In this document: positions 1 to 64,000 of the stretch, in pieces
How the letters are laid out: every line of letters starts with the position of its first letter
How positions within the stretch are numbered: the first letter of the stretch is position 1
NCBI GenBank assembly: GCA_016125225.1
Contig: WGME01000028.1
Location: 1-64,000, forward strand
Reading direction: 5' to 3'
From: a bacterium
GTDB lineage: Bacteria; Planctomycetota; Planctomycetia; Planctomycetales; Planctomycetaceae
DNA: 64,000 nt
Notes under the pieces: generated by a model
What the model saw: the letters and a program-made list of their open reading frames with translations, nothing else
Database searches by the model: none
What the model was told of the DNA's origin: nothing
Position numbers and translations under genes: made by a program

Positions 1-129
1 CTCTCCTGGCTGCACCAGTTCCGCCGCCTCAAAGTTCGCTACGACCGCCGCGACGACCTGCATCAGGCCTTCCTCGATCTCGCCATGTCGCTCATCTGCT
101 TCCGCAAATGGACCAACAGGTTTTGTTAG
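1..129 (+). CDS. IS5-family DDE transposase, C-terminal fragment
   Basis: Frame 1 is open from the window edge to TAG at 127-129, giving 42 residues. The peptide contains WLHQFRRLKVRYDRR followed by HQAFLDLAMSLICFRKW, the typical C-terminal tail of IS5-family DDE transposases, where the last helix follows the catalytic Glu. Only the C terminus lies in the window, so it cannot be said whether the transposase is intact. The stop codon lies inside the presumed terminal inverted repeat, as is common in compact IS5 elements. Confidence 0.75.
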   Translation, partial: LSWLHQFRRLKVRYDRRDDLHQAFLDLAMSLICFRKWTNRFC

Positions 130-137
130 GTGGGTCT
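1..137 (+). mobile_element. Right end of an IS5-family insertion sequence (left part outside window)
   Basis: The window opens inside a transposase reading frame. That frame ends at 127-129, within a segment (119-137, GGTTTTGTTAGGTGGGTCT) which, read from the outside, is AGACCCACCTAACAAAACC. This resembles the terminal inverted repeats of IS5-family (IS427/IS1031-like) elements as I know them. The next bases are TAG, compatible with the short T(N)A or YTAG target sites these elements use. The left end is not visible, so the repeat pairing and target duplication cannot be confirmed. Confidence 0.6.
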
Positions 138-671
138 TAGTGTCAATAGATATATCTCTCGGAAAGGAGAACAACGGAGTTCCGTTTGGTCGAACATAGG
201 AAAGAGTATATCTCTTACCATCTCGAAGCGGAGCATTTCATCCACATCATTAACAATCAAATCGACAGGCGTGATTTGATCCGCATATCGAACATGTTTC
301 TGATTCTTTTTCGCGATTAGCCGCAGCAAGATAGGCACCGTCATCATATGCCCCGGCACCTCTCTTGGGATCGCCTTCAATCGAATCTCTTTGCCTGTCT
401 GACTGGGCATATATATGACGTCTTCCACGCGAATCCCGTCGATATCATCCTTGTGTCGAGATATTCCCCCTGCAAGTAAATCTGTCGCATATCCCTGAAT
501 ACGAGCAAGTCTCGCATCGCTTTCCGTACGGAAGAAATCAGTAACTTCGACACCAAATTCAAATCCACTCGTTGCACAACACAAAAAATCTGGTTCTTCC
601 GCCTCTGTCACATGAAAGGAAGCCCCTCTAAACACAGCATCAAGGCAAAACCTTTCAACCTTCTTATTCAT
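126..671 (-). CDS. Uncharacterised protein, C terminus altered by the adjacent IS; possible PD-(D/E)XK-like fold
   Basis: A 181-residue soluble protein of unknown function. Its base composition is clearly AT-richer than the rest of the window, suggesting horizontal origin. Residues around 27-45 read EEPDFLCCATSGFEFGVEVT. A PDF followed about a dozen residues later by a hydrophobic-E-V-T strand recalls the acidic core of PD-(D/E)XK nuclease-like proteins, but the usual Lys is Thr and I would not assign nuclease activity. No signal peptide or membrane segment is seen. The final Arg-Pro-Thr and stop (137-126) are encoded by the presumed IS terminal repeat, so the native C terminus was probably longer. 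It may be a defence-type or accessory gene. Confidence 0.55.
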   Translation of the reverse strand: MNKKVERFCLDAVFRGASFHVTEAEEPDFLCCATSGFEFGVEVTDFFRTESDARLARIQGYATDLLAGGISRHKDDIDGIRVEDVIYMPSQTGKEIRLKAIPREVPGHMMTVPILLRLIAKKNQKHVRYADQITPVDLIVNDVDEMLRFEMVRDILFPMFDQTELRCSPFREIYLLTLRPT

Positions 672-745
672 TATTCTTCATTCCAAAGAATAAGAATTTC
701 TGAGACATATTAACGTTTGAATTTGCCAGCAATTTCTAGTGAATG

Positions 746-1816
746 CTACTCCGGCCATTTACCATCGATGATGGGTTTCGGTTGGAACTGTTGGGGATCG
801 AGGACCGTGTGTTTGATCCGTTGTCGTTTCCAGGTGTGAGTGATGTGGACCAGACCGTCGGCGGTTTGGATGACGGCGGGGTAGGAGTACTCGCCGGGTT
901 CGGATTCGAGGACTGCGACCGCCTGCCAGTCGCGGCCGTTCTCACTGATAGAGACGTTGAGCGGACTGCGACCCTTCGGCGTGTGGTTGTATACCAGCAG
1001 ATGCCGACCGTCTTTCAAGGTCACGGCGTCGGTCCCGGAGTTCGGATTGGGCAGACCCAGCATCTCCATGGGTGACCAGTGCTGGCCATTGTCGGTTGAT
1101 GTGGTGGTGTAGACCTTGCCCTGCCGTGACCGACCGATGGCCTGCAGCGTGCCATCTTGATGAGTCAGAATGCTGGGCTGAATCGCTGAGATCGCTTTGC
1201 CATCGTTGATCGCGGGGGTGCGGGTCCAGGTTTTGCCCAAGTCAGTGGTCCATTCAAAGTGGACACGCCAGCCATCGTCTTCGGAACTGGTCGGGCAGAG
1301 CAAGCGGCCATCGGCGAGCAGAATGGGCTTGTTCTTGACGGGTCCGGCAATCCCTTCGGGCAACCGCCGCGGTGTGGACCAGGTAACGCCGTGATCGGTT
1401 GACTGCGTCAGTTCGCCCCACCAAGTGTCCGGGCTGGGTCCGACCTTGAAGAAAAGCAATAATGGGCCGTTGGGCATTTGAAAGAGGATCGGATTCCAGC
1501 AGGGATGACGGAGGGCGACTTCGCCTTCTGGGTTGCGGTACTGGATACCATTGGCGACTTCGACGGGAGCGGTCCAACCCTCAGCCGTTTGCCGGGCGAT
1601 CCAGATGCCGACATCGGGATGCTTCTCGTAGGTGCCACCGAACCACGCGACCACCAGACCATCGGGCGTCTCCGCCAATGTCGAGGCATGGCATTGCGGG
1701 AACGGGGCCTCGTTATAGATGAGTTCAGTTTTGACGATCGGGGCATCGGCCGCCGTGGCTGTGATGCTGACGGCGAAGGACACAACAGCCGTGAAGAACA
1801 TGGCACTGCGAATCAT
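746..1816 (-). CDS. Secreted sialidase-like (BNR repeat) protein
   Basis: A 356-residue protein with an N-terminal signal peptide (MIRSAMFF...ITATAADA). A six-bladed sialidase/neuraminidase-type propeller follows, with Asp-box-like motifs such as STDHGVTW, TTDLGKTW, STDNGQHW and SENGRDW. Planctomycetes carry many such exo-alpha-sialidase-like proteins, probably acting on sulfated or sialylated glycans outside the cytoplasm; the substrate cannot be read here. I start at 1816 because the upstream in-frame extension runs through an inverted repeat and into arfB. A GGGAGACCTCC stretch precedes the ATG. Nearest neighbour upstream is arfB, separated by the palindrome at 1867-1945, so it is probably transcribed independently. 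Confidence 0.8.
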   Translation of the reverse strand: MIRSAMFFTAVVSFAVSITATAADAPIVKTELIYNEAPFPQCHASTLAETPDGLVVAWFGGTYEKHPDVGIWIARQTAEGWTAPVEVANGIQYRNPEGEVALRHPCWNPILFQMPNGPLLLFFKVGPSPDTWWGELTQSTDHGVTWSTPRRLPEGIAGPVKNKPILLADGRLLCPTSSEDDGWRVHFEWTTDLGKTWTRTPAINDGKAISAIQPSILTHQDGTLQAIGRSRQGKVYTTTSTDNGQHWSPMEMLGLPNPNSGTDAVTLKDGRHLLVYNHTPKGRSPLNVSISENGRDWQAVAVLESEPGEYSYPAVIQTADGLVHITHTWKRQRIKHTVLDPQQFQPKPIIDGKWPE

Positions 1817-1866
1817 GGAGGTCTCCCTGAGGTGAACCGGCAGTCTAACTTGTTCGCAACAAATTT

Positions 1867-1945
1867 CACCAGCCCGCAGCGCCAGCAAGGGGGCGTTACA
1901 CCTCTCGAAATATTCAAAGACCCTTGCTAGCGCTGCGGGCTGGTG
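1867..1945. repeat. 25-bp inverted repeat (24/25 match, 29-nt loop), REP-like or 3' hairpin
   Basis: The left arm (1867-1891) starts CACCAGCCCGCAGCG and the right arm (1921-1945) ends CGCTGCGGGCTGGTG. The arms differ at a single position. It sits 7 nt after the arfB stop codon, with no T-run. The sequence resembles the dispersed palindromes I know from planctomycete genomes, but this window holds one copy. It could act as a transcript-end hairpin for arfB, an attenuator before the sialidase gene, or a mobile REP/MITE unit. Confidence 0.75.
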
Positions 1946-1952
1946 GAGAGCA

Positions 1953-2393
1953 TCAATCGACGGGGGGTGACTTGCGGCCCTGCTTGGTATCAGAGCGGCG
2001 TTGTTTGTCCTGCAGGCGGCGGCGTTGTGAGCCCTTGGTCGGTTTGGTGGGGCGACGAATTTTCGGCGGCGTGAGGACCGGTTGCAGCATCTCGCGAAGT
2101 TTTTCGAGACACCGGCGGATGTTCTGCGGCTGATCGCGGAACTCTTCACTCTCGATGATCAGTTCACCCTCATTCGTCAGTCGCGAACTGTAACGGCTGA
2201 GAAAGCGTTGGCGGACACCCTCCGAAAGAGCGGGAGAGGTCACCGGCCGCCAGCGCAGAATCGCCTTGGAGTTCACCTTGTTCACGTTCTGTCCCCCGGG
2301 CCCCGAACCGCGCGTGAAATTCCAGTCCCATTCACCGGAGGAAATGGTGAGGCGGGGCGAGACAACCAGATCGAGTTGGGAATCAGCAGCCAT
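1953..2393 (-). CDS. arfB: Peptidyl-tRNA hydrolase ArfB (ribosome rescue factor, YaeJ family)
   Basis: A 146-residue protein with the class I release-factor catalytic loop GSGPGGQNVNKVNSK (about residues 29-43), containing the GGQ that hydrolyses peptidyl-tRNA. It lacks the stop-codon-recognition domain of RF1/RF2. The C terminus is rich in Lys and Arg (RRPTKPTKGSQRRR...), as in ArfB, where a basic tail enters the empty mRNA channel of ribosomes stalled on non-stop messages. Length matches the family (about 140 residues). It acts in the cytoplasm and appears monocistronic, followed by a strong palindrome. Confidence 0.92.
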   Translation of the reverse strand: MAADSQLDLVVSPRLTISSGEWDWNFTRGSGPGGQNVNKVNSKAILRWRPVTSPALSEGVRQRFLSRYSSRLTNEGELIIESEEFRDQPQNIRRCLEKLREMLQPVLTPPKIRRPTKPTKGSQRRRLQDKQRRSDTKQGRKSPPVD

Positions 2394-2534
2394 GGGCCAA
2401 GGGACACAAAAAGAGAAGAACAGCGGGGAACCTACCCCAGTCAGCTTAACAAAATGGCAGTCCGATGACCCACCCGCATCATGACTGGTGGAGGCACGTT
2501 CTCCGGAAAATCGGCAGAAACCGCCGATCCGCTC

Positions 2535-2564
2535 TTGAGCCGATGCCGGCCGATCACCTATAAG
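2535..2564 (+). promoter_or_regulatory. Candidate sigma70-type promoter for the LysM lipoprotein gene
   Basis: TTGAGC (2535-2540) and TATAAG (2559-2564) are separated by 18 nt and lie about 45 nt upstream of the LysM gene start. The match to the -35/-10 consensus is fair. Planctomycete promoters are poorly characterised, so this is only a sequence match. Confidence 0.35.
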
Positions 2565-2607
2565 TCCCGTCGTTGACGGGTCGGGAATTCAGGAAAAGGT
2601 GGAAAAG

Positions 2608-3009
2608 ATGCGTCGTACTGGTCTGACATGGGGATGCTTGGCGATCCTCGCCGGCATGACAACGGGCTGCAGCATGGCTGTGGGTGGCTCGATGGCACCG
2701 CCTCCCCCGCGTCCCGCCTACTATGGCCCCACGACCAGCTATGCACCAGGTGCCCCTCAGGCGATGGGTGGACCCGTGGCGTTCGCTCCGGCACCGATCT
2801 TGGCTTCCGCACCAACAATCGGAACATTAGGCCCCAGCGGTAGCACGTATCAACACGCCCGTTCCGATGATACGCTGACGACCATTGCCTCGCGGTACAA
2901 TGTCTCCGTGGAAGATCTCCGGAAGGTGAATCCGAACATCAAGCATGGTGACACCGTGGCCCCGGGCCAGTTGGTCCGCATTCCTGATGGTAACACCGCG
3001 ATCCGGTAA
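2608..3009 (+). CDS. LysM-domain lipoprotein
   Basis: A 133-residue exported protein. The N terminus (MRRTGLTWGC...) is followed by a hydrophobic stretch and a lipobox-like TTGC. A Pro/Ala/Gly-rich low-complexity linker then leads to one C-terminal LysM module (about residues 85-128: SDDTLTTIASRYNVSVEDL...VNPNI...PGQLVRIP). LysM modules bind N-acetylglucosamine polymers, so this probably tethers to peptidoglycan. A GTG in frame at 2599 is possible, but AGGTGG (2597-2602) is well spaced for the ATG at 2608. The gene converges on the uracil-DNA glycosylase gene with only 3 nt between stop codons. Confidence 0.8.
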   Translation: MRRTGLTWGCLAILAGMTTGCSMAVGGSMAPPPPRPAYYGPTTSYAPGAPQAMGGPVAFAPAPILASAPTIGTLGPSGSTYQHARSDDTLTTIASRYNVSVEDLRKVNPNIKHGDTVAPGQLVRIPDGNTAIR

Positions 3010-3012
3010 GGA

Positions 3013-3885
3013 TCACTTGGCGGTCAGATTGACGCCCATGTCTCGGAAGAGAAACTTCATGTCTTCCCAGACATCTTTCTTGGCGGGCGGATTGCGCAGC
3101 AGATACGACGGATGATAGGTGCAGAGCACCTTGGCGCGGCCGTATTGATAGAACTTGCCCCGCATCTTGCTGATGGCTTCTTCCGAGCCCAGCAGATTCT
3201 TCGCCGCACAGGCTCCCCAGCAGACAATGTATTCCGGATTGACGAGAGCGATCTGCCCATCGAGATACTCCCGGCAATTCAGCGCCTCTTCCGGATTGGG
3301 CAGGCGATTGCCCGGCGGACGACACCGCAGCACATTGCAGATGTAAATGTCTTCGCGACGCAATCTACAGGCTTTGATGATGTCGTTCAGCAACTGCCCC
3401 GCACGGCCGACGAAGGGTTCTCCCTGCTTATCTTCATCGGCCCCTGGTGCTTCGCCCACGAAGAGGATGCGTGCCTCGGGATTACCGACGCCGAAGACCG
3501 TTTGTGTACGTGTTCTGGCCAGTTCATCACAGCGGGTACACTGAGCGACTTTCGCCTGCAGCACCGCGAGTTGCTCCCGGCGTTCTTTGGCGGGGAGATC
3601 GAGTGGCTGAAACGTCTGACAGCGGGCTGCCATCTCGGCCAGAACAGGGTTCGGTTGCTTCTTGGCCATGGGCGACTCGTGTGACTCCAGCAAAGGCTTC
3701 GGAACAGAGGATGCGGGATGAGGAGCAGGGGTTGCAACAGGCGGTGGAGCAGCGACAGACGCAGACTTGTTCGGCAACGCCGGTTCCACGACTTCAGCCG
3801 TCAACGCCGCAAGGTCCAATGGCGGAATCCGGGAGACACCGGCTCGCTGCCAGCCTTCCAATTCCTGAATCAGTTCCCGCCACAT
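3013..3885 (-). CDS. udg: Family 4 (4Fe-4S) uracil-DNA glycosylase
   Basis: A 290-residue DNA-repair enzyme that removes uracil from DNA. The C-terminal two thirds carry the family signature: a paired-Cys start (CTRCDELA), the water-activating loop GEAPGADED, the Cys pair that completes the Fe-S cluster ([12 protein letters not shown], then CREYL), and the DNA-intercalating HPSYLLR loop. About 90 residues precede the catalytic domain and are Pro/Ala-rich, as in many fused or extended homologues. The longer frame begins with GTG at 3894, but AAGGG sits 8 nt before the ATG at 3885, which I chose. The gene ends 3 nt from the convergent LysM gene. Confidence 0.9.
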
Positions 3886-4135
3886 GACAATCACCCTTAT
3901 TCATCATTTTACGGTACGCATTCTGACGAAACTGAGCAGAAATGTCAGGGTCACCAAGGTTGAAGTTGCTCCGGTTCTGAACAGTTGTGGGAGGGGGAAT
4001 GCGAAATCTCTCGGAACAGCAGGGCGTATCCCTGTACGTGCCGCAACACGTTGATATTATGAAAGTTTGTCACCCGATATTGCCCGCCGCCCGCCATCTC
4101 CTGCCAGCCGGACGTTCACCACGAGAGAGCCGCTG

Positions 4136-5473
4136 ATGACATGGACATCGAATCGTCGTCAATTCCTGCAGCAGTCGGCCGCGATCAGCACAGCGATCTG
4201 GGTCGGCTCCAGCACCCATGGCTGGGCGCAGCCCCCTTCTGCCAATGAAGTGATTCGTTTTGCCTGCATCGGGGTTTCAGGTCGGGGTTCCAGCGACTGC
4301 GATGATGCCGGTCGCCACGGCGAAGTGGTGGCCCTGTGCGACATCGATGATGAATGGTTGAACAAAGCCGCCGCCCGATTTCCGAAGGCACGCAAGTTCA
4401 CCGACTATCGCAAGATGTACGACGAGATCGGCAAAGACTTCGATGCCGTCACCATTAGCACGCCAGACCATACACATGCACCGGCAGCCGCCCGGGCGAT
4501 GCGGCTGGGCAAGCATTGCTTCTGCCAGACCCCATTGGCCTATTCCGTCAACGAAGCCCGAACCCTGCGGAATTTGGCGGCGGAATTGAAACTCTGCACG
4601 CAGATGGGCAATCAGGGTACGGCCTCTTCGGGATTGCGTGAAGCTGCAGAAATCATCCGGCAGGGTCAGTTGGGTGCCATCAAGGAAGTGCATGTCTGGA
4701 CGAATCGACCGCAATGGCAGCAGGGGCTAACCCGCCCGGCCACGGTCGATCCGGTGCCCCCCCATCTACACTGGGATGCGTTTCTGGGCCCGGCACCAGA
4801 ACGGCCCTTCAGCAAAGAGACCTACCACCCCTTCAACTGGCGCGGCTGGATCGATTTTGGCACCGGCGCTCTGGGCGACGCCGCGTGTCATACCATGAAT
4901 CTCGCCGTCATGGCCCTCAAGCTTTTTGACCCCATATCGGTGGAAGCGACGCCCGATCCCGATTGGACGGGGGAAGCTCGCAAAGAGAGTTATCCCAAGT
5001 TCAGCACCATCCGCTATGAATTCGGTCAGCGGGGCGATCTCGGCCCTTGCAGCTTGACCTGGTACGACGGTGGCAAGCGGCCGCCGGAAGAATTGCATCC
5101 CGGCATCAAACAGGCTTTGAGTGGATCACTGGTGATCGGTGAAAAAGGAAGCCTGTTCTCCAGCAACGAATACCATTCGACGTATTCGCTTTTCCCGGTC
5201 GAGAAGTTCGAAGGTTACGCCAAGCCGGAGATTGTGGCCTCGCCGGGTCACTTCACCGAGTTCGCCAATGCGATCAAGGAACACAAGCTGGAACTGGCGA
5301 TGTCGAACTTCGACTATGCCGGTCGCCTGACCGAAACCGTGCTGCTGGGCAATGTCGCTTTGCGGGCTGGCAAGAAGATCGAATGGAACGGCCCGCAGAT
5401 GCAGGTCACCAACGACACCTCGGCAAATCAATACGTCACCCGCGACTACCGCGCCGGCTGGGGTCTGACGTAA
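4136..5473 (+). CDS. Tat-exported Gfo/Idh/MocA family oxidoreductase
   Basis: A 445-residue predicted NAD(P)-dependent sugar or polyol oxidoreductase. A twin-arginine signal (NRRQFLQQSAA) is followed by a Rossmann entry (FACIGVSGRGSSDC), then ALCDIDDE, STPDHTHAPAA and the C-terminal alpha/beta domain (GTGALGDAACHTMN). The family's conserved EKP lysine position reads QTP (CFCQTPLA), so the usual catalytic/cofactor Lys is absent. Related planctomycete proteins often keep QKP. The ATG at 4136 is chosen because it directly precedes the Tat motif. The 250 bp upstream contains no gene. It may oxidise sugars released by neighbouring secreted enzymes; the substrate is unknown. Confidence 0.85.
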   Translation: MTWTSNRRQFLQQSAAISTAIWVGSSTHGWAQPPSANEVIRFACIGVSGRGSSDCDDAGRHGEVVALCDIDDEWLNKAAARFPKARKFTDYRKMYDEIGKDFDAVTISTPDHTHAPAAARAMRLGKHCFCQTPLAYSVNEARTLRNLAAELKLCTQMGNQGTASSGLREAAEIIRQGQLGAIKEVHVWTNRPQWQQGLTRPATVDPVPPHLHWDAFLGPAPERPFSKETYHPFNWRGWIDFGTGALGDAACHTMNLAVMALKLFDPISVEATPDPDWTGEARKESYPKFSTIRYEFGQRGDLGPCSLTWYDGGKRPPEELHPGIKQALSGSLVIGEKGSLFSSNEYHSTYSLFPVEKFEGYAKPEIVASPGHFTEFANAIKEHKLELAMSNFDYAGRLTETVLLGNVALRAGKKIEWNGPQMQVTNDTSANQYVTRDYRAGWGLT

Positions 5474-5520
5474 ACGACACATAAGCCGCAAGTCGCCAGA
5501 CGAGCGCTGCCCGCAACCCG

Positions 5521-7017
5521 TCACTCCGCAATGGCCCGTTTGAGCAGATTGTGCGTGATGCGTTGCACACGTTCATCGGGTCCATGCGGGCGGGTCCAGT
5601 GGGACCAGGGCAGGGTGTGTCCCGGCGGGGAACTCAAGTCCTGACACCAGAAAATGGTGGATGCGTTGAAGACGAAGTTTCCTTTGGGACCGGGATAGAT
5701 CGTGGCGGTCCATTGCTGCGGGTTCACGCCCCCTTGAAACGCGGTGCCACCACCGACAATTTCGAGTCCTGGGATCTCGGGGGGATCGCCGTGGTATTCC
5801 CAGCCAATGAGACCGGGAATGGCATCCCCCTTTTTCATCCCGGTCCCCTCGAACATCCAATGCTCGGGTTTCAGACAAACCCAGTCGCCGCCGCCATTGA
5901 CCGGTTCAATATTGCGGGAACCCATCAGGTAACCTTCGTCGGGCCCCCGATGCGGAAACGGGCCGTGATCTTTTTCGCGATCGACAGCGTACTTATAGTC
6001 GCCCCCATACGGACCTCCGCGGAACATGATCCGCTTCGGGCGGCCATCGCTACTTTCTCGAAGTGGAGTCACCCAACAGACCGAGTTGCCCGAAAAGAAC
6101 AACAGATCGACCCCGGCATCACGCAGCTTGACCGCACTTTCATACTGGCGGATGTCCCAGTATTCATCGTGTCCGTTGCTGAGAAACGCCTTGCACTTCA
6201 GACCCCGCTCGGGCGAGACCATATCGCTGTTTGAGCAGTAGGTGACATCGTAACCATGCTGTTCGAGGAAATAGGCGAGCGGAAATTCGAAGGTCAACCA
6301 TTCGCCCGATCCCACCGACTGCGGGGCATTCACCACGCTGTTGTACTGGGCGTAGCGGCCATACGGGCGATCAAAACTGACATCGGCCCACGGCCCCTGA
6401 TTCCCCTTCGGGTGGGTATAAATCGAATAGTTCGATGGCCACGGATTGTAAGCCTGCCACGTGTTATCCGAACACTGCAGCAGAATGTCGGCCGGTCGGT
6501 CATCGGTGACGATGAAGACCACATAACTCTGGGTGTAGGCCACCTTCTCGGGTTCGGTCGGCACTGTGGTCAATCGTCCCAGATAAACGCCACTCGGCCA
6601 GTGATCGGGAATGGTGATGGTGGTCGACTTGGTCCATTGGCATTCATGCAGATTTTTCTCGCCAGGCGTGGGAGTCGGTTGTGTGATCCCCTGCCACGGC
6701 CCCAGCGACGACATCAACCGGGCACCGCGACCACCATAGTAGCCCGTGCGGAAGACTTCCATCTTGAAGGGTGTCGGCGGATTCGTTGACACATGGAAAT
6801 CGATCGCCTCGCCCGCTTTCACGCTCTGCCGGGAACAATACCCTTCAATCGTGGGAGAGCGGGTGCCGGTCGGGCTATCCAGCCGCGCGCGCGTGAGTTG
6901 CCAATCAGTGGAACCAGGGAGGGCATTTTCCCGGCGAATCAAATCGGGATCACGTTCCGCGGCGGTGACCAGACCGATACTCAACCAAAGAGTCACACCG
7001 AACAGTGTCCACCGCAT
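5521..7017 (-). CDS. Exported N,N-dimethylformamidase beta-subunit-like protein
   Basis: A 498-residue protein with a signal peptide (MRWTLFGVTLWLSIGLVTAAE). The body matches the large-subunit C-terminal domain of N,N-dimethylformamidase-like proteins: FRTGYYGGRGAR, WPSGVYLGRL, CSDNTWQAYN, SNGHDEYWD and FFSGNSVCW. Many planctomycete and actinobacterial members are annotated this way without biochemical proof, so amide hydrolysis should not be assumed. GAGGG precedes the ATG at 7017; the longer frame to 7041 lacks a better start. It converges on the oxidoreductase gene (47 nt between stops). Confidence 0.75.
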   Translation of the reverse strand: MRWTLFGVTLWLSIGLVTAAERDPDLIRRENALPGSTDWQLTRARLDSPTGTRSPTIEGYCSRQSVKAGEAIDFHVSTNPPTPFKMEVFRTGYYGGRGARLMSSLGPWQGITQPTPTPGEKNLHECQWTKSTTITIPDHWPSGVYLGRLTTVPTEPEKVAYTQSYVVFIVTDDRPADILLQCSDNTWQAYNPWPSNYSIYTHPKGNQGPWADVSFDRPYGRYAQYNSVVNAPQSVGSGEWLTFEFPLAYFLEQHGYDVTYCSNSDMVSPERGLKCKAFLSNGHDEYWDIRQYESAVKLRDAGVDLLFFSGNSVCWVTPLRESSDGRPKRIMFRGGPYGGDYKYAVDREKDHGPFPHRGPDEGYLMGSRNIEPVNGGGDWVCLKPEHWMFEGTGMKKGDAIPGLIGWEYHGDPPEIPGLEIVGGGTAFQGGVNPQQWTATIYPGPKGNFVFNASTIFWCQDLSSPPGHTLPWSHWTRPHGPDERVQRITHNLLKRAIAE

Positions 7018-7119
7018 CGACCCTCTCCCGACCCGAGACAAACAGTTAGAAAAATGCCGTATTCCTCTGCAGCTCTCTGCGAACTCCGCGTTTCAAAACC
7101 TGCCACGCTCGCTAAGAAA

Positions 7120-7779
7120 TCATGCACCCTGCAAGCGTGCTCTCGTTGAGCGGTAGAGTTCGACGTATTGCCGAGCGGTTGCTTCGATGGCCGCGAAGTC
7201 GCCTCGTTTCATGGCTGCGGGATCGACCAGCGAACTTCCCATGCCGACCGCACACGCCCCGGCTTCGAGCCAATTGGGCAAGGTCTGCAGATTGACGCCG
7301 CCGGTGGGCAGGAATCGTACTTGAGGCAACGGTCCACGCAAGGCTTTCAGAAGGGCTGGGCCACCAATCTCGGCGGGAAACAACTTGACAACATCGGCCC
7401 CGGCATCCCAGGCGGTGACCACTTCGGTGGGTGTGTAGGCCCCGGTCAGCATCAGCTTGTCATAGCGATGAGCCAGCCGAATAACGTCGACATTGACCGA
7501 CGGCGACACCAGGAATTCCGCTCCCGAGAGAATGGCGGTCCGTGCGGTTTCGGTATCGAGAATAGTGCCCGCGCCGAGGAGCATTTTATCTCCCATGCTA
7601 CGGCACAGGTCGCGAATGACATCGGCCGCACCGGGCACCGTGAAGGTCACTTCCAGCACTTCAATGCCGCCGCGATACAACGCCTCCGCGACCGGCACTA
7701 ACTGCTCAGCGGAAGGGGCTCGCAGGATGGCCACAATGCCCGAACTCAACACGCGCTGCAGATCATCGACACGACTCAT
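7120..7779 (-). CDS. eda: KDPG/KHG aldolase
   Basis: A 219-residue class I aldolase that cleaves 2-keto-3-deoxy-6-phosphogluconate to pyruvate and glyceraldehyde 3-phosphate, the last step of the Entner-Doudoroff route, or 4-hydroxy-2-oxoglutarate. The Schiff-base lysine is in DVVKLFPAE (Lys132), the general acid/base Glu is in IEVLEVTF (Glu43), and TGAYTPTE and PTGGVNL form the phosphate-binding region. The Arg that usually follows EVT(L/F) is replaced (EVTFTVPGA), which may shift substrate preference. Full length for the family. zwf lies about 47 kb away, so the pathway genes are not clustered here. Confidence 0.9.
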   Translation of the reverse strand: MSRVDDLQRVLSSGIVAILRAPSAEQLVPVAEALYRGGIEVLEVTFTVPGAADVIRDLCRSMGDKMLLGAGTILDTETARTAILSGAEFLVSPSVNVDVIRLAHRYDKLMLTGAYTPTEVVTAWDAGADVVKLFPAEIGGPALLKALRGPLPQVRFLPTGGVNLQTLPNWLEAGACAVGMGSSLVDPAAMKRGDFAAIEATARQYVELYRSTRARLQGA

Positions 7780-7850
7780 AACAACAGACTCAATTCCAAA
7801 AGATAAGGGGGAGCGCGCTCGCGGACATTCTTAACAGACGATACGCCGTC

Positions 7851-8333
7851 TCATCCCTGAGAGGCATATTTCTCGGCATACTCCAGCACCCATTGATCGA
7901 TCAGATGCCGAAAGGTATCGAGATCGAGTTCCAGCAGTTTCTGATACTGGCTGCGCTGGATGACTTCTTTGTTCGCAATCGCTCCGCGAGCGGTGATCTC
8001 CAGCACATGTGCCGAGGAAAAACTACGGATGACCAGTTCGAGATGGCTGTATTGCCGCGACATCTCCCTGCCGCGCCCACGCACATTGTCCCGGCTGATA
8101 CGCGCTCCGAAACCATCGGGGTTGATCACACTGTGAAACTCAAAGCCGGGAAACTGATCGGCGACCTGTTTCAAGCAGAGATCGATATGGTCGGAAAGAT
8201 CGACGCGTGCCTGGGCATGCAGGGTCCGCAATTCCTCTTCGGTGAGCTGCGACAACTCCTGCTGCCGCTCAACGGCGGCCCGTTGCTGTCGTCCCCGTTC
8301 GACGGCTTTGTTCAATCGCGTCGAAAAATCCAT
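7851..8333 (-). CDS. Conserved hypothetical protein
   Basis: A 160-residue soluble protein with no recognised domain, signal peptide or membrane segment. The first half is strongly helical and charged (KAVERGRQQRAAVERQQELSQLTEEEL...); the second half looks alpha/beta (SHLELVIRSFSSAHVLEITARG, then a helical tail). The frame extends to 8378, but that extension would run into the prfB upstream region, and the ATG at 8333 starts a typical amphipathic helix. Neither start has a strong ribosome-binding site. It is transcribed divergently from prfB and may share a promoter region. Function unknown. Confidence 0.6.
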   Translation of the reverse strand: MDFSTRLNKAVERGRQQRAAVERQQELSQLTEEELRTLHAQARVDLSDHIDLCLKQVADQFPGFEFHSVINPDGFGARISRDNVRGRGREMSRQYSHLELVIRSFSSAHVLEITARGAIANKEVIQRSQYQKLLELDLDTFRHLIDQWVLEYAEKYASQG

Positions 8334-8532
8334 CCCGGTAACTTTCAGAAGAGGCGTTATGACACCTGAAAGGGTCATTCTGTCGGCTTCACCGTCACTC
8401 GTCGAGCAGGAATCCGACAGAACTCGTGTGCGCTCCTGTATTCCTCCTGCTCAGAGAGATATACTTGAGCCAGAAGCTCGGCACAATGAAACCCCCGCCG
8501 AGGAATTGATTTCCCGCAAGGACTTTGCCCGC

Positions 8533-9658
8533 ATGGACCACGAACTTCGCGAACAGTGCCGTTCGCTGATTGACCGCATCCTCCAGCTCCGAGACTCTCT
8601 TTGACTGGGCGAGCAAGAACCAACGTGTCGCTGAAATCAATGCACAAATGGGGGCCAGCGGATTCTGGGACAACCAGGAAAAAGCTCAAGCCCTGATGGA
8701 TGAATTGCGCACCATCAATACCAGTCTGAAGCCCATCAACGAACTGGTAAAAGGGGCCGACGACTTCGGCGTGTTGCTCGAATTCGCCGAGGAAGATCCG
8801 TCGGACGAAAACCTTCACGAACTGACCACCGCGAAGGAAGCGCTAGAAGAACAGTTCAGCGTGGTGGAACTGCAGGCCATGCTCTCTCAACCGGAAGATT
8901 CTGGGGGAGCTTATGTGCAGGTGCAGGCCGGGGAAGGGGGGACTGATGCCTCGGACTGGGCCGCCATGCTGTTGCGGATGTATGAACGCTGGGCGGAAGA
9001 GCACGGCTTCAGCACCGAACTGCTTGACATGAGTCCGGCGGAAGAAGCAGGCATCCGCAACGCCGCTATTGCCATCCGTGGCCCGTATGTCTTCGGCAAG
9101 CTGAAAGGGGAAACCGGTGTCCATCGGTTGATCCGCATCAGCCCGTTTGACGCGGCCGGTCGCCGACAGACTTCGTTTGCTGCGGTCGATGTCACCCCGG
9201 AACTCGATGAGAATTTCGAGGTCGATATCGACTGGGCGAAAGATGTCCGCGAGGAAACTTGCCGCGCCGGTGGTGCTGGGGGGCAGCACGTCAACAAGAC
9301 CGACTCGGCCATCCAACTATTCCACTTGCCGACCGGCTTGTACATCCGTTGTCAGAATGAACGCAGTCAGCACAAGAACCGGGCCACCGCCCGGAAAATG
9401 CTGATCGCCAAGCTGTACCAGATCGAGCAGGACCGTCGGGATGCCGAGAAGGCCACGAAGCGCGAATCGAAAACGAAAATCGGCTTCGGTGGTGAACCGA
9501 TCCGGCATTATGTGATTCATCCGGAATCGTTCGTCAAAGATGCCCGCAGTGGGATGAAAACCGGCAACCCGGCCGCAGTGCTCGACGGCAAACTCGATCC
9601 GTATCTGGAAGCGTACTTGCGCTGGAACCTGGCCCAACAGGTCGGCGGACAGGAATAG
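8533..9658 (+). CDS. prfB: Peptide chain release factor 2 (programmed +1 frameshift)
   Basis: RF2 terminates translation at UGA and UAA. The first 23 codons (8533-8601) end in CTT followed by in-frame TGA at 8602-8604. A +1 shift (CTT then GAC at 8603-8605) joins them to the long frame ending at 9658, giving a 374-residue protein; E. coli RF2 has 365. The stop-recognition tripeptide SPF is at residues 203-205, and the catalytic GGQ is at 249-251 (GGAGGQHVNK). AAGGA lies upstream of the chosen ATG. The frameshift provides autoregulation by RF2 level, as in most bacteria. usp follows 27 nt later. Confidence 0.95.
8599..8605 (+). promoter_or_regulatory. RF2 programmed +1 frameshift site (CTTTGAC)
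   Basis: The slippery heptamer CTT TGA C is identical to the canonical RF2 site. When RF2 is scarce the ribosome pauses at UGA and the Leu-tRNA slips by one base. The strong AGGGGG-type Shine-Dalgarno enhancer normally 3 nt upstream is absent here: the preceding codons are CGA GAC TCT. Confidence 0.93.
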
Positions 9659-9685
9659 CCCGGCGCACAACCAGGAAGCTTTCCC

Positions 9686-10147
9686 ATGATCTCGATCAAG
9701 AAAATCCTGTTTCCCACCGACTTGAGTGAAGCCGCCGCCGAGGCTCAGCAATATGCCTGCGCGATGGCCGATCAATTCGGTGCAGAGTTGCATGTCCTTT
9801 CGATCATTCAGGACGTGGCGATGATGTCGCCCGATCCGAACATGCCCTGGGTCGTTCCCGCCAGCAGTCTCGACGAGGTCCGCAAGAGCCTGGAAGTGTC
9901 ACTGCTGCAGGTTCCGGATGCCGAATGGTCGGCAGGCAAAACCATCCATCGCGTGATCCGCACCGGTGTGCCTTATGTTGAAATCGACAAGTATGCCCAG
10001 GAGCAGGGGATCGACGTCATCATCGTGGGAACGGTCGGCCGATCTGGACTGACCCATTTTCTCCTGGGCAGCACCGCTGAAAAGATTGTCCGCAAGGCTC
10101 CCTGCCCGGTGCTGGTGGTCCATCCCAAGGGCCATCAGTTCGTGTAG
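9686..10147 (+). CDS. Universal stress protein (UspA family)
   Basis: A 153-residue single-domain cytoplasmic Usp. It starts with the family strand and loop (KKILFPTDLSEAA). It carries the ATP-binding signature G-2x-G-9x-G-S/T as GTVGRSGLTHFLLGSTAEK near residues 114-132, then CPVLVVHP, so it is probably of the ATP-binding class. AGGAAG precedes the ATG. It lies 27 nt after prfB and may be co-transcribed, and is followed by a clear hairpin terminator. Usp proteins respond to starvation or oxidative stress; the specific trigger is unknown. Confidence 0.9.
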   Translation: MISIKKILFPTDLSEAAAEAQQYACAMADQFGAELHVLSIIQDVAMMSPDPNMPWVVPASSLDEVRKSLEVSLLQVPDAEWSAGKTIHRVIRTGVPYVEIDKYAQEQGIDVIIVGTVGRSGLTHFLLGSTAEKIVRKAPCPVLVVHPKGHQFV

Positions 10148-10182
10148 AGACCAGGCATCGAGTGACGTTGACGCTCATGGAA

Positions 10183-10215
10183 GCCCAGGGATAGCGATCC
10201 CTGGGCGTCTCTTTT
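10183..10215 (+). terminator. Rho-independent terminator after usp
   Basis: A perfect 10-bp stem (GCCCAGGGAT at 10183-10192 pairing with ATCCCTGGGC at 10197-10206) encloses a 4-nt loop. It is followed by GTCTCTTTT. It closes the prfB-usp unit 36 nt after the usp stop. Confidence 0.8.
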
Positions 10216-10230
10216 GACCGGAGTTTTGAG

Positions 10231-11556
10231 ATGCGCATTTGGCTGACTCTGTTGCCGTTGTTGTTCGTGATCGGTTGTCAGCCGGCAGCCAAGCCATCGT
10301 CGAGTGAAGGCGAGACCGGTGCGACCGAGACTTCTGCCACGGCATCTCCGGATACCACAACCGCCCCGGCGAGCGAATCCCTCGCACCAATCACAAATGA
10401 GTCCACGGAACAGCCCGCTCTGGAAGCCCCCAGCGAAGATGGTCACAACCGGTTGACGCGGGACGAACTTTCCGAAGGCTGGCTGCGGTTGTTCGATGGC
10501 CACACCCTCTTCGGCTGGAAACCCAATAGCGAAACAAATTGGCGTGTGGAGAACGGCGTGATCGTCGCGGAGGGCGAGGTCAAGGGGCTGTTGTGCACAA
10601 CCACCGTATGGGCCAATTTCCATCTGAAATGTGATGTGAAACTAGACGCCGGCGGGAACAGCGGGCTCTTTTTACGAACCCCCTTGGTGCCGCAAAACCC
10701 CGTCACCGACTGCTATGAACTCAATGTCTGCGACAGCCACCCCGAATACAAATCGGCGAGCCTCGTCGGCCGAGCCAAACCGATGCTCGATGTCACTGCC
10801 GATGGCGACTGGCATACGCTCGAAGCCATCGTCAATGGCGACACAGTGATCGTCAAATTCGATGATCAGGAAATTCTCACTTATGTCGATGACACCAGCC
10901 ATCTTCAGCAAGGCTTCATCGGCTTGCAGATGAACGGCGGCCACGTGGAATTCCGCGATGTCTTTCTGCGACCACTGGAAATGACCGATCTCTTTGATGG
11001 CGAAACGCTCACCGGCTGGCATGTCGTCCCGGGCTCTCAAGGCAAATTTGATGTCGAGGAGGGAACCATTCATGTGACCGGGGCCGAGGGTCGTGGGTTT
11101 CTCGAAACCGACAAAACCTATGGCAACTTTGTGCTGCAGTTTGAAGCGCTATCGCATGGTGACGCGCTCAACAGCGGCGTCTTCTTCCGGGCGATCGAAG
11201 GCACTGAAAAGAACCCCGCCGATGGGTACGAATTCCAGATTCAGAATGGCATCAAAGAGGGCGACCGCACCGAGCCTGCCGACTTCGGAACGGGGGCCAT
11301 TTTCCGCCGCGTGGCGGCCCGCCGTGTGATTTCCAATGATCACGAGTGGTTCACCGCAACTCTGGTGGCAAACGGCCCGCACTTCACCACCTGGGTGGAT
11401 GGCGTGCAGGTGGTCGACTGGACCGATGACCGCCCGGCGAATGAAAATCCCCGGCAAGGTCTGCGGCTGGAACCCGGCCATCTCAGCCTGCAATCGCACG
11501 ACCCCACCACCGACCTGCAGTTCCGTAACCTGCGGATCAGCGCCCTGACTGAGTGA
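10231..11556 (+). CDS. Lipoprotein with two DUF1080 (3-keto-disaccharide hydrolase-like) domains
   Basis: A 441-residue exported protein. The signal sequence ends in a lipobox (LLFVIGC, Cys17), followed by a Ser/Thr/Ala-rich linker to about residue 80. Two concanavalin-like jelly-roll DUF1080 domains follow: the first (about 85-250) begins WLRLFDGHTLFGWKP, the second (about 251-438) begins TDLFDGETLTGWHV. Some DUF1080 proteins hydrolyse 3-keto-glycosides, but most are untested. Tandem duplication in one chain is frequent in planctomycetes. The protein probably acts on polysaccharide products at the cell surface. It starts 15 nt after the usp terminator and 45 nt before the dipeptidase-like gene. 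Confidence 0.85.
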   Translation: MRIWLTLLPLLFVIGCQPAAKPSSSEGETGATETSATASPDTTTAPASESLAPITNESTEQPALEAPSEDGHNRLTRDELSEGWLRLFDGHTLFGWKPNSETNWRVENGVIVAEGEVKGLLCTTTVWANFHLKCDVKLDAGGNSGLFLRTPLVPQNPVTDCYELNVCDSHPEYKSASLVGRAKPMLDVTADGDWHTLEAIVNGDTVIVKFDDQEILTYVDDTSHLQQGFIGLQMNGGHVEFRDVFLRPLEMTDLFDGETLTGWHVVPGSQGKFDVEEGTIHVTGAEGRGFLETDKTYGNFVLQFEALSHGDALNSGVFFRAIEGTEKNPADGYEFQIQNGIKEGDRTEPADFGTGAIFRRVAARRVISNDHEWFTATLVANGPHFTTWVDGVQVVDWTDDRPANENPRQGLRLEPGHLSLQSHDPTTDLQFRNLRISALTE

Positions 11557-11601
11557 GAGTTCTGAACCACGCGACCAATCCCCTGCGAATCGGATCATGC
11601 C

Positions 11602-12957
11602 ATGCACACGTTCGGTTGGTCACGACGCGAATGGTTGGCCACACTGGCGGCCGCCGCATGGCCCGCCTGGTCTGCTCATTCGGCCTTCGCGGCCGATGAT
11701 ACCGCTGCCAATCCTGAGCGCGATCCGCTGCTGATTACCGAGCATCCGGGGATCGCGAAGTGTCGCGATATGGGGTTGGAAGTTCTGCAACCCACACGTG
11801 CCCAGTTGCTGAAGGGTCTGGAACTGCATCGGCGATCGCTGGTGTTCGATGCCTATGGTTTCGCGCCGCGAGCGGCGTGGGACCATGACCGCATGCTCGC
11901 CGCGCTCGAAGCCCATTCGTCCGATGTCGAACTCAATGATCTGCAGGAAGAAATGAGCATGACCCGAGCGGCTCTCGATGCCGCTGAACGGGCCGAGTTC
12001 GCCACCGCGTTTCATTGTGCCGGGGTGACTGCGATCTTTCAGAATGCCGGAGAAGAAGGCCAGGACCCGTTGCGGTTGATGAAGCGCCTCGCGCGGTTCA
12101 CGTTTCTTGCCGATCGATTGCGGGGCACATTGCAGCGTGCCACCTTGCCGGAGGATATCGTCGCGGCTCATCAGGCAGGGCAGCATTGCCTGTATCTCAC
12201 GGGCAACGGCGTCCCTTTACCGTCGACATGGATCTCCGTCGAGGAGGAGTTGTCGTACATCCGCCTGTTCTATCAGCTCGGCATCCGCATGATGCATGTC
12301 ACCTACAACCGCCGGAACCTGCTAGGGGATGGTTGTGCGGAGAAAGCGAATGGCGGGCTGAGTGATCTCGGCCGCGCCGCGATTGCCGAGATGAATCGTG
12401 TCGGCGTGATTGTCGATGTCGCCCATAGCGGCTGGCAAACCAGTCTTGAGGCAGCTCAGGTGTCTACAAAACCGATGGTCGCCAGCCATACGGTGTGTGC
12501 CGGACTGCGAAATCATATCCGCGCGAAACCCGATGAAGTGATCCGGGCCATCTGTGATACCGGCGGTCTCATCGGCATCTGCTGGATACCGAACTTCCTC
12601 GGCGGCGGAGGGGATATCGCCGCGTTATTGGATCACATCGATTACGCGGTCAAGAAGTTCGGTGCCGAGCATGTGGCCATCGGCACCGATGTCGCTCACA
12701 CCTCGCAACATGCCGCCGCGGCCACCAAGGGGCTGCCCCCCCGCGGACGCCAACGCACACGGTACGAAGCCCTGTGGCCGGAAGGGGCACTCGGCGGACA
12801 GTGGCCGCGTTCGGCCAGTCTCGGCTGGACCAACTGGCCACTCGTTACCGTGGGACTAGTGCAACGCGGCTACAGCGATGACGACATCCAGAAGATTCTC
12901 GGTGGGAACATGCTGCGGGTCTGCCGCGAGGTGTTGACCGATCATCCCGTGTCGTGA
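11602..12957 (+). CDS. Tat-exported M19 membrane-dipeptidase-like protein with missing metal ligands
   Basis: A 451-residue protein with a twin-arginine signal (SRREWLATLAAAAW). The M19 TIM-barrel fold is recognisable from LGIRMMHVTYNRRN, GLSDLGRAAI, VDVAHSG, VASHT and AIGTDVAHT. These give the two binuclear-site His residues and the late Asp. However, the N-terminal H-x-D ligand pair (normally DGHND) reads FDAYGF, and the bridging Glu (normally IEG) reads LTGNG. The di-zinc dipeptidase site is therefore incomplete, and another activity or a single-metal site is likely. The stop codon directly abuts the stop of the convergent SGNH gene. Confidence 0.8.
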   Translation: MHTFGWSRREWLATLAAAAWPAWSAHSAFAADDTAANPERDPLLITEHPGIAKCRDMGLEVLQPTRAQLLKGLELHRRSLVFDAYGFAPRAAWDHDRMLAALEAHSSDVELNDLQEEMSMTRAALDAAERAEFATAFHCAGVTAIFQNAGEEGQDPLRLMKRLARFTFLADRLRGTLQRATLPEDIVAAHQAGQHCLYLTGNGVPLPSTWISVEEELSYIRLFYQLGIRMMHVTYNRRNLLGDGCAEKANGGLSDLGRAAIAEMNRVGVIVDVAHSGWQTSLEAAQVSTKPMVASHTVCAGLRNHIRAKPDEVIRAICDTGGLIGICWIPNFLGGGGDIAALLDHIDYAVKKFGAEHVAIGTDVAHTSQHAAAATKGLPPRGRQRTRYEALWPEGALGGQWPRSASLGWTNWPLVTVGLVQRGYSDDDIQKILGGNMLRVCREVLTDHPVS

Positions 12958-14097
12958 TCATTCGGACTTTGTGACGGCTTTTGCCTGGGCTCGTGAGATC
13001 AACCACGCCTGCATGCTCGCCGCAATCTGAGCATAGCCGGTCGCGTTGGGATGGACGGCGTTATCAACGGGATAGCCAGCTTCGGGATCGATATACAACT
13101 CGGTCGGCACAATCCAGCGTTTCTGATCGGCCTGATCACCAAAGTGGGCAAGCTCCTTTTCGACCAATCGGTGCTGGATTTTCTTCCAGTTCCAGCGGGT
13201 GTACTTGCCTTTGTAGTTCGCCGTGAAACCCGATTCCCGAGCATTCGGCGGAGTGGTGAGGCAGAGCCCCAACTCGGCCTGTGATGCCGTGGACTGAATC
13301 GTCTGAATTAATGTGTCGGCATAACCAAAGACGCGATCAATATGGGAATCGAGCGCGGCTGGGTCATTGGCATTGGCACCGAAACAATCATTGATGCCGA
13401 GCATCACAATCACAAAATCGGGCTGACGACCTGCACACGCGGTTTCGATGTACTTGGCGACATCGAGCTTTGGCTTATCCCCGTCAAGGAAGACAAACGG
13501 GCTGGAATGTTTGCGATTCGCGAGATCCGGCATCGGTTCGTAATGGGTCACAAAGCGCTGCCAGGTCCAGCCCCCATAGCCTTCATGGGCGACACCCGGT
13601 TTGGCATTCGTCGGTTTGTGAGTCCCCAGCATCGTCCAGTGAGTTTTCCCCTCGGCATTCAGCCGCTGGTACAGCTCGTTGGGATACAGCGACGCATGGG
13701 TGAGCGAGTCGCCGATGAGCAGCAGCGAGTAGTCTTTCTGCCCCGGAATCCCGGCAGGCGAGACATGCCAGGTCATCGATTGCTGACCGAGCAGGTGATC
13801 CCCTTCAAAGATTTTGACTAGCCAGGGATGATCACCCACATCCTTCTCGGTGGGCGTGACGACCCAGCGATTGGTTTCGGTATGACCGATGTCGCTGGTC
13901 ACTTCGAAGCGGTATTTGTCCGGCGTTTCGGTGAGGACGATGTTGTCGAAGTAAACGCCGATTTCCCCATCGGTGACAGCATATCCCACCGGCGGCAACG
14001 TCAGCCGTAACGGGTTCTCCGCAACGGGTTCGGCCGCTGGTGTCGAGGTACATGCGGCAACGGTGATCACGCAGAATAGAACCAATCGACGTGTCAT
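12958..14097 (-). CDS. SGNH/GDSL-family hydrolase, lipoprotein
   Basis: A 379-residue exported hydrolase. The signal ends in VAAC, a plausible lipobox. An N-terminal beta domain (to about residue 120) precedes the SGNH catalytic domain: block I LLLIGDSLTHAS (nucleophile Ser), block II around EGYGGWTW, block III GINDCFG, and block V HPNATGY (catalytic His, with an upstream Asp in VDNAVHP). Such proteins de-esterify polysaccharides or lipids outside the cytoplasm; the substrate cannot be inferred. The palindrome TGATCA at 12955-12960 supplies stop codons for this gene and the convergent dipeptidase-like gene. A two-hairpin repeat lies just upstream of its start. Confidence 0.85.
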   Translation of the reverse strand: MTRRLVLFCVITVAACTSTPAAEPVAENPLRLTLPPVGYAVTDGEIGVYFDNIVLTETPDKYRFEVTSDIGHTETNRWVVTPTEKDVGDHPWLVKIFEGDHLLGQQSMTWHVSPAGIPGQKDYSLLLIGDSLTHASLYPNELYQRLNAEGKTHWTMLGTHKPTNAKPGVAHEGYGGWTWQRFVTHYEPMPDLANRKHSSPFVFLDGDKPKLDVAKYIETACAGRQPDFVIVMLGINDCFGANANDPAALDSHIDRVFGYADTLIQTIQSTASQAELGLCLTTPPNARESGFTANYKGKYTRWNWKKIQHRLVEKELAHFGDQADQKRWIVPTELYIDPEAGYPVDNAVHPNATGYAQIAASMQAWLISRAQAKAVTKSE

Positions 14098-14110
14098 ATC
14101 ATGGTCTCTT

Positions 14111-14202
14111 GTCTTAGCCCCCGGTGAGTCACCGGGGGCCGATGATTGAAATGGATATCGGCTGGAACATGCGGCCCCCCGTCATTGACGGGGGGCTAAG
14201 AC
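14111..14202. repeat. Two-hairpin palindromic repeat (REP/BIME-like)
   Basis: Hairpin 1 (14117-14139) is a perfect 11-bp stem, GCCCCCGGTGA / TCACCGGGGGC. Hairpin 2 (14174-14196) is a perfect 11-bp stem, GCCCCCCGTCA / TGACGGGGGGC. Each has a single central base. The two units are inverted relative to each other, and the whole is bounded by GTCTTA (14111) and TAAGAC (14197-14202). It starts 6 nt after the stop of the M14-type gene and ends 13 nt before the SGNH start (minus strand). The arrangement is typical of paired REP units. Confidence 0.8.
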
Positions 14203-14208
14203 GATTGG

Positions 14209-15237
14209 TCAGCCGATCACACGGCCGATGACCACGATGTGCTGGCCGCGCGGCACCGGAGCGACCCAGGCTTGAGCGAGGACAACGCCATCGACACCTG
14301 CAACAGCGGGCCAGGGTTCCATGTCGATATGATCGAAGTCATGCAGGTAACCGACCACGTCACCCTTCTTCACCGGCGTGCCACATTCAAGGACCGCTTC
14401 ATAATGGCCATCAAACGGAGCCACAGTGAAGCAGTCGCGATCGACCATTTCGAGCACGCGCTGAGTTCCGGCGGCATGATGACCGATCGGCGAGATTTCC
14501 CCCTGAAGCTGGCCCTCATGGATCGCGGCAGCGAGCACCCCCTGACGGCCGCAACGCACCCCTTCGGGATTCACCGCACAGCCCCAACCGAGTTCGGTGC
14601 CGACGGTGATCTTACCGAGCCGTTCGGCTTCGCTCGGTAACAGGCCGGGAGTCTGGTTCTGATAAACCATCAGTGAGGGCAGTCCAAACCAGCGGGCAGT
14701 GCGATCGATCCGCTTTTCCAGTTCCGGATCATCGACATGATGGTAATTCGCACAGATCGAGAAGCGGGCGACGTTGCCCCCCGAATGAAGATCGAGCACC
14801 ACATGCACCCGCGGCCAGATGTATTGCCGCACGAACGCCGCGATGCGGTGGGTGATGCCCGACAACGCCGGGTTCACACCGGCACCATCGACGAAAGCTC
14901 GGTTCAAATTCACGCGGTCATCCGGGGTGCTTTCTCGTGTCCCGGCACGAAAGGCCGACGGATTGAGCACCGGGATGATAACGATCCGACCACGGACATC
15001 TTCGAGCCGAATTTCTTTGAGCAGCTTTTTGAGAGCGACCGGGCCCTCGTACTCGTTGCCATGATTGGAACCAAAGGCGACCAGTCCCTGATCGGGTTTC
15101 GCTTCCGGCCCGACCCATACCGTAAGCGGAATCAGATGGTCGCCCCAGATGCTGTCGTGTTCCAGGGCCAGCCAGTAGTCGCGGCGGCCGGGGCTATCCA
15201 GGTCTAACTCTTTGGGGCGTGCCACAATCCGGGGCAT
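14209..15237 (-). CDS. Succinylglutamate desuccinylase/aspartoacylase-family zinc hydrolase
   Basis: A 342-residue M14-type (AstE/AspA) zinc hydrolase. Zinc ligands are visible as SNHGNEYEG (HxxE) and DLHSGG (second His), with the substrate-binding RVNLNRAF (NxNR) between them. A C-terminal beta-rich domain resembling the lipoyl/barrel-like cap follows (GTPVKKGDVVGYLHDF). The family removes acyl groups from amino acids; the substrate is not deducible. No signal peptide is seen. The frame is open to 15306, but the ATG at 15237 fits the family start. Confidence 0.82.
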   Translation of the reverse strand: MPRIVARPKELDLDSPGRRDYWLALEHDSIWGDHLIPLTVWVGPEAKPDQGLVAFGSNHGNEYEGPVALKKLLKEIRLEDVRGRIVIIPVLNPSAFRAGTRESTPDDRVNLNRAFVDGAGVNPALSGITHRIAAFVRQYIWPRVHVVLDLHSGGNVARFSICANYHHVDDPELEKRIDRTARWFGLPSLMVYQNQTPGLLPSEAERLGKITVGTELGWGCAVNPEGVRCGRQGVLAAAIHEGQLQGEISPIGHHAAGTQRVLEMVDRDCFTVAPFDGHYEAVLECGTPVKKGDVVGYLHDFDHIDMEPWPAVAGVDGVVLAQAWVAPVPRGQHIVVIGRVIG

Positions 15238-15612
15238 GTGCAAGGTCCATCTGAAGTTCACGGGGAGGGCGCGACTCCATCCTACTGGAACCGACGCATC
15301 AAGCAACTCTGACGCGAGACGTCACAATGTCGACACATTCGCCCCATCCACCCCTGACGACCTATTCATCCAGTCTCCCTGGCGACCGAAGACGAGGCCA
15401 AATCCGTCAGTCTGGGGAAACCTGCGGGATTGATCGCATCAGGAGTCCCAAAAAACCGACAGCTTTCGGGGTCTGCGTGAACCTCGGCGTCTCTTCCGAT
15501 CGATACGATTCTATGGGTCAGAAAACCGCTCTAGGGGCCGACTGAGCGGGCTGTTAAACTGCGTGAGATCGGCGACTTGTTCCGAAAATGTCAGGCACAG
15601 TGACAGGCGGAC
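15238..15612. other. 375-bp divergent intergenic region, no supported gene
   Basis: This separates the divergent M14-type gene (minus) and the TPR lipoprotein gene (plus), and should hold both promoters. Two short open frames here lack codon bias, a ribosome site or recognisable sequence. I see no tRNA, strong hairpin or convincing -35/-10 pair. Confidence 0.6.
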
Positions 15613-16665
15613 ATGGCAAGGCGGAATCGATTCATCGCTGCCAAGTCACTTGGGACCGACTCCCCGAGTTCGCCCGCCGTGTATCGACCGGCTGATCTTC
15701 AGAAAACCAGGATCGGGATCTCCGGGTCCATTTCTGGCGTGATGCTGACCCTGTTAGTTATCACATCGTGCGGTTGTGCGAGCGTCCGCAATCGTATCTC
15801 GGCACGGTCGGAACAGTGCACCGAGTTGTGCGAATTGTCGCGGCAAGCGCGTGAACAGGGTCTCGCGTCGGATGCCGATCGCTTCCTCGATGCGGCGATG
15901 AAACGCCGTCCGACCGATACGCAAACCAAACTCGAATTGGCCGAGGAACTCTGGAACAGCGGACGTCAGATTGCCGCCGCCAATGTGGTGGCCGACCTAG
16001 TGGCCGAACAACCCGATGATGCACCAGCGGCACTGCGTCTGGCACGGATGGAATACGAAATCGGGCGGACCGCTGCGGCGGAATCGGCCCTGCGACTGGC
16101 CATGATCAATGATCCCGAGAACCCCGAAGCCCTGCGGTTGAAAGCGGAACTCGCCGAGCGGCAAGGTGACTGGGATACGGCACTAGCGACCTATCATCAG
16201 TTGTTGCAGGTGCTGCCTGATGACATTGCCACGCAACTGGCGATGGCTTCGGTCCATATCCGCCGCGGTCAATCTGATCGAGCGGCTCCAATTCTGCGTG
16301 GCGTGGTCCATCATCCGCATGCCACTCTGGCGCAGCGACATGATGCCGAATGGCAACTGGGCCTGACCTATGCTCGGGCAGAGCGCTGGCAGGATGCGGC
16401 CGTTTGTCTGCAGTCCGCCGCCCAGAAGGGGCCCGCCACATCAGATGACTGGTATCGTGTGGCCTATGCACAGATGAAGGGGGGCAACCAGGAAGCGGCA
16501 TTTGCGAGCCTCAGTGAAGCCCTCAAACTGGAACCGAACCATCTGGCTGCCCTCGATCTGACGCGGCAGATCAAGCTGCATGACCATCAACCCATTACGG
16601 CGGTCGTGCCTGTGGGATTTGCCCCACAAACGGTCGAGAATACTACCGACACACGTCGGCTTTAG
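15613..16665 (+). CDS. TPR-repeat lipoprotein
   Basis: A 350-residue protein of helical repeats. Residues about 31-55 form a signal-like hydrophobic segment ending in CGC, so it is probably a lipoprotein. The 30 residues ahead of it are unusually long for a signal n-region, and the true start may lie downstream. Six to eight TPR-like motifs follow (for example DTALATYHQLLQVLPDD and AAFASLSEALKLEPNH). TPR proteins act as scaffolds. recG begins about 120 nt downstream on the same strand; there is no obvious functional link. Confidence 0.75.
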   Translation: MARRNRFIAAKSLGTDSPSSPAVYRPADLQKTRIGISGSISGVMLTLLVITSCGCASVRNRISARSEQCTELCELSRQAREQGLASDADRFLDAAMKRRPTDTQTKLELAEELWNSGRQIAAANVVADLVAEQPDDAPAALRLARMEYEIGRTAAAESALRLAMINDPENPEALRLKAELAERQGDWDTALATYHQLLQVLPDDIATQLAMASVHIRRGQSDRAAPILRGVVHHPHATLAQRHDAEWQLGLTYARAERWQDAAVCLQSAAQKGPATSDDWYRVAYAQMKGGNQEAAFASLSEALKLEPNHLAALDLTRQIKLHDHQPITAVVPVGFAPQTVENTTDTRRL

Positions 16666-16787
16666 GCCCCTCATCGGCGGTGAAGCAAACCTCGCTCGCA
16701 AATGATGCGAGATGGTCGCACAATGAGGTCACGCGTGAGGCCATTAGTCGCCTCTCCTCCAACCGTCCGACCTCGCCAAGCGAACTC

Positions 16788-18866
16788 ATGAGTGACACGC
16801 AGCCCCTGGAAACGCCATTGCAGTTTCTACGCGGCGTGGGTCCGCAGCGGGCCGAACTCTTCGCACGCTTGGGACTGCTCACTGTTCGCGATCTGCTATT
16901 CTACTTGCCACGAGACGTGCTCGATTTGACGCAAGTCTCCGCCGTGCATGAACTCAACGACGAACGTGTGCATACGGTCCGCGGAGAGGTTGTCGATCGC
17001 GATGCCCGGCAGATCTCGGGCGGCCGGACATTAACAGCCGTGCTGTTGAAAACCGATGGCGGCTTCGTACGGGGCAGCTGGTTCAATCAACCCTACATGC
17101 TGCATAAGCTACAACTCGGTCAACGGGTTTTGTTCTCCGCTCAGCCGAAGTTTCGTGAACGCCGCTGGGAGTTTTCGCATCCCCAGGTGCAATGGCTCGA
17201 CGAAGATGATCGCGACTCCACGCCCGGAATTCTACCCCGGTATGGACTCACCGAAGGCCTGACGATGCGGGATGTTCGCCGGGCCACCACGGCGGCTGTC
17301 GAAGACTATGCGACGTTTGTGGTGGATCTGTTGCCGGAGAATTATCGGGCCACTCGGCAGCTTCCCCATCTCTCGGCGGCAGTAGCGAACCTGCATACCC
17401 CTGCGACGATGGAGGCCTATCAGACTGGGCGACATCGCTTACTGTTTGATGATCTGTTCGAGTTTCAACTGGCCATCGCGATGCGCCGTCGACTGTGGCA
17501 GATCGACAGTCAGGCCTTTGCGCTCCCTTGTACCGCCAAAATCGATGCCCGCATTCGACGCCTGTTTCCGTTTCGCTTTACCGCAGGACAAGATCAGGCC
17601 ATCGCCGAAATCATCGCCGATCTGGCTCAACCGCGGGCGATGCACCGTTTGCTTCAGGCCGATGTCGGTGCCGGGAAAACGGCCATCGCGGTCTATGCCA
17701 TGCTGGTCGCGGTCGCGAATCAAACGCAGGCGGTCATCATGGCGCCGACCGAAATTCTGGCACAACAGCACTGGTTGACCGTCGATCGCTTACTGCAACA
17801 GAGCCGGGTCGAACGCCGCTTGCTCACCGGACAACTCACATCAAAGCAACGTCAAACGGTCCTGGAGGAAATTGCCAGCGGTGAAGTCCAACTGGTCATC
17901 GGCACGCAGGCTGTGATTCAGAAAGATGTCCACTTCCAAAGACTCGGCCTGGCTGTGATCGATGAACAGCACAAGTTCGGCGTGGGACAACGCAGCCATT
18001 TCGCCGCGGGGGAGCAGACACCTCACATGCTGGTGATGACCGCCACTCCAATCCCCCGCAGCTTATGTCTCACGCAATTTGGCGATCTCGATCTCACCTC
18101 CATTGCCGAATTGCCACCGGGTCGGCAGCGCATCGTCACCACACGGATTGCCGCCCCCGCAGCGGTGAGCAAAGCCTGGGACTTCATCCGCGAGAAAGTG
18201 CGACAAGGTCGGCAAGCCTATGTGGTCTGCCCCCGTGTCGAAAGCGAAGACGATGACCAGAACACCTCGGCGGCGGAAGCGGTTTACCGCGATTTGACAG
18301 CCGGAGAACTGCAGGATTTTCGCGTGGGCCTGGTGCATGGTCGCCAGCCGCGCGACGAACGCCAGGCCACGATGGAAGCCTTTCGCGATGGAGACTTGCA
18401 GGTCTTGGTCGCCACGACCGTGATCGAAGTCGGAGTCGATGTGCCCAATGCGAGCTTGATGGTGATCTGCCAGGCCGAACGATTTGGCTTATCGCAATTG
18501 CATCAGCTGCGGGGCCGCATTGGCCGGGGCAATCATCAGGCGTATTGCTTCCTGTGGTCGAGCACCGATCAACCCGATGCGGTACGACGCTTGATCGCAC
18601 TGGAATCTTCGACGGACGGCTTTCATATCGCCGAAGTCGACTTTGAATTGCGGGGTCCTGGTGATGTTTTGGGCACCCGGCAGCACGGGGCGTTGCCGCT
18701 GCGCGTGGCGAACCTTTCGCGTGATGGGGAAATTCTGGTCGAAGCCCGGTCCGCTGCGTTTGAGTTGGTCGACTCGGGCGAGTTCGATCAACCCGAGTTC
18801 GCACCGCTGAAAAATCAGGTGCTCGATCGGTTCCGGAAACTTATGGACCTGCCTCAGACAGGTTGA
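16788..18866 (+). CDS. recG: ATP-dependent DNA helicase RecG
   Basis: A 692-residue branch-migration helicase; E. coli RecG has 693. The N-terminal wedge/OB domain (about 1-240) begins with the family's LQFLRGVGPQRAELFARLGL. The helicase core carries Walker A ADVGAGKT (291-298), DEQHKFG as the DEAD-like motif II (392-398), TATPIPRSL (motif III), and the C-terminal motifs TTVIEVGVDVPNA and QLHQLRGRIGRG. It reverses stalled forks and processes recombination intermediates. The frame extends upstream to 16680, but the ATG at 16788 matches family starts. The last 26 bp overlap the convergent BASS gene. Confidence 0.95.
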   Translation: MSDTQPLETPLQFLRGVGPQRAELFARLGLLTVRDLLFYLPRDVLDLTQVSAVHELNDERVHTVRGEVVDRDARQISGGRTLTAVLLKTDGGFVRGSWFNQPYMLHKLQLGQRVLFSAQPKFRERRWEFSHPQVQWLDEDDRDSTPGILPRYGLTEGLTMRDVRRATTAAVEDYATFVVDLLPENYRATRQLPHLSAAVANLHTPATMEAYQTGRHRLLFDDLFEFQLAIAMRRRLWQIDSQAFALPCTAKIDARIRRLFPFRFTAGQDQAIAEIIADLAQPRAMHRLLQADVGAGKTAIAVYAMLVAVANQTQAVIMAPTEILAQQHWLTVDRLLQQSRVERRLLTGQLTSKQRQTVLEEIASGEVQLVIGTQAVIQKDVHFQRLGLAVIDEQHKFGVGQRSHFAAGEQTPHMLVMTATPIPRSLCLTQFGDLDLTSIAELPPGRQRIVTTRIAAPAAVSKAWDFIREKVRQGRQAYVVCPRVESEDDDQNTSAAEAVYRDLTAGELQDFRVGLVHGRQPRDERQATMEAFRDGDLQVLVATTVIEVGVDVPNASLMVICQAERFGLSQLHQLRGRIGRGNHQAYCFLWSSTDQPDAVRRLIALESSTDGFHIAEVDFELRGPGDVLGTRQHGALPLRVANLSRDGEILVEARSAAFELVDSGEFDQPEFAPLKNQVLDRFRKLMDLPQTG

Positions 18867-19800
18867 CGGCCCCTGTCAGCAGAGCATTCGGTGCACGATT
18901 GGACCACCAAGTGGCCAACAAGGTGCCTGTGAGCATGCAACCAAAGGTGTAAACCGCGGTCGGAATGGCTGCCGGTGTGCCGGGGAAGAGCGACAAGGCC
19001 AGCGTTGTCCCCAATCCGCAATTCTGCATGCCGACTTCGATCGTGAGAGCCCGCCGCATGCCTTCATCCAATCGAATCATCGCACCGGAATAGTAGCCAG
19101 CGAAGTAGCCACCGACATTGATCAGGAACAGGGCCAGCAACAGATTCAGATCCACGGCCGTCAGTCGTTGACGATTGATCGCCACCACGGCGGCGATGAT
19201 CCATAGGATCACCAGATTCGCAATGATGGGTCCCAGAACCTGCATCAACGATTGAAACCGCAGCGACACTCGACAGAGCGAAAATCCTAGAATCACAGGG
19301 GCTACGACCTGCCAGAGTAACGTGATTGCCACCTGTGCGAAGTTGGAATCCTGCTGCGTGTCCAGAGTCAACCATAAGGCCAGGGGAACAGTGACGGGAG
19401 AGGCGAGCGTGGCCAGGGTCGTCAGCGAAACGGAATAGCTGGTATTCCCCCGCGCCAGCATGGTGAGCACATTCGACGCCATAGCTCCGGGAACACAGCC
19501 GACCAGAATCACCCCGGCCAGCGTGCCTGCATCGAACTGGAACGCCCGGCCAATTGTGTAGGCCAATAACGGCATGACGGTATATTGGACCACCGTCCCG
19601 AAGAGCACCGTGGGCCAACGTCGTCCAATCTGCCGGATTTCGTCGACCGGCAGCAAACTTCCGACAGCAAACATCGTTAAAGCGATCAACCCGCCCAGCC
19701 AGGGAGCTGAAGCGGTAAGCGGATCAAACCACCCGGCCGGCCAGACATAGGCCAACCCGGACGAAATCACCAAAGCGACCGCCAACCACCATTGCGACAT
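18841..19800 (-). CDS. Bile acid:sodium symporter (BASS) family transporter
   Basis: A 319-residue inner-membrane protein with about nine to ten hydrophobic segments and almost no soluble domain. BASS signatures include GVILVGCVPGAMASNVLTMLARG, with the crossover helix motif, then SPVTVPL and EVGMQNCGLGTTLA. It probably co-transports Na+ with an organic anion such as pantoate, a keto acid or a sterol-like acid; the substrate is unknown. The longer frame starts with TTG at 19818; GGAGG upstream supports the ATG at 19800. It overlaps the 3' end of recG by 26 bp, tail to tail. Confidence 0.88.
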   Translation of the reverse strand: MSQWWLAVALVISSGLAYVWPAGWFDPLTASAPWLGGLIALTMFAVGSLLPVDEIRQIGRRWPTVLFGTVVQYTVMPLLAYTIGRAFQFDAGTLAGVILVGCVPGAMASNVLTMLARGNTSYSVSLTTLATLASPVTVPLALWLTLDTQQDSNFAQVAITLLWQVVAPVILGFSLCRVSLRFQSLMQVLGPIIANLVILWIIAAVVAINRQRLTAVDLNLLLALFLINVGGYFAGYYSGAMIRLDEGMRRALTIEVGMQNCGLGTTLALSLFPGTPAAIPTAVYTFGCMLTGTLLATWWSNRAPNALLTGAVNLSEAGP

Positions 19801-19943
19801 GTTCCGCCCCGCCTCCAAACACCGGAAAACTGGCGGCTACGGTACTGCAACCTGTGGGGTCTTGCGAGCGGACAGCGGGCAGACCGGGCGTTACAATAGC
19901 AACGCTGTGCCAACATTCCATCATTAACAATCGTCTCAAGATC

Positions 19944-21392
19944 ATGCCCTACGACTGCCTCGGCAATTTTCTGACCGCGCTCGAAGACACGGCAGAATTG
20001 ATGCGCGTCGGTGCGGCAGTCGATTTGAAACTGGAAGTTGCGGCGATCACAGACCGCGTGGTGCAGCGTTCGGGTGATGGTGGCCCGGCCTTGTGGTTTT
20101 CCGCGGCACGGAACTCCGCCTGGCCCGTGGTGACGAATCTGCTCGGTCATCGCCAACGGATTTGCCGGGCCCTGGGCGTCACGGCGTTTGAGCACCTGAC
20201 CACCCAATGGGGTGAAGACATCCGGCGGTTCGTGACTCACACGAACAATACTCCGCGAACCCCGACGAAACTGATTCGGCAGGCGGTGTGCCAGCAGGTG
20301 ATCAAGCTTGGCCGCGATGTGAATTTATGGGATTTGCCCGCACTCACAAGCTGGCCGCAAGAGGTGCAACGCTGCCTGACGGGGGGTTTGATTGTCACCC
20401 CCGCTGCCACGGATTCCCGTCCGCTGCTGTCACGGGGCACCCTCGCCGTCGTTGACCGCCAAACCCTGTTGCCCCACTGGACACCCGATGCCCGAGAATG
20501 GCAGGCACTCCGGGCGGCTCAACGGGCCAACCGTCAACTTCCCGTGGCGATCGTTTTCGGGGGCGATCCCCGGTTAATCCTCGCGGCCGAATCCGGTTCC
20601 TGGCTGATGGGCAATGTTGGCTACGATTTCGTCAGTGTGCTGCGGCAAACTCCGCTGGAAACGGTGAAATGCCGCACGCATGATCTGGAAGTCCCCGCCG
20701 AAGCCGAAGTCATCATTGAAGGGTTGATCAATCCCGATGCGGTGCTGACTCCGTGTGATGCCGTGGCCTTGCCGACGGGCACGTTGTCGCGGGAAACACC
20801 GTCGGTGCCGCTGGTGGTCACGGCCATCACTCACCGAGCTAACCCGGTCTTCCCGGCACGAGTTGTCCAGGGATCGCCGGGGGAAGATGCTCAAATCCGT
20901 GAGGCCGTCGACCAATTGTTCCTGCGAACCATGCAAGCCTGTTCGCCGGGGATTGTGGATGTCTTCCGGCCGGCTGCGGGGCATGGCCAGATGGTCATCG
21001 CCAGCATCGACAAACAGTATCCGTATCAGAGCCGGACGATCGCGGGTGCCTTGCGTGGGTTGCCGGGATTGAGCCGTACAGCGATGTTGATCCTGGTCGA
21101 TGCCGACATCAATCTCCGCCGGGAAGCCAACGTCTGGCGAGCCATCGCGTTGCACACCGATAGCTTACGGGATGTGACATGCCAGCCCGGACCTGCGGAG
21201 TGGGAACACCCCGCCAATGCGCTGCCGGGCTGCGGCGGGCAACTGACCATCGATGCCACACGAAAATTGCCGGGCGAACAGGGACCGGACATTTGGCCGA
21301 ATCCACTTGCCATTGCGGTTGAGACCCAACAACTCCTCACAACTCGCTGGGCAGAATATGGTCTCCCGATTCACTGGGGAACAGAGTCATGA
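19944..21392 (+). CDS. ubiD: UbiD-family prenylated-FMN decarboxylase (candidate MqnL-type)
   Basis: A 482-residue UbiD-like decarboxylase that would need prenylated FMN made by the UbiX encoded two genes downstream. Family landmarks are present: AAITDRVV near the N terminus, PAEAEVIIEG, VTAITHRANPVFPARVVQG and SIDKQYPYQSRTIAGAL. The segment that usually reads EGPFG(E/D)xTG has diverged (CDAVALPTGTLS), so it belongs to a divergent subgroup. In the operon ubiD-ubiE-ubiX the likely role is decarboxylation of 1,4-dihydroxy-6-naphthoate-derived intermediates in the futalosine menaquinone route. A ubiquinone role is unlikely, since planctomycetes use menaquinone. Start chosen at the first ATG before conserved sequence. 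Confidence 0.85.
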   Translation: MPYDCLGNFLTALEDTAELMRVGAAVDLKLEVAAITDRVVQRSGDGGPALWFSAARNSAWPVVTNLLGHRQRICRALGVTAFEHLTTQWGEDIRRFVTHTNNTPRTPTKLIRQAVCQQVIKLGRDVNLWDLPALTSWPQEVQRCLTGGLIVTPAATDSRPLLSRGTLAVVDRQTLLPHWTPDAREWQALRAAQRANRQLPVAIVFGGDPRLILAAESGSWLMGNVGYDFVSVLRQTPLETVKCRTHDLEVPAEAEVIIEGLINPDAVLTPCDAVALPTGTLSRETPSVPLVVTAITHRANPVFPARVVQGSPGEDAQIREAVDQLFLRTMQACSPGIVDVFRPAAGHGQMVIASIDKQYPYQSRTIAGALRGLPGLSRTAMLILVDADINLRREANVWRAIALHTDSLRDVTCQPGPAEWEHPANALPGCGGQLTIDATRKLPGEQGPDIWPNPLAIAVETQQLLTTRWAEYGLPIHWGTES

Positions 21393-22147
21393 GTGTCGTC
21401 GTCGATAAGTCCGGAGCCCGCGTCCGTCAGATGTTTGGCGAAATCTCCGGTCGTTACGATTTTCTCAATCACCTGCTGTCGGGCGGGGTCGACTATTACT
21501 GGCGCTGGCGGACCGTTCGCAAATGCGCTCCGCGAGGCACCGCCCCCATCCTTGATGTCTGCACGGGCACGGGCGATCTCGCCTTGGCTTATTGGACCAA
21601 GGCCCGTGGTCAGATCGCCGTGACCGGCACCGATTTCACTCCCGAAATGCTGCGGATTGCCGAGAAGAAACGTGACGAACGGGCCGCGTCGCAAACGGGC
21701 AAACCTTGGGCCGACCTGACGTTCATTGAAGCCGATACCCAGCATTTGCCCTTCGACAACGATCAGTTTCAAATCGTCTCAGTTGCCTTTGGTTTGCGAA
21801 ACGTGTCGGACACGATGTGCGGATTGCAGGAGATGCTGCGGGTCTGTCAGCCGGGGGGACGCGTTGCGGTGCTGGAGTTCTCGTTGCCGGGGAATGCCGT
21901 CTTGCGCTGGCTCTACCTGAAATACTTCAAATATGTCCTGCCGCGCATTGGGCAACTGCTGGCCCGCAATCAACAGGCGGCGTACAACTATCTCCCGGCC
22001 TCTGTTTCTGAGTTTCCGTATGGCGAGCAACTTGCCCAACTGATGCGGGACGCTGGAATGCAACAGGTCACCTGGACACCGTTGACCTTTGGAATCGCCA
22101 CGTTGTACATCGGTGAGAAACCGGCACTCGTAAGCCAACCCGCCTGA
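21389..22147 (+). CDS. ubiE: Demethylmenaquinone methyltransferase UbiE/MenG
   Basis: A 252-residue SAM-dependent C-methyltransferase that performs the last step of menaquinone synthesis, converting demethylmenaquinone to menaquinone. It has the family N terminus (VRQMFGEISGRYDFLNHLLSGG), the SAM motif LDVCTGTGDLAL, DFTPEMLRIAE, ADTQHLPF and the diagnostic VAFGLRNV, ending in LTFGIATLYIG. Its ATG overlaps the ubiD stop by 4 bp (ATGA), so translation is probably coupled. ubiX follows 22 nt later. Confidence 0.93.
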   Translation: MSVVVDKSGARVRQMFGEISGRYDFLNHLLSGGVDYYWRWRTVRKCAPRGTAPILDVCTGTGDLALAYWTKARGQIAVTGTDFTPEMLRIAEKKRDERAASQTGKPWADLTFIEADTQHLPFDNDQFQIVSVAFGLRNVSDTMCGLQEMLRVCQPGGRVAVLEFSLPGNAVLRWLYLKYFKYVLPRIGQLLARNQQAAYNYLPASVSEFPYGEQLAQLMRDAGMQQVTWTPLTFGIATLYIGEKPALVSQPA

Positions 22148-22169
22148 TTTTCCAAGGAAACCCCACACG

Positions 22170-22877
22170 ATGCCGAATTCAGGAATCGTCTTAGCCATCA
22201 CGGGTGCCAGCGGCGCGATCTATGCGGTCCGTTTACTGGAAGTGCTGGTGGCCGCCGGCAAGACGGTACAACTCACGATCAGCCCCGCAGCGACCGAGGT
22301 GTTGCATCATGAGTTGGGGCTGAAAGTCGATCTCGACAACTTTCAAACGAGTGATCTGCTGCCGAAAGATGATTTGACCTCGGATGACAGCAAGCTTCGG
22401 CTGATGCGGCCCAAGCTGCATGCATCCACGCACAGCAGTTCGGTTTTCAGCGATAGTGAGATTCTGCATCGGGCACCGCTGGGAGAAGTGATCTATCATC
22501 ACTACCGCGACTACCAGGCATCGATTGCCAGTGGTTCGGCCCTCACCGAGGGCATGGTGATTTGTCCCTGTTCCGGTGGAACATTGGCCGCGATTGCGAC
22601 GGGGCAGTCACAGAATTTAATTCATCGCGCCGCCGATGTGCATCTGAAAGAGCGGCGGAAGCTGATTCTCGTGCCGCGCGAAACGCCGCTGAGCAGCATT
22701 GCCCTGGGCAACATGAAAACCCTCGCCGATGCTGGCGTGGTCATTCTGCCCGCGATGCCTGGCTACTATCACAACCCCACCACAATGCAGGATTTGATCG
22801 ATTTCGTAGTCGCCCGCATCTGCGACCAGTTGGGCGTGTCACACCAGTTGATGAAGCGCTGGGGGACAGCTCAGTAA
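22170..22877 (+). CDS. ubiX: Flavin prenyltransferase UbiX, with internal insertion
   Basis: A 235-residue enzyme that makes prenylated FMN, the cofactor of UbiD. It has the FMN-binding start (ITGASGAIYAVRLLE), SGSALTEGMVICPCSGGTLAAIATG, RAADVHLKERRKLILVPRETPLS and MPGYYHNPTT. E. coli UbiX has 189 residues. The excess here is mainly an insertion of roughly 40-45 residues between about residues 57 and 100 (DLLPKDDLTSDD...SDSEILHRAPLGE), before YRDYQASIASGS. Last gene of the ubiD-ubiE-ubiX operon; a weak 7-bp palindrome at 22901-22915 follows. Confidence 0.93.
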   Translation: MPNSGIVLAITGASGAIYAVRLLEVLVAAGKTVQLTISPAATEVLHHELGLKVDLDNFQTSDLLPKDDLTSDDSKLRLMRPKLHASTHSSSVFSDSEILHRAPLGEVIYHHYRDYQASIASGSALTEGMVICPCSGGTLAAIATGQSQNLIHRAADVHLKERRKLILVPRETPLSSIALGNMKTLADAGVVILPAMPGYYHNPTTMQDLIDFVVARICDQLGVSHQLMKRWGTAQ

Positions 22878-22972
22878 GAAAAATCTGCCAGCTTCCTACC
22901 CGCCTTAGTAAGGCGACATCTGATTGAATTAGCAGGCAAAGGCTTTGCAATCTTGGACTATGCGGAGGATGA

Positions 22973-23206
22973 GTGACAGATGATCGAATGCGACACATTC
23001 GCATGCTTCGTCAGAAGCAGTATGCAGGGATGACTCTAAACGAGCGACTTCTTGCATCCGGACTTGCACATCGGCTTGACGAACATGTGCGTACCCAGAA
23101 TCGGGATGCGGCTATTTCGCTCTTGATGACCCTGTCGATGACTGCTGAAGATGCAGCACAATCAGTGGACATCCTTTTTCAGAATCCAGGCAAATATGGC
23201 TATTAA
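22973..23206 (+). CDS. Small conserved hypothetical protein
   Basis: A 77-residue soluble, mostly helical protein (GMTLNERLLASGLAHRLDEHV...NRDAAISLLMTLSMTAEDAAQSVDILFQNPGKYGY). The pattern NERLxxxGL, then a charged helix, then NPxKYG(Y/F) at the very C terminus is one I recognise from small uncharacterised proteins in several bacterial phyla. No function is known. GGAGG at 22965-22969 supports the GTG at 22973; an in-frame ATG at 22988 is the alternative. It is flanked by palindromic repeats and may be an accessory insertion. Confidence 0.6.
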   Translation: MTDDRMRHIRMLRQKQYAGMTLNERLLASGLAHRLDEHVRTQNRDAAISLLMTLSMTAEDAAQSVDILFQNPGKYGY

Positions 23207-23222
23207 TCATTGGATTAATAGC

Positions 23223-23321
23223 AGGGCAGTCTTCCGTCTGCCTTGAGAGCGCTTTGTCGGATTGAAACCGCAGCCATCTCGATCGCATAATGATTTATCA
23301 AGGCAGCCAGAAGCCTGCCCT
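23223..23321. repeat. Imperfect inverted repeat, 24-nt arms (21/24 match), REP-like
   Basis: The left arm at 23223-23246 (AGGGCAG...CTGCCTTGA) pairs with the right arm at 23298-23321 (TCAAGGCAG...CTGCCCT), with a loop of about 51 nt. It begins 16 nt after the stop of the small gene at 22973-23206 and precedes the heme-motif gene. The arm consensus (GGGCAG-CTTC-CTGCC) is similar to the element at 23749-23822, suggesting one repeat family. Confidence 0.65.
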
Positions 23322-23368
23322 ACCGGACTGCATCTTCCGATTATTTAAAGACTTTGGGATGTGATGCC

Positions 23369-23644
23369 ATGTCGCGTTCTTTCTGGCTTACAATCGGCAT
23401 TCTGGTCACATGTTATGTGTCGCCTGCTTGCGCGAGTCCACTGTATCTGAAAGTTTATCAGAACACTTTCAGGAATCTACGCCAGCCAACAAAGTGCAGC
23501 ATTTGTCATCAATCGGACAAACCTGACAAACATGAGCGGCTGAATGATTATGGTCTTAAGGTGCATGAGAAGCTTGGCCAGAAACGCACTAACGATGCGG
23601 AAGCCATTCGTCACGCTTTAGAAGAGATTGGTCCTGCAGATTGA
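23369..23644 (+). CDS. Small exported CxxCH (c-type heme) protein
   Basis: A 91-residue protein with a signal peptide (MSRSFWLTIGILVTCYVSPACAS) and one heme-binding motif CSICH at about residues 44-48. It is followed by a Lys-rich helical stretch and RLNDYGLKVHEKLG. Small planctomycete proteins with a single CxxCH and an N-Y-G segment are usually annotated as cytochrome c-like, but the axial ligand is not identifiable and no partner oxidoreductase is nearby. The in-frame TTG at 23354 is less likely than the ATG at 23369. It lies between two palindromic repeats. Confidence 0.65.
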   Translation: MSRSFWLTIGILVTCYVSPACASPLYLKVYQNTFRNLRQPTKCSICHQSDKPDKHERLNDYGLKVHEKLGQKRTNDAEAIRHALEEIGPAD

Positions 23645-23748
23645 TCTCCTCGCAGAAGAGGATGAAGACAGCTTGCGTCGTAACATTGAGCAACAGTTGG
23701 ATCTGCCCCGACTGTGCTGTCAGGAACTGTGACCTCTCGACATGAGTA

Positions 23749-23822
23749 CGGTGGGACAGGTGTGGGCCTGCCCTTCCGCAGCATCATCTGCTCGAAATGA
23801 CAGGCAAGAACCTGTCCGACCG
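23749..23822. repeat. Imperfect inverted repeat at topA 3' end, REP-like
   Basis: The left arm (23749-23772, starting CGGTGGGACAGG) pairs with the right arm (23799-23822, ending CCTGTCCGACCG) at 18 of 24 positions. It lies between the convergent heme-motif gene and topA, 2 nt after the topA stop codon on the minus strand. It could be a bidirectional transcription-end hairpin. Confidence 0.55.
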
Positions 23823-23824
23823 GC

Positions 23825-26443
<2,619 letters not shown>

Positions 26444-26654
26444 CGTGCGACCTGTCTGAAGAAGCTGTCGGAACTTGGCGATTGCGTTGACCTTGTGTCT
26501 CGGAACGACCAAGCTACAATGCCTGCCGGTTAGAACTGATTTGTCGAATACGCTTAGAGCATCGTGCAACGCTCTGTCAAGCGTGCTCGGAAAAAGGCCG
26601 GGGTCGACCACACACAGAGTTTGTGACGCAACCCGTTACTCAGGATGGACATCA

Positions 26655-29234
26655 ATGGCTGGTTCGCCGTTTGAAATTTTTCGCCGCAACCAACGTCAGC
26701 TCATGGTGGTGCTGACCGGACTGGCAATGTTTGCGTTCGTATTTCTCGATGCGGCCACCATGCGATCGGGCGAACCGCCGCGTTCTCTGCTGATTGTTCT
26801 GGTGGCCCTCGCCTGTGCGGGGGGCATGTGGGTCATCGGCACTCCCCGAGGCAAAGGCAGCGAACTGGCCATGTACGGAGCCATCGTGGGAGCGGTCATT
26901 GCCTTTTTCGGCTTGCAAACGGTGGGGGCCCCGCCTGTTGTGAGCACTTCGATCGGTTCCTTCACCCGCGATGACTTTCAAAGGACGGCTCAACGCCGGG
27001 CGTTTGCGAATCGCTTTGTGGCGATGGCCTCTGAAAATGCCCGTGCACAGTTTGGCTCCACCGATGACGAGTCGCTGCTGCAGCGCAAGATTCTGTTGCA
27101 CGAAGCCAAAGAACGCGGCATCGCTGTCTCTGACGATGCCGTCACCACCTACATCGAAAAGATTACCGAAAACAAACTGGCTCTCCCCAAATACAAAGAG
27201 ATTCTGGGCGATCTTGGAATCAGCGAAGGGGATTTATATGGCATCCTCAAGGAAGAATTGACGGCCCAACTCGCTCAGGCAATGGACCTGCCACCGGCAC
27301 AGCAATCGGGAATGGCCCCGCTGGAAACTCCGTTCGATTTCTGGCAGCAATACGAAAAGCTGCAGGTCCACCAGGCCCTTGATGTCGCCGCCATTCCCGT
27401 CGAACCGTTTGTCGCATTGGTGCCCGAACCGAACGAGCTTGAGCTGCAGCAGTTCTTCGATCGATACAAGAATCAATTGCCCGATGGACTGGGTGGCCCG
27501 GGCTTCCTGCAGGATCGCAAAGTCAACATTGCCTATTTGGCCGCAGACTTTGAACGCTTTGAAAAAGAAGTGACGGAGCCGACCGAAGAAGAGGTCGCGG
27601 CTTACTACGAGGCCAACAAAGCCCGCTACCAATTGCTGGATTCACCGCCGGAGTTGCCGGACTCACCGACCATGCCCGATTTTGTCGAAGACCAAGCCCC
27701 GGCTTCGGCATTGAACCCGGCAAATACCCCAGATGCGACCACTCCGGAAGCTCCAGCGGCTCCTGCTGAGGAAACGTCGAAGTCGCCTCCCGCACCTACG
27801 TTGCCAGAAACTCCCGATAAGCCCGAGCCTGCGACACCTGAAAAAACAGAGCCGGAAAAGAGTGGGGCTGAAGCCGCCCGTCGCCGCCCGCTAGTGATTC
27901 AGCCCGTCTCTTTCCTGCAAGATGCCGCCACGGAAAGCCCAGCGGAAGAAACCAAACCCGAGGAAGCCAAGCCGGCGGAATCCGCAGCCGCGACTGAGGA
28001 ATCAAAGGAAGCGCCGAAGCCGGCTGAGCCTGCCACCGCTGACAAACCCGCGGCAGAAGAACCCGCCACGGAAGCCCCAAAACTGGAACTTCCCGATCTG
28101 CCCACTGGTCCGGGCATGAAAGATCTGGTCATGCCGCCCAGCCCTGGCGAAACGTTCAAGGAGCCTCAGTACCGTCTGCTTGACGACGACTTGAAGTTGG
28201 AAATCAAGGAAACGATTCTGCGGGAACGAGCTTTCACGGCCATGGGCGTGGCAGTCGACAAAGCTTACGACGAAATGACCAAGCTGGCCGATGAGTACCT
28301 CGGGCTCACCGATCCTGCCGAGCAGGAAAAGATGGGCGTGTCCCTGACCGAAAAGCTCCAGGCCTATGCCGAGAAAAGCAACCTGATTTATGCCGAAACC
28401 GGCCTGAAGACACGGATGGAACTGCTGTCGTCGCTCGATGAACCGATTGGATCGGCGTCGGAACCGAACGACAATCCTCTGCAAAGCCGGGCCACAACCG
28501 TGGCGGAACGCAGCTTTGAGAACGACACGCTGTACTACCCGTACCGGGCCGATTCACTCCTGCGAGACAAACGCTATTCGTACTGGAAGCGGGAAGACGT
28601 GGCTCCGCGTGTCCCCACACTGGCTGAAGTAAAAGACGATGTGACCGCCGCCTGGAAGCTCGCGCAAGCGAAGCCGCTGGCCCAAGCCCGCGCCCAAGCC
28701 TTGGCCGATAAAGCTAAGGCAGCAAGCCAGCCACTCAGCGCAGCAATGGTGGGTGAAACCATCACTGGAAAGACAGAAGCCGACCCCATCTCGGTCCGTG
28801 AGACGCCAAAATTCACCTGGCTGTCTTCACCCCGGAACATGCCATTCCAGTTCAACCCAATGTTCATGCCACCGCCGCAATTGTCGTTCATCGATGGTGT
28901 CAACCAGGCGGGCAATAACTTCATGAAAACCGTCTTCGAGGAACTCGGCCCCGGCCAGATTGGTGTCGCCCCCAACGAACCGGCCTCGATTTTCTACGTC
29001 GTGCAGGTGAAACAGCGTGACGCTACACCGAGTGAAACGGGCGACAACCTGGGATTGAAAGCGCTGCAAAGCCAGTTCCTGAACGATGGCCGCGGCGGCT
29101 TTGAGCAGGGTCCCTATTTCCATCTCGGACGGGCGGCGTTGATTGAGCAGTTCACCGATTGGCGAAAGGCTTACGAGCAACGCTACGATGTCGTCTGGGC
29201 CGAGTCCGAGACGCAAGCGACCGCGGAAGAATAA
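26655..29234 (+). CDS. SurA/PpiD-like membrane-anchored periplasmic folding factor
   Basis: An 859-residue protein. Three hydrophobic segments lie near the N terminus (about 16-33, 44-62, 72-90). A helical region resembling SurA/PpiD N-terminal chaperone domains follows (SIGSFTRDDFQRTAQRRAF...LLQRKILLHEAKERGIAVSDD). A long Pro/Ala/Glu/Lys-rich stretch (about 335-475) interrupts the soluble part. The C-terminal half contains coiled-coil and alpha/beta segments, but I cannot point to a clear parvulin rotamase motif, so chaperone rather than isomerase activity is the safer guess. AGGA precedes the ATG. The ABC genes follow after 181 nt. Confidence 0.65.
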   Translation: MAGSPFEIFRRNQRQLMVVLTGLAMFAFVFLDAATMRSGEPPRSLLIVLVALACAGGMWVIGTPRGKGSELAMYGAIVGAVIAFFGLQTVGAPPVVSTSIGSFTRDDFQRTAQRRAFANRFVAMASENARAQFGSTDDESLLQRKILLHEAKERGIAVSDDAVTTYIEKITENKLALPKYKEILGDLGISEGDLYGILKEELTAQLAQAMDLPPAQQSGMAPLETPFDFWQQYEKLQVHQALDVAAIPVEPFVALVPEPNELELQQFFDRYKNQLPDGLGGPGFLQDRKVNIAYLAADFERFEKEVTEPTEEEVAAYYEANKARYQLLDSPPELPDSPTMPDFVEDQAPASALNPANTPDATTPEAPAAPAEETSKSPPAPTLPETPDKPEPATPEKTEPEKSGAEAARRRPLVIQPVSFLQDAATESPAEETKPEEAKPAESAAATEESKEAPKPAEPATADKPAAEEPATEAPKLELPDLPTGPGMKDLVMPPSPGETFKEPQYRLLDDDLKLEIKETILRERAFTAMGVAVDKAYDEMTKLADEYLGLTDPAEQEKMGVSLTEKLQAYAEKSNLIYAETGLKTRMELLSSLDEPIGSASEPNDNPLQSRATTVAERSFENDTLYYPYRADSLLRDKRYSYWKREDVAPRVPTLAEVKDDVTAAWKLAQAKPLAQARAQALADKAKAASQPLSAAMVGETITGKTEADPISVRETPKFTWLSSPRNMPFQFNPMFMPPPQLSFIDGVNQAGNNFMKTVFEELGPGQIGVAPNEPASIFYVVQVKQRDATPSETGDNLGLKALQSQFLNDGRGGFEQGPYFHLGRAALIEQFTDWRKAYEQRYDVVWAESETQATAEE

Positions 29235-29415
29235 TCCGTCGCGGTTGAGACGATGGCTAGGGGGTTTAGGGGAAGTCGCTGGACAATCCCCAACGCCCTC
29301 CGTAAAACCGTCGTATCAAAATCTAGTGAGGTTTGCCGCCGAGGTGGCGAACTGCGGCGGTTTTCCTGCTCCCGGAAATCGCTCCCATAGCTGGTTCAGT
29401 GAAAAAGTACGATCC

Positions 29416-30159
29416 ATGACGGAAGCCTTACAGTCGACTGCCCCGGCAATGATCGAGGCCATCGGACTCAGCAAGTTTTACGGGGCCTTTGCTGCCACGC
29501 AGAAGGTCACGTTTTCCGTTCCCCGCGGTCAGGTCTGTGCCTTTCTCGGCCCCAACGGTGCCGGGAAATCGACGACCATGAAAATGCTCACCGGGTTTCT
29601 TGCTCCGTCGGAAGGCTCGGCGAAAATCGGGGGATTCGATGTCAGCACGCAACGCATCGAAGCGGCCCAACTGCTGGGATATCTCCCGGAAAACGGCCCG
29701 CTGTACCTCGAAATGACACCCTCGTCGCTGCTGCGATTTATGGGCGAAACCCGTGGGATGGAACCGGGCAAACTCCGGGACCGTCTCGAATATGTCGCCC
29801 AGCAATGTGCCCTCCGCAGCGTCTGGGGCAAGCCCATCGGGAAGCTGTCGAAAGGTTATCGGCAACGTGTCGGCATGGCTCAGGCCCTGCTGCATGACCC
29901 GCAAGTGCTGATTCTCGACGAACCGACCAGCGGCCTCGATCCGAACCAGACTCACGATGTGCGATTGCTGATTCAAAAGCTAAGCCAGACCAAAACCATT
30001 CTGCTTTCGACCCACATTCTGCAGGAAGTGAAAGCCGTGTGTGACCGGGTCGTGCTGATCAATGAAGGCCGCGTGATGTTCGATGGACCGACGGCGGATA
30101 TGGAAACCGGTTCGGTGTCGATGGAAGAAAAATTCCGCCACCTGACGGGTGCCGCCTGA
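29416..30159 (+). CDS. ABC transporter ATP-binding protein, GldA-like
   Basis: A 247-residue ABC ATPase. Walker A is GPNGAGKST, the Q-loop region is LGYLPENGPLY, the ABC signature is degenerate (LSKGYRQRVG, Tyr-Arg in place of Gly-Gln), Walker B is VLILDEPTSGLD, and the H-loop is STHILQE. The start and sequence resemble GldA and Nos/Cop-type ATPases that pair with ABC-2 permeases. It is the first gene of the 14-gene plus-strand run; its permease is the GldF-GldG fusion 77 nt downstream. The substrate is unknown: in Bacteroidota the Gld ABC system supports gliding, which is not implied here. Confidence 0.88.
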   Translation: MTEALQSTAPAMIEAIGLSKFYGAFAATQKVTFSVPRGQVCAFLGPNGAGKSTTMKMLTGFLAPSEGSAKIGGFDVSTQRIEAAQLLGYLPENGPLYLEMTPSSLLRFMGETRGMEPGKLRDRLEYVAQQCALRSVWGKPIGKLSKGYRQRVGMAQALLHDPQVLILDEPTSGLDPNQTHDVRLLIQKLSQTKTILLSTHILQEVKAVCDRVVLINEGRVMFDGPTADMETGSVSMEEKFRHLTGAA

Positions 30160-30236
30160 CCGTTTCTTTTTACCGTTTCTGCCCGCCGCCTGGACTGCAC
30201 GCCTGCTGTTGAGCCTGCCCTGAGGATTGTCGGACC

Positions 30237-32903
30237 ATGTTGCGAAGTCATGTGATTCGTGCCGTTTTTCAGCGAAACTTCTGGAGCTATTTCTCCGGAG
30301 TGATCGGTTATCTGTTCATTGTGGCCTTCGTGCTGATTGGCGCGGTGCTGGCCTTCCAGGAAGAGTTTTTTACCGATAACGTCGCCAACCTCGACAAGCT
30401 CAACAACTATTTCCCGCAGTTGCTGCTGTTCATTATCCCCGCGATTACGATGGGGGCCTGGGCGGAAGAACGGAAGCAGGGCACCGACGAACTCCTCTTT
30501 ACGCTTCCCGTCTCCGATCTGGAAGTGCTGCTGGGCAAGTATCTCGCTGTCGCGGCGGTCTATTCGGTGGTCCTGGTCTTTTCACTGGCCAACTGCCTCG
30601 TGCTCGAATGGATCGGCGAACCCGACTGGGGCCTGATCCTCGCAACCTATCTGGGCTACTGGCTCTCGGGCTGTGCCTTGCTCGGCGTGGGCATGGTGGC
30701 ATCGTATCTGACCAACAGCACAACGGTGGCGTTTGTCCTCGCGGCGGTGCTGTGTGCCATCCCTGTGATGATCGGCTACCTGCCGATGCCGGTCTTCCTG
30801 AGTCAGTGGATTGGTCATGACCGGCTGTTCGATCAACTCAGCCTGCCGTATCACTTCGCGCAGCTGGGCCGCGGCTTTTTCCCGATGACATCGCTGTTCT
30901 ACTTCCTGTCGCTGATTGTCTTCTCGCTGTATGTGAATCTGATTCTCATCGGTCAGCGTCACTGGTCTGGCGGTCAGCAGGGCAGCACGATGGGCTGGCA
31001 ATTTCTGGTGCGGGCCGTGTGCGTCGGTCTGATGCTGTTTAGCGCGAATGCGGTACTGGCGAACATCCGCTGGCAACCCGATTTGACGACCGAACGGCTT
31101 TACACGTTGACCCCCACCACCACGAAGCTGCTTTCGCAAATCGATGACAAACGCCCGGTCACCATTCAGGCTTTCATCAGCAAAGATGTCCCCCGCGAAT
31201 ACGTTCCCGTCCGCACCATGCTGCTGGGGATGCTGAGCCAGTACCAGTCCCGGGGACGCGGCAACATTGTCGTGCGGCCCGTGGAAGTCGCGCCGTTCAG
31301 CCAGGAAGCCGATGAAGCCCGGCAGTACGGCATCGAACCTCGACAGATTCAGTCGGAGCGTGGCGGCCGCGTGCAGGTTGACGATGTCTATCTCGGTTGC
31401 GTGGTCAACAGCGGCGCCAGTGAAGTTGTGGTGCCGTTCTTTGATACCGCCATTCCCATCGAGTATGAATTGACCCGTTCCATCCGCACGGTCAGTAACG
31501 AGAAGCGTCGTAAAGTCGGCATTCTGGAAACCGATGCGAAAATCAACGGCGGCTTCGACATGAGTTCATTCCGCAGCAATCCGGAATGGCGGATTGTGAC
31601 CGAACTCAAAAAGCAATACGACGTTGAAACCGTATCACCGGCCGGTCCCATCGACGACACGAAGTACGATGTGCTGATTGCCGTGCTGCCCTCGTCCTTG
31701 AACGATCAGCAGATGGCGAACTTTGTGGACTACGTAAAAAAGGGGAAGCCAACCCTCATCTTTGACGATCCGCTGCCCGCTTTTAATCCCGGCATGGCTC
31801 CCAAGCAACCGAAGCCGCGACCGGGCGGCATGATGGGCCAGCAGGCACCACCGGAACCAAAAGCCGATGGGGGTATGGCCACATCGCTGGTCAATCTGCT
31901 CGACATTCAATGGATTTACGATCAGGTCGTCTGGGCGGATACCGTCAGCTTGATCCATCCGGAATATGCCGATGTCGTGCGACCCGAAATGGTTGCCATC
32001 AGTCCGAAAAGCGGATTGGAGTCGGCCTTCAACCTCAACAACAAGGTCACCAGTGGCTTGCAGGAATTGCTCCTCTTCTTCTCCGGCACGATCCAGCCAC
32101 GTAAGGGGAGCAAGCTGAAGTTTGAACCCTTGCTGCGGACCGGAGAAGACTCCGGCCTGCTTGACTGGGACGACTTCATCCAACCGGGTTTCTTCGGCAA
32201 CGTCGATATTAACCCCAACCCGATCCGTCATATCGATGACGATGCCCATGTCTGTGCGGCCTATATCCATTCGGAAGAAAAGGCAGCCGACAAGATCGAT
32301 GTGATTTACGTCGCCGACAGCGACATCATTTCCGACTGGTTCTTCATGGTCCGCGAACGGCGGATGTACGGCCTCGATCTCGACAACGTGAACTTCGTGC
32401 TGAACTCCGTCGACTTCCTCGCCGGTGACGAAGACTTTATCGATCTGCGGAAACGCCGCGGCAAGCACCGCACGTTGACTTCGGTCGAAGAAGCCACCGC
32501 CGATTTCGTCAAAGAAAGTGCCATCGAACGCGAAAAGGCTGCGGAAGCCGCCAACAAGAAGCTGGAAGACGCCAAGGCAAGCTTCAAAGAGAAGGTGAAA
32601 AAGATCGAAGACGATAAGTCACTCGATCCCGTCGCCAAGATTCAGCAACTGGCGATGGCCCAGCAGGAAGAGCAACGCCGGGTCGATGTGGAACAGGCCA
32701 AGATTGAACAGGAAAAGGAACGGGAAATCGAACAGATTCGCGCCAAGACCGAACGGAAGGTCCGCGAAATCGAGAACCGGTTCTTTGCGTTGTCGGTCAT
32801 TCTGCCGCCAATTCCCGCTTTGGTGCTCGGCCTCATCGTGTGGTTCCGTCGTTTGCAGAATGAACAACGGGAAGTTCCCCCCACGCGTCGTCGTACGAAA
32901 TAA
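30237..32903 (+). CDS. Fused ABC-2 permease and GldG-type auxiliary protein (GldF-GldG fusion)
   Basis: An 888-residue membrane protein. Residues 1-245 are an ABC-2 permease with about six hydrophobic segments (GYLFIVAFVLIGAVLAFQEEFF, then LLLFIIPAITMGAWAEERKQGTDELL). A further membrane segment near 260-280 leads to a large GldG/ABC_transp_aux extracytoplasmic domain (about 290-745; LTTERLYTLTPTTTKLL at its start). A charged coiled coil (about 750-845) and a final membrane helix (about 848-870) follow. In Bacteroidota GldF and GldG are separate genes. The ATPase is encoded just upstream and the DUF4340 partner just downstream. Confidence 0.88.
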   Translation: MLRSHVIRAVFQRNFWSYFSGVIGYLFIVAFVLIGAVLAFQEEFFTDNVANLDKLNNYFPQLLLFIIPAITMGAWAEERKQGTDELLFTLPVSDLEVLLGKYLAVAAVYSVVLVFSLANCLVLEWIGEPDWGLILATYLGYWLSGCALLGVGMVASYLTNSTTVAFVLAAVLCAIPVMIGYLPMPVFLSQWIGHDRLFDQLSLPYHFAQLGRGFFPMTSLFYFLSLIVFSLYVNLILIGQRHWSGGQQGSTMGWQFLVRAVCVGLMLFSANAVLANIRWQPDLTTERLYTLTPTTTKLLSQIDDKRPVTIQAFISKDVPREYVPVRTMLLGMLSQYQSRGRGNIVVRPVEVAPFSQEADEARQYGIEPRQIQSERGGRVQVDDVYLGCVVNSGASEVVVPFFDTAIPIEYELTRSIRTVSNEKRRKVGILETDAKINGGFDMSSFRSNPEWRIVTELKKQYDVETVSPAGPIDDTKYDVLIAVLPSSLNDQQMANFVDYVKKGKPTLIFDDPLPAFNPGMAPKQPKPRPGGMMGQQAPPEPKADGGMATSLVNLLDIQWIYDQVVWADTVSLIHPEYADVVRPEMVAISPKSGLESAFNLNNKVTSGLQELLLFFSGTIQPRKGSKLKFEPLLRTGEDSGLLDWDDFIQPGFFGNVDINPNPIRHIDDDAHVCAAYIHSEEKAADKIDVIYVADSDIISDWFFMVRERRMYGLDLDNVNFVLNSVDFLAGDEDFIDLRKRRGKHRTLTSVEEATADFVKESAIEREKAAEAANKKLEDAKASFKEKVKKIEDDKSLDPVAKIQQLAMAQQEEQRRVDVEQAKIEQEKEREIEQIRAKTERKVREIENRFFALSVILPPIPALVLGLIVWFRRLQNEQREVPPTRRRTK

Positions 32904-32960
32904 CACCTCAGATCTTTCGGAAGAGTTGTCCCCGGAACTTCTGATCGTGGAGCAGTGTCC

Positions 32961-34517
32961 ATGCAGGAATCACAACGCACATTGGCTTTTGTCGGCATCG
33001 CGACGGCGTCGCTCGTGGTCGCCTTGTTTGCCGCCCCTTCCGCCCCGAAACCACCGGCCACCTTCGACCAGGTGGGCGAAGAATTCTTCCCGAACTTCAC
33101 CGATCCGGCCGAAGCCAAAACGCTGCAGGTGATCGCCTACGATTCGGAAAAAGCCGAATCGCGGTTGTTCGGCGTCGAATTCAAAGATGGTCTGTGGCGG
33201 ATTCCGTCCCGGCACAATTACCCGGCGGATGGCAAAGACCGCCTCGCCAAGTGTGCCGCCTCGATCATGGGCCTCAAGCGGGAATCGCTGGCGGGACAAC
33301 GGCCGGCAGAACATCCCGAGTTCGAAGTGGTCGATCCGCTGGATGAGTCGAGCGAATCCCTCAAGCGTGGCCAGCGCATCACTTTGAAAGATGCCAATGG
33401 AGACGCGTTGGCCGATTACATCATCGGCAAGCAGGTTCCCAACCGTGCGGGTTATTACTACATCCGACGTGCTGACGAAAATGCGACCTACATCGCCAAA
33501 ATCCAGCTCGATCTGTCAACAAAGTTTGCCGACTGGATCGAACCCGATCTGCTGAAAGTCGACAGCTTCAAACTTGTGGGCATCGAGATTGATAACTACT
33601 CCATCGACTATGAAAAAGAAGCGATCGTCAGCCGGGACCGCAGCTTTCTAAGCCGCAAGAATGGTTCCGATCCCTGGAAGCTCGAAGGGCTGGACGAAGC
33701 CAAGGAGGAACTGAACCAGGACGAAATTCGTAAGCTGGTCGATGGTCTCGACAACATGAAAATTGTCGGTGTGCGACCGAAGCCCCCGTCATTGTCCCGC
33801 GATCTGAAACTCGGCGAAGGCCTGCAACTCGATCCGCTGGTCCGCAGCGATCTGGGCCAGAAGGGTTTCATGTTTGCCCGCACTCAAGGCGGCGGCATGC
33901 AACTCGTCTCCAAGGAAGGCGAAGTGGTCGCGAAGACCGATCAGGGCGTGGTCTATGCCCTGTACTTCGGCGAAGTCTTCAGCGGAACGGAAGAAGAAAT
34001 TGAATTCGGTTTCGCCAAGGACTCAGCCGAAGGTGAAAAGAAAGACGAAACACCTGACGCCGAACCCGCCGCGGATGGTAAGCAGAAGAGCCGGTATTTG
34101 TTTGTCACCGTGCAGTTCGACGACAAACTGATTCCCGGCAAGCCGACAGAACCCTTGATGCCGGAAGAGCCGAAAGCTCCCGCCGATGTGCCCGCAGCAT
34201 CGACTGAGGGTCCGGCCGATGCTCTGATTTCCGAGAACGCCGGTCCTCAAGCCGAATATGCCCGTCAGAAGGCCATGTACGAGACTGCCGTGGCAGGTTA
34301 TGACTCAGCGAAGGCCAAGTACGAAGCCGAGTTGAAGGCCTTTGAAGAAAAGGTGACTGATGGGGAAGAACAGGTCAAAGAACTCAATGCTCGGTTCGCT
34401 GACTGGTTCTATGTGATCTCAGCAGGCAGCTTCGAGAATCTGCGACAAGGTCGCGAAACGCTGGTGAAGCCGAAAGCCGAACCTGCTGCGGAAACCCCAG
34501 CCGCACCGGTCGAGTGA
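32961..34517 (+). CDS. DUF4340 protein, partner of the GldFG ABC system
   Basis: A 518-residue protein. An N-terminal membrane anchor (TLAFVGIATASLVVALFAA) is followed by an extracytoplasmic body in which DUF4340 repeats are recognisable (LFGVEFKDGLWRIPS..., then SDPWKLEGLDEAKEELNQDEIRKLVDGLDNMKIVGV). DUF4340 genes habitually follow GldG-type genes in bacteria. A charged helical segment (about 420-490) near the C terminus may pair with the coiled coil of the fusion permease; that is inference. GGAG lies 8 nt before the ATG at 32961; GTG at 32955 is the alternative. Confidence 0.8.
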   Translation: MQESQRTLAFVGIATASLVVALFAAPSAPKPPATFDQVGEEFFPNFTDPAEAKTLQVIAYDSEKAESRLFGVEFKDGLWRIPSRHNYPADGKDRLAKCAASIMGLKRESLAGQRPAEHPEFEVVDPLDESSESLKRGQRITLKDANGDALADYIIGKQVPNRAGYYYIRRADENATYIAKIQLDLSTKFADWIEPDLLKVDSFKLVGIEIDNYSIDYEKEAIVSRDRSFLSRKNGSDPWKLEGLDEAKEELNQDEIRKLVDGLDNMKIVGVRPKPPSLSRDLKLGEGLQLDPLVRSDLGQKGFMFARTQGGGMQLVSKEGEVVAKTDQGVVYALYFGEVFSGTEEEIEFGFAKDSAEGEKKDETPDAEPAADGKQKSRYLFVTVQFDDKLIPGKPTEPLMPEEPKAPADVPAASTEGPADALISENAGPQAEYARQKAMYETAVAGYDSAKAKYEAELKAFEEKVTDGEEQVKELNARFADWFYVISAGSFENLRQGRETLVKPKAEPAAETPAAPVE

Positions 34518-34746
34518 TCGCCATCTCCTGACCGTCATGGCAGCGGAACAGGGTTTCACAACCCACGAACGCCCAGACCACTGGAGCATGCGGCGAGGGC
34601 ATGACTGCATGACTTTGCAGCGGTGCGGCACGAATTTCGCCCTGCACTGTCGCCGAGAGTCTACCGTTTAGGTAGGATACACGTCGCATGATGCGTCGGC
34701 AGACGCACCGCAACAGGATTCTGGTCCGAACAAGGAAGAGCGGCCG

Positions 34747-35802
34747 ATGAGCAACACGGTATCGCAGGCAGATCTTGAAGCCTCTATCGCTCGGATCAAC
34801 TCAGCCTTCCTCGGCATCAAAGAGCAGATGTCGAAAGTGATTGTCGGTCAGGATGCCGTCATCGAACAATTGCTGATTGCCATGTTCAGCCGTGGTCATT
34901 GCCTGCTGGAAGGGGTTCCCGGGCTCGCCAAGACGCTGATGATCAGCACGCTCGCCCGCACGCTGACGATGACCTTCGCCCGAATCCAGTTCACACCAGA
35001 CCTGATGCCCGCCGACATCACCGGCACGGAAGTCTTGCAGGAAAACCGGGAAACCGGTCGCCGTGAGTTCCGTTTTCTCGCCGGCCCCTTGTTCCACAAC
35101 GTCGTGCTGGCTGATGAAATTAACCGCACACCGCCTAAAACTCAGGCAGCTTTGTTAGAGGCCATGCAGGAACGGCAAGTCACCGTGGGCCAAACCCGGC
35201 ACATTATCGGCGACCCGTTCTTCGTGCTGGCCACACAGAACCCCATTGAACAGGAAGGGACCTACCCCCTCCCTGAAGCCCAGCAAGACCGTTTCATGTT
35301 CAAGGTCTTTGTGGGCTATCCGTCGTTTCTGGAAGAACGGGAAATCGCCAAGCGGACGACATCGGTGATGAAGGCCGATCCAGAGGAAGTGCTGTCGGCT
35401 GCGGAAATTATCGAACTTCAGAAACTCGTCCGGCAGGTGCCCATCAGTGATCATGTCGCCGACTATGCGTTGGCATTGGTCCGGCAAACACGCATCGGCC
35501 AGGAAGGCGTGCCCGATTTTGTCAATGATTGGCTGAGCTGGGGAGCAGGGCCGCGAGCCGTGCAGTTCCTGATCCTCGGCAGCAAGGCCCGGGCATTGTT
35601 ATACGGCCGTACGCATGTTTCGACGGAAGATATCCAGGCCCTCGCTGGACCGGTTCTGCGGCACCGCATCGTGACGAATTTCTCGGCGGAAAGTGAAGGC
35701 ATCACCACGGACCGGGTGATCGAAGAACTGCTGAAGGTCACCCCCACAAAGGAAGGCGAACTGACCCGTGACCCGCGACTCCAGAAGATTTTTGCAGCCT
35801 GA
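34747..35802 (+). CDS. moxR: MoxR-family AAA+ ATPase
   Basis: A 351-residue AAA+ protein. Walker A is GVPGLAKT (residues 56-63), Walker B is [13 protein letters not shown] (Asp123, Glu124), and sensor 1 is [25 protein letters not shown]. These are hallmark MoxR sequences. MoxR ATPases act as chaperones that load cofactors or remodel complexes, together with VWA proteins encoded beside them, as here. It is preceded by 229 nt without a gene, so it may have its own promoter inside the larger run. Its 3' end overlaps the DUF58 gene by 35 bp. Confidence 0.95.
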
Positions 35803-36679
35803 GACGATCGCGCGGATCGCCCGGCTGGAAGTCATCGCACGGAATGTCGTGGAAGGATTTCTGTCGGGTGGTCATCGCAGTCCCTATTTCGGGCAATCGA
35901 TCGAATTCGCTCAGCATCGCGAATATGTTCCCGGAGACGATATCCGCCGGATCGATTGGAAAGTCTGGTCCAAGACTGACAAGTTCTACGTCAAGCAGTA
36001 CGAAGAAGAAACCAACCTGCGAACCACGCTGGTGGTCGATGTCAGCGAGTCGATGCAATTCGGCGAATCCGGGCTGACTAAATACGAATATGCCAGCCGC
36101 ATTGCCGCTTCACTGGCCTATCTGCTGCTGAAACAAAGCGATGCCGTCGGTCTTGTCACCTTTGACAGCGGCATCCGACAACGGGTCCAGCAGAGCAGCA
36201 AGCTGAATCATCTTTCGGCATTGCTCGCGGGACTCGATATCAGCACGCCGCGCGAGAAAACGCAGTTGCAGGACGTGCTGTTCAAAGTCGCCGACGAGTA
36301 TTCACGCCGTGGCCTGATCGTGCTGGTCTCCGATCTGCTGGCAGACCGGGCGGGACTCTTCAAAGGTCTGAAGCTGCTGCGGACCCGTGGTCACGATGTC
36401 ATGATCTTCCACGTCCTGGATGATGCGGAAATCGATTTTCCCTTCACGGGCACGACAAAATTTGAAGGGTTGGAAGACGCTGGGGAGATGGTGTGCGACC
36501 CGCGTTCCTTGCGGGAAGGCTACATCGCGGCGATGCAGAAATATCTCGAGGAAGTCCACCGATTCTGTGCCCAACACCTGATCGATTACCAGACCATCCG
36601 CACGAGCGAACATCTGTCCGCCGTGCTGTCCCATTACCTGACACATCGTGTCGGACTGCGACAATCACGACGGCAATAG
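35768..36679 (+). CDS. DUF58 domain protein (VWA-like MoxR partner)
   Basis: A 303-residue protein. The DUF58 signature is clear: [31 protein letters not shown], followed by [29 protein letters not shown]-like Rossmann fold follows ([11 protein letters not shown], keeping D-x-S-x-S), then [12 protein letters not shown]. No membrane segment is seen, so it is cytoplasmic and probably works directly with MoxR. Translation starts at GTG 35768 inside the moxR gene (35-bp overlap), the only start that includes the conserved N terminus; coupling to moxR is likely. Confidence 0.9.
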
Positions 36680-36788
36680 CTAGAAGGAAAACGCAAGCCC
36701 CAAACTGTAATCGCGACCTGCTGCAAGAATTTGAAGTTTGCCATAGGACTGGCGAATTTCGTGATGAGACCTGTGAGCTGACTTCCCT

Positions 36789-39074
36789 ATGAACCTCTGG
36801 CTGACCAATCATTTCTTCAATCCGACACTGCTCGCCGGCGGTGCGGCTTTGATTGCGCTGCCAGTTATCATTCACCTCATCAACCGGCTACGTTATCGGC
36901 GGGTGAAATTCGCGGCGATGGAATTTCTGCTGCAAAGTCAGCAGAGAAACCGCCGACGAATTTTGCTCGAACAGCTGCTGCTGCTGCTCATGCGAATGGC
37001 GATTGTCGCAGGCATCGTGATGTTGATCGCCCGGCTGGTCCTCGCCCCCTCTGAGATGTCGCTGTTTCGCGGGGCCAAATCGCATCATGTCGTGCTTTTG
37101 GATGACAGCGGTTCGATGCGGCAGCGCTGGGGCGAAACCTCGGCATTTCAGGAAGCCTTGACGGTTATCAATCAACTCTTATCAGAGGGTGCCCAGCGGC
37201 CGAATACACAGACATTCTCATTGCTGAAGCTCTCGCATCCCGATCAACCCTTTGCATCCCAGCGTGATATCGATGAAGCATTAGTGCTGGAAATGGCGAC
37301 CAAGCTGGAACCGCAAGTGTTTTCCAGCACGCATCAGCAGCTCGATTTGATCGCCGGGCTGAAGTCGGCTCAGAAATACCTGAAAGATGAAAAAGGGGCC
37401 GTGCAACATCTGCACGTGATCTCCGATTTCCGTGAACGGGACTGGAAGGATCAGAAGGCCATCGCCGCGATTCTGGAAGAACTATCGGCGAAGAATGTCA
37501 CCGTCAACCTGGTGAAGACCGTTCCCGATGCCCCCACGAACTTGGCGGTCACGGAACTGACGGCCGCGGTCCAGGTCGCAGCGGCGGGTGTCCCGTTGCG
37601 GCTGAAAGTCGGGGTGGCGAATTTCGGTGTGGATGCCGCTCAGGACGTGCGCGTGACCTTGACCGATGATGGCGTGAAACTCCCCGTCACGGTTTTGCTC
37701 GATCGCATTGATCCGGGAACGACTGCTTATCAGGATGTCGATATCCGCCTCGCCACGCCGACACAGCACCGGTTGTCGGCCGTGATCGATGCCGATGTTT
37801 TACCGCAAGACAACACACGGTTTCTGGCGGTCGATGTGTCCCCCACCATTCCGGTGCTGATCATCGAAGGGACCACGACGACCGATGCTTCGAGCTTTGT
37901 GGCCGATGCATTAGCCGCCGATCCGGTCAGCACGGGGGTGGCTGTCACGCTCGACACTCCCGACGGTTTGCGTCGCCGGAACCTGCAGGAATATCGGGTC
38001 ATCTATCTGTTGAATGTCCCCGAACTCCCGGCCGATGCTATCTCGGCCGTCGAAGACTATGTCAGTCTCGGGGGCGGGCTCGTCTGGTTCACCGGTGATT
38101 CTGTAAGACCAGCCCACTATCGCGACGCGTTATGGGCCGAAGGGGCAGGCCTGTTTCCGATCCCGCTTGGTGACAGTGCGGCCGATTTGCCGGTCGACCC
38201 TACGGTTGTGGAAGTGGACCTCGTTCCGAGTGATCACCCTCTCTTTGCCATCATGCAGGGACAGGACAATCCGTTTATCGCCAGTGTCCATATCCAACGG
38301 TACTCGACGGTAGTGGACGATTGGGTGCGTGATGATCAGCGACGCGGCGACCAGGTCCGCACCTTGGCCTGGCTGAGAAATCGGGCTCCGCTGATTGTCG
38401 AGCGTGTGCAGGGAACAGGGCGTATCGTGGCCTGCCTGACCACCGCGGACCCCATCTGGAACGACTGGGCCCGTAATCCCAGTTATGTCGTGTTTCAGTT
38501 GGAACTGCTGAAGTACGTCGCTCGGCAAGATCGTGGATTGCCGTTACGGACTGTCGGCGAACCGATGCGGATCGCACTGGACCCCGCGAATTATCTGGAA
38601 ACCGTCGAAGTCACCTCACCCGCGGCGGAAGGGGAACGGACCACACGGTTGCAGGCGGCGCCGGAACCCATTGAATCGGCAGCCGACGAAACCACGGCAG
38701 AACCAGAAGCCACTCCGGCCGCAGTGCAGTTGGTCGCGGAGTTCAAGGAAACGGACGAACCGGGCATCTATCAACTGCAACTGCTCAATCAGGCGCAAAC
38801 GGCGGAACGCAAAATTCTGGCCTACAACGTGCCGGTCGCGGAAAGTGAGCTGGCATTAGCCACCACGGCGAACCTCAGAAAACGCATCGGGAATGCAGCT
38901 GGCGTGCAGATTCAGGAACCTGGACAGTTCCAATGGCTGCAAGGGGAAGAAGCCGGTTCGGAAATTCGCCAATGGTTGCTTTGGGTCCTGCTCGCATTGC
39001 TGATCGGTGAGCAACTGCTGGCCTACCGCATGAGTTATCATCCGAAAGTCAGTTGGGCAGGAGCCGCCGCATGA
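36789..39074 (+). CDS. BatA/VWA-domain membrane protein
   Basis: A 761-residue membrane protein. The N-terminal BatA domain has two membrane helices flanking the conserved stretch LINRLRYRRVKFAAMEFL (about 10-85). A VWA domain follows with the MIDAS D-x-S-x-S at Asp105-Ser107-Ser109 (LLDDSGSM). Then come extracytoplasmic beta domains, a glutamine-amidotransferase-like segment (YRVIYLLNVPELPADA...GGGLVWFTGD) and a C-terminal membrane helix (LLWVLLALLIGEQLLAY). BatA-type proteins accompany MoxR/DUF58 in aerotolerance-type operons. Its stop overlaps the next gene's start (ATGA). Confidence 0.88.
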   Translation: MNLWLTNHFFNPTLLAGGAALIALPVIIHLINRLRYRRVKFAAMEFLLQSQQRNRRRILLEQLLLLLMRMAIVAGIVMLIARLVLAPSEMSLFRGAKSHHVVLLDDSGSMRQRWGETSAFQEALTVINQLLSEGAQRPNTQTFSLLKLSHPDQPFASQRDIDEALVLEMATKLEPQVFSSTHQQLDLIAGLKSAQKYLKDEKGAVQHLHVISDFRERDWKDQKAIAAILEELSAKNVTVNLVKTVPDAPTNLAVTELTAAVQVAAAGVPLRLKVGVANFGVDAAQDVRVTLTDDGVKLPVTVLLDRIDPGTTAYQDVDIRLATPTQHRLSAVIDADVLPQDNTRFLAVDVSPTIPVLIIEGTTTTDASSFVADALAADPVSTGVAVTLDTPDGLRRRNLQEYRVIYLLNVPELPADAISAVEDYVSLGGGLVWFTGDSVRPAHYRDALWAEGAGLFPIPLGDSAADLPVDPTVVEVDLVPSDHPLFAIMQGQDNPFIASVHIQRYSTVVDDWVRDDQRRGDQVRTLAWLRNRAPLIVERVQGTGRIVACLTTADPIWNDWARNPSYVVFQLELLKYVARQDRGLPLRTVGEPMRIALDPANYLETVEVTSPAAEGERTTRLQAAPEPIESAADETTAEPEATPAAVQLVAEFKETDEPGIYQLQLLNQAQTAERKILAYNVPVAESELALATTANLRKRIGNAAGVQIQEPGQFQWLQGEEAGSEIRQWLLWVLLALLIGEQLLAYRMSYHPKVSWAGAAA

Positions 39075-41527
39075 CGCTGCCGTTCTTTTCCCACTTGCCG
39101 TGCTGGCTGCTGGCGGACACTGCTGGTTCGTGGACGTCGCGGGAACTCGACTGGCCCGATACCGTCGCGGGGGGGTTGCTCCTCGTCTTTGGTTCCCTGG
39201 CGGTCCTGGCCTGGGTGATCTGGCTGTATCGCCGCGACACCCAAGAGTTGCCGCTGGGTTGGCGACTGCTGTTGGCAGGATTGCGGATCAGCGCTCTGGG
39301 CGGGTTGCTGATCATCGCCTTGAATCCTCAAGATCGAACACAACGGACCGCGTTCCGGCCATCCCGTGCGATTGTGCTCATCGACACATCCCTGTCGATG
39401 CGACACCCGGCCTCAGAAATGACTAAGGGAGCCACCACGGGGGAAAGCCGCACGGCAGCGATCCAAAACTGGCTGAAATCCTCGCCGTTTTTGTCGACCC
39501 TGCAACGCGAGCACGAGGTGAGCATTTTCAGTTTCGATACGGCACTCAATGGCCCGGTGGCCGTGCTACCTTATCGAGACCCTGATGCAGAGAAACCGGC
39601 GGCATCTTCTTCTCCCGCGACTCCGGCGCTCGACTGGATCGAGACCCTGCAACCACAAGGAACCGAGACACGCTTGGGAGAAGCCTTGGGAGAAGTGATT
39701 CGTCAATCGGCGGGACGCACGCTCTCGGGGATTGTCGTCGTGACCGATGGTGGCCAGAACGCCGGCGTCGATCCCATCACCGCGCACGATCGAGCCATCG
39801 CTGCCAAGGCCCGGTTGATTGCTGTCGGGGTCGGCAGTGTGGAACAACCTCTCAACGTGCAGATCGCCGACATCCAGTCGCCAACCGATGTTCAACTGGG
39901 TGATAGCTTCGATCTGACCGGTTATGTGCAAGCGCAAGGTCTCGCGGGTCGCGATGTGAAGGTCGAACTCCTCGCTGCACAGGATGGCCAGAATGAAGCT
40001 CCGCTGGCCATCTCGACTCAGAATCTCACCCTACCGGATGATGGCCTGGCAGCCGAACTGAAATTCAACATTCAGCCGGTGGGCGAGGGCGGCTGGAAAT
40101 ACACTCTGCGTGTGCAACCCACCACCGCGGTTTCCGAATTCAATCAACAGGACAACGAACAGACCGTCTCGGTGCGAGTCTTCGATCGTCCGACGCGCGT
40201 GCTCTTGTTTGCAGGCGGCCCGATGCGCGACTATCAGTTCGTGCGGAACCTGCTGTATCGCCACAAGTCGATCGATGTCGATGTGCTGCTGCAAACCGCC
40301 GCGGTCGGATCGAGTCAGGAATCTGACAATCTGCTGGCCCAATTCCCGGCGACTCGCGAACAATTGTATGAATACGATGTGATCATCGCCTTTGATCCCG
40401 ACTGGCGACAGATTCCGGCCGAATCGATTCTGCAATTATCGGACTGGGTCGACCAGGAGGGGGGCGGACTCGTGCTGGTTGCGGGCGATGTCTTTACCGT
40501 TCAACTCGCGTCCGCCGCCGATCAGGCCAGTCCGCAACAACTGCAATTATCACCACTCAAAGATCTGTATCCGGTGGTGCTCAACTCCTACCTTGCGGAA
40601 ATGCGCTTCGATAACAGTTCGTCACAACCGTGGCCGATTGAATTTACCCCGGAAGGTCAACGCGCTGAGTTTCTGCAACTCACCGACGATCCGCTCACCT
40701 CACTGGCCCGTTGGAAAGAGTTCGCTGGCTTCTACCGTTGCTATCCCACATCCGGAGCAAAGGCGGGAGCCACGGTGCTCGCCCGTTTCAGCGATCCCCG
40801 TTCGCAGAATGAATACGGCTTCCCGGTATTGCTCGCCGAACAGTTTTTCGGGCAGGGCCGTACGCTGTATCTCGGCAGTGCCGAAGTCTGGCGGCTGCGT
40901 GCCGTTTCCGATGCCGACTACGATCGTTTCTGGATCAAAACCATTCGGGAAGTGGGGCAGGGGAGAACGAAACGCGGGACGCGCCGCGGGGTGTTGCTGC
41001 CGGAATCCCGCAAGCTGCTGCTCGGTCAAACGGCGCGGTTACGGGCTCGCTTATTGGACGCCCAATTCCAACCCCTCGCCATGAATGAAGTACGCCTGGA
41101 AGTGATCGACCCGGCTGGCAAACCCATGCTCCCCAGTCCACGACTGCGACCCGACCCGAGTCGCCCCGGCGAATATGTCGGCGACTTCCGTGTCAGCCAG
41201 GCGGGGGTTTATCGACTGGAGTTGCCGGTTCCGGAATCGAACGAACAAATCACCGATGAACTCGTGGTCGCGCTACCAAAGCTCGAAGATCAGGATGTCC
41301 GGCAGAACGTCGCCATGCTGACCGATCTGGTGCGTGACACCGGCGGCGAAGTCCTGACACTCGAAACCGCGACAGCCCGGTTGCCGGAATTGCTGCAGTC
41401 GCGCGGGGAACTCTTTACGATCGACGAGCGTCTCCAATCGTTGTGGGATCGCGGTTGGGTGATGTATTTACTGGTGGGTTTACTGGCTGCAGAATGGTTA
41501 ACACGAAAGTTGCTGAAGCTGGCGTGA
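39071..41527 (+). CDS. Second large VWA-domain membrane protein
   Basis: An 818-residue membrane protein with two N-terminal helices (about 33-53 and 66-84). A VWA domain carries an intact MIDAS D-x-S-x-S at Asp105-Ser107-Ser109 (LIDTSLSM) and later VVVTDGGQNAG. CARDB-like beta domains follow, then a glutamine-amidotransferase-like fold (VIIAFDPDWRQIP...GGGLVLVAGD) and a C-terminal helix. The architecture parallels the preceding gene but without the BatA motif, so the two may form a heteromer. Start at the ATGA overlap; the longer frame to 39053 is not needed. Confidence 0.85.
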   Translation: MTLPFFSHLPCWLLADTAGSWTSRELDWPDTVAGGLLLVFGSLAVLAWVIWLYRRDTQELPLGWRLLLAGLRISALGGLLIIALNPQDRTQRTAFRPSRAIVLIDTSLSMRHPASEMTKGATTGESRTAAIQNWLKSSPFLSTLQREHEVSIFSFDTALNGPVAVLPYRDPDAEKPAASSSPATPALDWIETLQPQGTETRLGEALGEVIRQSAGRTLSGIVVVTDGGQNAGVDPITAHDRAIAAKARLIAVGVGSVEQPLNVQIADIQSPTDVQLGDSFDLTGYVQAQGLAGRDVKVELLAAQDGQNEAPLAISTQNLTLPDDGLAAELKFNIQPVGEGGWKYTLRVQPTTAVSEFNQQDNEQTVSVRVFDRPTRVLLFAGGPMRDYQFVRNLLYRHKSIDVDVLLQTAAVGSSQESDNLLAQFPATREQLYEYDVIIAFDPDWRQIPAESILQLSDWVDQEGGGLVLVAGDVFTVQLASAADQASPQQLQLSPLKDLYPVVLNSYLAEMRFDNSSSQPWPIEFTPEGQRAEFLQLTDDPLTSLARWKEFAGFYRCYPTSGAKAGATVLARFSDPRSQNEYGFPVLLAEQFFGQGRTLYLGSAEVWRLRAVSDADYDRFWIKTIREVGQGRTKRGTRRGVLLPESRKLLLGQTARLRARLLDAQFQPLAMNEVRLEVIDPAGKPMLPSPRLRPDPSRPGEYVGDFRVSQAGVYRLELPVPESNEQITDELVVALPKLEDQDVRQNVAMLTDLVRDTGGEVLTLETATARLPELLQSRGELFTIDERLQSLWDRGWVMYLLVGLLAAEWLTRKLLKLA

Positions 41528-41570
41528 TGGATCTCGCCTGAGTGGTTACGGAACACGCTCCAAGAAGCAG

Positions 41571-44024
41571 ATGATGGCTGACACACCACTATCACTGGCA
41601 CCCCAAGTTAAGCAGACGTTGAAGTCGCTACGGCGGCGGATTCGTCAGTATGTCTTCTGGGAAGGACTGGCTCTCGTAGCCGTTCTCGCCGGGGTGCTCT
41701 TCTGGGGCAGCTTCCTGATCGATGCGGTCTATTTCACCGCCAGCCGACTCGAACTTCCCCGCTGGTTCCGTGCTCTTTTTCTCGTGGGCACCATCACCGC
41801 ATTGGTGGTTGGCTTGTGTATCTGGGTGGGATTCCGTGCATTTGGCCGCGTGCGTCGCCGGGCGTTGGCGCTACTCTTAGAACGTCGCTTTCCCGAACTG
41901 GGTGACCGTTTGATTACTGCAGTGGAAGCTTCGGAGCAGGCTTGGGTGCCGCATTCCGACTTCGAACAGGCGATGGTGTTGCGCACGGTTTCGCAGGCCG
42001 CGGCGGCTGTGGAAAAACTGGACCTCAGCCGCGTGTTCGATGCGGGTCCCATTCGCCGGGCCATCATCTCCGCTGTGGTGCTGGTGGCTTCGGTCCTCGG
42101 TCTCGCCGTGGTCAATACGGCCGCGATGGAACGCTGGATCGATGGCTACTGGCGGTTGGAACCGCATTACTGGCCCCGCAAGACAGACCTGCTGGTGCAG
42201 GTGCAAAGCCTGCCGAGTGATGAATTGCATGACTTCACCGAAGGACGGTTTCGGCATCCGCGCGGCGGCGACTTGCAACTGGTCATCACGCCCGTCGAAG
42301 GAAAAGTGGTTCCGGAACGCGTACGGCTCGATTACCGTCTGCGGGGCGGAAGCTGGAAGCGAACATTTCTCAGCCAGCCGGGAGACCAGCCCTTTCAGCA
42401 CCTGTTCCCGGCGTTGCTCGATGAAGTCGAATTCTGGGTTTCCGGTGGAGATTATGCCGCATCAACCCCCTGGCGGATTGAAGTGGTCGATCCCCCGCGG
42501 CTCGATGCCGTCTCTCTCGCCGCCCGTTATCCAGACTACACGCAGCTGAATGATACCGGCCCGCAAGGTGCCCCGGTGCGAACCATCCTGCCGGTGCTGG
42601 GGACGCAGATCACGTTGCCCATGGGTACCGACGTGCTGTTTTCAGGAACCGCGAACAAGCCTCTGTCCGCCATTCGCATCGAAGTGGATGGTGGCAGCGA
42701 GCGTTTTGAATGGACGTTGAACCGCGAATCAGAGACTGCATCTAACATCAGCGAGATCATGGTGCGGGCCCACGATGATCTGCCGCAAAAGCAGGTCCGA
42801 ATTCCCGCCGAGATCGCAGCGAACTGGCTTTCGACCGATCGCACCGGCTTTACAATTCCATTGGTTCTGCAGAAAGACGGAGAAGTCGCCTTGCGAGAAA
42901 CGCTGACCGCTCTAGCGGACAATTCGGCCGAATGCCCGGCGGTCTTCCCCTGGCCGGCGGATACCAATCTTCGCATCCATCTGGTTGATGCCGACGGCAT
43001 CGTCAGTCCGGAACCTTTGCGACTGGCCATCAATGCGGAGCCCGATCTCCCCCCCAGTCTCGAAGTGGAACTCACGGGCATCAGTTCGTCGATCACGCGC
43101 CAGGCCCGCATTCCTGTGGCAGGACTTATTCGCGATGACTACGGCGTCGCCCAGGCTCGGTTTGATTATCTCATCGATACCGAGACCGATTGGCAGCCGA
43201 GGGAATTTGCGAACCCCGTCACCGAGACTCTAACCGAAGTCCCGCTGGCCCGGTCGGAGAACGAGCCTTACCAGCGGTTTGATGTTTTGCCACTCGATTT
43301 GTCGCTCAAGCAGAAACTGACACTGACTGTGTTCGCCGCCGATGGCGATACGCTGAATGGTCCCAACATTCAACGCAGCCAGAAGTTCGTTTTCACCATT
43401 GTCTCCGTCGAAGAGTTGCTGTCTCTGCTGTATGCCAAAGAACTCAACCTGCGGAAACGGTTCGAGCAGATTCTGACCGAACTCAAGGATCTGCGGCAAG
43501 ATCTCGGCGTCCACAAAGAACGAGCAGGAATGCTGGCAACGACCGAGGGTGAGCCTCGCCGCGAGATCGAATTTGCCCTCGTTGCTTGTGCGGAGCGGTC
43601 CCTGCATGGCGTGCGGAAAAACGCCGCCGAAATGCTGTCGATCGAGCAGGCGGTTCGCGAAATCCGCGATGAAATGGTGAACAATGCCGCGGAAACGCCG
43701 CAGAATATGGATCGGCTCGAAGCAAAAATTCTGGGCCCGCTCACCATCACCAACACCGAGGGTTTTCCCGCCGTCGATGTCGCTTTAGGCCTATTTTCGC
43801 TGGCCAATCAGAAAGGGCAGGACCGAATGGCTCCTTTGAGCCGATCGGAACAGGAACTGGATCGTGTTATCACCCGGCTGGAACGGGTGTTGCTTGAAAT
43901 GCGAAAATTAGAGACATTCCACGAGGCAATAGAGTTGCTCAAGTCCATCATGTCGGAACATGATGGACTGTCGGAGGACACGAAGACGAAGCGTAAAGAA
44001 AAAGCACTACAGGCTTTGGAGTAA
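41571..44024 (+). CDS. Large membrane protein, DUF4175-like
   Basis: An 817-residue protein. Three hydrophobic helices lie in the first 180 residues (about 26-50, 66-88, 154-176), with an Arg-rich cytoplasmic loop containing RRRALALLLERRFPELGDRLITAVE, a motif typical of DUF4175 and related planctomycete proteins. A beta-rich extracytoplasmic region (about 180-590) is followed by a coiled-coil C terminus. No enzymatic motif is recognised. In DUF4175-type systems the following gene is often a low-complexity coiled-coil protein, as here. ATG at 41571 or 41574. Confidence 0.7.
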   Translation: MMADTPLSLAPQVKQTLKSLRRRIRQYVFWEGLALVAVLAGVLFWGSFLIDAVYFTASRLELPRWFRALFLVGTITALVVGLCIWVGFRAFGRVRRRALALLLERRFPELGDRLITAVEASEQAWVPHSDFEQAMVLRTVSQAAAAVEKLDLSRVFDAGPIRRAIISAVVLVASVLGLAVVNTAAMERWIDGYWRLEPHYWPRKTDLLVQVQSLPSDELHDFTEGRFRHPRGGDLQLVITPVEGKVVPERVRLDYRLRGGSWKRTFLSQPGDQPFQHLFPALLDEVEFWVSGGDYAASTPWRIEVVDPPRLDAVSLAARYPDYTQLNDTGPQGAPVRTILPVLGTQITLPMGTDVLFSGTANKPLSAIRIEVDGGSERFEWTLNRESETASNISEIMVRAHDDLPQKQVRIPAEIAANWLSTDRTGFTIPLVLQKDGEVALRETLTALADNSAECPAVFPWPADTNLRIHLVDADGIVSPEPLRLAINAEPDLPPSLEVELTGISSSITRQARIPVAGLIRDDYGVAQARFDYLIDTETDWQPREFANPVTETLTEVPLARSENEPYQRFDVLPLDLSLKQKLTLTVFAADGDTLNGPNIQRSQKFVFTIVSVEELLSLLYAKELNLRKRFEQILTELKDLRQDLGVHKERAGMLATTEGEPRREIEFALVACAERSLHGVRKNAAEMLSIEQAVREIRDEMVNNAAETPQNMDRLEAKILGPLTITNTEGFPAVDVALGLFSLANQKGQDRMAPLSRSEQELDRVITRLERVLLEMRKLETFHEAIELLKSIMSEHDGLSEDTKTKRKEKALQALE

Positions 44025-44075
44025 ACAACCCGAGCCCACCGGATGTCGTGTCCCGACGGGTTGAGGAGGACGAAC

Positions 44076-45944
44076 ATGCTCGCACGTCCAATTGAATGGT
44101 CATTCCCCGGGCGGGTTCTGCTGATAGTCTGGGCACTCGTTCTCAGCTTGACCACCTCGGCCTTTTGTCAAACTGACAATTCTTCGGCGACGAAAGAACC
44201 TGCCGAGGATGTCCCTCTGGCGACCCGACAAGAGGCCCTCAGCCTCCGCTACCAGCGATTCGAAACCACGCTGCTGCAACTCGGCGAATACCTCCGCAAG
44301 ACCGATCCTGACCGGGCGGAGCTTTTGCTGCGAACGTTGGGCAAAAGCAAGGAAAGCCGCGTTTCCGACCAGTTCATCGAATTGGTCGCTCTCCTCGAAC
44401 GGGGCCAACTCGGCGACGCGATCGATGGACAGGAAACGCTTCACCAACAGATGGCGCTGCTGCTGACCCTGCTGCAGAGCGAAGACCGAGTCGGCGATCT
44501 CGAAAAAGAACAGCAACGCATTCAGGCCTTGATTCGCGACGTCGACAAACTGATCTCCAAACAGACCGATGCCCGCGCTGCCACCGAACGTGGCACACCG
44601 GGGTCCGATGGTTCCGGGCAGCAGCAAAAAGTCGCCGATCAAACGGAACAGATCCTCGGCAAGATCGATCAACAAGACGCGGAACGGGCCAACGGGAAGA
44701 AGGACGAGTCTTCGGGTTCCGGCAAACCCTCTGACAGTGCATCGAAGCCGGGGGACTCTGGACAGAAGCCCGAGGGAGACAAACCGTCTGGGGAAGAGAA
44801 TCCTCAGGAATCGCCGAAAGGCAAAGATCCCTCTTCGAAAGAACCTAAGCCCTCTGATGACCCGAAGAAATCCGAGCCGATGCCGAGTTCGCCGTCCGAC
44901 TCTCCTTCCGGAGATAAGCCGAGCGAGCCTTCGGAATCGCCGAGCTCGCCGGGCTCATCGAAATCTCCCAAGTCTGACAAGCCATCGGAGTCATCCCCTT
45001 CGAAGAGTTCTCCGAACGGCCAGTCGCCCATGCCCGAGTCCCCTTCGCAGGATTCGCCGCCCTCGTCACCGGGTGATGAAAAACAAGACGAGTCACCGAT
45101 GGATTCTGGAGATGCGTCCCCCTCTCAGGAACGCACTCCCGGACGGGAAGAACTGCAGCGGGCCAAGCAGGAGATGGAACGGGCCATCAAAGAACTGCAG
45201 CAGAAGCACCGCGAAGCCGCTTCCGATCGGCAGGACAAAGCCCTGCGGGAGTTGATGGCTGCCAAGGAAAAGCTCGAAGAGATTCTGCGGCAACTGCGGG
45301 AAGAAGAACAGGAACTGTTGCTGGCGGCCTTGGAGGCCCGCTTCCGTGACATGCTGGCCCGACAGATCAATGTCCATAACGGCACGTTAGGTCTGGCAGC
45401 CATTCCCGTGGACCAACGGACCGACCGGCAACGCAGTCGGGCCATCGAACTCGCCCGCAATCAGGACGAAGTCGCCTTATTGGCAGCCAAAGCCCTGACG
45501 CTGCTGAAAGAAGAAGGCTCATCCATCGCCTTCCCGGAAGCTGTCGTCCAGATTCGCGATGACATGCTCACATCGGCCCGTCGGCTGGAACGAGTTGAGG
45601 TCGACGAACTGACGCAGACCATCCAGAAAGACATCATCGAAGCCCTGGAAGAAATGCTCGATGCTCTGCAGAAAGAGATGGAGAAGGCGAAAGACAAGAA
45701 AGACGGACAGCAAGCTCAGCAGGGCCAACAGCAAGACCCCTCGCTGGTCGATGTCCTCTCGGAACTTAAAATGCTGCGGTCATTGCAGTACCGCGTGAAT
45801 CGCCGGACCAAACAACTGGGACGGCTGGTCGATGGCGAACAGGCCGCCGAGGCCGATGTGGTCCAGCAACTGCGGGAGCTCTCGATCCGGCAGGCCAAAA
45901 TCTTTCAGACAGCCGACGATCTGGCCGCGGGGAGGAATCAATGA
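44076..45944 (+). CDS. Exported Ser/Pro/Lys-rich coiled-coil protein
   Basis: A 622-residue protein with a signal peptide (about 1-33), a helical N-terminal domain to about residue 185, and a disordered linker of roughly 165 residues made almost only of Ser, Pro, Lys, Glu, Asp and Gly (about 190-355). Long charged coiled coils follow ([18 protein letters not shown]..., [19 protein letters not shown]). A strong GAGGAGG precedes the ATG at 44076; the frame to 44043 lacks one. The linker suggests a flexible envelope spacer. The gene is translationally coupled to the next by ATGA. Function unknown. Confidence 0.7.
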
Positions 45945-47002
45945 ACACGATGACATTGCCCCTGCGGAGACTCTGGGCTCCAATTCTTGCCCTGGGTCTT
46001 GCCCTCGTGAGTCAGGCAACCCTAAGCGTCGCAGCCGAAGCGCGTTACCTGCCAATCTCATCCGCCGAACTTCGCTATCGGTTCACTCAACAACTCGCGA
46101 CCTCAAAACTGCCCGCCACAGAACAAACGGCAGTGCTCGCTTTGTGGGACGAAGTCTCTACGGAAACCGATGCCACCCAATTACTTGAACAGGCCTTGCG
46201 TGCCTGGAGCCAGATGGACCCGGAGTTCGCCAAGTTCTACGAGCAATGCCAGCACGTCACTGCGGTTTCGGTCCCGGAGACAACCACGATCCTGGGACGA
46301 TTGACGCTCGATGCCTTTCAGCAGGCCAATGCCCAAGCTTATCTCGGTCGGCGTCTCGCTGAGGCACGACTGTATGATGAAGCCCTGGAACAATTTTCGA
46401 GTGTCGAACTGGCACGGGTGATTGACCCCGCTTCAACGCTGTTCTATCACGCGGTCGCCGCGTATGAAGTGCTCGACCTCCCGGTGGCGTTATCCAAGCT
46501 CACGATACTCCGCACGCAGACGGATCAGGTTCCTGCTCGGTATCTGACCGTAGCGGACTTGATGCAGCGCGATCTGCAACAGATGGAACCGCAATCGCTC
46601 GGCGAAGTCGCCCGGTTGATGCACGATTCCGAACGTCGGCTCGATCTGGGCCGCGCGGGCGAACAGGTCCAGGAAGTGCAGGACAAGATCGTGGCCAATC
46701 TCGATGAGCTGATCAAAAAGATCGAAGCCCAGCAGGGGGGCGGCGGCGGTAGCGGAAGTGGTTCCAGTAACGCCAATGAATCGTCCGCTCCCGCTGATGA
46801 TAGCCGCGTGAAAGGCACGACCGCTCCCGGAGAAACCGACGACAAAAAATTCAGCAAGGAAGGCCGCTGGGGTGACCTCCCGGAAAAAGAACAGACGGCG
46901 GCCAAGAACCTGATCAATCGCGAATTCCCTTCGCATTACCGACAGGCCATCGAAACCTACTTCAAGAAGCTGGCGACGAAGCCGGCTGCTCCTGGCAAAT
47001 AG
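45941..47002 (+). CDS. Exported hypothetical protein of the MoxR/VWA cluster
   Basis: A 353-residue protein with a signal peptide (about 1-31, ending SVAAEA). A helical, TPR-like body follows (AQAYLGRRLAEARLYDEALEQFSSVEL, then HAVAAYEVLDLPVALSKLTIL). Next is a helical segment (DKIVANLDELIKKIEAQQ), a Gly/Ser linker and a C-terminal helical domain (LPEKEQTAAKNLINREFPSHYRQAIETYFKKLA). That last motif recurs at the C terminus of exported planctomycete proteins next to VWA genes. No catalytic motif. The ATG overlaps the previous stop and sits behind GGAGG, so it is co-translated. Confidence 0.65.
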   Translation: MNTMTLPLRRLWAPILALGLALVSQATLSVAAEARYLPISSAELRYRFTQQLATSKLPATEQTAVLALWDEVSTETDATQLLEQALRAWSQMDPEFAKFYEQCQHVTAVSVPETTTILGRLTLDAFQQANAQAYLGRRLAEARLYDEALEQFSSVELARVIDPASTLFYHAVAAYEVLDLPVALSKLTILRTQTDQVPARYLTVADLMQRDLQQMEPQSLGEVARLMHDSERRLDLGRAGEQVQEVQDKIVANLDELIKKIEAQQGGGGGSGSGSSNANESSAPADDSRVKGTTAPGETDDKKFSKEGRWGDLPEKEQTAAKNLINREFPSHYRQAIETYFKKLATKPAAPGK

Positions 47003-47038
47003 GTTGTCCCTGGCTTGGTTGTATAAAGGTTGCTCGAC

Positions 47039-48247
47039 GTGCAGATCGCTACCTGGTTGATGATGTCCGCCTTCCTGCAAGGCCCGACGGTGGATGTCAC
47101 CACCCTCGCCGGGGAATCGCTCAAAGGACAACTGCGGTCCCTCTCGGCAGAGCACCTGGAACTTGATCGCGACGGCACGCCGCTCCAGATTCCCACCAGC
47201 GATCTGCTACAGTTGCAGGTGAGTTCGTCAGCCACAGATCCGGCTGTCAATTCGGGGCCCATCGAACTGGAACTGCGGGACGGCTCTCGACTCCGTGGCA
47301 CACAACTCACCGCCACCGATGGCGAACTCCGCCTGCAGCACCCCGTGTTTCAGGAACTGCGACTGCCCCGTGATCGCGTGCATAGCGTGCGGCTCTTGCC
47401 CGATGATGCCGTCGTACGGGGCACCTGGCGCGAACTGGTCTCGCGGACCAAGAAGCAAGATTATCTGGTGGTCCGCAAAAGCGATGTGCTCGATCACCTG
47501 GATGGTGTCATTGGCGCTCTGAGTGACGAGTCTCTCAAGTTTCTGTTTGATGGCGACCAGATCGATGTCAAACGGGCCAGAATTTTCGGTTGGATCTATG
47601 CAGACCTTCCCCCGTCAAAGTCCAGCCCGACAGTCCGCATCGACTTGGGACCGCATGATGTTCTGCAAGTCGCGGCGGTCCGTTGGTCTCCGGCCGGATG
47701 GGAACTGCAACTGACGGGGCAGAAGCCCATCCAAGTTCCCACCGAGAGCCTGAGCAGTATCGATTTCTCCGCCGGCAAGGTCCTTTATCTTTCGACCGTG
47801 GAACCACGCGATGTCGAACAGGTCCATTTCTGGGGGAACCCGGAATTTCCCTTTCCGTATCAACGCGATCGCAACCTGTTCGGACAACCCCTCCGCGTCG
47901 GCACGCGAACCTTCGCCCGGGGTCTGTCGCTCCATTCCAAAACCCGGCTGGTTTACCGCCTGGGTGGTGATTACCGGAAGCTGACCGCAACAGTCGGGCT
48001 CGATCCCGATCTGGAACCGCAATCCGATCCCAAAGCCACGGTCAATCGGGCCCAACTGGTGATCCGTGGCGATCGTAAGATTTTATGGGATGCCGAAGTG
48101 AAAGCCGGTGATCCGCCGGTCAATCTCGACCTGCCCGTTACCGATGTTATCGAACTCGAAATTCTGGTGGATTATGGTCCCGGCATCAGCTACGAACGCG
48201 ATGTGGGCGACCGTGTGCATCTCGCCGATCTGAAGGTGTTGAAATGA
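47039..48247 (+). CDS. NPCBM-domain-like protein
   Basis: A 402-residue protein. N-terminal beta repeats contain GESLKGQLRSLSAEHLELDRDGTPLQIP and similar units. The C-terminal third (about 275-400) resembles an NPCBM/NEW2 carbohydrate-binding module (GLSLHSKTRLVYRLGGDYRKLTATVGLDPD, VIRGDRKILWDAEV, IELEILVDYG). A weak hydrophobic segment at the N terminus may be a signal. AAAGG lies 9 nt before the GTG at 47039; TTG at 47030 is the alternative. The stop overlaps the protease gene start (ATGA). It may bind glycan for the neighbouring exported proteins. Confidence 0.7.
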   Translation: MQIATWLMMSAFLQGPTVDVTTLAGESLKGQLRSLSAEHLELDRDGTPLQIPTSDLLQLQVSSSATDPAVNSGPIELELRDGSRLRGTQLTATDGELRLQHPVFQELRLPRDRVHSVRLLPDDAVVRGTWRELVSRTKKQDYLVVRKSDVLDHLDGVIGALSDESLKFLFDGDQIDVKRARIFGWIYADLPPSKSSPTVRIDLGPHDVLQVAAVRWSPAGWELQLTGQKPIQVPTESLSSIDFSAGKVLYLSTVEPRDVEQVHFWGNPEFPFPYQRDRNLFGQPLRVGTRTFARGLSLHSKTRLVYRLGGDYRKLTATVGLDPDLEPQSDPKATVNRAQLVIRGDRKILWDAEVKAGDPPVNLDLPVTDVIELEILVDYGPGISYERDVGDRVHLADLKVLK

Positions 48248-50010
48248 GACATGATGTTCTCTTCCCGTTCATGGGGAAGCGGGGGCAGCCAGGATGGCTG
48301 GTCGCGTTTCTGTGCCTGGTCAGTTCCGTCTCGGCGGCCGATTCTTCCGTGCTGGAAGCGGAAACCGCCCGGGCTGACATGATCACCCGCGTGGCCCCAT
48401 CCGTGGTCGCTATTTTTGCGTCCTCAGGCGACGGGGGCGGCTCTGGCGTTCTGATCAGTCCTGACGGGTACGCTGTCTCGAACTTCCACGTCACCAACGG
48501 GTCCGGCAACTTCATGAAGTGCGGACTGAATGATGGTCGGCTGTACGATGCCGTGATAGTCGGCATCGATCCGACGGGTGATGTGGCCTTGATCAAGCTG
48601 CTGGGCCGCGACGATTTTCCCTCCGCCACCATCGGCAACAGCGATCTCGTGCGAGTCGGCGAATGGGCGTTTGCCATGGGCAATCCCTTTCTGCTCGCCA
48701 CCGATTTTCAGCCAACCGTGACCGCCGGTATTGTCAGCGGAGTTCATCGCTATCAGTATCCCGCAGGCACCTTTCTCGAATATGCCGACTGCATTCAAAC
48801 CGACGCGTCGATCAACCCCGGTAACTCGGGCGGGCCGTTGTTTAATGCCCGTGGCGAACTGATTGGCATCAATGGCCGTGGCTCGTTCGAGAAACGTGGC
48901 CGGGTCAATATCGGGGCGGGCTATGCCATCTCCATCAATCAGGTGATGCACTTCCTTGACCATTTGAAGAGTGGTCGAATTGTTGACCATGCCACATTGG
49001 GAGCAACGGTCCGCACAAGTCTCGATCATGGCGTGGTCGTCGATGAGATCCTCGAATTTTCCAGCGCCTATCGCCGTGGTCTGCGCGAAGACGATGAAAT
49101 TGTGATGTTCGGCGGCCGACCCATCGGGAGTGCCAATCAGTTCAAGAACGTCCTGGGCATTTATCCCGATGGCTGGAAAGTGCCGCTGACCTATCGCCGC
49201 GATGGCACGAAGACCGACATCATGGTCGAACTTCGACGGTTGCATCAGGTGACGGAAATGCTGCCGAACCAGGGTCAGAAAAAGCCCAAAGGACCGCAGC
49301 AACCCATGCCTGAACGGAAGCCGGGTGATGCTCCCGACCCGCATGCCGCGCAGGAGCCGGTTGCTGCCCCGGAAGAATGGAAGCATCTGTTCGAAGCCCG
49401 TGAAGGGTTCGCCAATTATTACTTCAATCGCCTGGCACAAGACCGTTTGTTCAAGAGCCTGGAAGAGTACGCTGGCCTCAAGTCGAATGAGACCCGGTGG
49501 AAATTTGCTGGGACATTGGCCGACGGCCAGGAGTTCGTGGCTACGCTGGCTCCGCAAGGTTTGGGATTGAAGATTGGTAAGTCTGGCATTTATTTCCAAC
49601 CCCTCGATGGCAGCGACCCGGTGGATGAGCCTGCAGGGACAGGCGGATTCCTGACCGCTTTGGAACAACTCAAGCTGTTGTTATCTCGCGGTGCCGAGGC
49701 CTTCAGTGTGGTGACTTACATCGGCAGCGAACCGTTGGATGGTGTCGGCCCGAAGGTCGATGTGCTGCAGACGGATGTCGGGCTGGTGCAAGCCCGCTGG
49801 TATTTCTCGCAGACATCGAGTCGGCTGGTTGGTTTCGATTCCTCACTGGCGAGAGATGTCGATGCCTGCGAGGTGCGGATTCACTCGGTCGACGATTTCC
49901 AGGGTAAGCGATTCCCGTCGGCGTTTACGGTGCGCAGCGGGGAACGCGAATTCGGTTCATTCCGCGTGAATGCCCTGGAAATCCAGCCGCTGGCAGGGAA
50001 GATGCAGTGA
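48244..50010 (+). CDS. HtrA-like serine protease (S1C) with PDZ and unknown C-terminal module
   Basis: A 588-residue exported protease. After a signal peptide, the trypsin-like domain has an intact triad: His82 (SNFHVT), Asp113 (TGDVALIK) and Ser195 (NPGNSGGPL). One PDZ domain spans about 265-340 (LGATV...SSAYRRGLREDDEIVMFGGRPI). A Pro/Lys-rich hinge (about 340-375) leads to a C-terminal domain of about 210 residues that is not part of DegP. Its beta-rich end (DVDACEVRIHSVDDFQGKRF) vaguely recalls LolA-like folds, without certainty. Coupled by ATGA to the gene before and by GTGA to the pseudoprotease after. Confidence 0.88.
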   Translation: MRHDVLFPFMGKRGQPGWLVAFLCLVSSVSAADSSVLEAETARADMITRVAPSVVAIFASSGDGGGSGVLISPDGYAVSNFHVTNGSGNFMKCGLNDGRLYDAVIVGIDPTGDVALIKLLGRDDFPSATIGNSDLVRVGEWAFAMGNPFLLATDFQPTVTAGIVSGVHRYQYPAGTFLEYADCIQTDASINPGNSGGPLFNARGELIGINGRGSFEKRGRVNIGAGYAISINQVMHFLDHLKSGRIVDHATLGATVRTSLDHGVVVDEILEFSSAYRRGLREDDEIVMFGGRPIGSANQFKNVLGIYPDGWKVPLTYRRDGTKTDIMVELRRLHQVTEMLPNQGQKKPKGPQQPMPERKPGDAPDPHAAQEPVAAPEEWKHLFEAREGFANYYFNRLAQDRLFKSLEEYAGLKSNETRWKFAGTLADGQEFVATLAPQGLGLKIGKSGIYFQPLDGSDPVDEPAGTGGFLTALEQLKLLLSRGAEAFSVVTYIGSEPLDGVGPKVDVLQTDVGLVQARWYFSQTSSRLVGFDSSLARDVDACEVRIHSVDDFQGKRFPSAFTVRSGEREFGSFRVNALEIQPLAGKMQ

Positions 50011-51107
50011 AAATGACATCCTCGATACAGCACGATATGACCATCCACGACCTCCATCAGCGACCACGATCTCGCAAAACAAGTGCATGGGTGCTGGTCT
50101 GTTTTGGGCTGATGTTGGCGTGCGGTCTGGCGCTGCCGCTGGCAGTGCAGGCACAAAGCGTCGTCGAAACCGTCGAACAGGTTTCGCCCAAAGTGGTGAA
50201 GATCTTTGGGGCGGGTGGACGCAAGAATCTTTACGCCTATGGCAGTGGCATCCTGGTCTCTCCAGAAGGGCACATTGCCACTGTCTGGAGTCACATTCTC
50301 GATGGTGAATCGGTCACTGTCGTGCTGGACGATGGCCGCCGTTTCAATGGCCGCATTCTCGGGGCCGAACCGCAACTCGATCTGGCCGTCTTGAAGATTG
50401 ATGCGGAGGATTTGCCCTATTTCGATCTCGATGCCAGCACCAGTGATGCTGGTCCGGGGACCACCGTCCTGGCCTTCAGCAATGTTTTCAAAGTCGCGAC
50501 CGGGGACGAGCCAGTCTCTGTGATTCACGGCGTGATCGCCGCCAAAACTCGGCTTGCGGCCAAACGTGGAGTCTTCGAGGCACCCTACTCCGGCCCCGTC
50601 TATGTTGTCGATTCGGTCACCAACAATTCCGGGGCGGCGGGCGGTGTGCTCACCACGCGAGATGGCCGCCTGCTGGGCATGCTGGGAAAAGAGCTCAAGA
50701 ACAATGTCACGCATACCTGGCTGAACTATGTCGTTCCCATGTCAGAACTGAAGTCGCCGATCCAACAGATCGTGACCGGCAATTTCAAACCCCGATCTTC
50801 TGACAGCGCCGAGTCGGCTGTGACCGTCCGTCGATACGATCCCCGGGATTTCGGCCTTGTGCTGATTCCCAATGTGGTGGCGCGGACACCGGCCTACATC
50901 GATCGAGTGGTTCCCGGAACACAGGCCGCGCAGGCGGGTCTGAAAGTCGACGACCTGGTGGTATTCGTCGACGACCGACTGGTCCCCTCGTGTGCGTCCT
51001 TGCTCGATGAGTTGGGACAATTGGAACCGGGCGACCCCGTTACTCTGGTCGTCCGTCGGGGTGATAAACTGGAGACGGTGCAGCTGACGGCTCCTCGCAA
51101 TCGTTAG
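50007..51107 (+). CDS. HtrA-like pseudoprotease (catalytic Ser replaced by Ala) with PDZ
   Basis: A 366-residue exported protein with the same fold as its upstream neighbour. His96 (VWSHIL) and Asp125 (QLDLAVLK) are kept. At the nucleophile position, the motif aligned to GNSGGPL reads GAAGGVL, so the serine is Ala211. A PDZ domain covers about 275-355 (VVARTPAYIDRVVPGTQAAQAGLKVDDLVVFVDD). An N-terminal signal anchor lies around 26-48. The GTG start overlaps the protease stop, with AGGGAA in front. It probably binds substrate or regulates the active protease rather than cleaving. Confidence 0.85.
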   Translation: MKMTSSIQHDMTIHDLHQRPRSRKTSAWVLVCFGLMLACGLALPLAVQAQSVVETVEQVSPKVVKIFGAGGRKNLYAYGSGILVSPEGHIATVWSHILDGESVTVVLDDGRRFNGRILGAEPQLDLAVLKIDAEDLPYFDLDASTSDAGPGTTVLAFSNVFKVATGDEPVSVIHGVIAAKTRLAAKRGVFEAPYSGPVYVVDSVTNNSGAAGGVLTTRDGRLLGMLGKELKNNVTHTWLNYVVPMSELKSPIQQIVTGNFKPRSSDSAESAVTVRRYDPRDFGLVLIPNVVARTPAYIDRVVPGTQAAQAGLKVDDLVVFVDDRLVPSCASLLDELGQLEPGDPVTLVVRRGDKLETVQLTAPRNR

Positions 51108-51128
51108 CACGGCTTGTTACAGAACTGG

Positions 51129-53075
51129 ATGCTGTCCATGACGTTCGCGCTCGTAATGTCCCTCGGCTTGACGTTGGCATCGGCCGATCCGGCTGCCAGT
51201 CTCGAAGCCCAAACCGACCGGGCCGTGCAGCAAGCGGTGGCCTTGGTCTCTGCCTCGGTGGTACGGATCGATACAGTGGGGGGGCTCGAACAGCTCGAAC
51301 CGGGTATGGCCTCCGCCGGAGCCACTACCGGGCTGGTCGTTTCCGAAGACGGCTATCTCATTTCGTCCGCATTTCACTTCGTGTCCAAACCGACCTCGAT
51401 CCTGGTGACCTTAGCCGACGGCCGCCGCTTACCGGCTCAGTTGGTGGCCACCGATCGTCAACGGATGGTGACATTACTCAAAGTCGCAGCGGAACGATTA
51501 CCTGTCCCGCAGCCGGCTCCGCGTGAGTCATTCCGTGTCGGCCAGTGGGCCATTGCGGTCGGACGGACCCTGGACGTGGAAAGCCCGAGTGTTTCCGTCG
51601 GCATTGTCAGTGCTTTGAATCGCGTGTGGGGCAAGGCCCTGCAGACCGATGCCAAAGTTTCCCCCGTCAATTACGGCGGCCCGCTACTCGATATTGACGG
51701 TCGAGTGCTGGGTGTTCTGGCTCCCTTGTCCCCCTATGAATCGGGCGAAACGGCGGGTGTCGAGTGGTATGACTCGGGCATTGGTTTTGCCATTCCGTTT
51801 GTCGACGTCCTCGCGGTGGTCGATCGTCTGAAGAGTGGGGACGATCTCTTGCCGGGGCTGATGGGAATCAGCTTCCAAACGAAAGACCTCGTCCGTGCCG
51901 AGCCCGTGATCGATAAAATCCGGTTCGGGTCACCGGCGGAAAAGGCGGGTCTAAAAGAGAAAGACCGGATCACCGCCGTCGATGGCCAGCCTGTGGTTCG
52001 CTTGGCGGAAATGAAGCACATCATGGGTGTGAAATACGCCGGGGAAACCGTGCGGTTCACCATCAAACGTGGCGACCAATCGCAAGAATTTGATGTCCCC
52101 TTAGTGGGAGAACTGGCCCCCTTTCAACCTGCTGTTCTGGGAATCTTGCCGGTCCGTGCACCGAGTGAAACGGGAGTGGTTGTGCGTGCCGTCCTGCCCG
52201 AGAGTCCTGCAGCGAAGGCGGGTTTGCAGCCGCAAGACCGCTTGGTCGAAATCGGCAGTACCGCCGTCACCAATGCGACTGAATTGCACGAGGCCTTGTT
52301 GCGATTGCTACCAGGAACCGAGGTCGCCTGTCAGGTTCAACGCGGCGACGAAAAGATTGCCGTCACCTTAACCACGGCCGCTATTCCCAACACGGTGCCC
52401 GCCACGGTCCCGGCTCAGTCTCCGTTCGGTATGGACGAGCGACCAGAGAAACTGGCAACCGGCCAAATCAATGAAACCCTGGCTGGTCACGACCGTCCCT
52501 ATTGGATGTACGTACCCACGCGTTACCGCCCGGATGAGCCCCTGTCGCTGGTCCTGTTCCTGCATCCCACGCTCAACCCCCTGGAACGGGAAGTCCTCGC
52601 GGCCTGGAAAACGGAATGCGAATTACGCGGCATTCTGCTGCTCGCTCCCAAACTCGACGGCCAGCCGGGTTGGTCGCCGAACGATCTCGAATTCCTCTCG
52701 GATCTGATTGGCCATGTCAAAGAGAACTACACGATCGCCCCCGGTCGTACCGTGGTGATAGGCATGGAAACCTCGGCACCAATCGCTGCACTGTTCGCCT
52801 TTCGCCAGCCGGAACTGGTCAACGGGCTGACGCTCATCGATACGAAGCCACTCGGTCAGGTTCCGGAAAACACGCCCGAGCGACTGTTGTCACTCTACGT
52901 CATGGTGCGTGGCAATTCCCTGGAGGGCGCGAAATGGCCTCAGGCTATTGATACGCTGCAGAAGCTCGGCTATCCGACGGTGTTCAGCCAAGTGGAACAA
53001 GCCGACAGCCCGTATCCCACGGCCGAGCAAAATGCCGAACTGGCCCGCTGGGTGGATCTACTCGATCGGCTGTAA
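51129..53075 (+). CDS. HtrA-like pseudoprotease with two PDZ domains and a degenerate alpha/beta-hydrolase domain
   Basis: A 648-residue exported protein. The trypsin-like domain (about 30-215) keeps His83 (SAFHFV) but has Met113 for the Asp (RQRMVTLLK) and Tyr182 for the Ser (VNYGGPL). Two PDZ domains follow (about 225-310 and 315-405). The C-terminal 215 residues resemble an esterase-type alpha/beta hydrolase (YWMYVPTRYRPDEPLSLVLFLHP), but the nucleophile elbow reads GMETS instead of GxSxG and no terminal His is evident. Both catalytic units thus look dead. Start uncertain: ATG 51129, ATG 51138 or TTG 51114. Last gene of the run, converging on the L,D-transpeptidase gene. Confidence 0.82.
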   Translation: MLSMTFALVMSLGLTLASADPAASLEAQTDRAVQQAVALVSASVVRIDTVGGLEQLEPGMASAGATTGLVVSEDGYLISSAFHFVSKPTSILVTLADGRRLPAQLVATDRQRMVTLLKVAAERLPVPQPAPRESFRVGQWAIAVGRTLDVESPSVSVGIVSALNRVWGKALQTDAKVSPVNYGGPLLDIDGRVLGVLAPLSPYESGETAGVEWYDSGIGFAIPFVDVLAVVDRLKSGDDLLPGLMGISFQTKDLVRAEPVIDKIRFGSPAEKAGLKEKDRITAVDGQPVVRLAEMKHIMGVKYAGETVRFTIKRGDQSQEFDVPLVGELAPFQPAVLGILPVRAPSETGVVVRAVLPESPAAKAGLQPQDRLVEIGSTAVTNATELHEALLRLLPGTEVACQVQRGDEKIAVTLTTAAIPNTVPATVPAQSPFGMDERPEKLATGQINETLAGHDRPYWMYVPTRYRPDEPLSLVLFLHPTLNPLEREVLAAWKTECELRGILLLAPKLDGQPGWSPNDLEFLSDLIGHVKENYTIAPGRTVVIGMETSAPIAALFAFRQPELVNGLTLIDTKPLGQVPENTPERLLSLYVMVRGNSLEGAKWPQAIDTLQKLGYPTVFSQVEQADSPYPTAEQNAELARWVDLLDRL

Positions 53076-53086
53076 AACCGTATCGG

Positions 53087-54331
53087 TCATGGACGAACAA
53101 CCACTTCCGACCCGACGGTCAGGAAGTCGTAGACGTTCACAATATCCTTATCCCCCAGGCGGACACATCCGCGTGAGGCTGCACTGCCGATCGAATCGGG
53201 TTCGATGGTGCCGTGGATTCCATAACTGTTGCCCAGGTCAATCCAGCGTTCTCCGAGTGGGTTGGCAGGATCATCTCCCGCAATCACATGGCCGTCGGGG
53301 TCGGTGTATTGCGGGTTGACCACTTTGTTCAGCACGGCAAAGCGGCCAATCGGTGAACTGCGGTCCCTGCCGATGCCGACCGGAAACCGCCGTACATAAT
53401 ATCCCTGCAGATGAATGGTCAGCGAATAGTCATCGAGTTCCACCACCCCGGAAAATGGCCCGCGAACGACTTTCAACCGTCGGCCGGCCTGAATGCGTTT
53501 AGCATCCACACGATTCAACTTCGAGAGATATTCCCAGGTGACGTGATAGTGCGCGGCGATCTGCTCGAGTCGATCTCCCGGCTCGATGACATACGGTTCC
53601 ACGAAGTGGGGCTGAGCCTGAAAAAAGATCGTCGCGGCAGACCGGTCAAGTCGTTCCACCAAAGCCGCCCGATCGGATCGCCGTTTCCAATAGGCTTCTG
53701 ACAAGATCCGATGAGCGGCAAGCACTTCACCGCTTTTCAGTTTGGCATCGTATTGAGCAAACAGGGTTTCCAGCGGCAGAGTCGCCACATCGGCATCGCC
53801 TTCAATGGTGCTGGACAGCGGGGGTTCCTCGGCGAGTTCAGGATTTACGAACTGGGGCACTTCTGCGGATATCTGGCTGGGTTCTGATGCGGTCTCGGTG
53901 AATCCGGCGGCCTGAACGCCGCTGGCTGGGGTCCGCCGATAGGGTTGGAGAGTCGCCATCGGCGATGCATCTGTTGGCAAACGCTGGGGCGGGTCCGCAG
54001 CCATCGGTATTTCTGGACCTTCCGACGGTTCCTGTTGTTGAGCGAAAATTTCGCGATCCAGATCGGTCAACCCAGCCGAGCGGGGTGTTTTCATGGGGTC
54101 TGGTGGCTCTGGGAACATGGAGGGATCGCGCTGTTCCACCAACGGAGCAGGCATCTCCAAGGGAAGGTCATGCGAATCTTCGGCCTGTGCCGGGTCGAGG
54201 GTGCCCGTTCGGGCCGGTAACAATTCGACGGGAACCCAGCCCTGCCGCCAGGCAAAACCCAATCCAGCGCCCATTACGAAGATCAGCAGCACGGTTCGCA
54301 GAGAGCGTCCCAACCCATTCTCAGACGACAT
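53087..54331 (-). CDS. LysM-L,D-transpeptidase (YkuD family)
   Basis: A 414-residue envelope enzyme. A membrane anchor (about 10-28, TVLLIFVMGAGLGFAW) is followed by a long Pro/Glu-rich disordered region to about 195. A helical segment and one LysM module follow (about 245-290; VIEPGDRLEQIAAHYHVTWEYLSKLN). The C-terminal YkuD domain carries the catalytic motif HGT...SRGCVRL, with His373 and Cys389. Such enzymes form 3-3 peptidoglycan cross-links or attach proteins, evidence for peptidoglycan in this organism. GGAAGG lies 8 nt before the ATG at 54331, which outweighs the upstream in-frame ATGs. Confidence 0.92.
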   Translation of the reverse strand: MSSENGLGRSLRTVLLIFVMGAGLGFAWRQGWVPVELLPARTGTLDPAQAEDSHDLPLEMPAPLVEQRDPSMFPEPPDPMKTPRSAGLTDLDREIFAQQQEPSEGPEIPMAADPPQRLPTDASPMATLQPYRRTPASGVQAAGFTETASEPSQISAEVPQFVNPELAEEPPLSSTIEGDADVATLPLETLFAQYDAKLKSGEVLAAHRILSEAYWKRRSDRAALVERLDRSAATIFFQAQPHFVEPYVIEPGDRLEQIAAHYHVTWEYLSKLNRVDAKRIQAGRRLKVVRGPFSGVVELDDYSLTIHLQGYYVRRFPVGIGRDRSSPIGRFAVLNKVVNPQYTDPDGHVIAGDDPANPLGERWIDLGNSYGIHGTIEPDSIGSAASRGCVRLGDKDIVNVYDFLTVGSEVVVRP

Positions 54332-54539
54332 AGCAGACACCTTCCGTGGCATCGGCAAAAATCAGCGGAAATCGACCCGATATTCCCGTAGTCCCGATTT
54401 GTAGCACAACCCGGCTATTGCAGAAAGTGGGAGTCTGAACGGGAACATGCTGTGCAACAGGAACAGACTCGACGCCGACACGGGCCTTCCGTTACCCTAC
54501 GTGGTGTCACGCAAAGGGTTTCGTTCAAGGAATGCACGG

Positions 54540-56126
54540 ATGGCAACGGCAGAAACTTCGGTAGTGGTTCCGATTACTGACAACGGATTCAAGCCGCCGC
54601 GTCCCACTCCGAGCGGGGCCACGATTGCCATCTTCGGGGCATCGGGCGACCTGACCGCCCGCAAGCTGATGCCCTCGCTGTACGATCTGTGGGCCGACGG
54701 ATATCTCGACGACACCGCCCCCATTATCGGTGTGGCTCGCCGCCCCAAGACCGACGAAAGCTTCCGGCAGGAAATCTACGAAGCCGTCAACGGCCATGTG
54801 CGGGCCGGGCAAATCTCGCCGGAACAATGGGCGAAATTCTCTCAGCGGCTCTACTACCACGAAATCGATATCTCCACGGAAGACGGTTACGCCGCCTTGA
54901 AGCAGCGGTTCGAAGAGCTCGAACAGAATCTGCCGTATAAGGGCAAACGCGTGATCTATATGGCCACCGATCCGGCTCTGTTCCGCCCGGCGGTCGAATA
55001 CCTGTCGAATGTGGGCATCGTCCCGTCCCGCAATGGCGAAGAGTGGCTGCGGGTGGTCTTCGAAAAACCTTTCGGACACGATCTGAAATCGGCCCGCGAA
55101 CTCAGCCGCCACCTGAAGAAGTTCCTCCGCGAAGAACAGATTTTCCGCATCGATCATTACCTCGGCAAAGACACCGTCCAGAACATCATGCTGTTCCGGT
55201 TCGGCAATTCGATCTTTGAACCGCTGCTGAACCGAAATCATGTCGACCATGTGCAGATCACCGTGGCGGAATCGCTGGGTATGGAACGTGGTCGCGGCGG
55301 GTTCTACGACAAATCGGGGGCATTGCGAGATGTGCTGCAGAATCATGTGCTGCAGTTGCTCGGACTCATTGCCATGGAACCTCCGTCGCAGTTCACCGCC
55401 GAAGACCTGCACACGGAAAAACTGAAGGTGCTGCGTTCCCTCGCGCCGGGTCATCCGTCGGACATCGCCAAGTGGGTTGTGCCGGGTCAGTACACCGCTG
55501 GTCTCATCGACGGCAAGCCCGCCAATGGGTACCACCAGGAAGACCGCATTCCGCCGGATTCGCGCACCGACACCTATGTGGCGATGAAAGTTTTCGTCGA
55601 TAACTGGCGCTGGGCGGGGGTGCCGTTCTTCTTGCGGACAGGCAAACGGTTGCCGACCCGCGTAACCGAAATCGCGATTCAGTTCAAACTGCCGCCGCTG
55701 AATCTTTTCAGCACGGTCGAATGTGAAGGGGATATCTGCGATCTGGTCGGAGCGCGCCCCAACACCCTGGTCTTCCGCATCCAACCGAGCGAATCGATTT
55801 CGCTGTCGTTCTCGACCAAACGGCCCGGCATGCAATATCAGATTCATCCCGTGACGATGGATTTTCGATACGACGAAGCCTTCACGCAAAAACTTCCCGA
55901 GGCTTATGAACGACTGCTGCTCGACGTCCTCCGTGGCGATTCCACTCTCTTCATGCGCAGCGACGAAGTCGATGCGGCATGGAAGTTTGTGACCCCGGTG
56001 CTCAACTATTGGAATAACAACCACGTGACGCCGCAGCCTTACACATCGGGTTCATGGGGGCCCGCCGGAGCCGATCAACTCGTCTGGACGGCAGGCCACA
56101 ATTGGCGAACACCCAACGCCGGTTGA
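54540..56126 (+). CDS. zwf: Glucose-6-phosphate 1-dehydrogenase
   Basis: A 528-residue enzyme oxidising glucose 6-phosphate to 6-phosphogluconolactone, the entry to the oxidative pentose phosphate and Entner-Doudoroff routes. It has the coenzyme-binding GASGDLTARKL (33-43), the substrate-binding/catalytic RIDHYLGK (203-210) and EKPFGHDL. The C-terminal region has FFLRTGKRLP and IQPSESISLSFSTKRPG. Slightly longer than E. coli Zwf (491), with about 25 extra N-terminal residues. AAGGA is 8 nt before the ATG at 54540. Together with eda at 7.1 kb it suggests some Entner-Doudoroff capacity. Confidence 0.95.
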   Translation: MATAETSVVVPITDNGFKPPRPTPSGATIAIFGASGDLTARKLMPSLYDLWADGYLDDTAPIIGVARRPKTDESFRQEIYEAVNGHVRAGQISPEQWAKFSQRLYYHEIDISTEDGYAALKQRFEELEQNLPYKGKRVIYMATDPALFRPAVEYLSNVGIVPSRNGEEWLRVVFEKPFGHDLKSARELSRHLKKFLREEQIFRIDHYLGKDTVQNIMLFRFGNSIFEPLLNRNHVDHVQITVAESLGMERGRGGFYDKSGALRDVLQNHVLQLLGLIAMEPPSQFTAEDLHTEKLKVLRSLAPGHPSDIAKWVVPGQYTAGLIDGKPANGYHQEDRIPPDSRTDTYVAMKVFVDNWRWAGVPFFLRTGKRLPTRVTEIAIQFKLPPLNLFSTVECEGDICDLVGARPNTLVFRIQPSESISLSFSTKRPGMQYQIHPVTMDFRYDEAFTQKLPEAYERLLLDVLRGDSTLFMRSDEVDAAWKFVTPVLNYWNNNHVTPQPYTSGSWGPAGADQLVWTAGHNWRTPNAG

Positions 56127-56221
56127 CGCGAACGCATCGACCCATAGCCATATGTTCCCTGGCTGGTTATACTGAGTGGTACTGGAAACCGCTTGTCTTC
56201 GCCCGCCAGAGACTTCCTGCC

Positions 56222-59716
<3,495 letters not shown>

Positions 59717-59763
59717 TCCCTACCAAACTGAAGACCGTATCCATCGATCGGAAAGACAGAGCC

Positions 59764-61209
59764 ATGCTTCACGGGCTGACCCAACTGCAACACGCTACCC
59801 GTCGGCAGTTCCTCGCCGGTTCGGGGCTGTCTCTTGGCGCTCTCGCCATGTCGCAACTGGCCGGACCGGCCACTGCAGCGCCCCAACCGGTGAATCCGTT
59901 GGCCGCAAAGGATGGTCACTTCCCCGGCAAAGCCAAACGGATGATCTTTCTGCACATGACCGGGTCGCCGCCGCATCTCGACCTGTTCGACTACAAGCCG
60001 GAACTCGTCCAGCGCAATGGACAGGACTGCCCCGATGATTTTCTGAAAGGCCGCCGCTTTGCGTTCACTTCTGGTGTGCCGAAGCTGATGGGCACGCCCC
60101 GCAAGTTTCAGCAGCAGGGCGAATCCGGCATCTGGATGTCCGACGCCATTCCGCATCTGCATGGCGTCGCCGATGAACTGTGCGTGATCAAGTCGATGTA
60201 CACGGAGCAGTTCAACCATGCACCGGCGGAACTCCTGCTCTACACCGGTTCGGCTCGCTCGGGTCGGCCGTCGCTCGGTTCCTGGGTCACCTATGGCCTG
60301 GGGAGTGAAAACGAAAACCTGCCGGGGTTTGTTGTGCTGATTTCCAGTGGCGTCCAACCGAATGGCGGCAAGAATTCGTATGGCAGCGGCTTTCTGCCGT
60401 CGGTTTATCAAGGCGTGCAATGCCGTTCGCAGGGCGACCCGGTGCTCTATGCGTCCGACCCCGAAGGCATGGATCGCGAACTCCGCCGCCTCAGTCTCGA
60501 TGCCGTCCGCGATCTGAATGCCCATCAAGCGGAGGAACTCGGTCATCCTGAAACGCTCACGCGCATTGCCCAGTACGAACTGGCGTATCGCATGCAGGTT
60601 TCCGTCCCCGAGGTGATGGACATTTCCAAAGAGCCGCAGCACATTCTGGAGTCGTACGGTGCTCAGCCGGGGGCATCGAGCCTGGCAAACAATTGCCTGC
60701 TGGCTCGGCGGCTGATCGAACAAGGGGTGCGTTATGTGCAACTCTTCGACTGGGGCTGGGATTTCCACGGCACCAGTGGCGACAGTGACATCGAAGACGG
60801 CCTGACCCGCAAGTGCGCCACGATGGACAAACCGGTCGCGGCTCTCATCAAAGATCTCAAGCAACGCGGGCTACTCGAGGATACGTTGATTGTCTGGAGT
60901 GGCGAATTCGGCCGCACGCCGTTCCGGGAAGGACGCACAGCGAACAGCAAGCTGCTCGGGCGCGATCACTACCCCGATTGCTACACCGTGCTGCTCGCCG
61001 GTGGTGGCGTGAAGGGTGGTCTCAGTTACGGCTCCACCGATGACCTGGGCTTCGGCGTCGCGGAAAATCCGGTCCACATCCATGACCTGCAAGCCACGAT
61101 CATGCATCAACTCGGCTTCGATCACGAACGATTGACCTACCGCTTCCAGGGGCGTGACTTCCGTTTGACCGATGTCCATGGCCATGTCATACACGACATT
61201 CTGGCCTGA
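59764..61209 (+). CDS. DUF1501 (sulfatase-like fold) Tat-exported protein
   Basis: A 481-residue protein with a Tat signal (TRRQFLAGSGLSLGALA). The alkaline-phosphatase/sulfatase-like DUF1501 body has MIFLHMTGSPPHLDLFDYKPEL, NHAPAELLLYTG, VQLFDWGWDFHG, VWSGEFGRTP and GRDHYPDCYTVLLAGGGVKGG. The Asp and His residues in these motifs are plausible metal ligands of the superfamily, but no substrate is known. It is co-oriented with and close behind the PSD1-family gene, a conserved planctomycete pair, probably acting on the same substrate. The ATG at 59764 is chosen because it directly precedes the Tat motif. Confidence 0.92.
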   Translation: MLHGLTQLQHATRRQFLAGSGLSLGALAMSQLAGPATAAPQPVNPLAAKDGHFPGKAKRMIFLHMTGSPPHLDLFDYKPELVQRNGQDCPDDFLKGRRFAFTSGVPKLMGTPRKFQQQGESGIWMSDAIPHLHGVADELCVIKSMYTEQFNHAPAELLLYTGSARSGRPSLGSWVTYGLGSENENLPGFVVLISSGVQPNGGKNSYGSGFLPSVYQGVQCRSQGDPVLYASDPEGMDRELRRLSLDAVRDLNAHQAEELGHPETLTRIAQYELAYRMQVSVPEVMDISKEPQHILESYGAQPGASSLANNCLLARRLIEQGVRYVQLFDWGWDFHGTSGDSDIEDGLTRKCATMDKPVAALIKDLKQRGLLEDTLIVWSGEFGRTPFREGRTANSKLLGRDHYPDCYTVLLAGGGVKGGLSYGSTDDLGFGVAENPVHIHDLQATIMHQLGFDHERLTYRFQGRDFRLTDVHGHVIHDILA

Positions 61210-61224
61210 GCACTTTGCGAAGCC

Positions 61225-62823
61225 TCAAGGCAATTGTGAAGCAGCATCTGGTGATCGATAGAGCCGCGCGTAACAGGTGAAGGGGTTCGAGCGGTCGCCA
61301 AATTCCCGCAGTTGCACCGCCTTCACCGCATCGGGAACCCGATCACGGATCGAGTAGGGACCGCCGACCACATACTCGTAAGGTACCCCCTCGACGTTGT
61401 AAAAGAAGTCGAAAATCAACGCCAAGCGCGCATCGTATCCGGCTCGGTAGAAGTCGAAGACATACCCCGGGTCAACGATCACCACGCCCTCCTTCGGCGT
61501 CTCCTCCATCAGCATTCTCGTAAATGTCGGAGCATGGTAGTTGAGTTCGTGCCAGTGGCTGAGATAGACCCAGGTGGTCCGCACACCACTGCCCGGCACC
61601 ATTGCGACCAGCACCGTTAGGGAGACTGCCGCCACCAGTCCGTACTGTACAACCCGCGGGAGGCGAGCCGTCTGAATCACTTGCAGCAGCCCATCAATGC
61701 AAACTCCCGTGCAGAGGAAGCCAATCGCCATCGGGTAACACCAGTACCCTTTCGAGGGATGAGCCCCCTGGCACACCACCAGCAGATAGATGGAAGACAC
61801 CGCGAGCACCGCCAGCTTGATCCATCCCAGAAGTTCCCGTCGCTTTCCATCGACCGACAACCGTCGCCAGCGCATACCAATCGTGGCGATCAGCAGCACA
61901 ATCCCCCCCAACACCAACGCCACCTGCAGCGGCCCCACATGATCGATGAACAACGGCGTCTGAATTTCGAAGGAATAGCCCGGCGAAATCATCCGCGACG
62001 GCAAGCCCGGGCCGGTCCGGTTCAAGACGTTATTGAAGAACTGCTTGTGAAACAGGTCAGGGGCTTTCGCGATCAGCAACCCCCAGGGCGATGCTCCCAC
62101 GATTGAAAGCCCCACCAATGCCGCCCCGCGTCCCAACCGTTGCCACCATCGGCCGTGGATTAACAGCACCCACACACCGCACTGCAGCGCATAAACCAAT
62201 GCGAACGGATGAGTCATAAAGCCGACGCCAATCAATAACCCGGCGACGACCAACCAGCGATTCCGCAGCGTGCGTTCCAACCGCTCGATACAGACCAAGG
62301 CCGCAATGCCCAGCATGGCACACATTAAGTCAGGGCGACCATTGATGCTGGGAAACATGAAGGCCCGTGACAAGGCATACAACATCACGCCCCACCAGGC
62401 CGCCTGATGTCGACCCGTCAACCGCCAGCCCAACTCATACAACAGGGGCAGCAGCATCAGGCCGGTGATCAGCGATGCCAGCCGTGCGACACTGGTGGTC
62501 GGTTCCAGAATCACGTACCACAACGCCTGCCAGTAGAAGTAGGCCGGCGGTAACGTGAAGAGGACTTCGTCGGACCGGTAAAATGCACTGGTCGGATCGC
62601 GGGAGGGCAAGTACGGCACACGCGGCACACCGTCCTGAAGAATGGTGTAGCCCGGCACCGCAAAGAAGTCTTCGTCCTGAGCGGGAAGTTGATGCGTAAT
62701 CACCGGCACCCGCAGCAGCAGTTCGACCAGCATCAGACCCAGCAGTTTCAGATAGACACTGCGCGGCCAACGCGGTTCCATGGTCTTCAGCACAGATGTC
62801 TGCACAGCTTCGGCATCACTCAT
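61225..62823 (-). CDS. GT39-type (ArnT/PMT-like) membrane glycosyltransferase
   Basis: A 532-residue polytopic membrane protein with about ten to eleven hydrophobic helices. The first periplasmic loop has the acidic pair QDEDFFAVPGY, as in ArnT/PMT-like (GT-C) enzymes that use polyprenyl-phosphate sugars. A C-terminal soluble tail (about 440-530, containing VVIVDPGYVFDFYRAGYDARLAL) follows. It probably decorates lipid A, an extracellular polymer or proteins; the acceptor is unknown. Its ATG overlaps the stop of the upstream GT39-like gene by 4 bp, and it converges on the DUF1501 gene (15 nt between stops). Confidence 0.82.
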   Translation of the reverse strand: MSDAEAVQTSVLKTMEPRWPRSVYLKLLGLMLVELLLRVPVITHQLPAQDEDFFAVPGYTILQDGVPRVPYLPSRDPTSAFYRSDEVLFTLPPAYFYWQALWYVILEPTTSVARLASLITGLMLLPLLYELGWRLTGRHQAAWWGVMLYALSRAFMFPSINGRPDLMCAMLGIAALVCIERLERTLRNRWLVVAGLLIGVGFMTHPFALVYALQCGVWVLLIHGRWWQRLGRGAALVGLSIVGASPWGLLIAKAPDLFHKQFFNNVLNRTGPGLPSRMISPGYSFEIQTPLFIDHVGPLQVALVLGGIVLLIATIGMRWRRLSVDGKRRELLGWIKLAVLAVSSIYLLVVCQGAHPSKGYWCYPMAIGFLCTGVCIDGLLQVIQTARLPRVVQYGLVAAVSLTVLVAMVPGSGVRTTWVYLSHWHELNYHAPTFTRMLMEETPKEGVVIVDPGYVFDFYRAGYDARLALIFDFFYNVEGVPYEYVVGGPYSIRDRVPDAVKAVQLREFGDRSNPFTCYARLYRSPDAASQLP

Positions 62824-64000
62824 CGAGTCGTTCGATCGACAGAGGGTTGAAAGGTCGTTCGGCTGCGATACAACCGGAGTGTGGGAAACGTCGCGACCAG
62901 TTCATAGGCCTGATCCTGCCAGGGAGCGTTGGTCCAGACCACCACGCCGTCTTCCAGTGTCTCCGCGATGATGTCGTCCCGGGCCGTGATCACCCACAAC
63001 GTTTCGCCCGGCTGCGGCGTGCCTTCCACGGAGATGTGGCGGCCTTGCCTTGCCAGATAAAACAGGCTCGGCAAGTCGGTCGGCAAGGGGGCTGCCAATC
63101 GATGCCGGGCATCATCATCGGCGGGAACTTCCTGACACAGCCGGGCAATTACGGCGGGAACATCGGCCCACTCTTCACGGTATTCGGCATCAATCAATGC
63201 GGGTTCCTGCCAGACGAACAACCCGCCACCTAACAAGGTGAGCAAGACCAGTCCTGCACATATACGTGCCTTCCCTTGAGAGGAAATGAAATGGAATCGC
63301 AGACATCCGACAGCCACGGCAAACGCAATCCAAGGCATCAACCACAGAAAGATGCGCGGGGGGGCAATTGCCGACCGTAAGACATTGATCACCAGAACCA
63401 CGACAAACGGGCTCATCCAGCGAGATAGATGACGAACAGGGTGTGACATTTCTGCCAAGCCCAAGAATACTAGAATGACCCAGATATGTTCGGAAACCAT
63501 TCCGGCAGTCCACCACTCCAACGCGTGATACCAACTGTCCCCGAAAGCCGCCCAGAAGTTTGTAACGTTGTCCGGCCGCATGATCGGGTCGTTCAGGAAC
63601 ATCAGACCACGGAAGATGTAGGCGACTGAGTAGAACGCTGCGACCAGAACAGATGTGGCCAATCCCATCGTGGCCAGTTGCAGAATTCGTGTTTTGAGAT
63701 GTGGGCCCGAGGACGGCCGCCAGCCTTTTGCCAAGTACCACAGCGATGTCCCCAGGATCGCATACAACATGATCGGCATCGACCACAAGCCAAAGGTCGC
63801 GGCTCCGACGGCCAGACAACAGGTCCGTTTCGGGGATGGTCCGCTGCGATCAAGACTTGCCAGGGCGGCGTCAAATGTCACCGCTGCCAAAGTGACGAAC
63901 ATGTAACCCCGGGCATCTGTCGAATAGGCAATGAGTGCCGGTGCGATGGCCACCAAGGCGGCCGTCCACAAACCGGTTTCTCGCCCTCCCCAGGCACGAG
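62820..64000 (-). CDS. GT39-type membrane glycosyltransferase, partial (N terminus outside window)
   Basis: The frame is open to the window edge (the start lies beyond 64000); at least 393 residues are visible. It begins in GGRETGLWTAALVAIAPALIAYSTDARGYMF, the second-loop motif (TDARGY) typical of GT39/ArnT-like enzymes. Several hydrophobic helices follow, then a C-terminal soluble tail (EEWADVPAVIARLCQEVPAD...). The stop overlaps the start of the second transferase by 4 bp (ATGA), so the two are translationally coupled and probably work in one pathway. The N-terminal catalytic acidic loop is not in the window. Confidence 0.8.
   Translation of the reverse strand, partial: RAWGGRETGLWTAALVAIAPALIAYSTDARGYMFVTLAAVTFDAALASLDRSGPSPKRTCCLAVGAATFGLWSMPIMLYAILGTSLWYLAKGWRPSSGPHLKTRILQLATMGLATSVLVAAFYSVAYIFRGLMFLNDPIMRPDNVTNFWAAFGDSWYHALEWWTAGMVSEHIWVILVFLGLAEMSHPVRHLSRWMSPFVVVLVINVLRSAIAPPRIFLWLMPWIAFAVAVGCLRFHFISSQGKARICAGLVLLTLLGGGLFVWQEPALIDAEYREEWADVPAVIARLCQEVPADDDARHRLAAPLPTDLPSLFYLARQGRHISVEGTPQPGETLWVITARDDIIAETLEDGVVVWTNAPWQDQAYELVATFPTLRLYRSRTTFQPSVDRTTR

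Follow-up and report, generated by a model that had tools for sequence, protein, structure and literature searches.

An active HtrA protease and a trypsin-fold pseudoprotease are encoded in one gene island in the MamE/MamO system, which is the closest precedent found for the planctomycete locus considered here. In PMC4794232, MamO is described as carrying Thr at the nucleophile position and a non-Gly residue at position 193, as binding metal and as making no detected contact with MamE, and degenerate HtrA copies of this sort are placed in three clades. In plants, Deg7 combines a working HtrA protease domain with a degenerate one (PMC3473262), and two distinct HtrA paralogues of Arabidopsis, Deg5 and Deg8, share one complex (PMC4877387); neither is among the two inactive Arabidopsis Degs named in PMC3473262, Deg6 and Deg16. 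We found no report of planctomycete HtrA pseudoproteases among the open-access literature matches listed, and HtrA, PDZ, MoxR and NPCBM are absent from the available portion of the main text of a planctomycete proteome paper (PMC8567305).

The locus lies in a 64,000-nucleotide stretch of planctomycete DNA, hereafter the window, and the original prediction was that positions 48244-53075 encode one intact HtrA protease and two catalytically dead copies. We call these P1, P2 and P3; they stand in the following row of genes.

34747..35802, + strand: MoxR-type AAA_3 ATPase, heading the row within the window
35768..36679, + strand: DUF58/VWA_2 protein
36789..39074, + strand: BatA (aerotolerance regulator N-terminal) and VWA_2 protein
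39053..41527, + strand: second VWA protein of the row
41571..44024, + strand: gene that we take to be 'DUF4175' and label so; no Pfam match
44043..45944, + strand: gene labelled 'Coil' in this analysis; long, charged, low-complexity product; no Pfam match
45941..47002, + strand: gene labelled 'TPR' in this analysis; no Pfam match over the cut-off
47030..48247, + strand: NPCBM-domain gene directly 5' of P1, its stop overlapping the P1 start (ATGA)
48244..50010, + strand: P1, intact HtrA-type serine protease of 588 aa (His82, Asp113, Ser195) with PDZ domain, Pro-rich linker and C-terminal region
50007..51107, + strand: P2, HtrA pseudoprotease of 366 aa with GTG start, Ala211 at the nucleophile position, motif TNNxGxxGG and one PDZ domain
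51114..53075, + strand: P3, HtrA pseudoprotease (Tyr187 at the nucleophile position, Met118 at the Asp position, Val185 at position 193); two PDZ domains, then an alpha/beta-hydrolase-like domain at the C-terminus, where Glu552 takes the place of the expected nucleophile Ser

Compared with MamE/MamO, the locus likewise places an active HtrA near a dead paralogue, and a non-Gly residue at 193 is common to MamO and P3. MamO, in contrast, has a TauE-like domain and a metal site, and the planctomycete locus holds a pair of dead copies, in one of which the nucleophile position reads Ala or Gly and in the other an invariant Tyr; phylum and gene surroundings differ as well. Deg7 is a single fused protein, whereas the planctomycete trio consists of three separate genes.

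All three proteins show the HtrA/Deg domain order, a Trypsin_2 domain (Pfam E values of 2.5e-31 for P1, 1e-17 for P2 and 1.8e-24 for P3) followed by PDZ, and Pfam matches thus bear out the PDZ domains predicted for each; their signal peptides were judged by eye. Scores against TIGR02037 (NCBIfam, Do family serine endopeptidase) are 230.4, 99.7 and 188.8 bits for P1, P2 and P3, all below the curated cut-off of 416.2, and the best scores against the MamE and MamO models NF040960 and NF040961, 121.8 and 60.7 bits (both P1), lie below curated cut-offs of 800. Single-chain models of P2 and P3 are predicted to adopt the HtrA fold, the P2 model matching MamO 5hm9 (Z 22.3, rmsd 2.8, 183 residues aligned) as one match among many HtrAs. 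Fold and order of protease and PDZ domains are like those of E. coli DegP and DegS and of Legionella DegQ. As wild-type proteins these are catalytically competent homo-oligomers, whereas P2 and P3 are dead. In a quick tree of 33 rows, P1, P2 and P3 each form one clade (SH-aLRT 99, 98 and 99, the only support computed); the clades are very divergent and each contains rows from outside the class. We therefore reject a recent duplication, with the reservation that the tree is quick and horizontal transfer is possible.

The active copy is uniform in its catalytic residues: all 130 aligned orthologues have Ser, and 129 have His and Asp (one row is truncated), as expected from the predicted His82-Asp113-Ser195 triad; its C-terminal region of about 200-230 aa matched no Pfam family. 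No P2 orthologue among 135 has an intact triad, and His and Asp are retained together in only 54; beyond the order all three triad columns are seen to drift, Gly at position 193 is kept, and Asn194 and Ser195 are replaced, mostly by small residues. Profile alignments to solved structures of Legionella DegQ, both the S193A variant 3pv3 and the wild type 3pv2, match Ala211 with the nucleophile. Restored activity through a displaced nucleophile, for which Ser208 three residues N-terminal of Ala211 is the candidate, is very improbable: this Ser aligns with the Pro of INPGNSGG in a column that reads Pro 106, Ser 28 and Ala 1 times among the 135 rows, and the infrequent joint retention of His and Asp also speaks against it. 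On the DegQ alignment and the Pro column we reject it, and this way of overturning the assignment failed.

In P3, the profile alignments pair Tyr187 with the Ala that DegP 3otp and 8kic each have at the nucleophile position. Tyr occupies the position in 114 of 114 orthologues and is one of 16 invariant positions among 383 scored; Tyr219 and Asp220 are equally invariant in these rows, and position 193 is never Gly. The predicted losses of Ser to Tyr and Asp to Met stand, with residue numbers that had been given five too low (Tyr187, Met118 and His88 are correct); the further claim that the His, then numbered His83, is kept does not extend to the family, as its column reads His in only 6 of 114 orthologues and mostly Asn. 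The C-terminal domain of P3 has a nucleophile Ser in only 6 of the 88 rows that possess it, so that, judged on this residue, the hydrolase-like module is probably dead. This region scored 29.5 bits against NF050058 (PHA depolymerase-like alpha/beta hydrolase; cut-off 150) and gave only a weak Pfam hit, to 'Ndr' at E 0.066, and the P3 structural match list (VIA-align) was filled by HtrA rows. By their residues, P2 and P3 are pseudoprotease homologues and are not filed as proteases. For the residue counts, rows of 150 bits or less were dropped, leaving 19 P1, 15 P2 and 20 P3 rows for 20 phylum loci, which were hand-picked from 30 non-class genomes with a match, so that triplet frequency there is not readable from the counts; a different HtrA of 1151 aa, taken as the P1 of L052, stood among the 53 rows of an earlier set and was later removed, and the P3 of L067 (22.7% identity) was dropped. 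In this genome, all 13 Trypsin_2 proteins outside the cluster retain Ser (translated matches, read by eye); together with the recurrence of the substitutions in orthologues, this makes Ser loss in P2 and P3 more than chance.

That surplus tandem copies are decaying into pseudogenes, as the missing residues alone might suggest, has next to no chance of being right. Median dN/dS is 0.085 for P1, 0.087 for P2 and 0.084 for P3 over 12 pairs (14 were computed and 2 left out for saturated dS), which are partly non-independent, as L078/L107 and L058/L105 are identical genomes taken twice. P2 and P3 each have orthologues in 159 of the 170 genomes of the order, and the Tyr of P3 is conserved. We reject decay on the low dN/dS; the losses, as originally argued, do not look like decay, recurring in 135 and 114 orthologues under selection equal to that on the active copy, with P1 and P2 nearly always retained or missing together. 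The other finding that would have overturned the assignment, intact triads at the P2 or P3 loci of relatives, did not appear in the orthologues examined.

P1 and P2 come and go together: in 397 class genomes, scanned with a stricter threshold for P1 (1e-90) than for P2 (1e-30) and with the two lists compared by eye, both occur in 332, neither in 57 and one alone in 8 (phi 0.92), namely P2 in G046, G181, G315, G353, G393, G409 and G415 and P1 in G411. The class scan covered P1 and P2; pairing of P2 with P3 was counted in the order, where 155 of the 170 genomes have both, 8 have a single one and 7 lack both, the exceptions being mostly incomplete assemblies. Outside the class, P3 was matched at 1e-60 in only 30 of the 392 phylum genomes searched. 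Both P1 and P2 are missing from at least 14 genomes of one family (f2), which contributes 0 genomes to either match list, and from G174 and G178; the joint absence falls mostly in that family and so represents few independent events. They are also missing from G093 and G110 of the window's own family (88-89% complete), G110 having a P3 match. Eight loci were drawn from genomes without the triplet. Four f2 loci (L273-L276) keep VWA-DUF4175-Coil-TPR-NPCBM and then have no P1, P2 or P3; in the other four (L277-L280) the DUF4175-like gene is longer and Coil went unmatched, while the P3 profile gave a single weak hit, of 47 bits, in L277. The best TPR-profile E values in genomes without the triplet range from 1e-7 to 1e-25, with none in G212, and reach 1e-59 or better in six genomes with it. 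An alternative in which P2 or P3 has left proteolysis for a new activity (ligand sensing, a Tyr-based function or metal binding of the kind described for MamO in PMC4794232) could draw on the invariant Tyr187, Tyr219 and Asp220 of P3, but we consider it improbable, since being absent along with the protease P1 favours a function tied to proteolysis.

All three genes had been predicted to be translationally linked; an overlap is confined to P1 and P2, whose stop and GTG start share 4 bases, and P3 starts 6 bases (TTG, 653 aa) or 21 bases (ATG 51129, 648 aa) past P2. The order NPCBM-P1-P2-P3 is kept in 53 of 60 class loci, and P1 adjoins P2, and P2 adjoins P3, in 56 each, all these loci having been chosen for presence of P2. 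Fetched stretches of relatives mostly stop short of MoxR/DUF58/BatA, so that linkage to these was read mainly in the window; in L045 MoxR, DUF58 and BatA are located upstream but in opposite orientation. The three genes lie apart in some genera, and in two single-contig genomes (G005, G090) they are widely separated with all three kept, an arrangement compatible with any sort of partnership in trans. Rate covariation, a weak test with a modest signal (54 taxa, 105 shared branches), ranks P1-P2-P3 second of 35 gene triples, with NPCBM-P1-P3 slightly higher; over all branches P1-P3, P2-P3 and P1-P2 rank 2, 3 and 8 of 21 pairs, DUF4175-Coil being first, and on terminal branches the trio pairs rank 4, 6 and 7 of 21, TPR-P3 being first. 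The linkage and the joint absence support the view that P2 and P3 work with P1, and rate covariation adds weak support.

Because the dead copies are as conserved as P1 and nearly always present or absent with it, the three most likely act as one unit. Our favoured reading, which we hold to be probable, is an envelope protease unit built from three old HtrA paralogues, with P1 as the cutter and P2 and P3 as dead adaptors or regulators. P1 would perform the cleavage, while P2 and P3 would bind or present substrate through their PDZ domains and peptide clefts, control P1, or both. With Gly193 kept and 194/195 replaced, the P2 cleft may be open but non-cutting; that of P3 is probably plugged by a Tyr in fixed conformation, given the invariant Tyr for Ser, the missing Gly at 193 and the usually small residue in place of His57. 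Within the class, the extra PDZ and the probably dead hydrolase-like module of P3 could act as docking surfaces, and the trio may serve the MoxR/DUF58/BatA/VWA genes upstream in the window. We infer that P1, P2 and P3 contact one another and that P1 activity depends on P2 and P3.

HtrA family members are usually homotrimeric, and P2 and P3 might instead be non-catalytic scaffolds acting independently, such as peptide binders, PDZ binders or chaperones, which serve P1's pathway as homotrimers of their own and neither enter mixed oligomers nor control P1 directly. The strong divergence between the three clades, the extra domains of P3 and the retention of all three genes even where they lie apart would suit such scaffolds; that they are found or missing along with P1, and the 4-base overlap, would point to a closer association, and we regard this alternative as unlikely. 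Within the favoured reading of a single protease unit, the three might plausibly mix in a hetero-oligomer, as originally hypothesised. The fullest version, an HtrA machine with a fixed division of labour, would have mixed oligomers of the cutter P1, an open dead P2 and a Tyr-plugged P3 bearing the dead hydrolase module, would be linked to a membrane system of the MoxR/BatA type and would be kept across the class and in other lineages of the phylum; we put it forward tentatively, as a doubtful but possible extension.

If true, the mixed oligomer would be the HtrA-fold counterpart of protease rings that contain dead subunits. Dead HtrA partners are already known from magnetosomes and plants; in the present case one active and two dead paralogues have apparently been kept together since before the class diversified, under selection like that on the enzyme and with a strictly invariant Tyr at the nucleophile position of one dead copy. 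The role of a dead protease subunit thereby becomes testable in free-living bacteria, and the MoxR/BatA-type gene row of planctomycetes may gain a proteolytic output.

Three HtrA-type genes stand in tandem in the window, the first (P1) encoding an intact protease and the other two (P2 and P3) pseudoproteases:

48244-50010, + strand, open frame: P1, HtrA-type protease gene
50007-51107, + strand, open frame: P2, HtrA pseudoprotease gene
51114-53075, + strand, open frame: P3, HtrA pseudoprotease gene
52446-53072: alpha/beta-hydrolase-like domain at the C-terminus of P3, with Glu at the expected nucleophile Ser

P1, P2 and P3 alike match Pfam Trypsin_2 and PDZ, in line with the PDZ domains originally predicted for all three. 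The predicted P1 triad (His82, Asp113, Ser195) is present, while the nucleophile position is Ala211 in P2 and Tyr187 in P3, which also has Met118 at the Asp position. When profiles are aligned to solved structures, Ala211 (the predicted Ser replacement) and Tyr187 fall at the nucleophile position of DegQ and DegP-like entries, a position that itself reads Ala in several of these. The predicted models of P2 and P3 (mean pLDDT 85.5 and 87.7) both match HtrA structures, the top matches being DegS 3gdv (Foldseek E 2.1e-21) and DegQ 4ynn (E 9.1e-33), respectively. The P1 start overlaps the stop of the preceding NPCBM gene and the P2 start that of P1; of the three genes proposed to be translationally linked, only P1 and P2 overlap, and P3 begins 6 or 21 bases past P2, depending on the start chosen.

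We fetched 60 loci from the order, 60 from the class outside it, chosen for having P2, and 20 from the rest of the phylum; relatives named in the records are planctomycetes, and residues were counted in joint alignments. Ser is present in 130/130 P1 rows; 129 have His and Asp as well, and the remaining row is cut short. The orthologue alignment proposed as a check bears out the catalytic losses: a complete triad occurs in none of 135 P2 rows (His and Asp are both retained in 54), and the only row with Ser at the nucleophile, L197, has Gln for His; Gly193 (reference protease numbering, 195 being the nucleophile) is present in all 135. In P3, Tyr occupies the nucleophile position in 114/114 rows, as one of 16 invariant positions among 383 scored, with Gly at position 193 in none and Asn194 in 111. 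The P3 Asp is kept in one row and the His in six, its position being small (Asn, Gly, Ala, Ser, Thr, Val or Pro) in 102; the Tyr and Met predicted for P3 therefore hold, but the retained His (His88) is an exception. Among 16 Trypsin_2 places in the window's genome, all 13 outside the triplet cluster retain Ser. P3 residues 217-220 (EWYD), just before SGIGFAIP, are a possible candidate for a P3-specific binding surface, with Tyr219 and Asp220 unchanged in all 114 rows.

Sequence comparison agrees with the original view that P2 and P3 are not decaying: median dN/dS is 0.085 (P1), 0.087 (P2) and 0.084 (P3) over the 12 of 14 close pairs with measurable dS, two genomes entering twice, and P2 and P3 are each present in 159/170 order genomes (127/130 and 129/130 among good assemblies). 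The two occur together in 155 of the 170, one without the other in 8, and neither in 7. Tree building on 110 protease domains puts P1, P2 and P3 in one 33-row clade each (SH-aLRT 99, 98 and 99); since each clade contains rows from outside the class, the triplet probably predates it.

The gene row in the window reads MoxR (AAA_3), DUF58, BatA, VWA, 'DUF4175', 'Coil', 'TPR', NPCBM, P1, P2, P3, where MoxR, DUF58, BatA, VWA and NPCBM have a Pfam basis and the quoted names are provisional labels. The order Coil-TPR-NPCBM-P1-P2-P3 recurs in 27/60 order, 47/60 class and 7/20 phylum loci; contig ends truncate many of the others. P1 and P2 are same-strand neighbours in 56/60 class, 48/60 order and 13/20 phylum loci, and P2 and P3 in 56/60, 35/60 and 13/20. 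Most fetched stretches stop short of MoxR/DUF58/BatA; BatA is in place in L091, DUF58 and BatA are likewise in place in L273 (family f2), and the three genes lie on the opposite strand in L045. The 'Coil' protein (44043-45944), long, low-complexity and rich in Ser, Pro, Lys and Glu, is kept in the row and matched no Pfam family. A LysM and YkuD L,D-transpeptidase gene (53087-54358, - strand) converges with P3.

The best support for a single functional unit comes from joint presence and absence, which comprises few independent events and, in the class-wide count, concerns P1 and P2. Both profiles were run on the same 397 class genomes, P2 matching in 339 and P1 in 333; the two coincide in 332, P2 stands alone in 7 and P1 alone in 1, and 57 lack both (phi 0.92). 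Genomes listed by name as lacking both matches include 14 of family f2, G174 (family f6) and G178 (family f7, whose relatives carry the genes). A P3 profile search of 18 such triplet-lacking genomes gave best matches of E 3.5e-50 or weaker, which we take to be other HtrAs because four inspected loci carry an intact NPGNSGG. Four f2 loci from three genera (L273-L276) retain VWA-DUF4175-Coil-TPR-NPCBM, with no P1, P2 or P3 behind NPCBM within the fetched stretch; as the triplet also follows NPCBM outside the class (10/20 phylum loci), it is simpler to assume that f2 lost it. The single-contig genomes G005 and G090 retain all three genes, far apart. NPCBM frames in L273-L276 are longer, at 895-1069 codons, and the two of their proteins that were scanned match DUF1583.

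By alignment coverage, P3 is without its second PDZ and its hydrolase-like domain in 19/20 phylum loci, so both appear to have been acquired in the class or close to it. The C-terminal domain has esterase-type family matches in up to 10/41 members and a nucleophile-elbow Ser in just 6/88 rows with the domain; P3 therefore looks like, and probably is, a double pseudoenzyme. The P1 C-terminal region (49321-50007) is partly conserved among relatives and matched no Pfam family.

HtrA copies that have degenerated next to active ones are already documented, with three separate origins in magnetotactic bacteria (PMC4794232), as are degenerate domains and paralogues among plant Deg proteins (PMC3473262); we found no report of the planctomycete triplet among the open-access matches listed. 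All three proteins fall short of the NCBIfam MamO and MamE cut-offs. In PMC4794232, a non-Gly residue at position 193 of MamO is argued to block the oxyanion hole; P3 shares a non-Gly there in every row, and adds Tyr for Ser and, usually, a small residue for His. We infer that this Tyr would fill the cleft and lock loop L1. Positions 194-195 of P2 are mostly small residues within the class and, with Gly193 kept, its cleft may be open yet non-cutting. Rate covariation only mildly favours the trio. In the simplest mechanism, P2 and P3, with their PDZ domains kept, would capture substrate or control P1, whether joined with it in mixed oligomers or acting as distinct partners. Because MamO promotes MamE-dependent proteolysis non-catalytically and with no contact detected, contact among P1, P2 and P3 should, by analogy, not be assumed.
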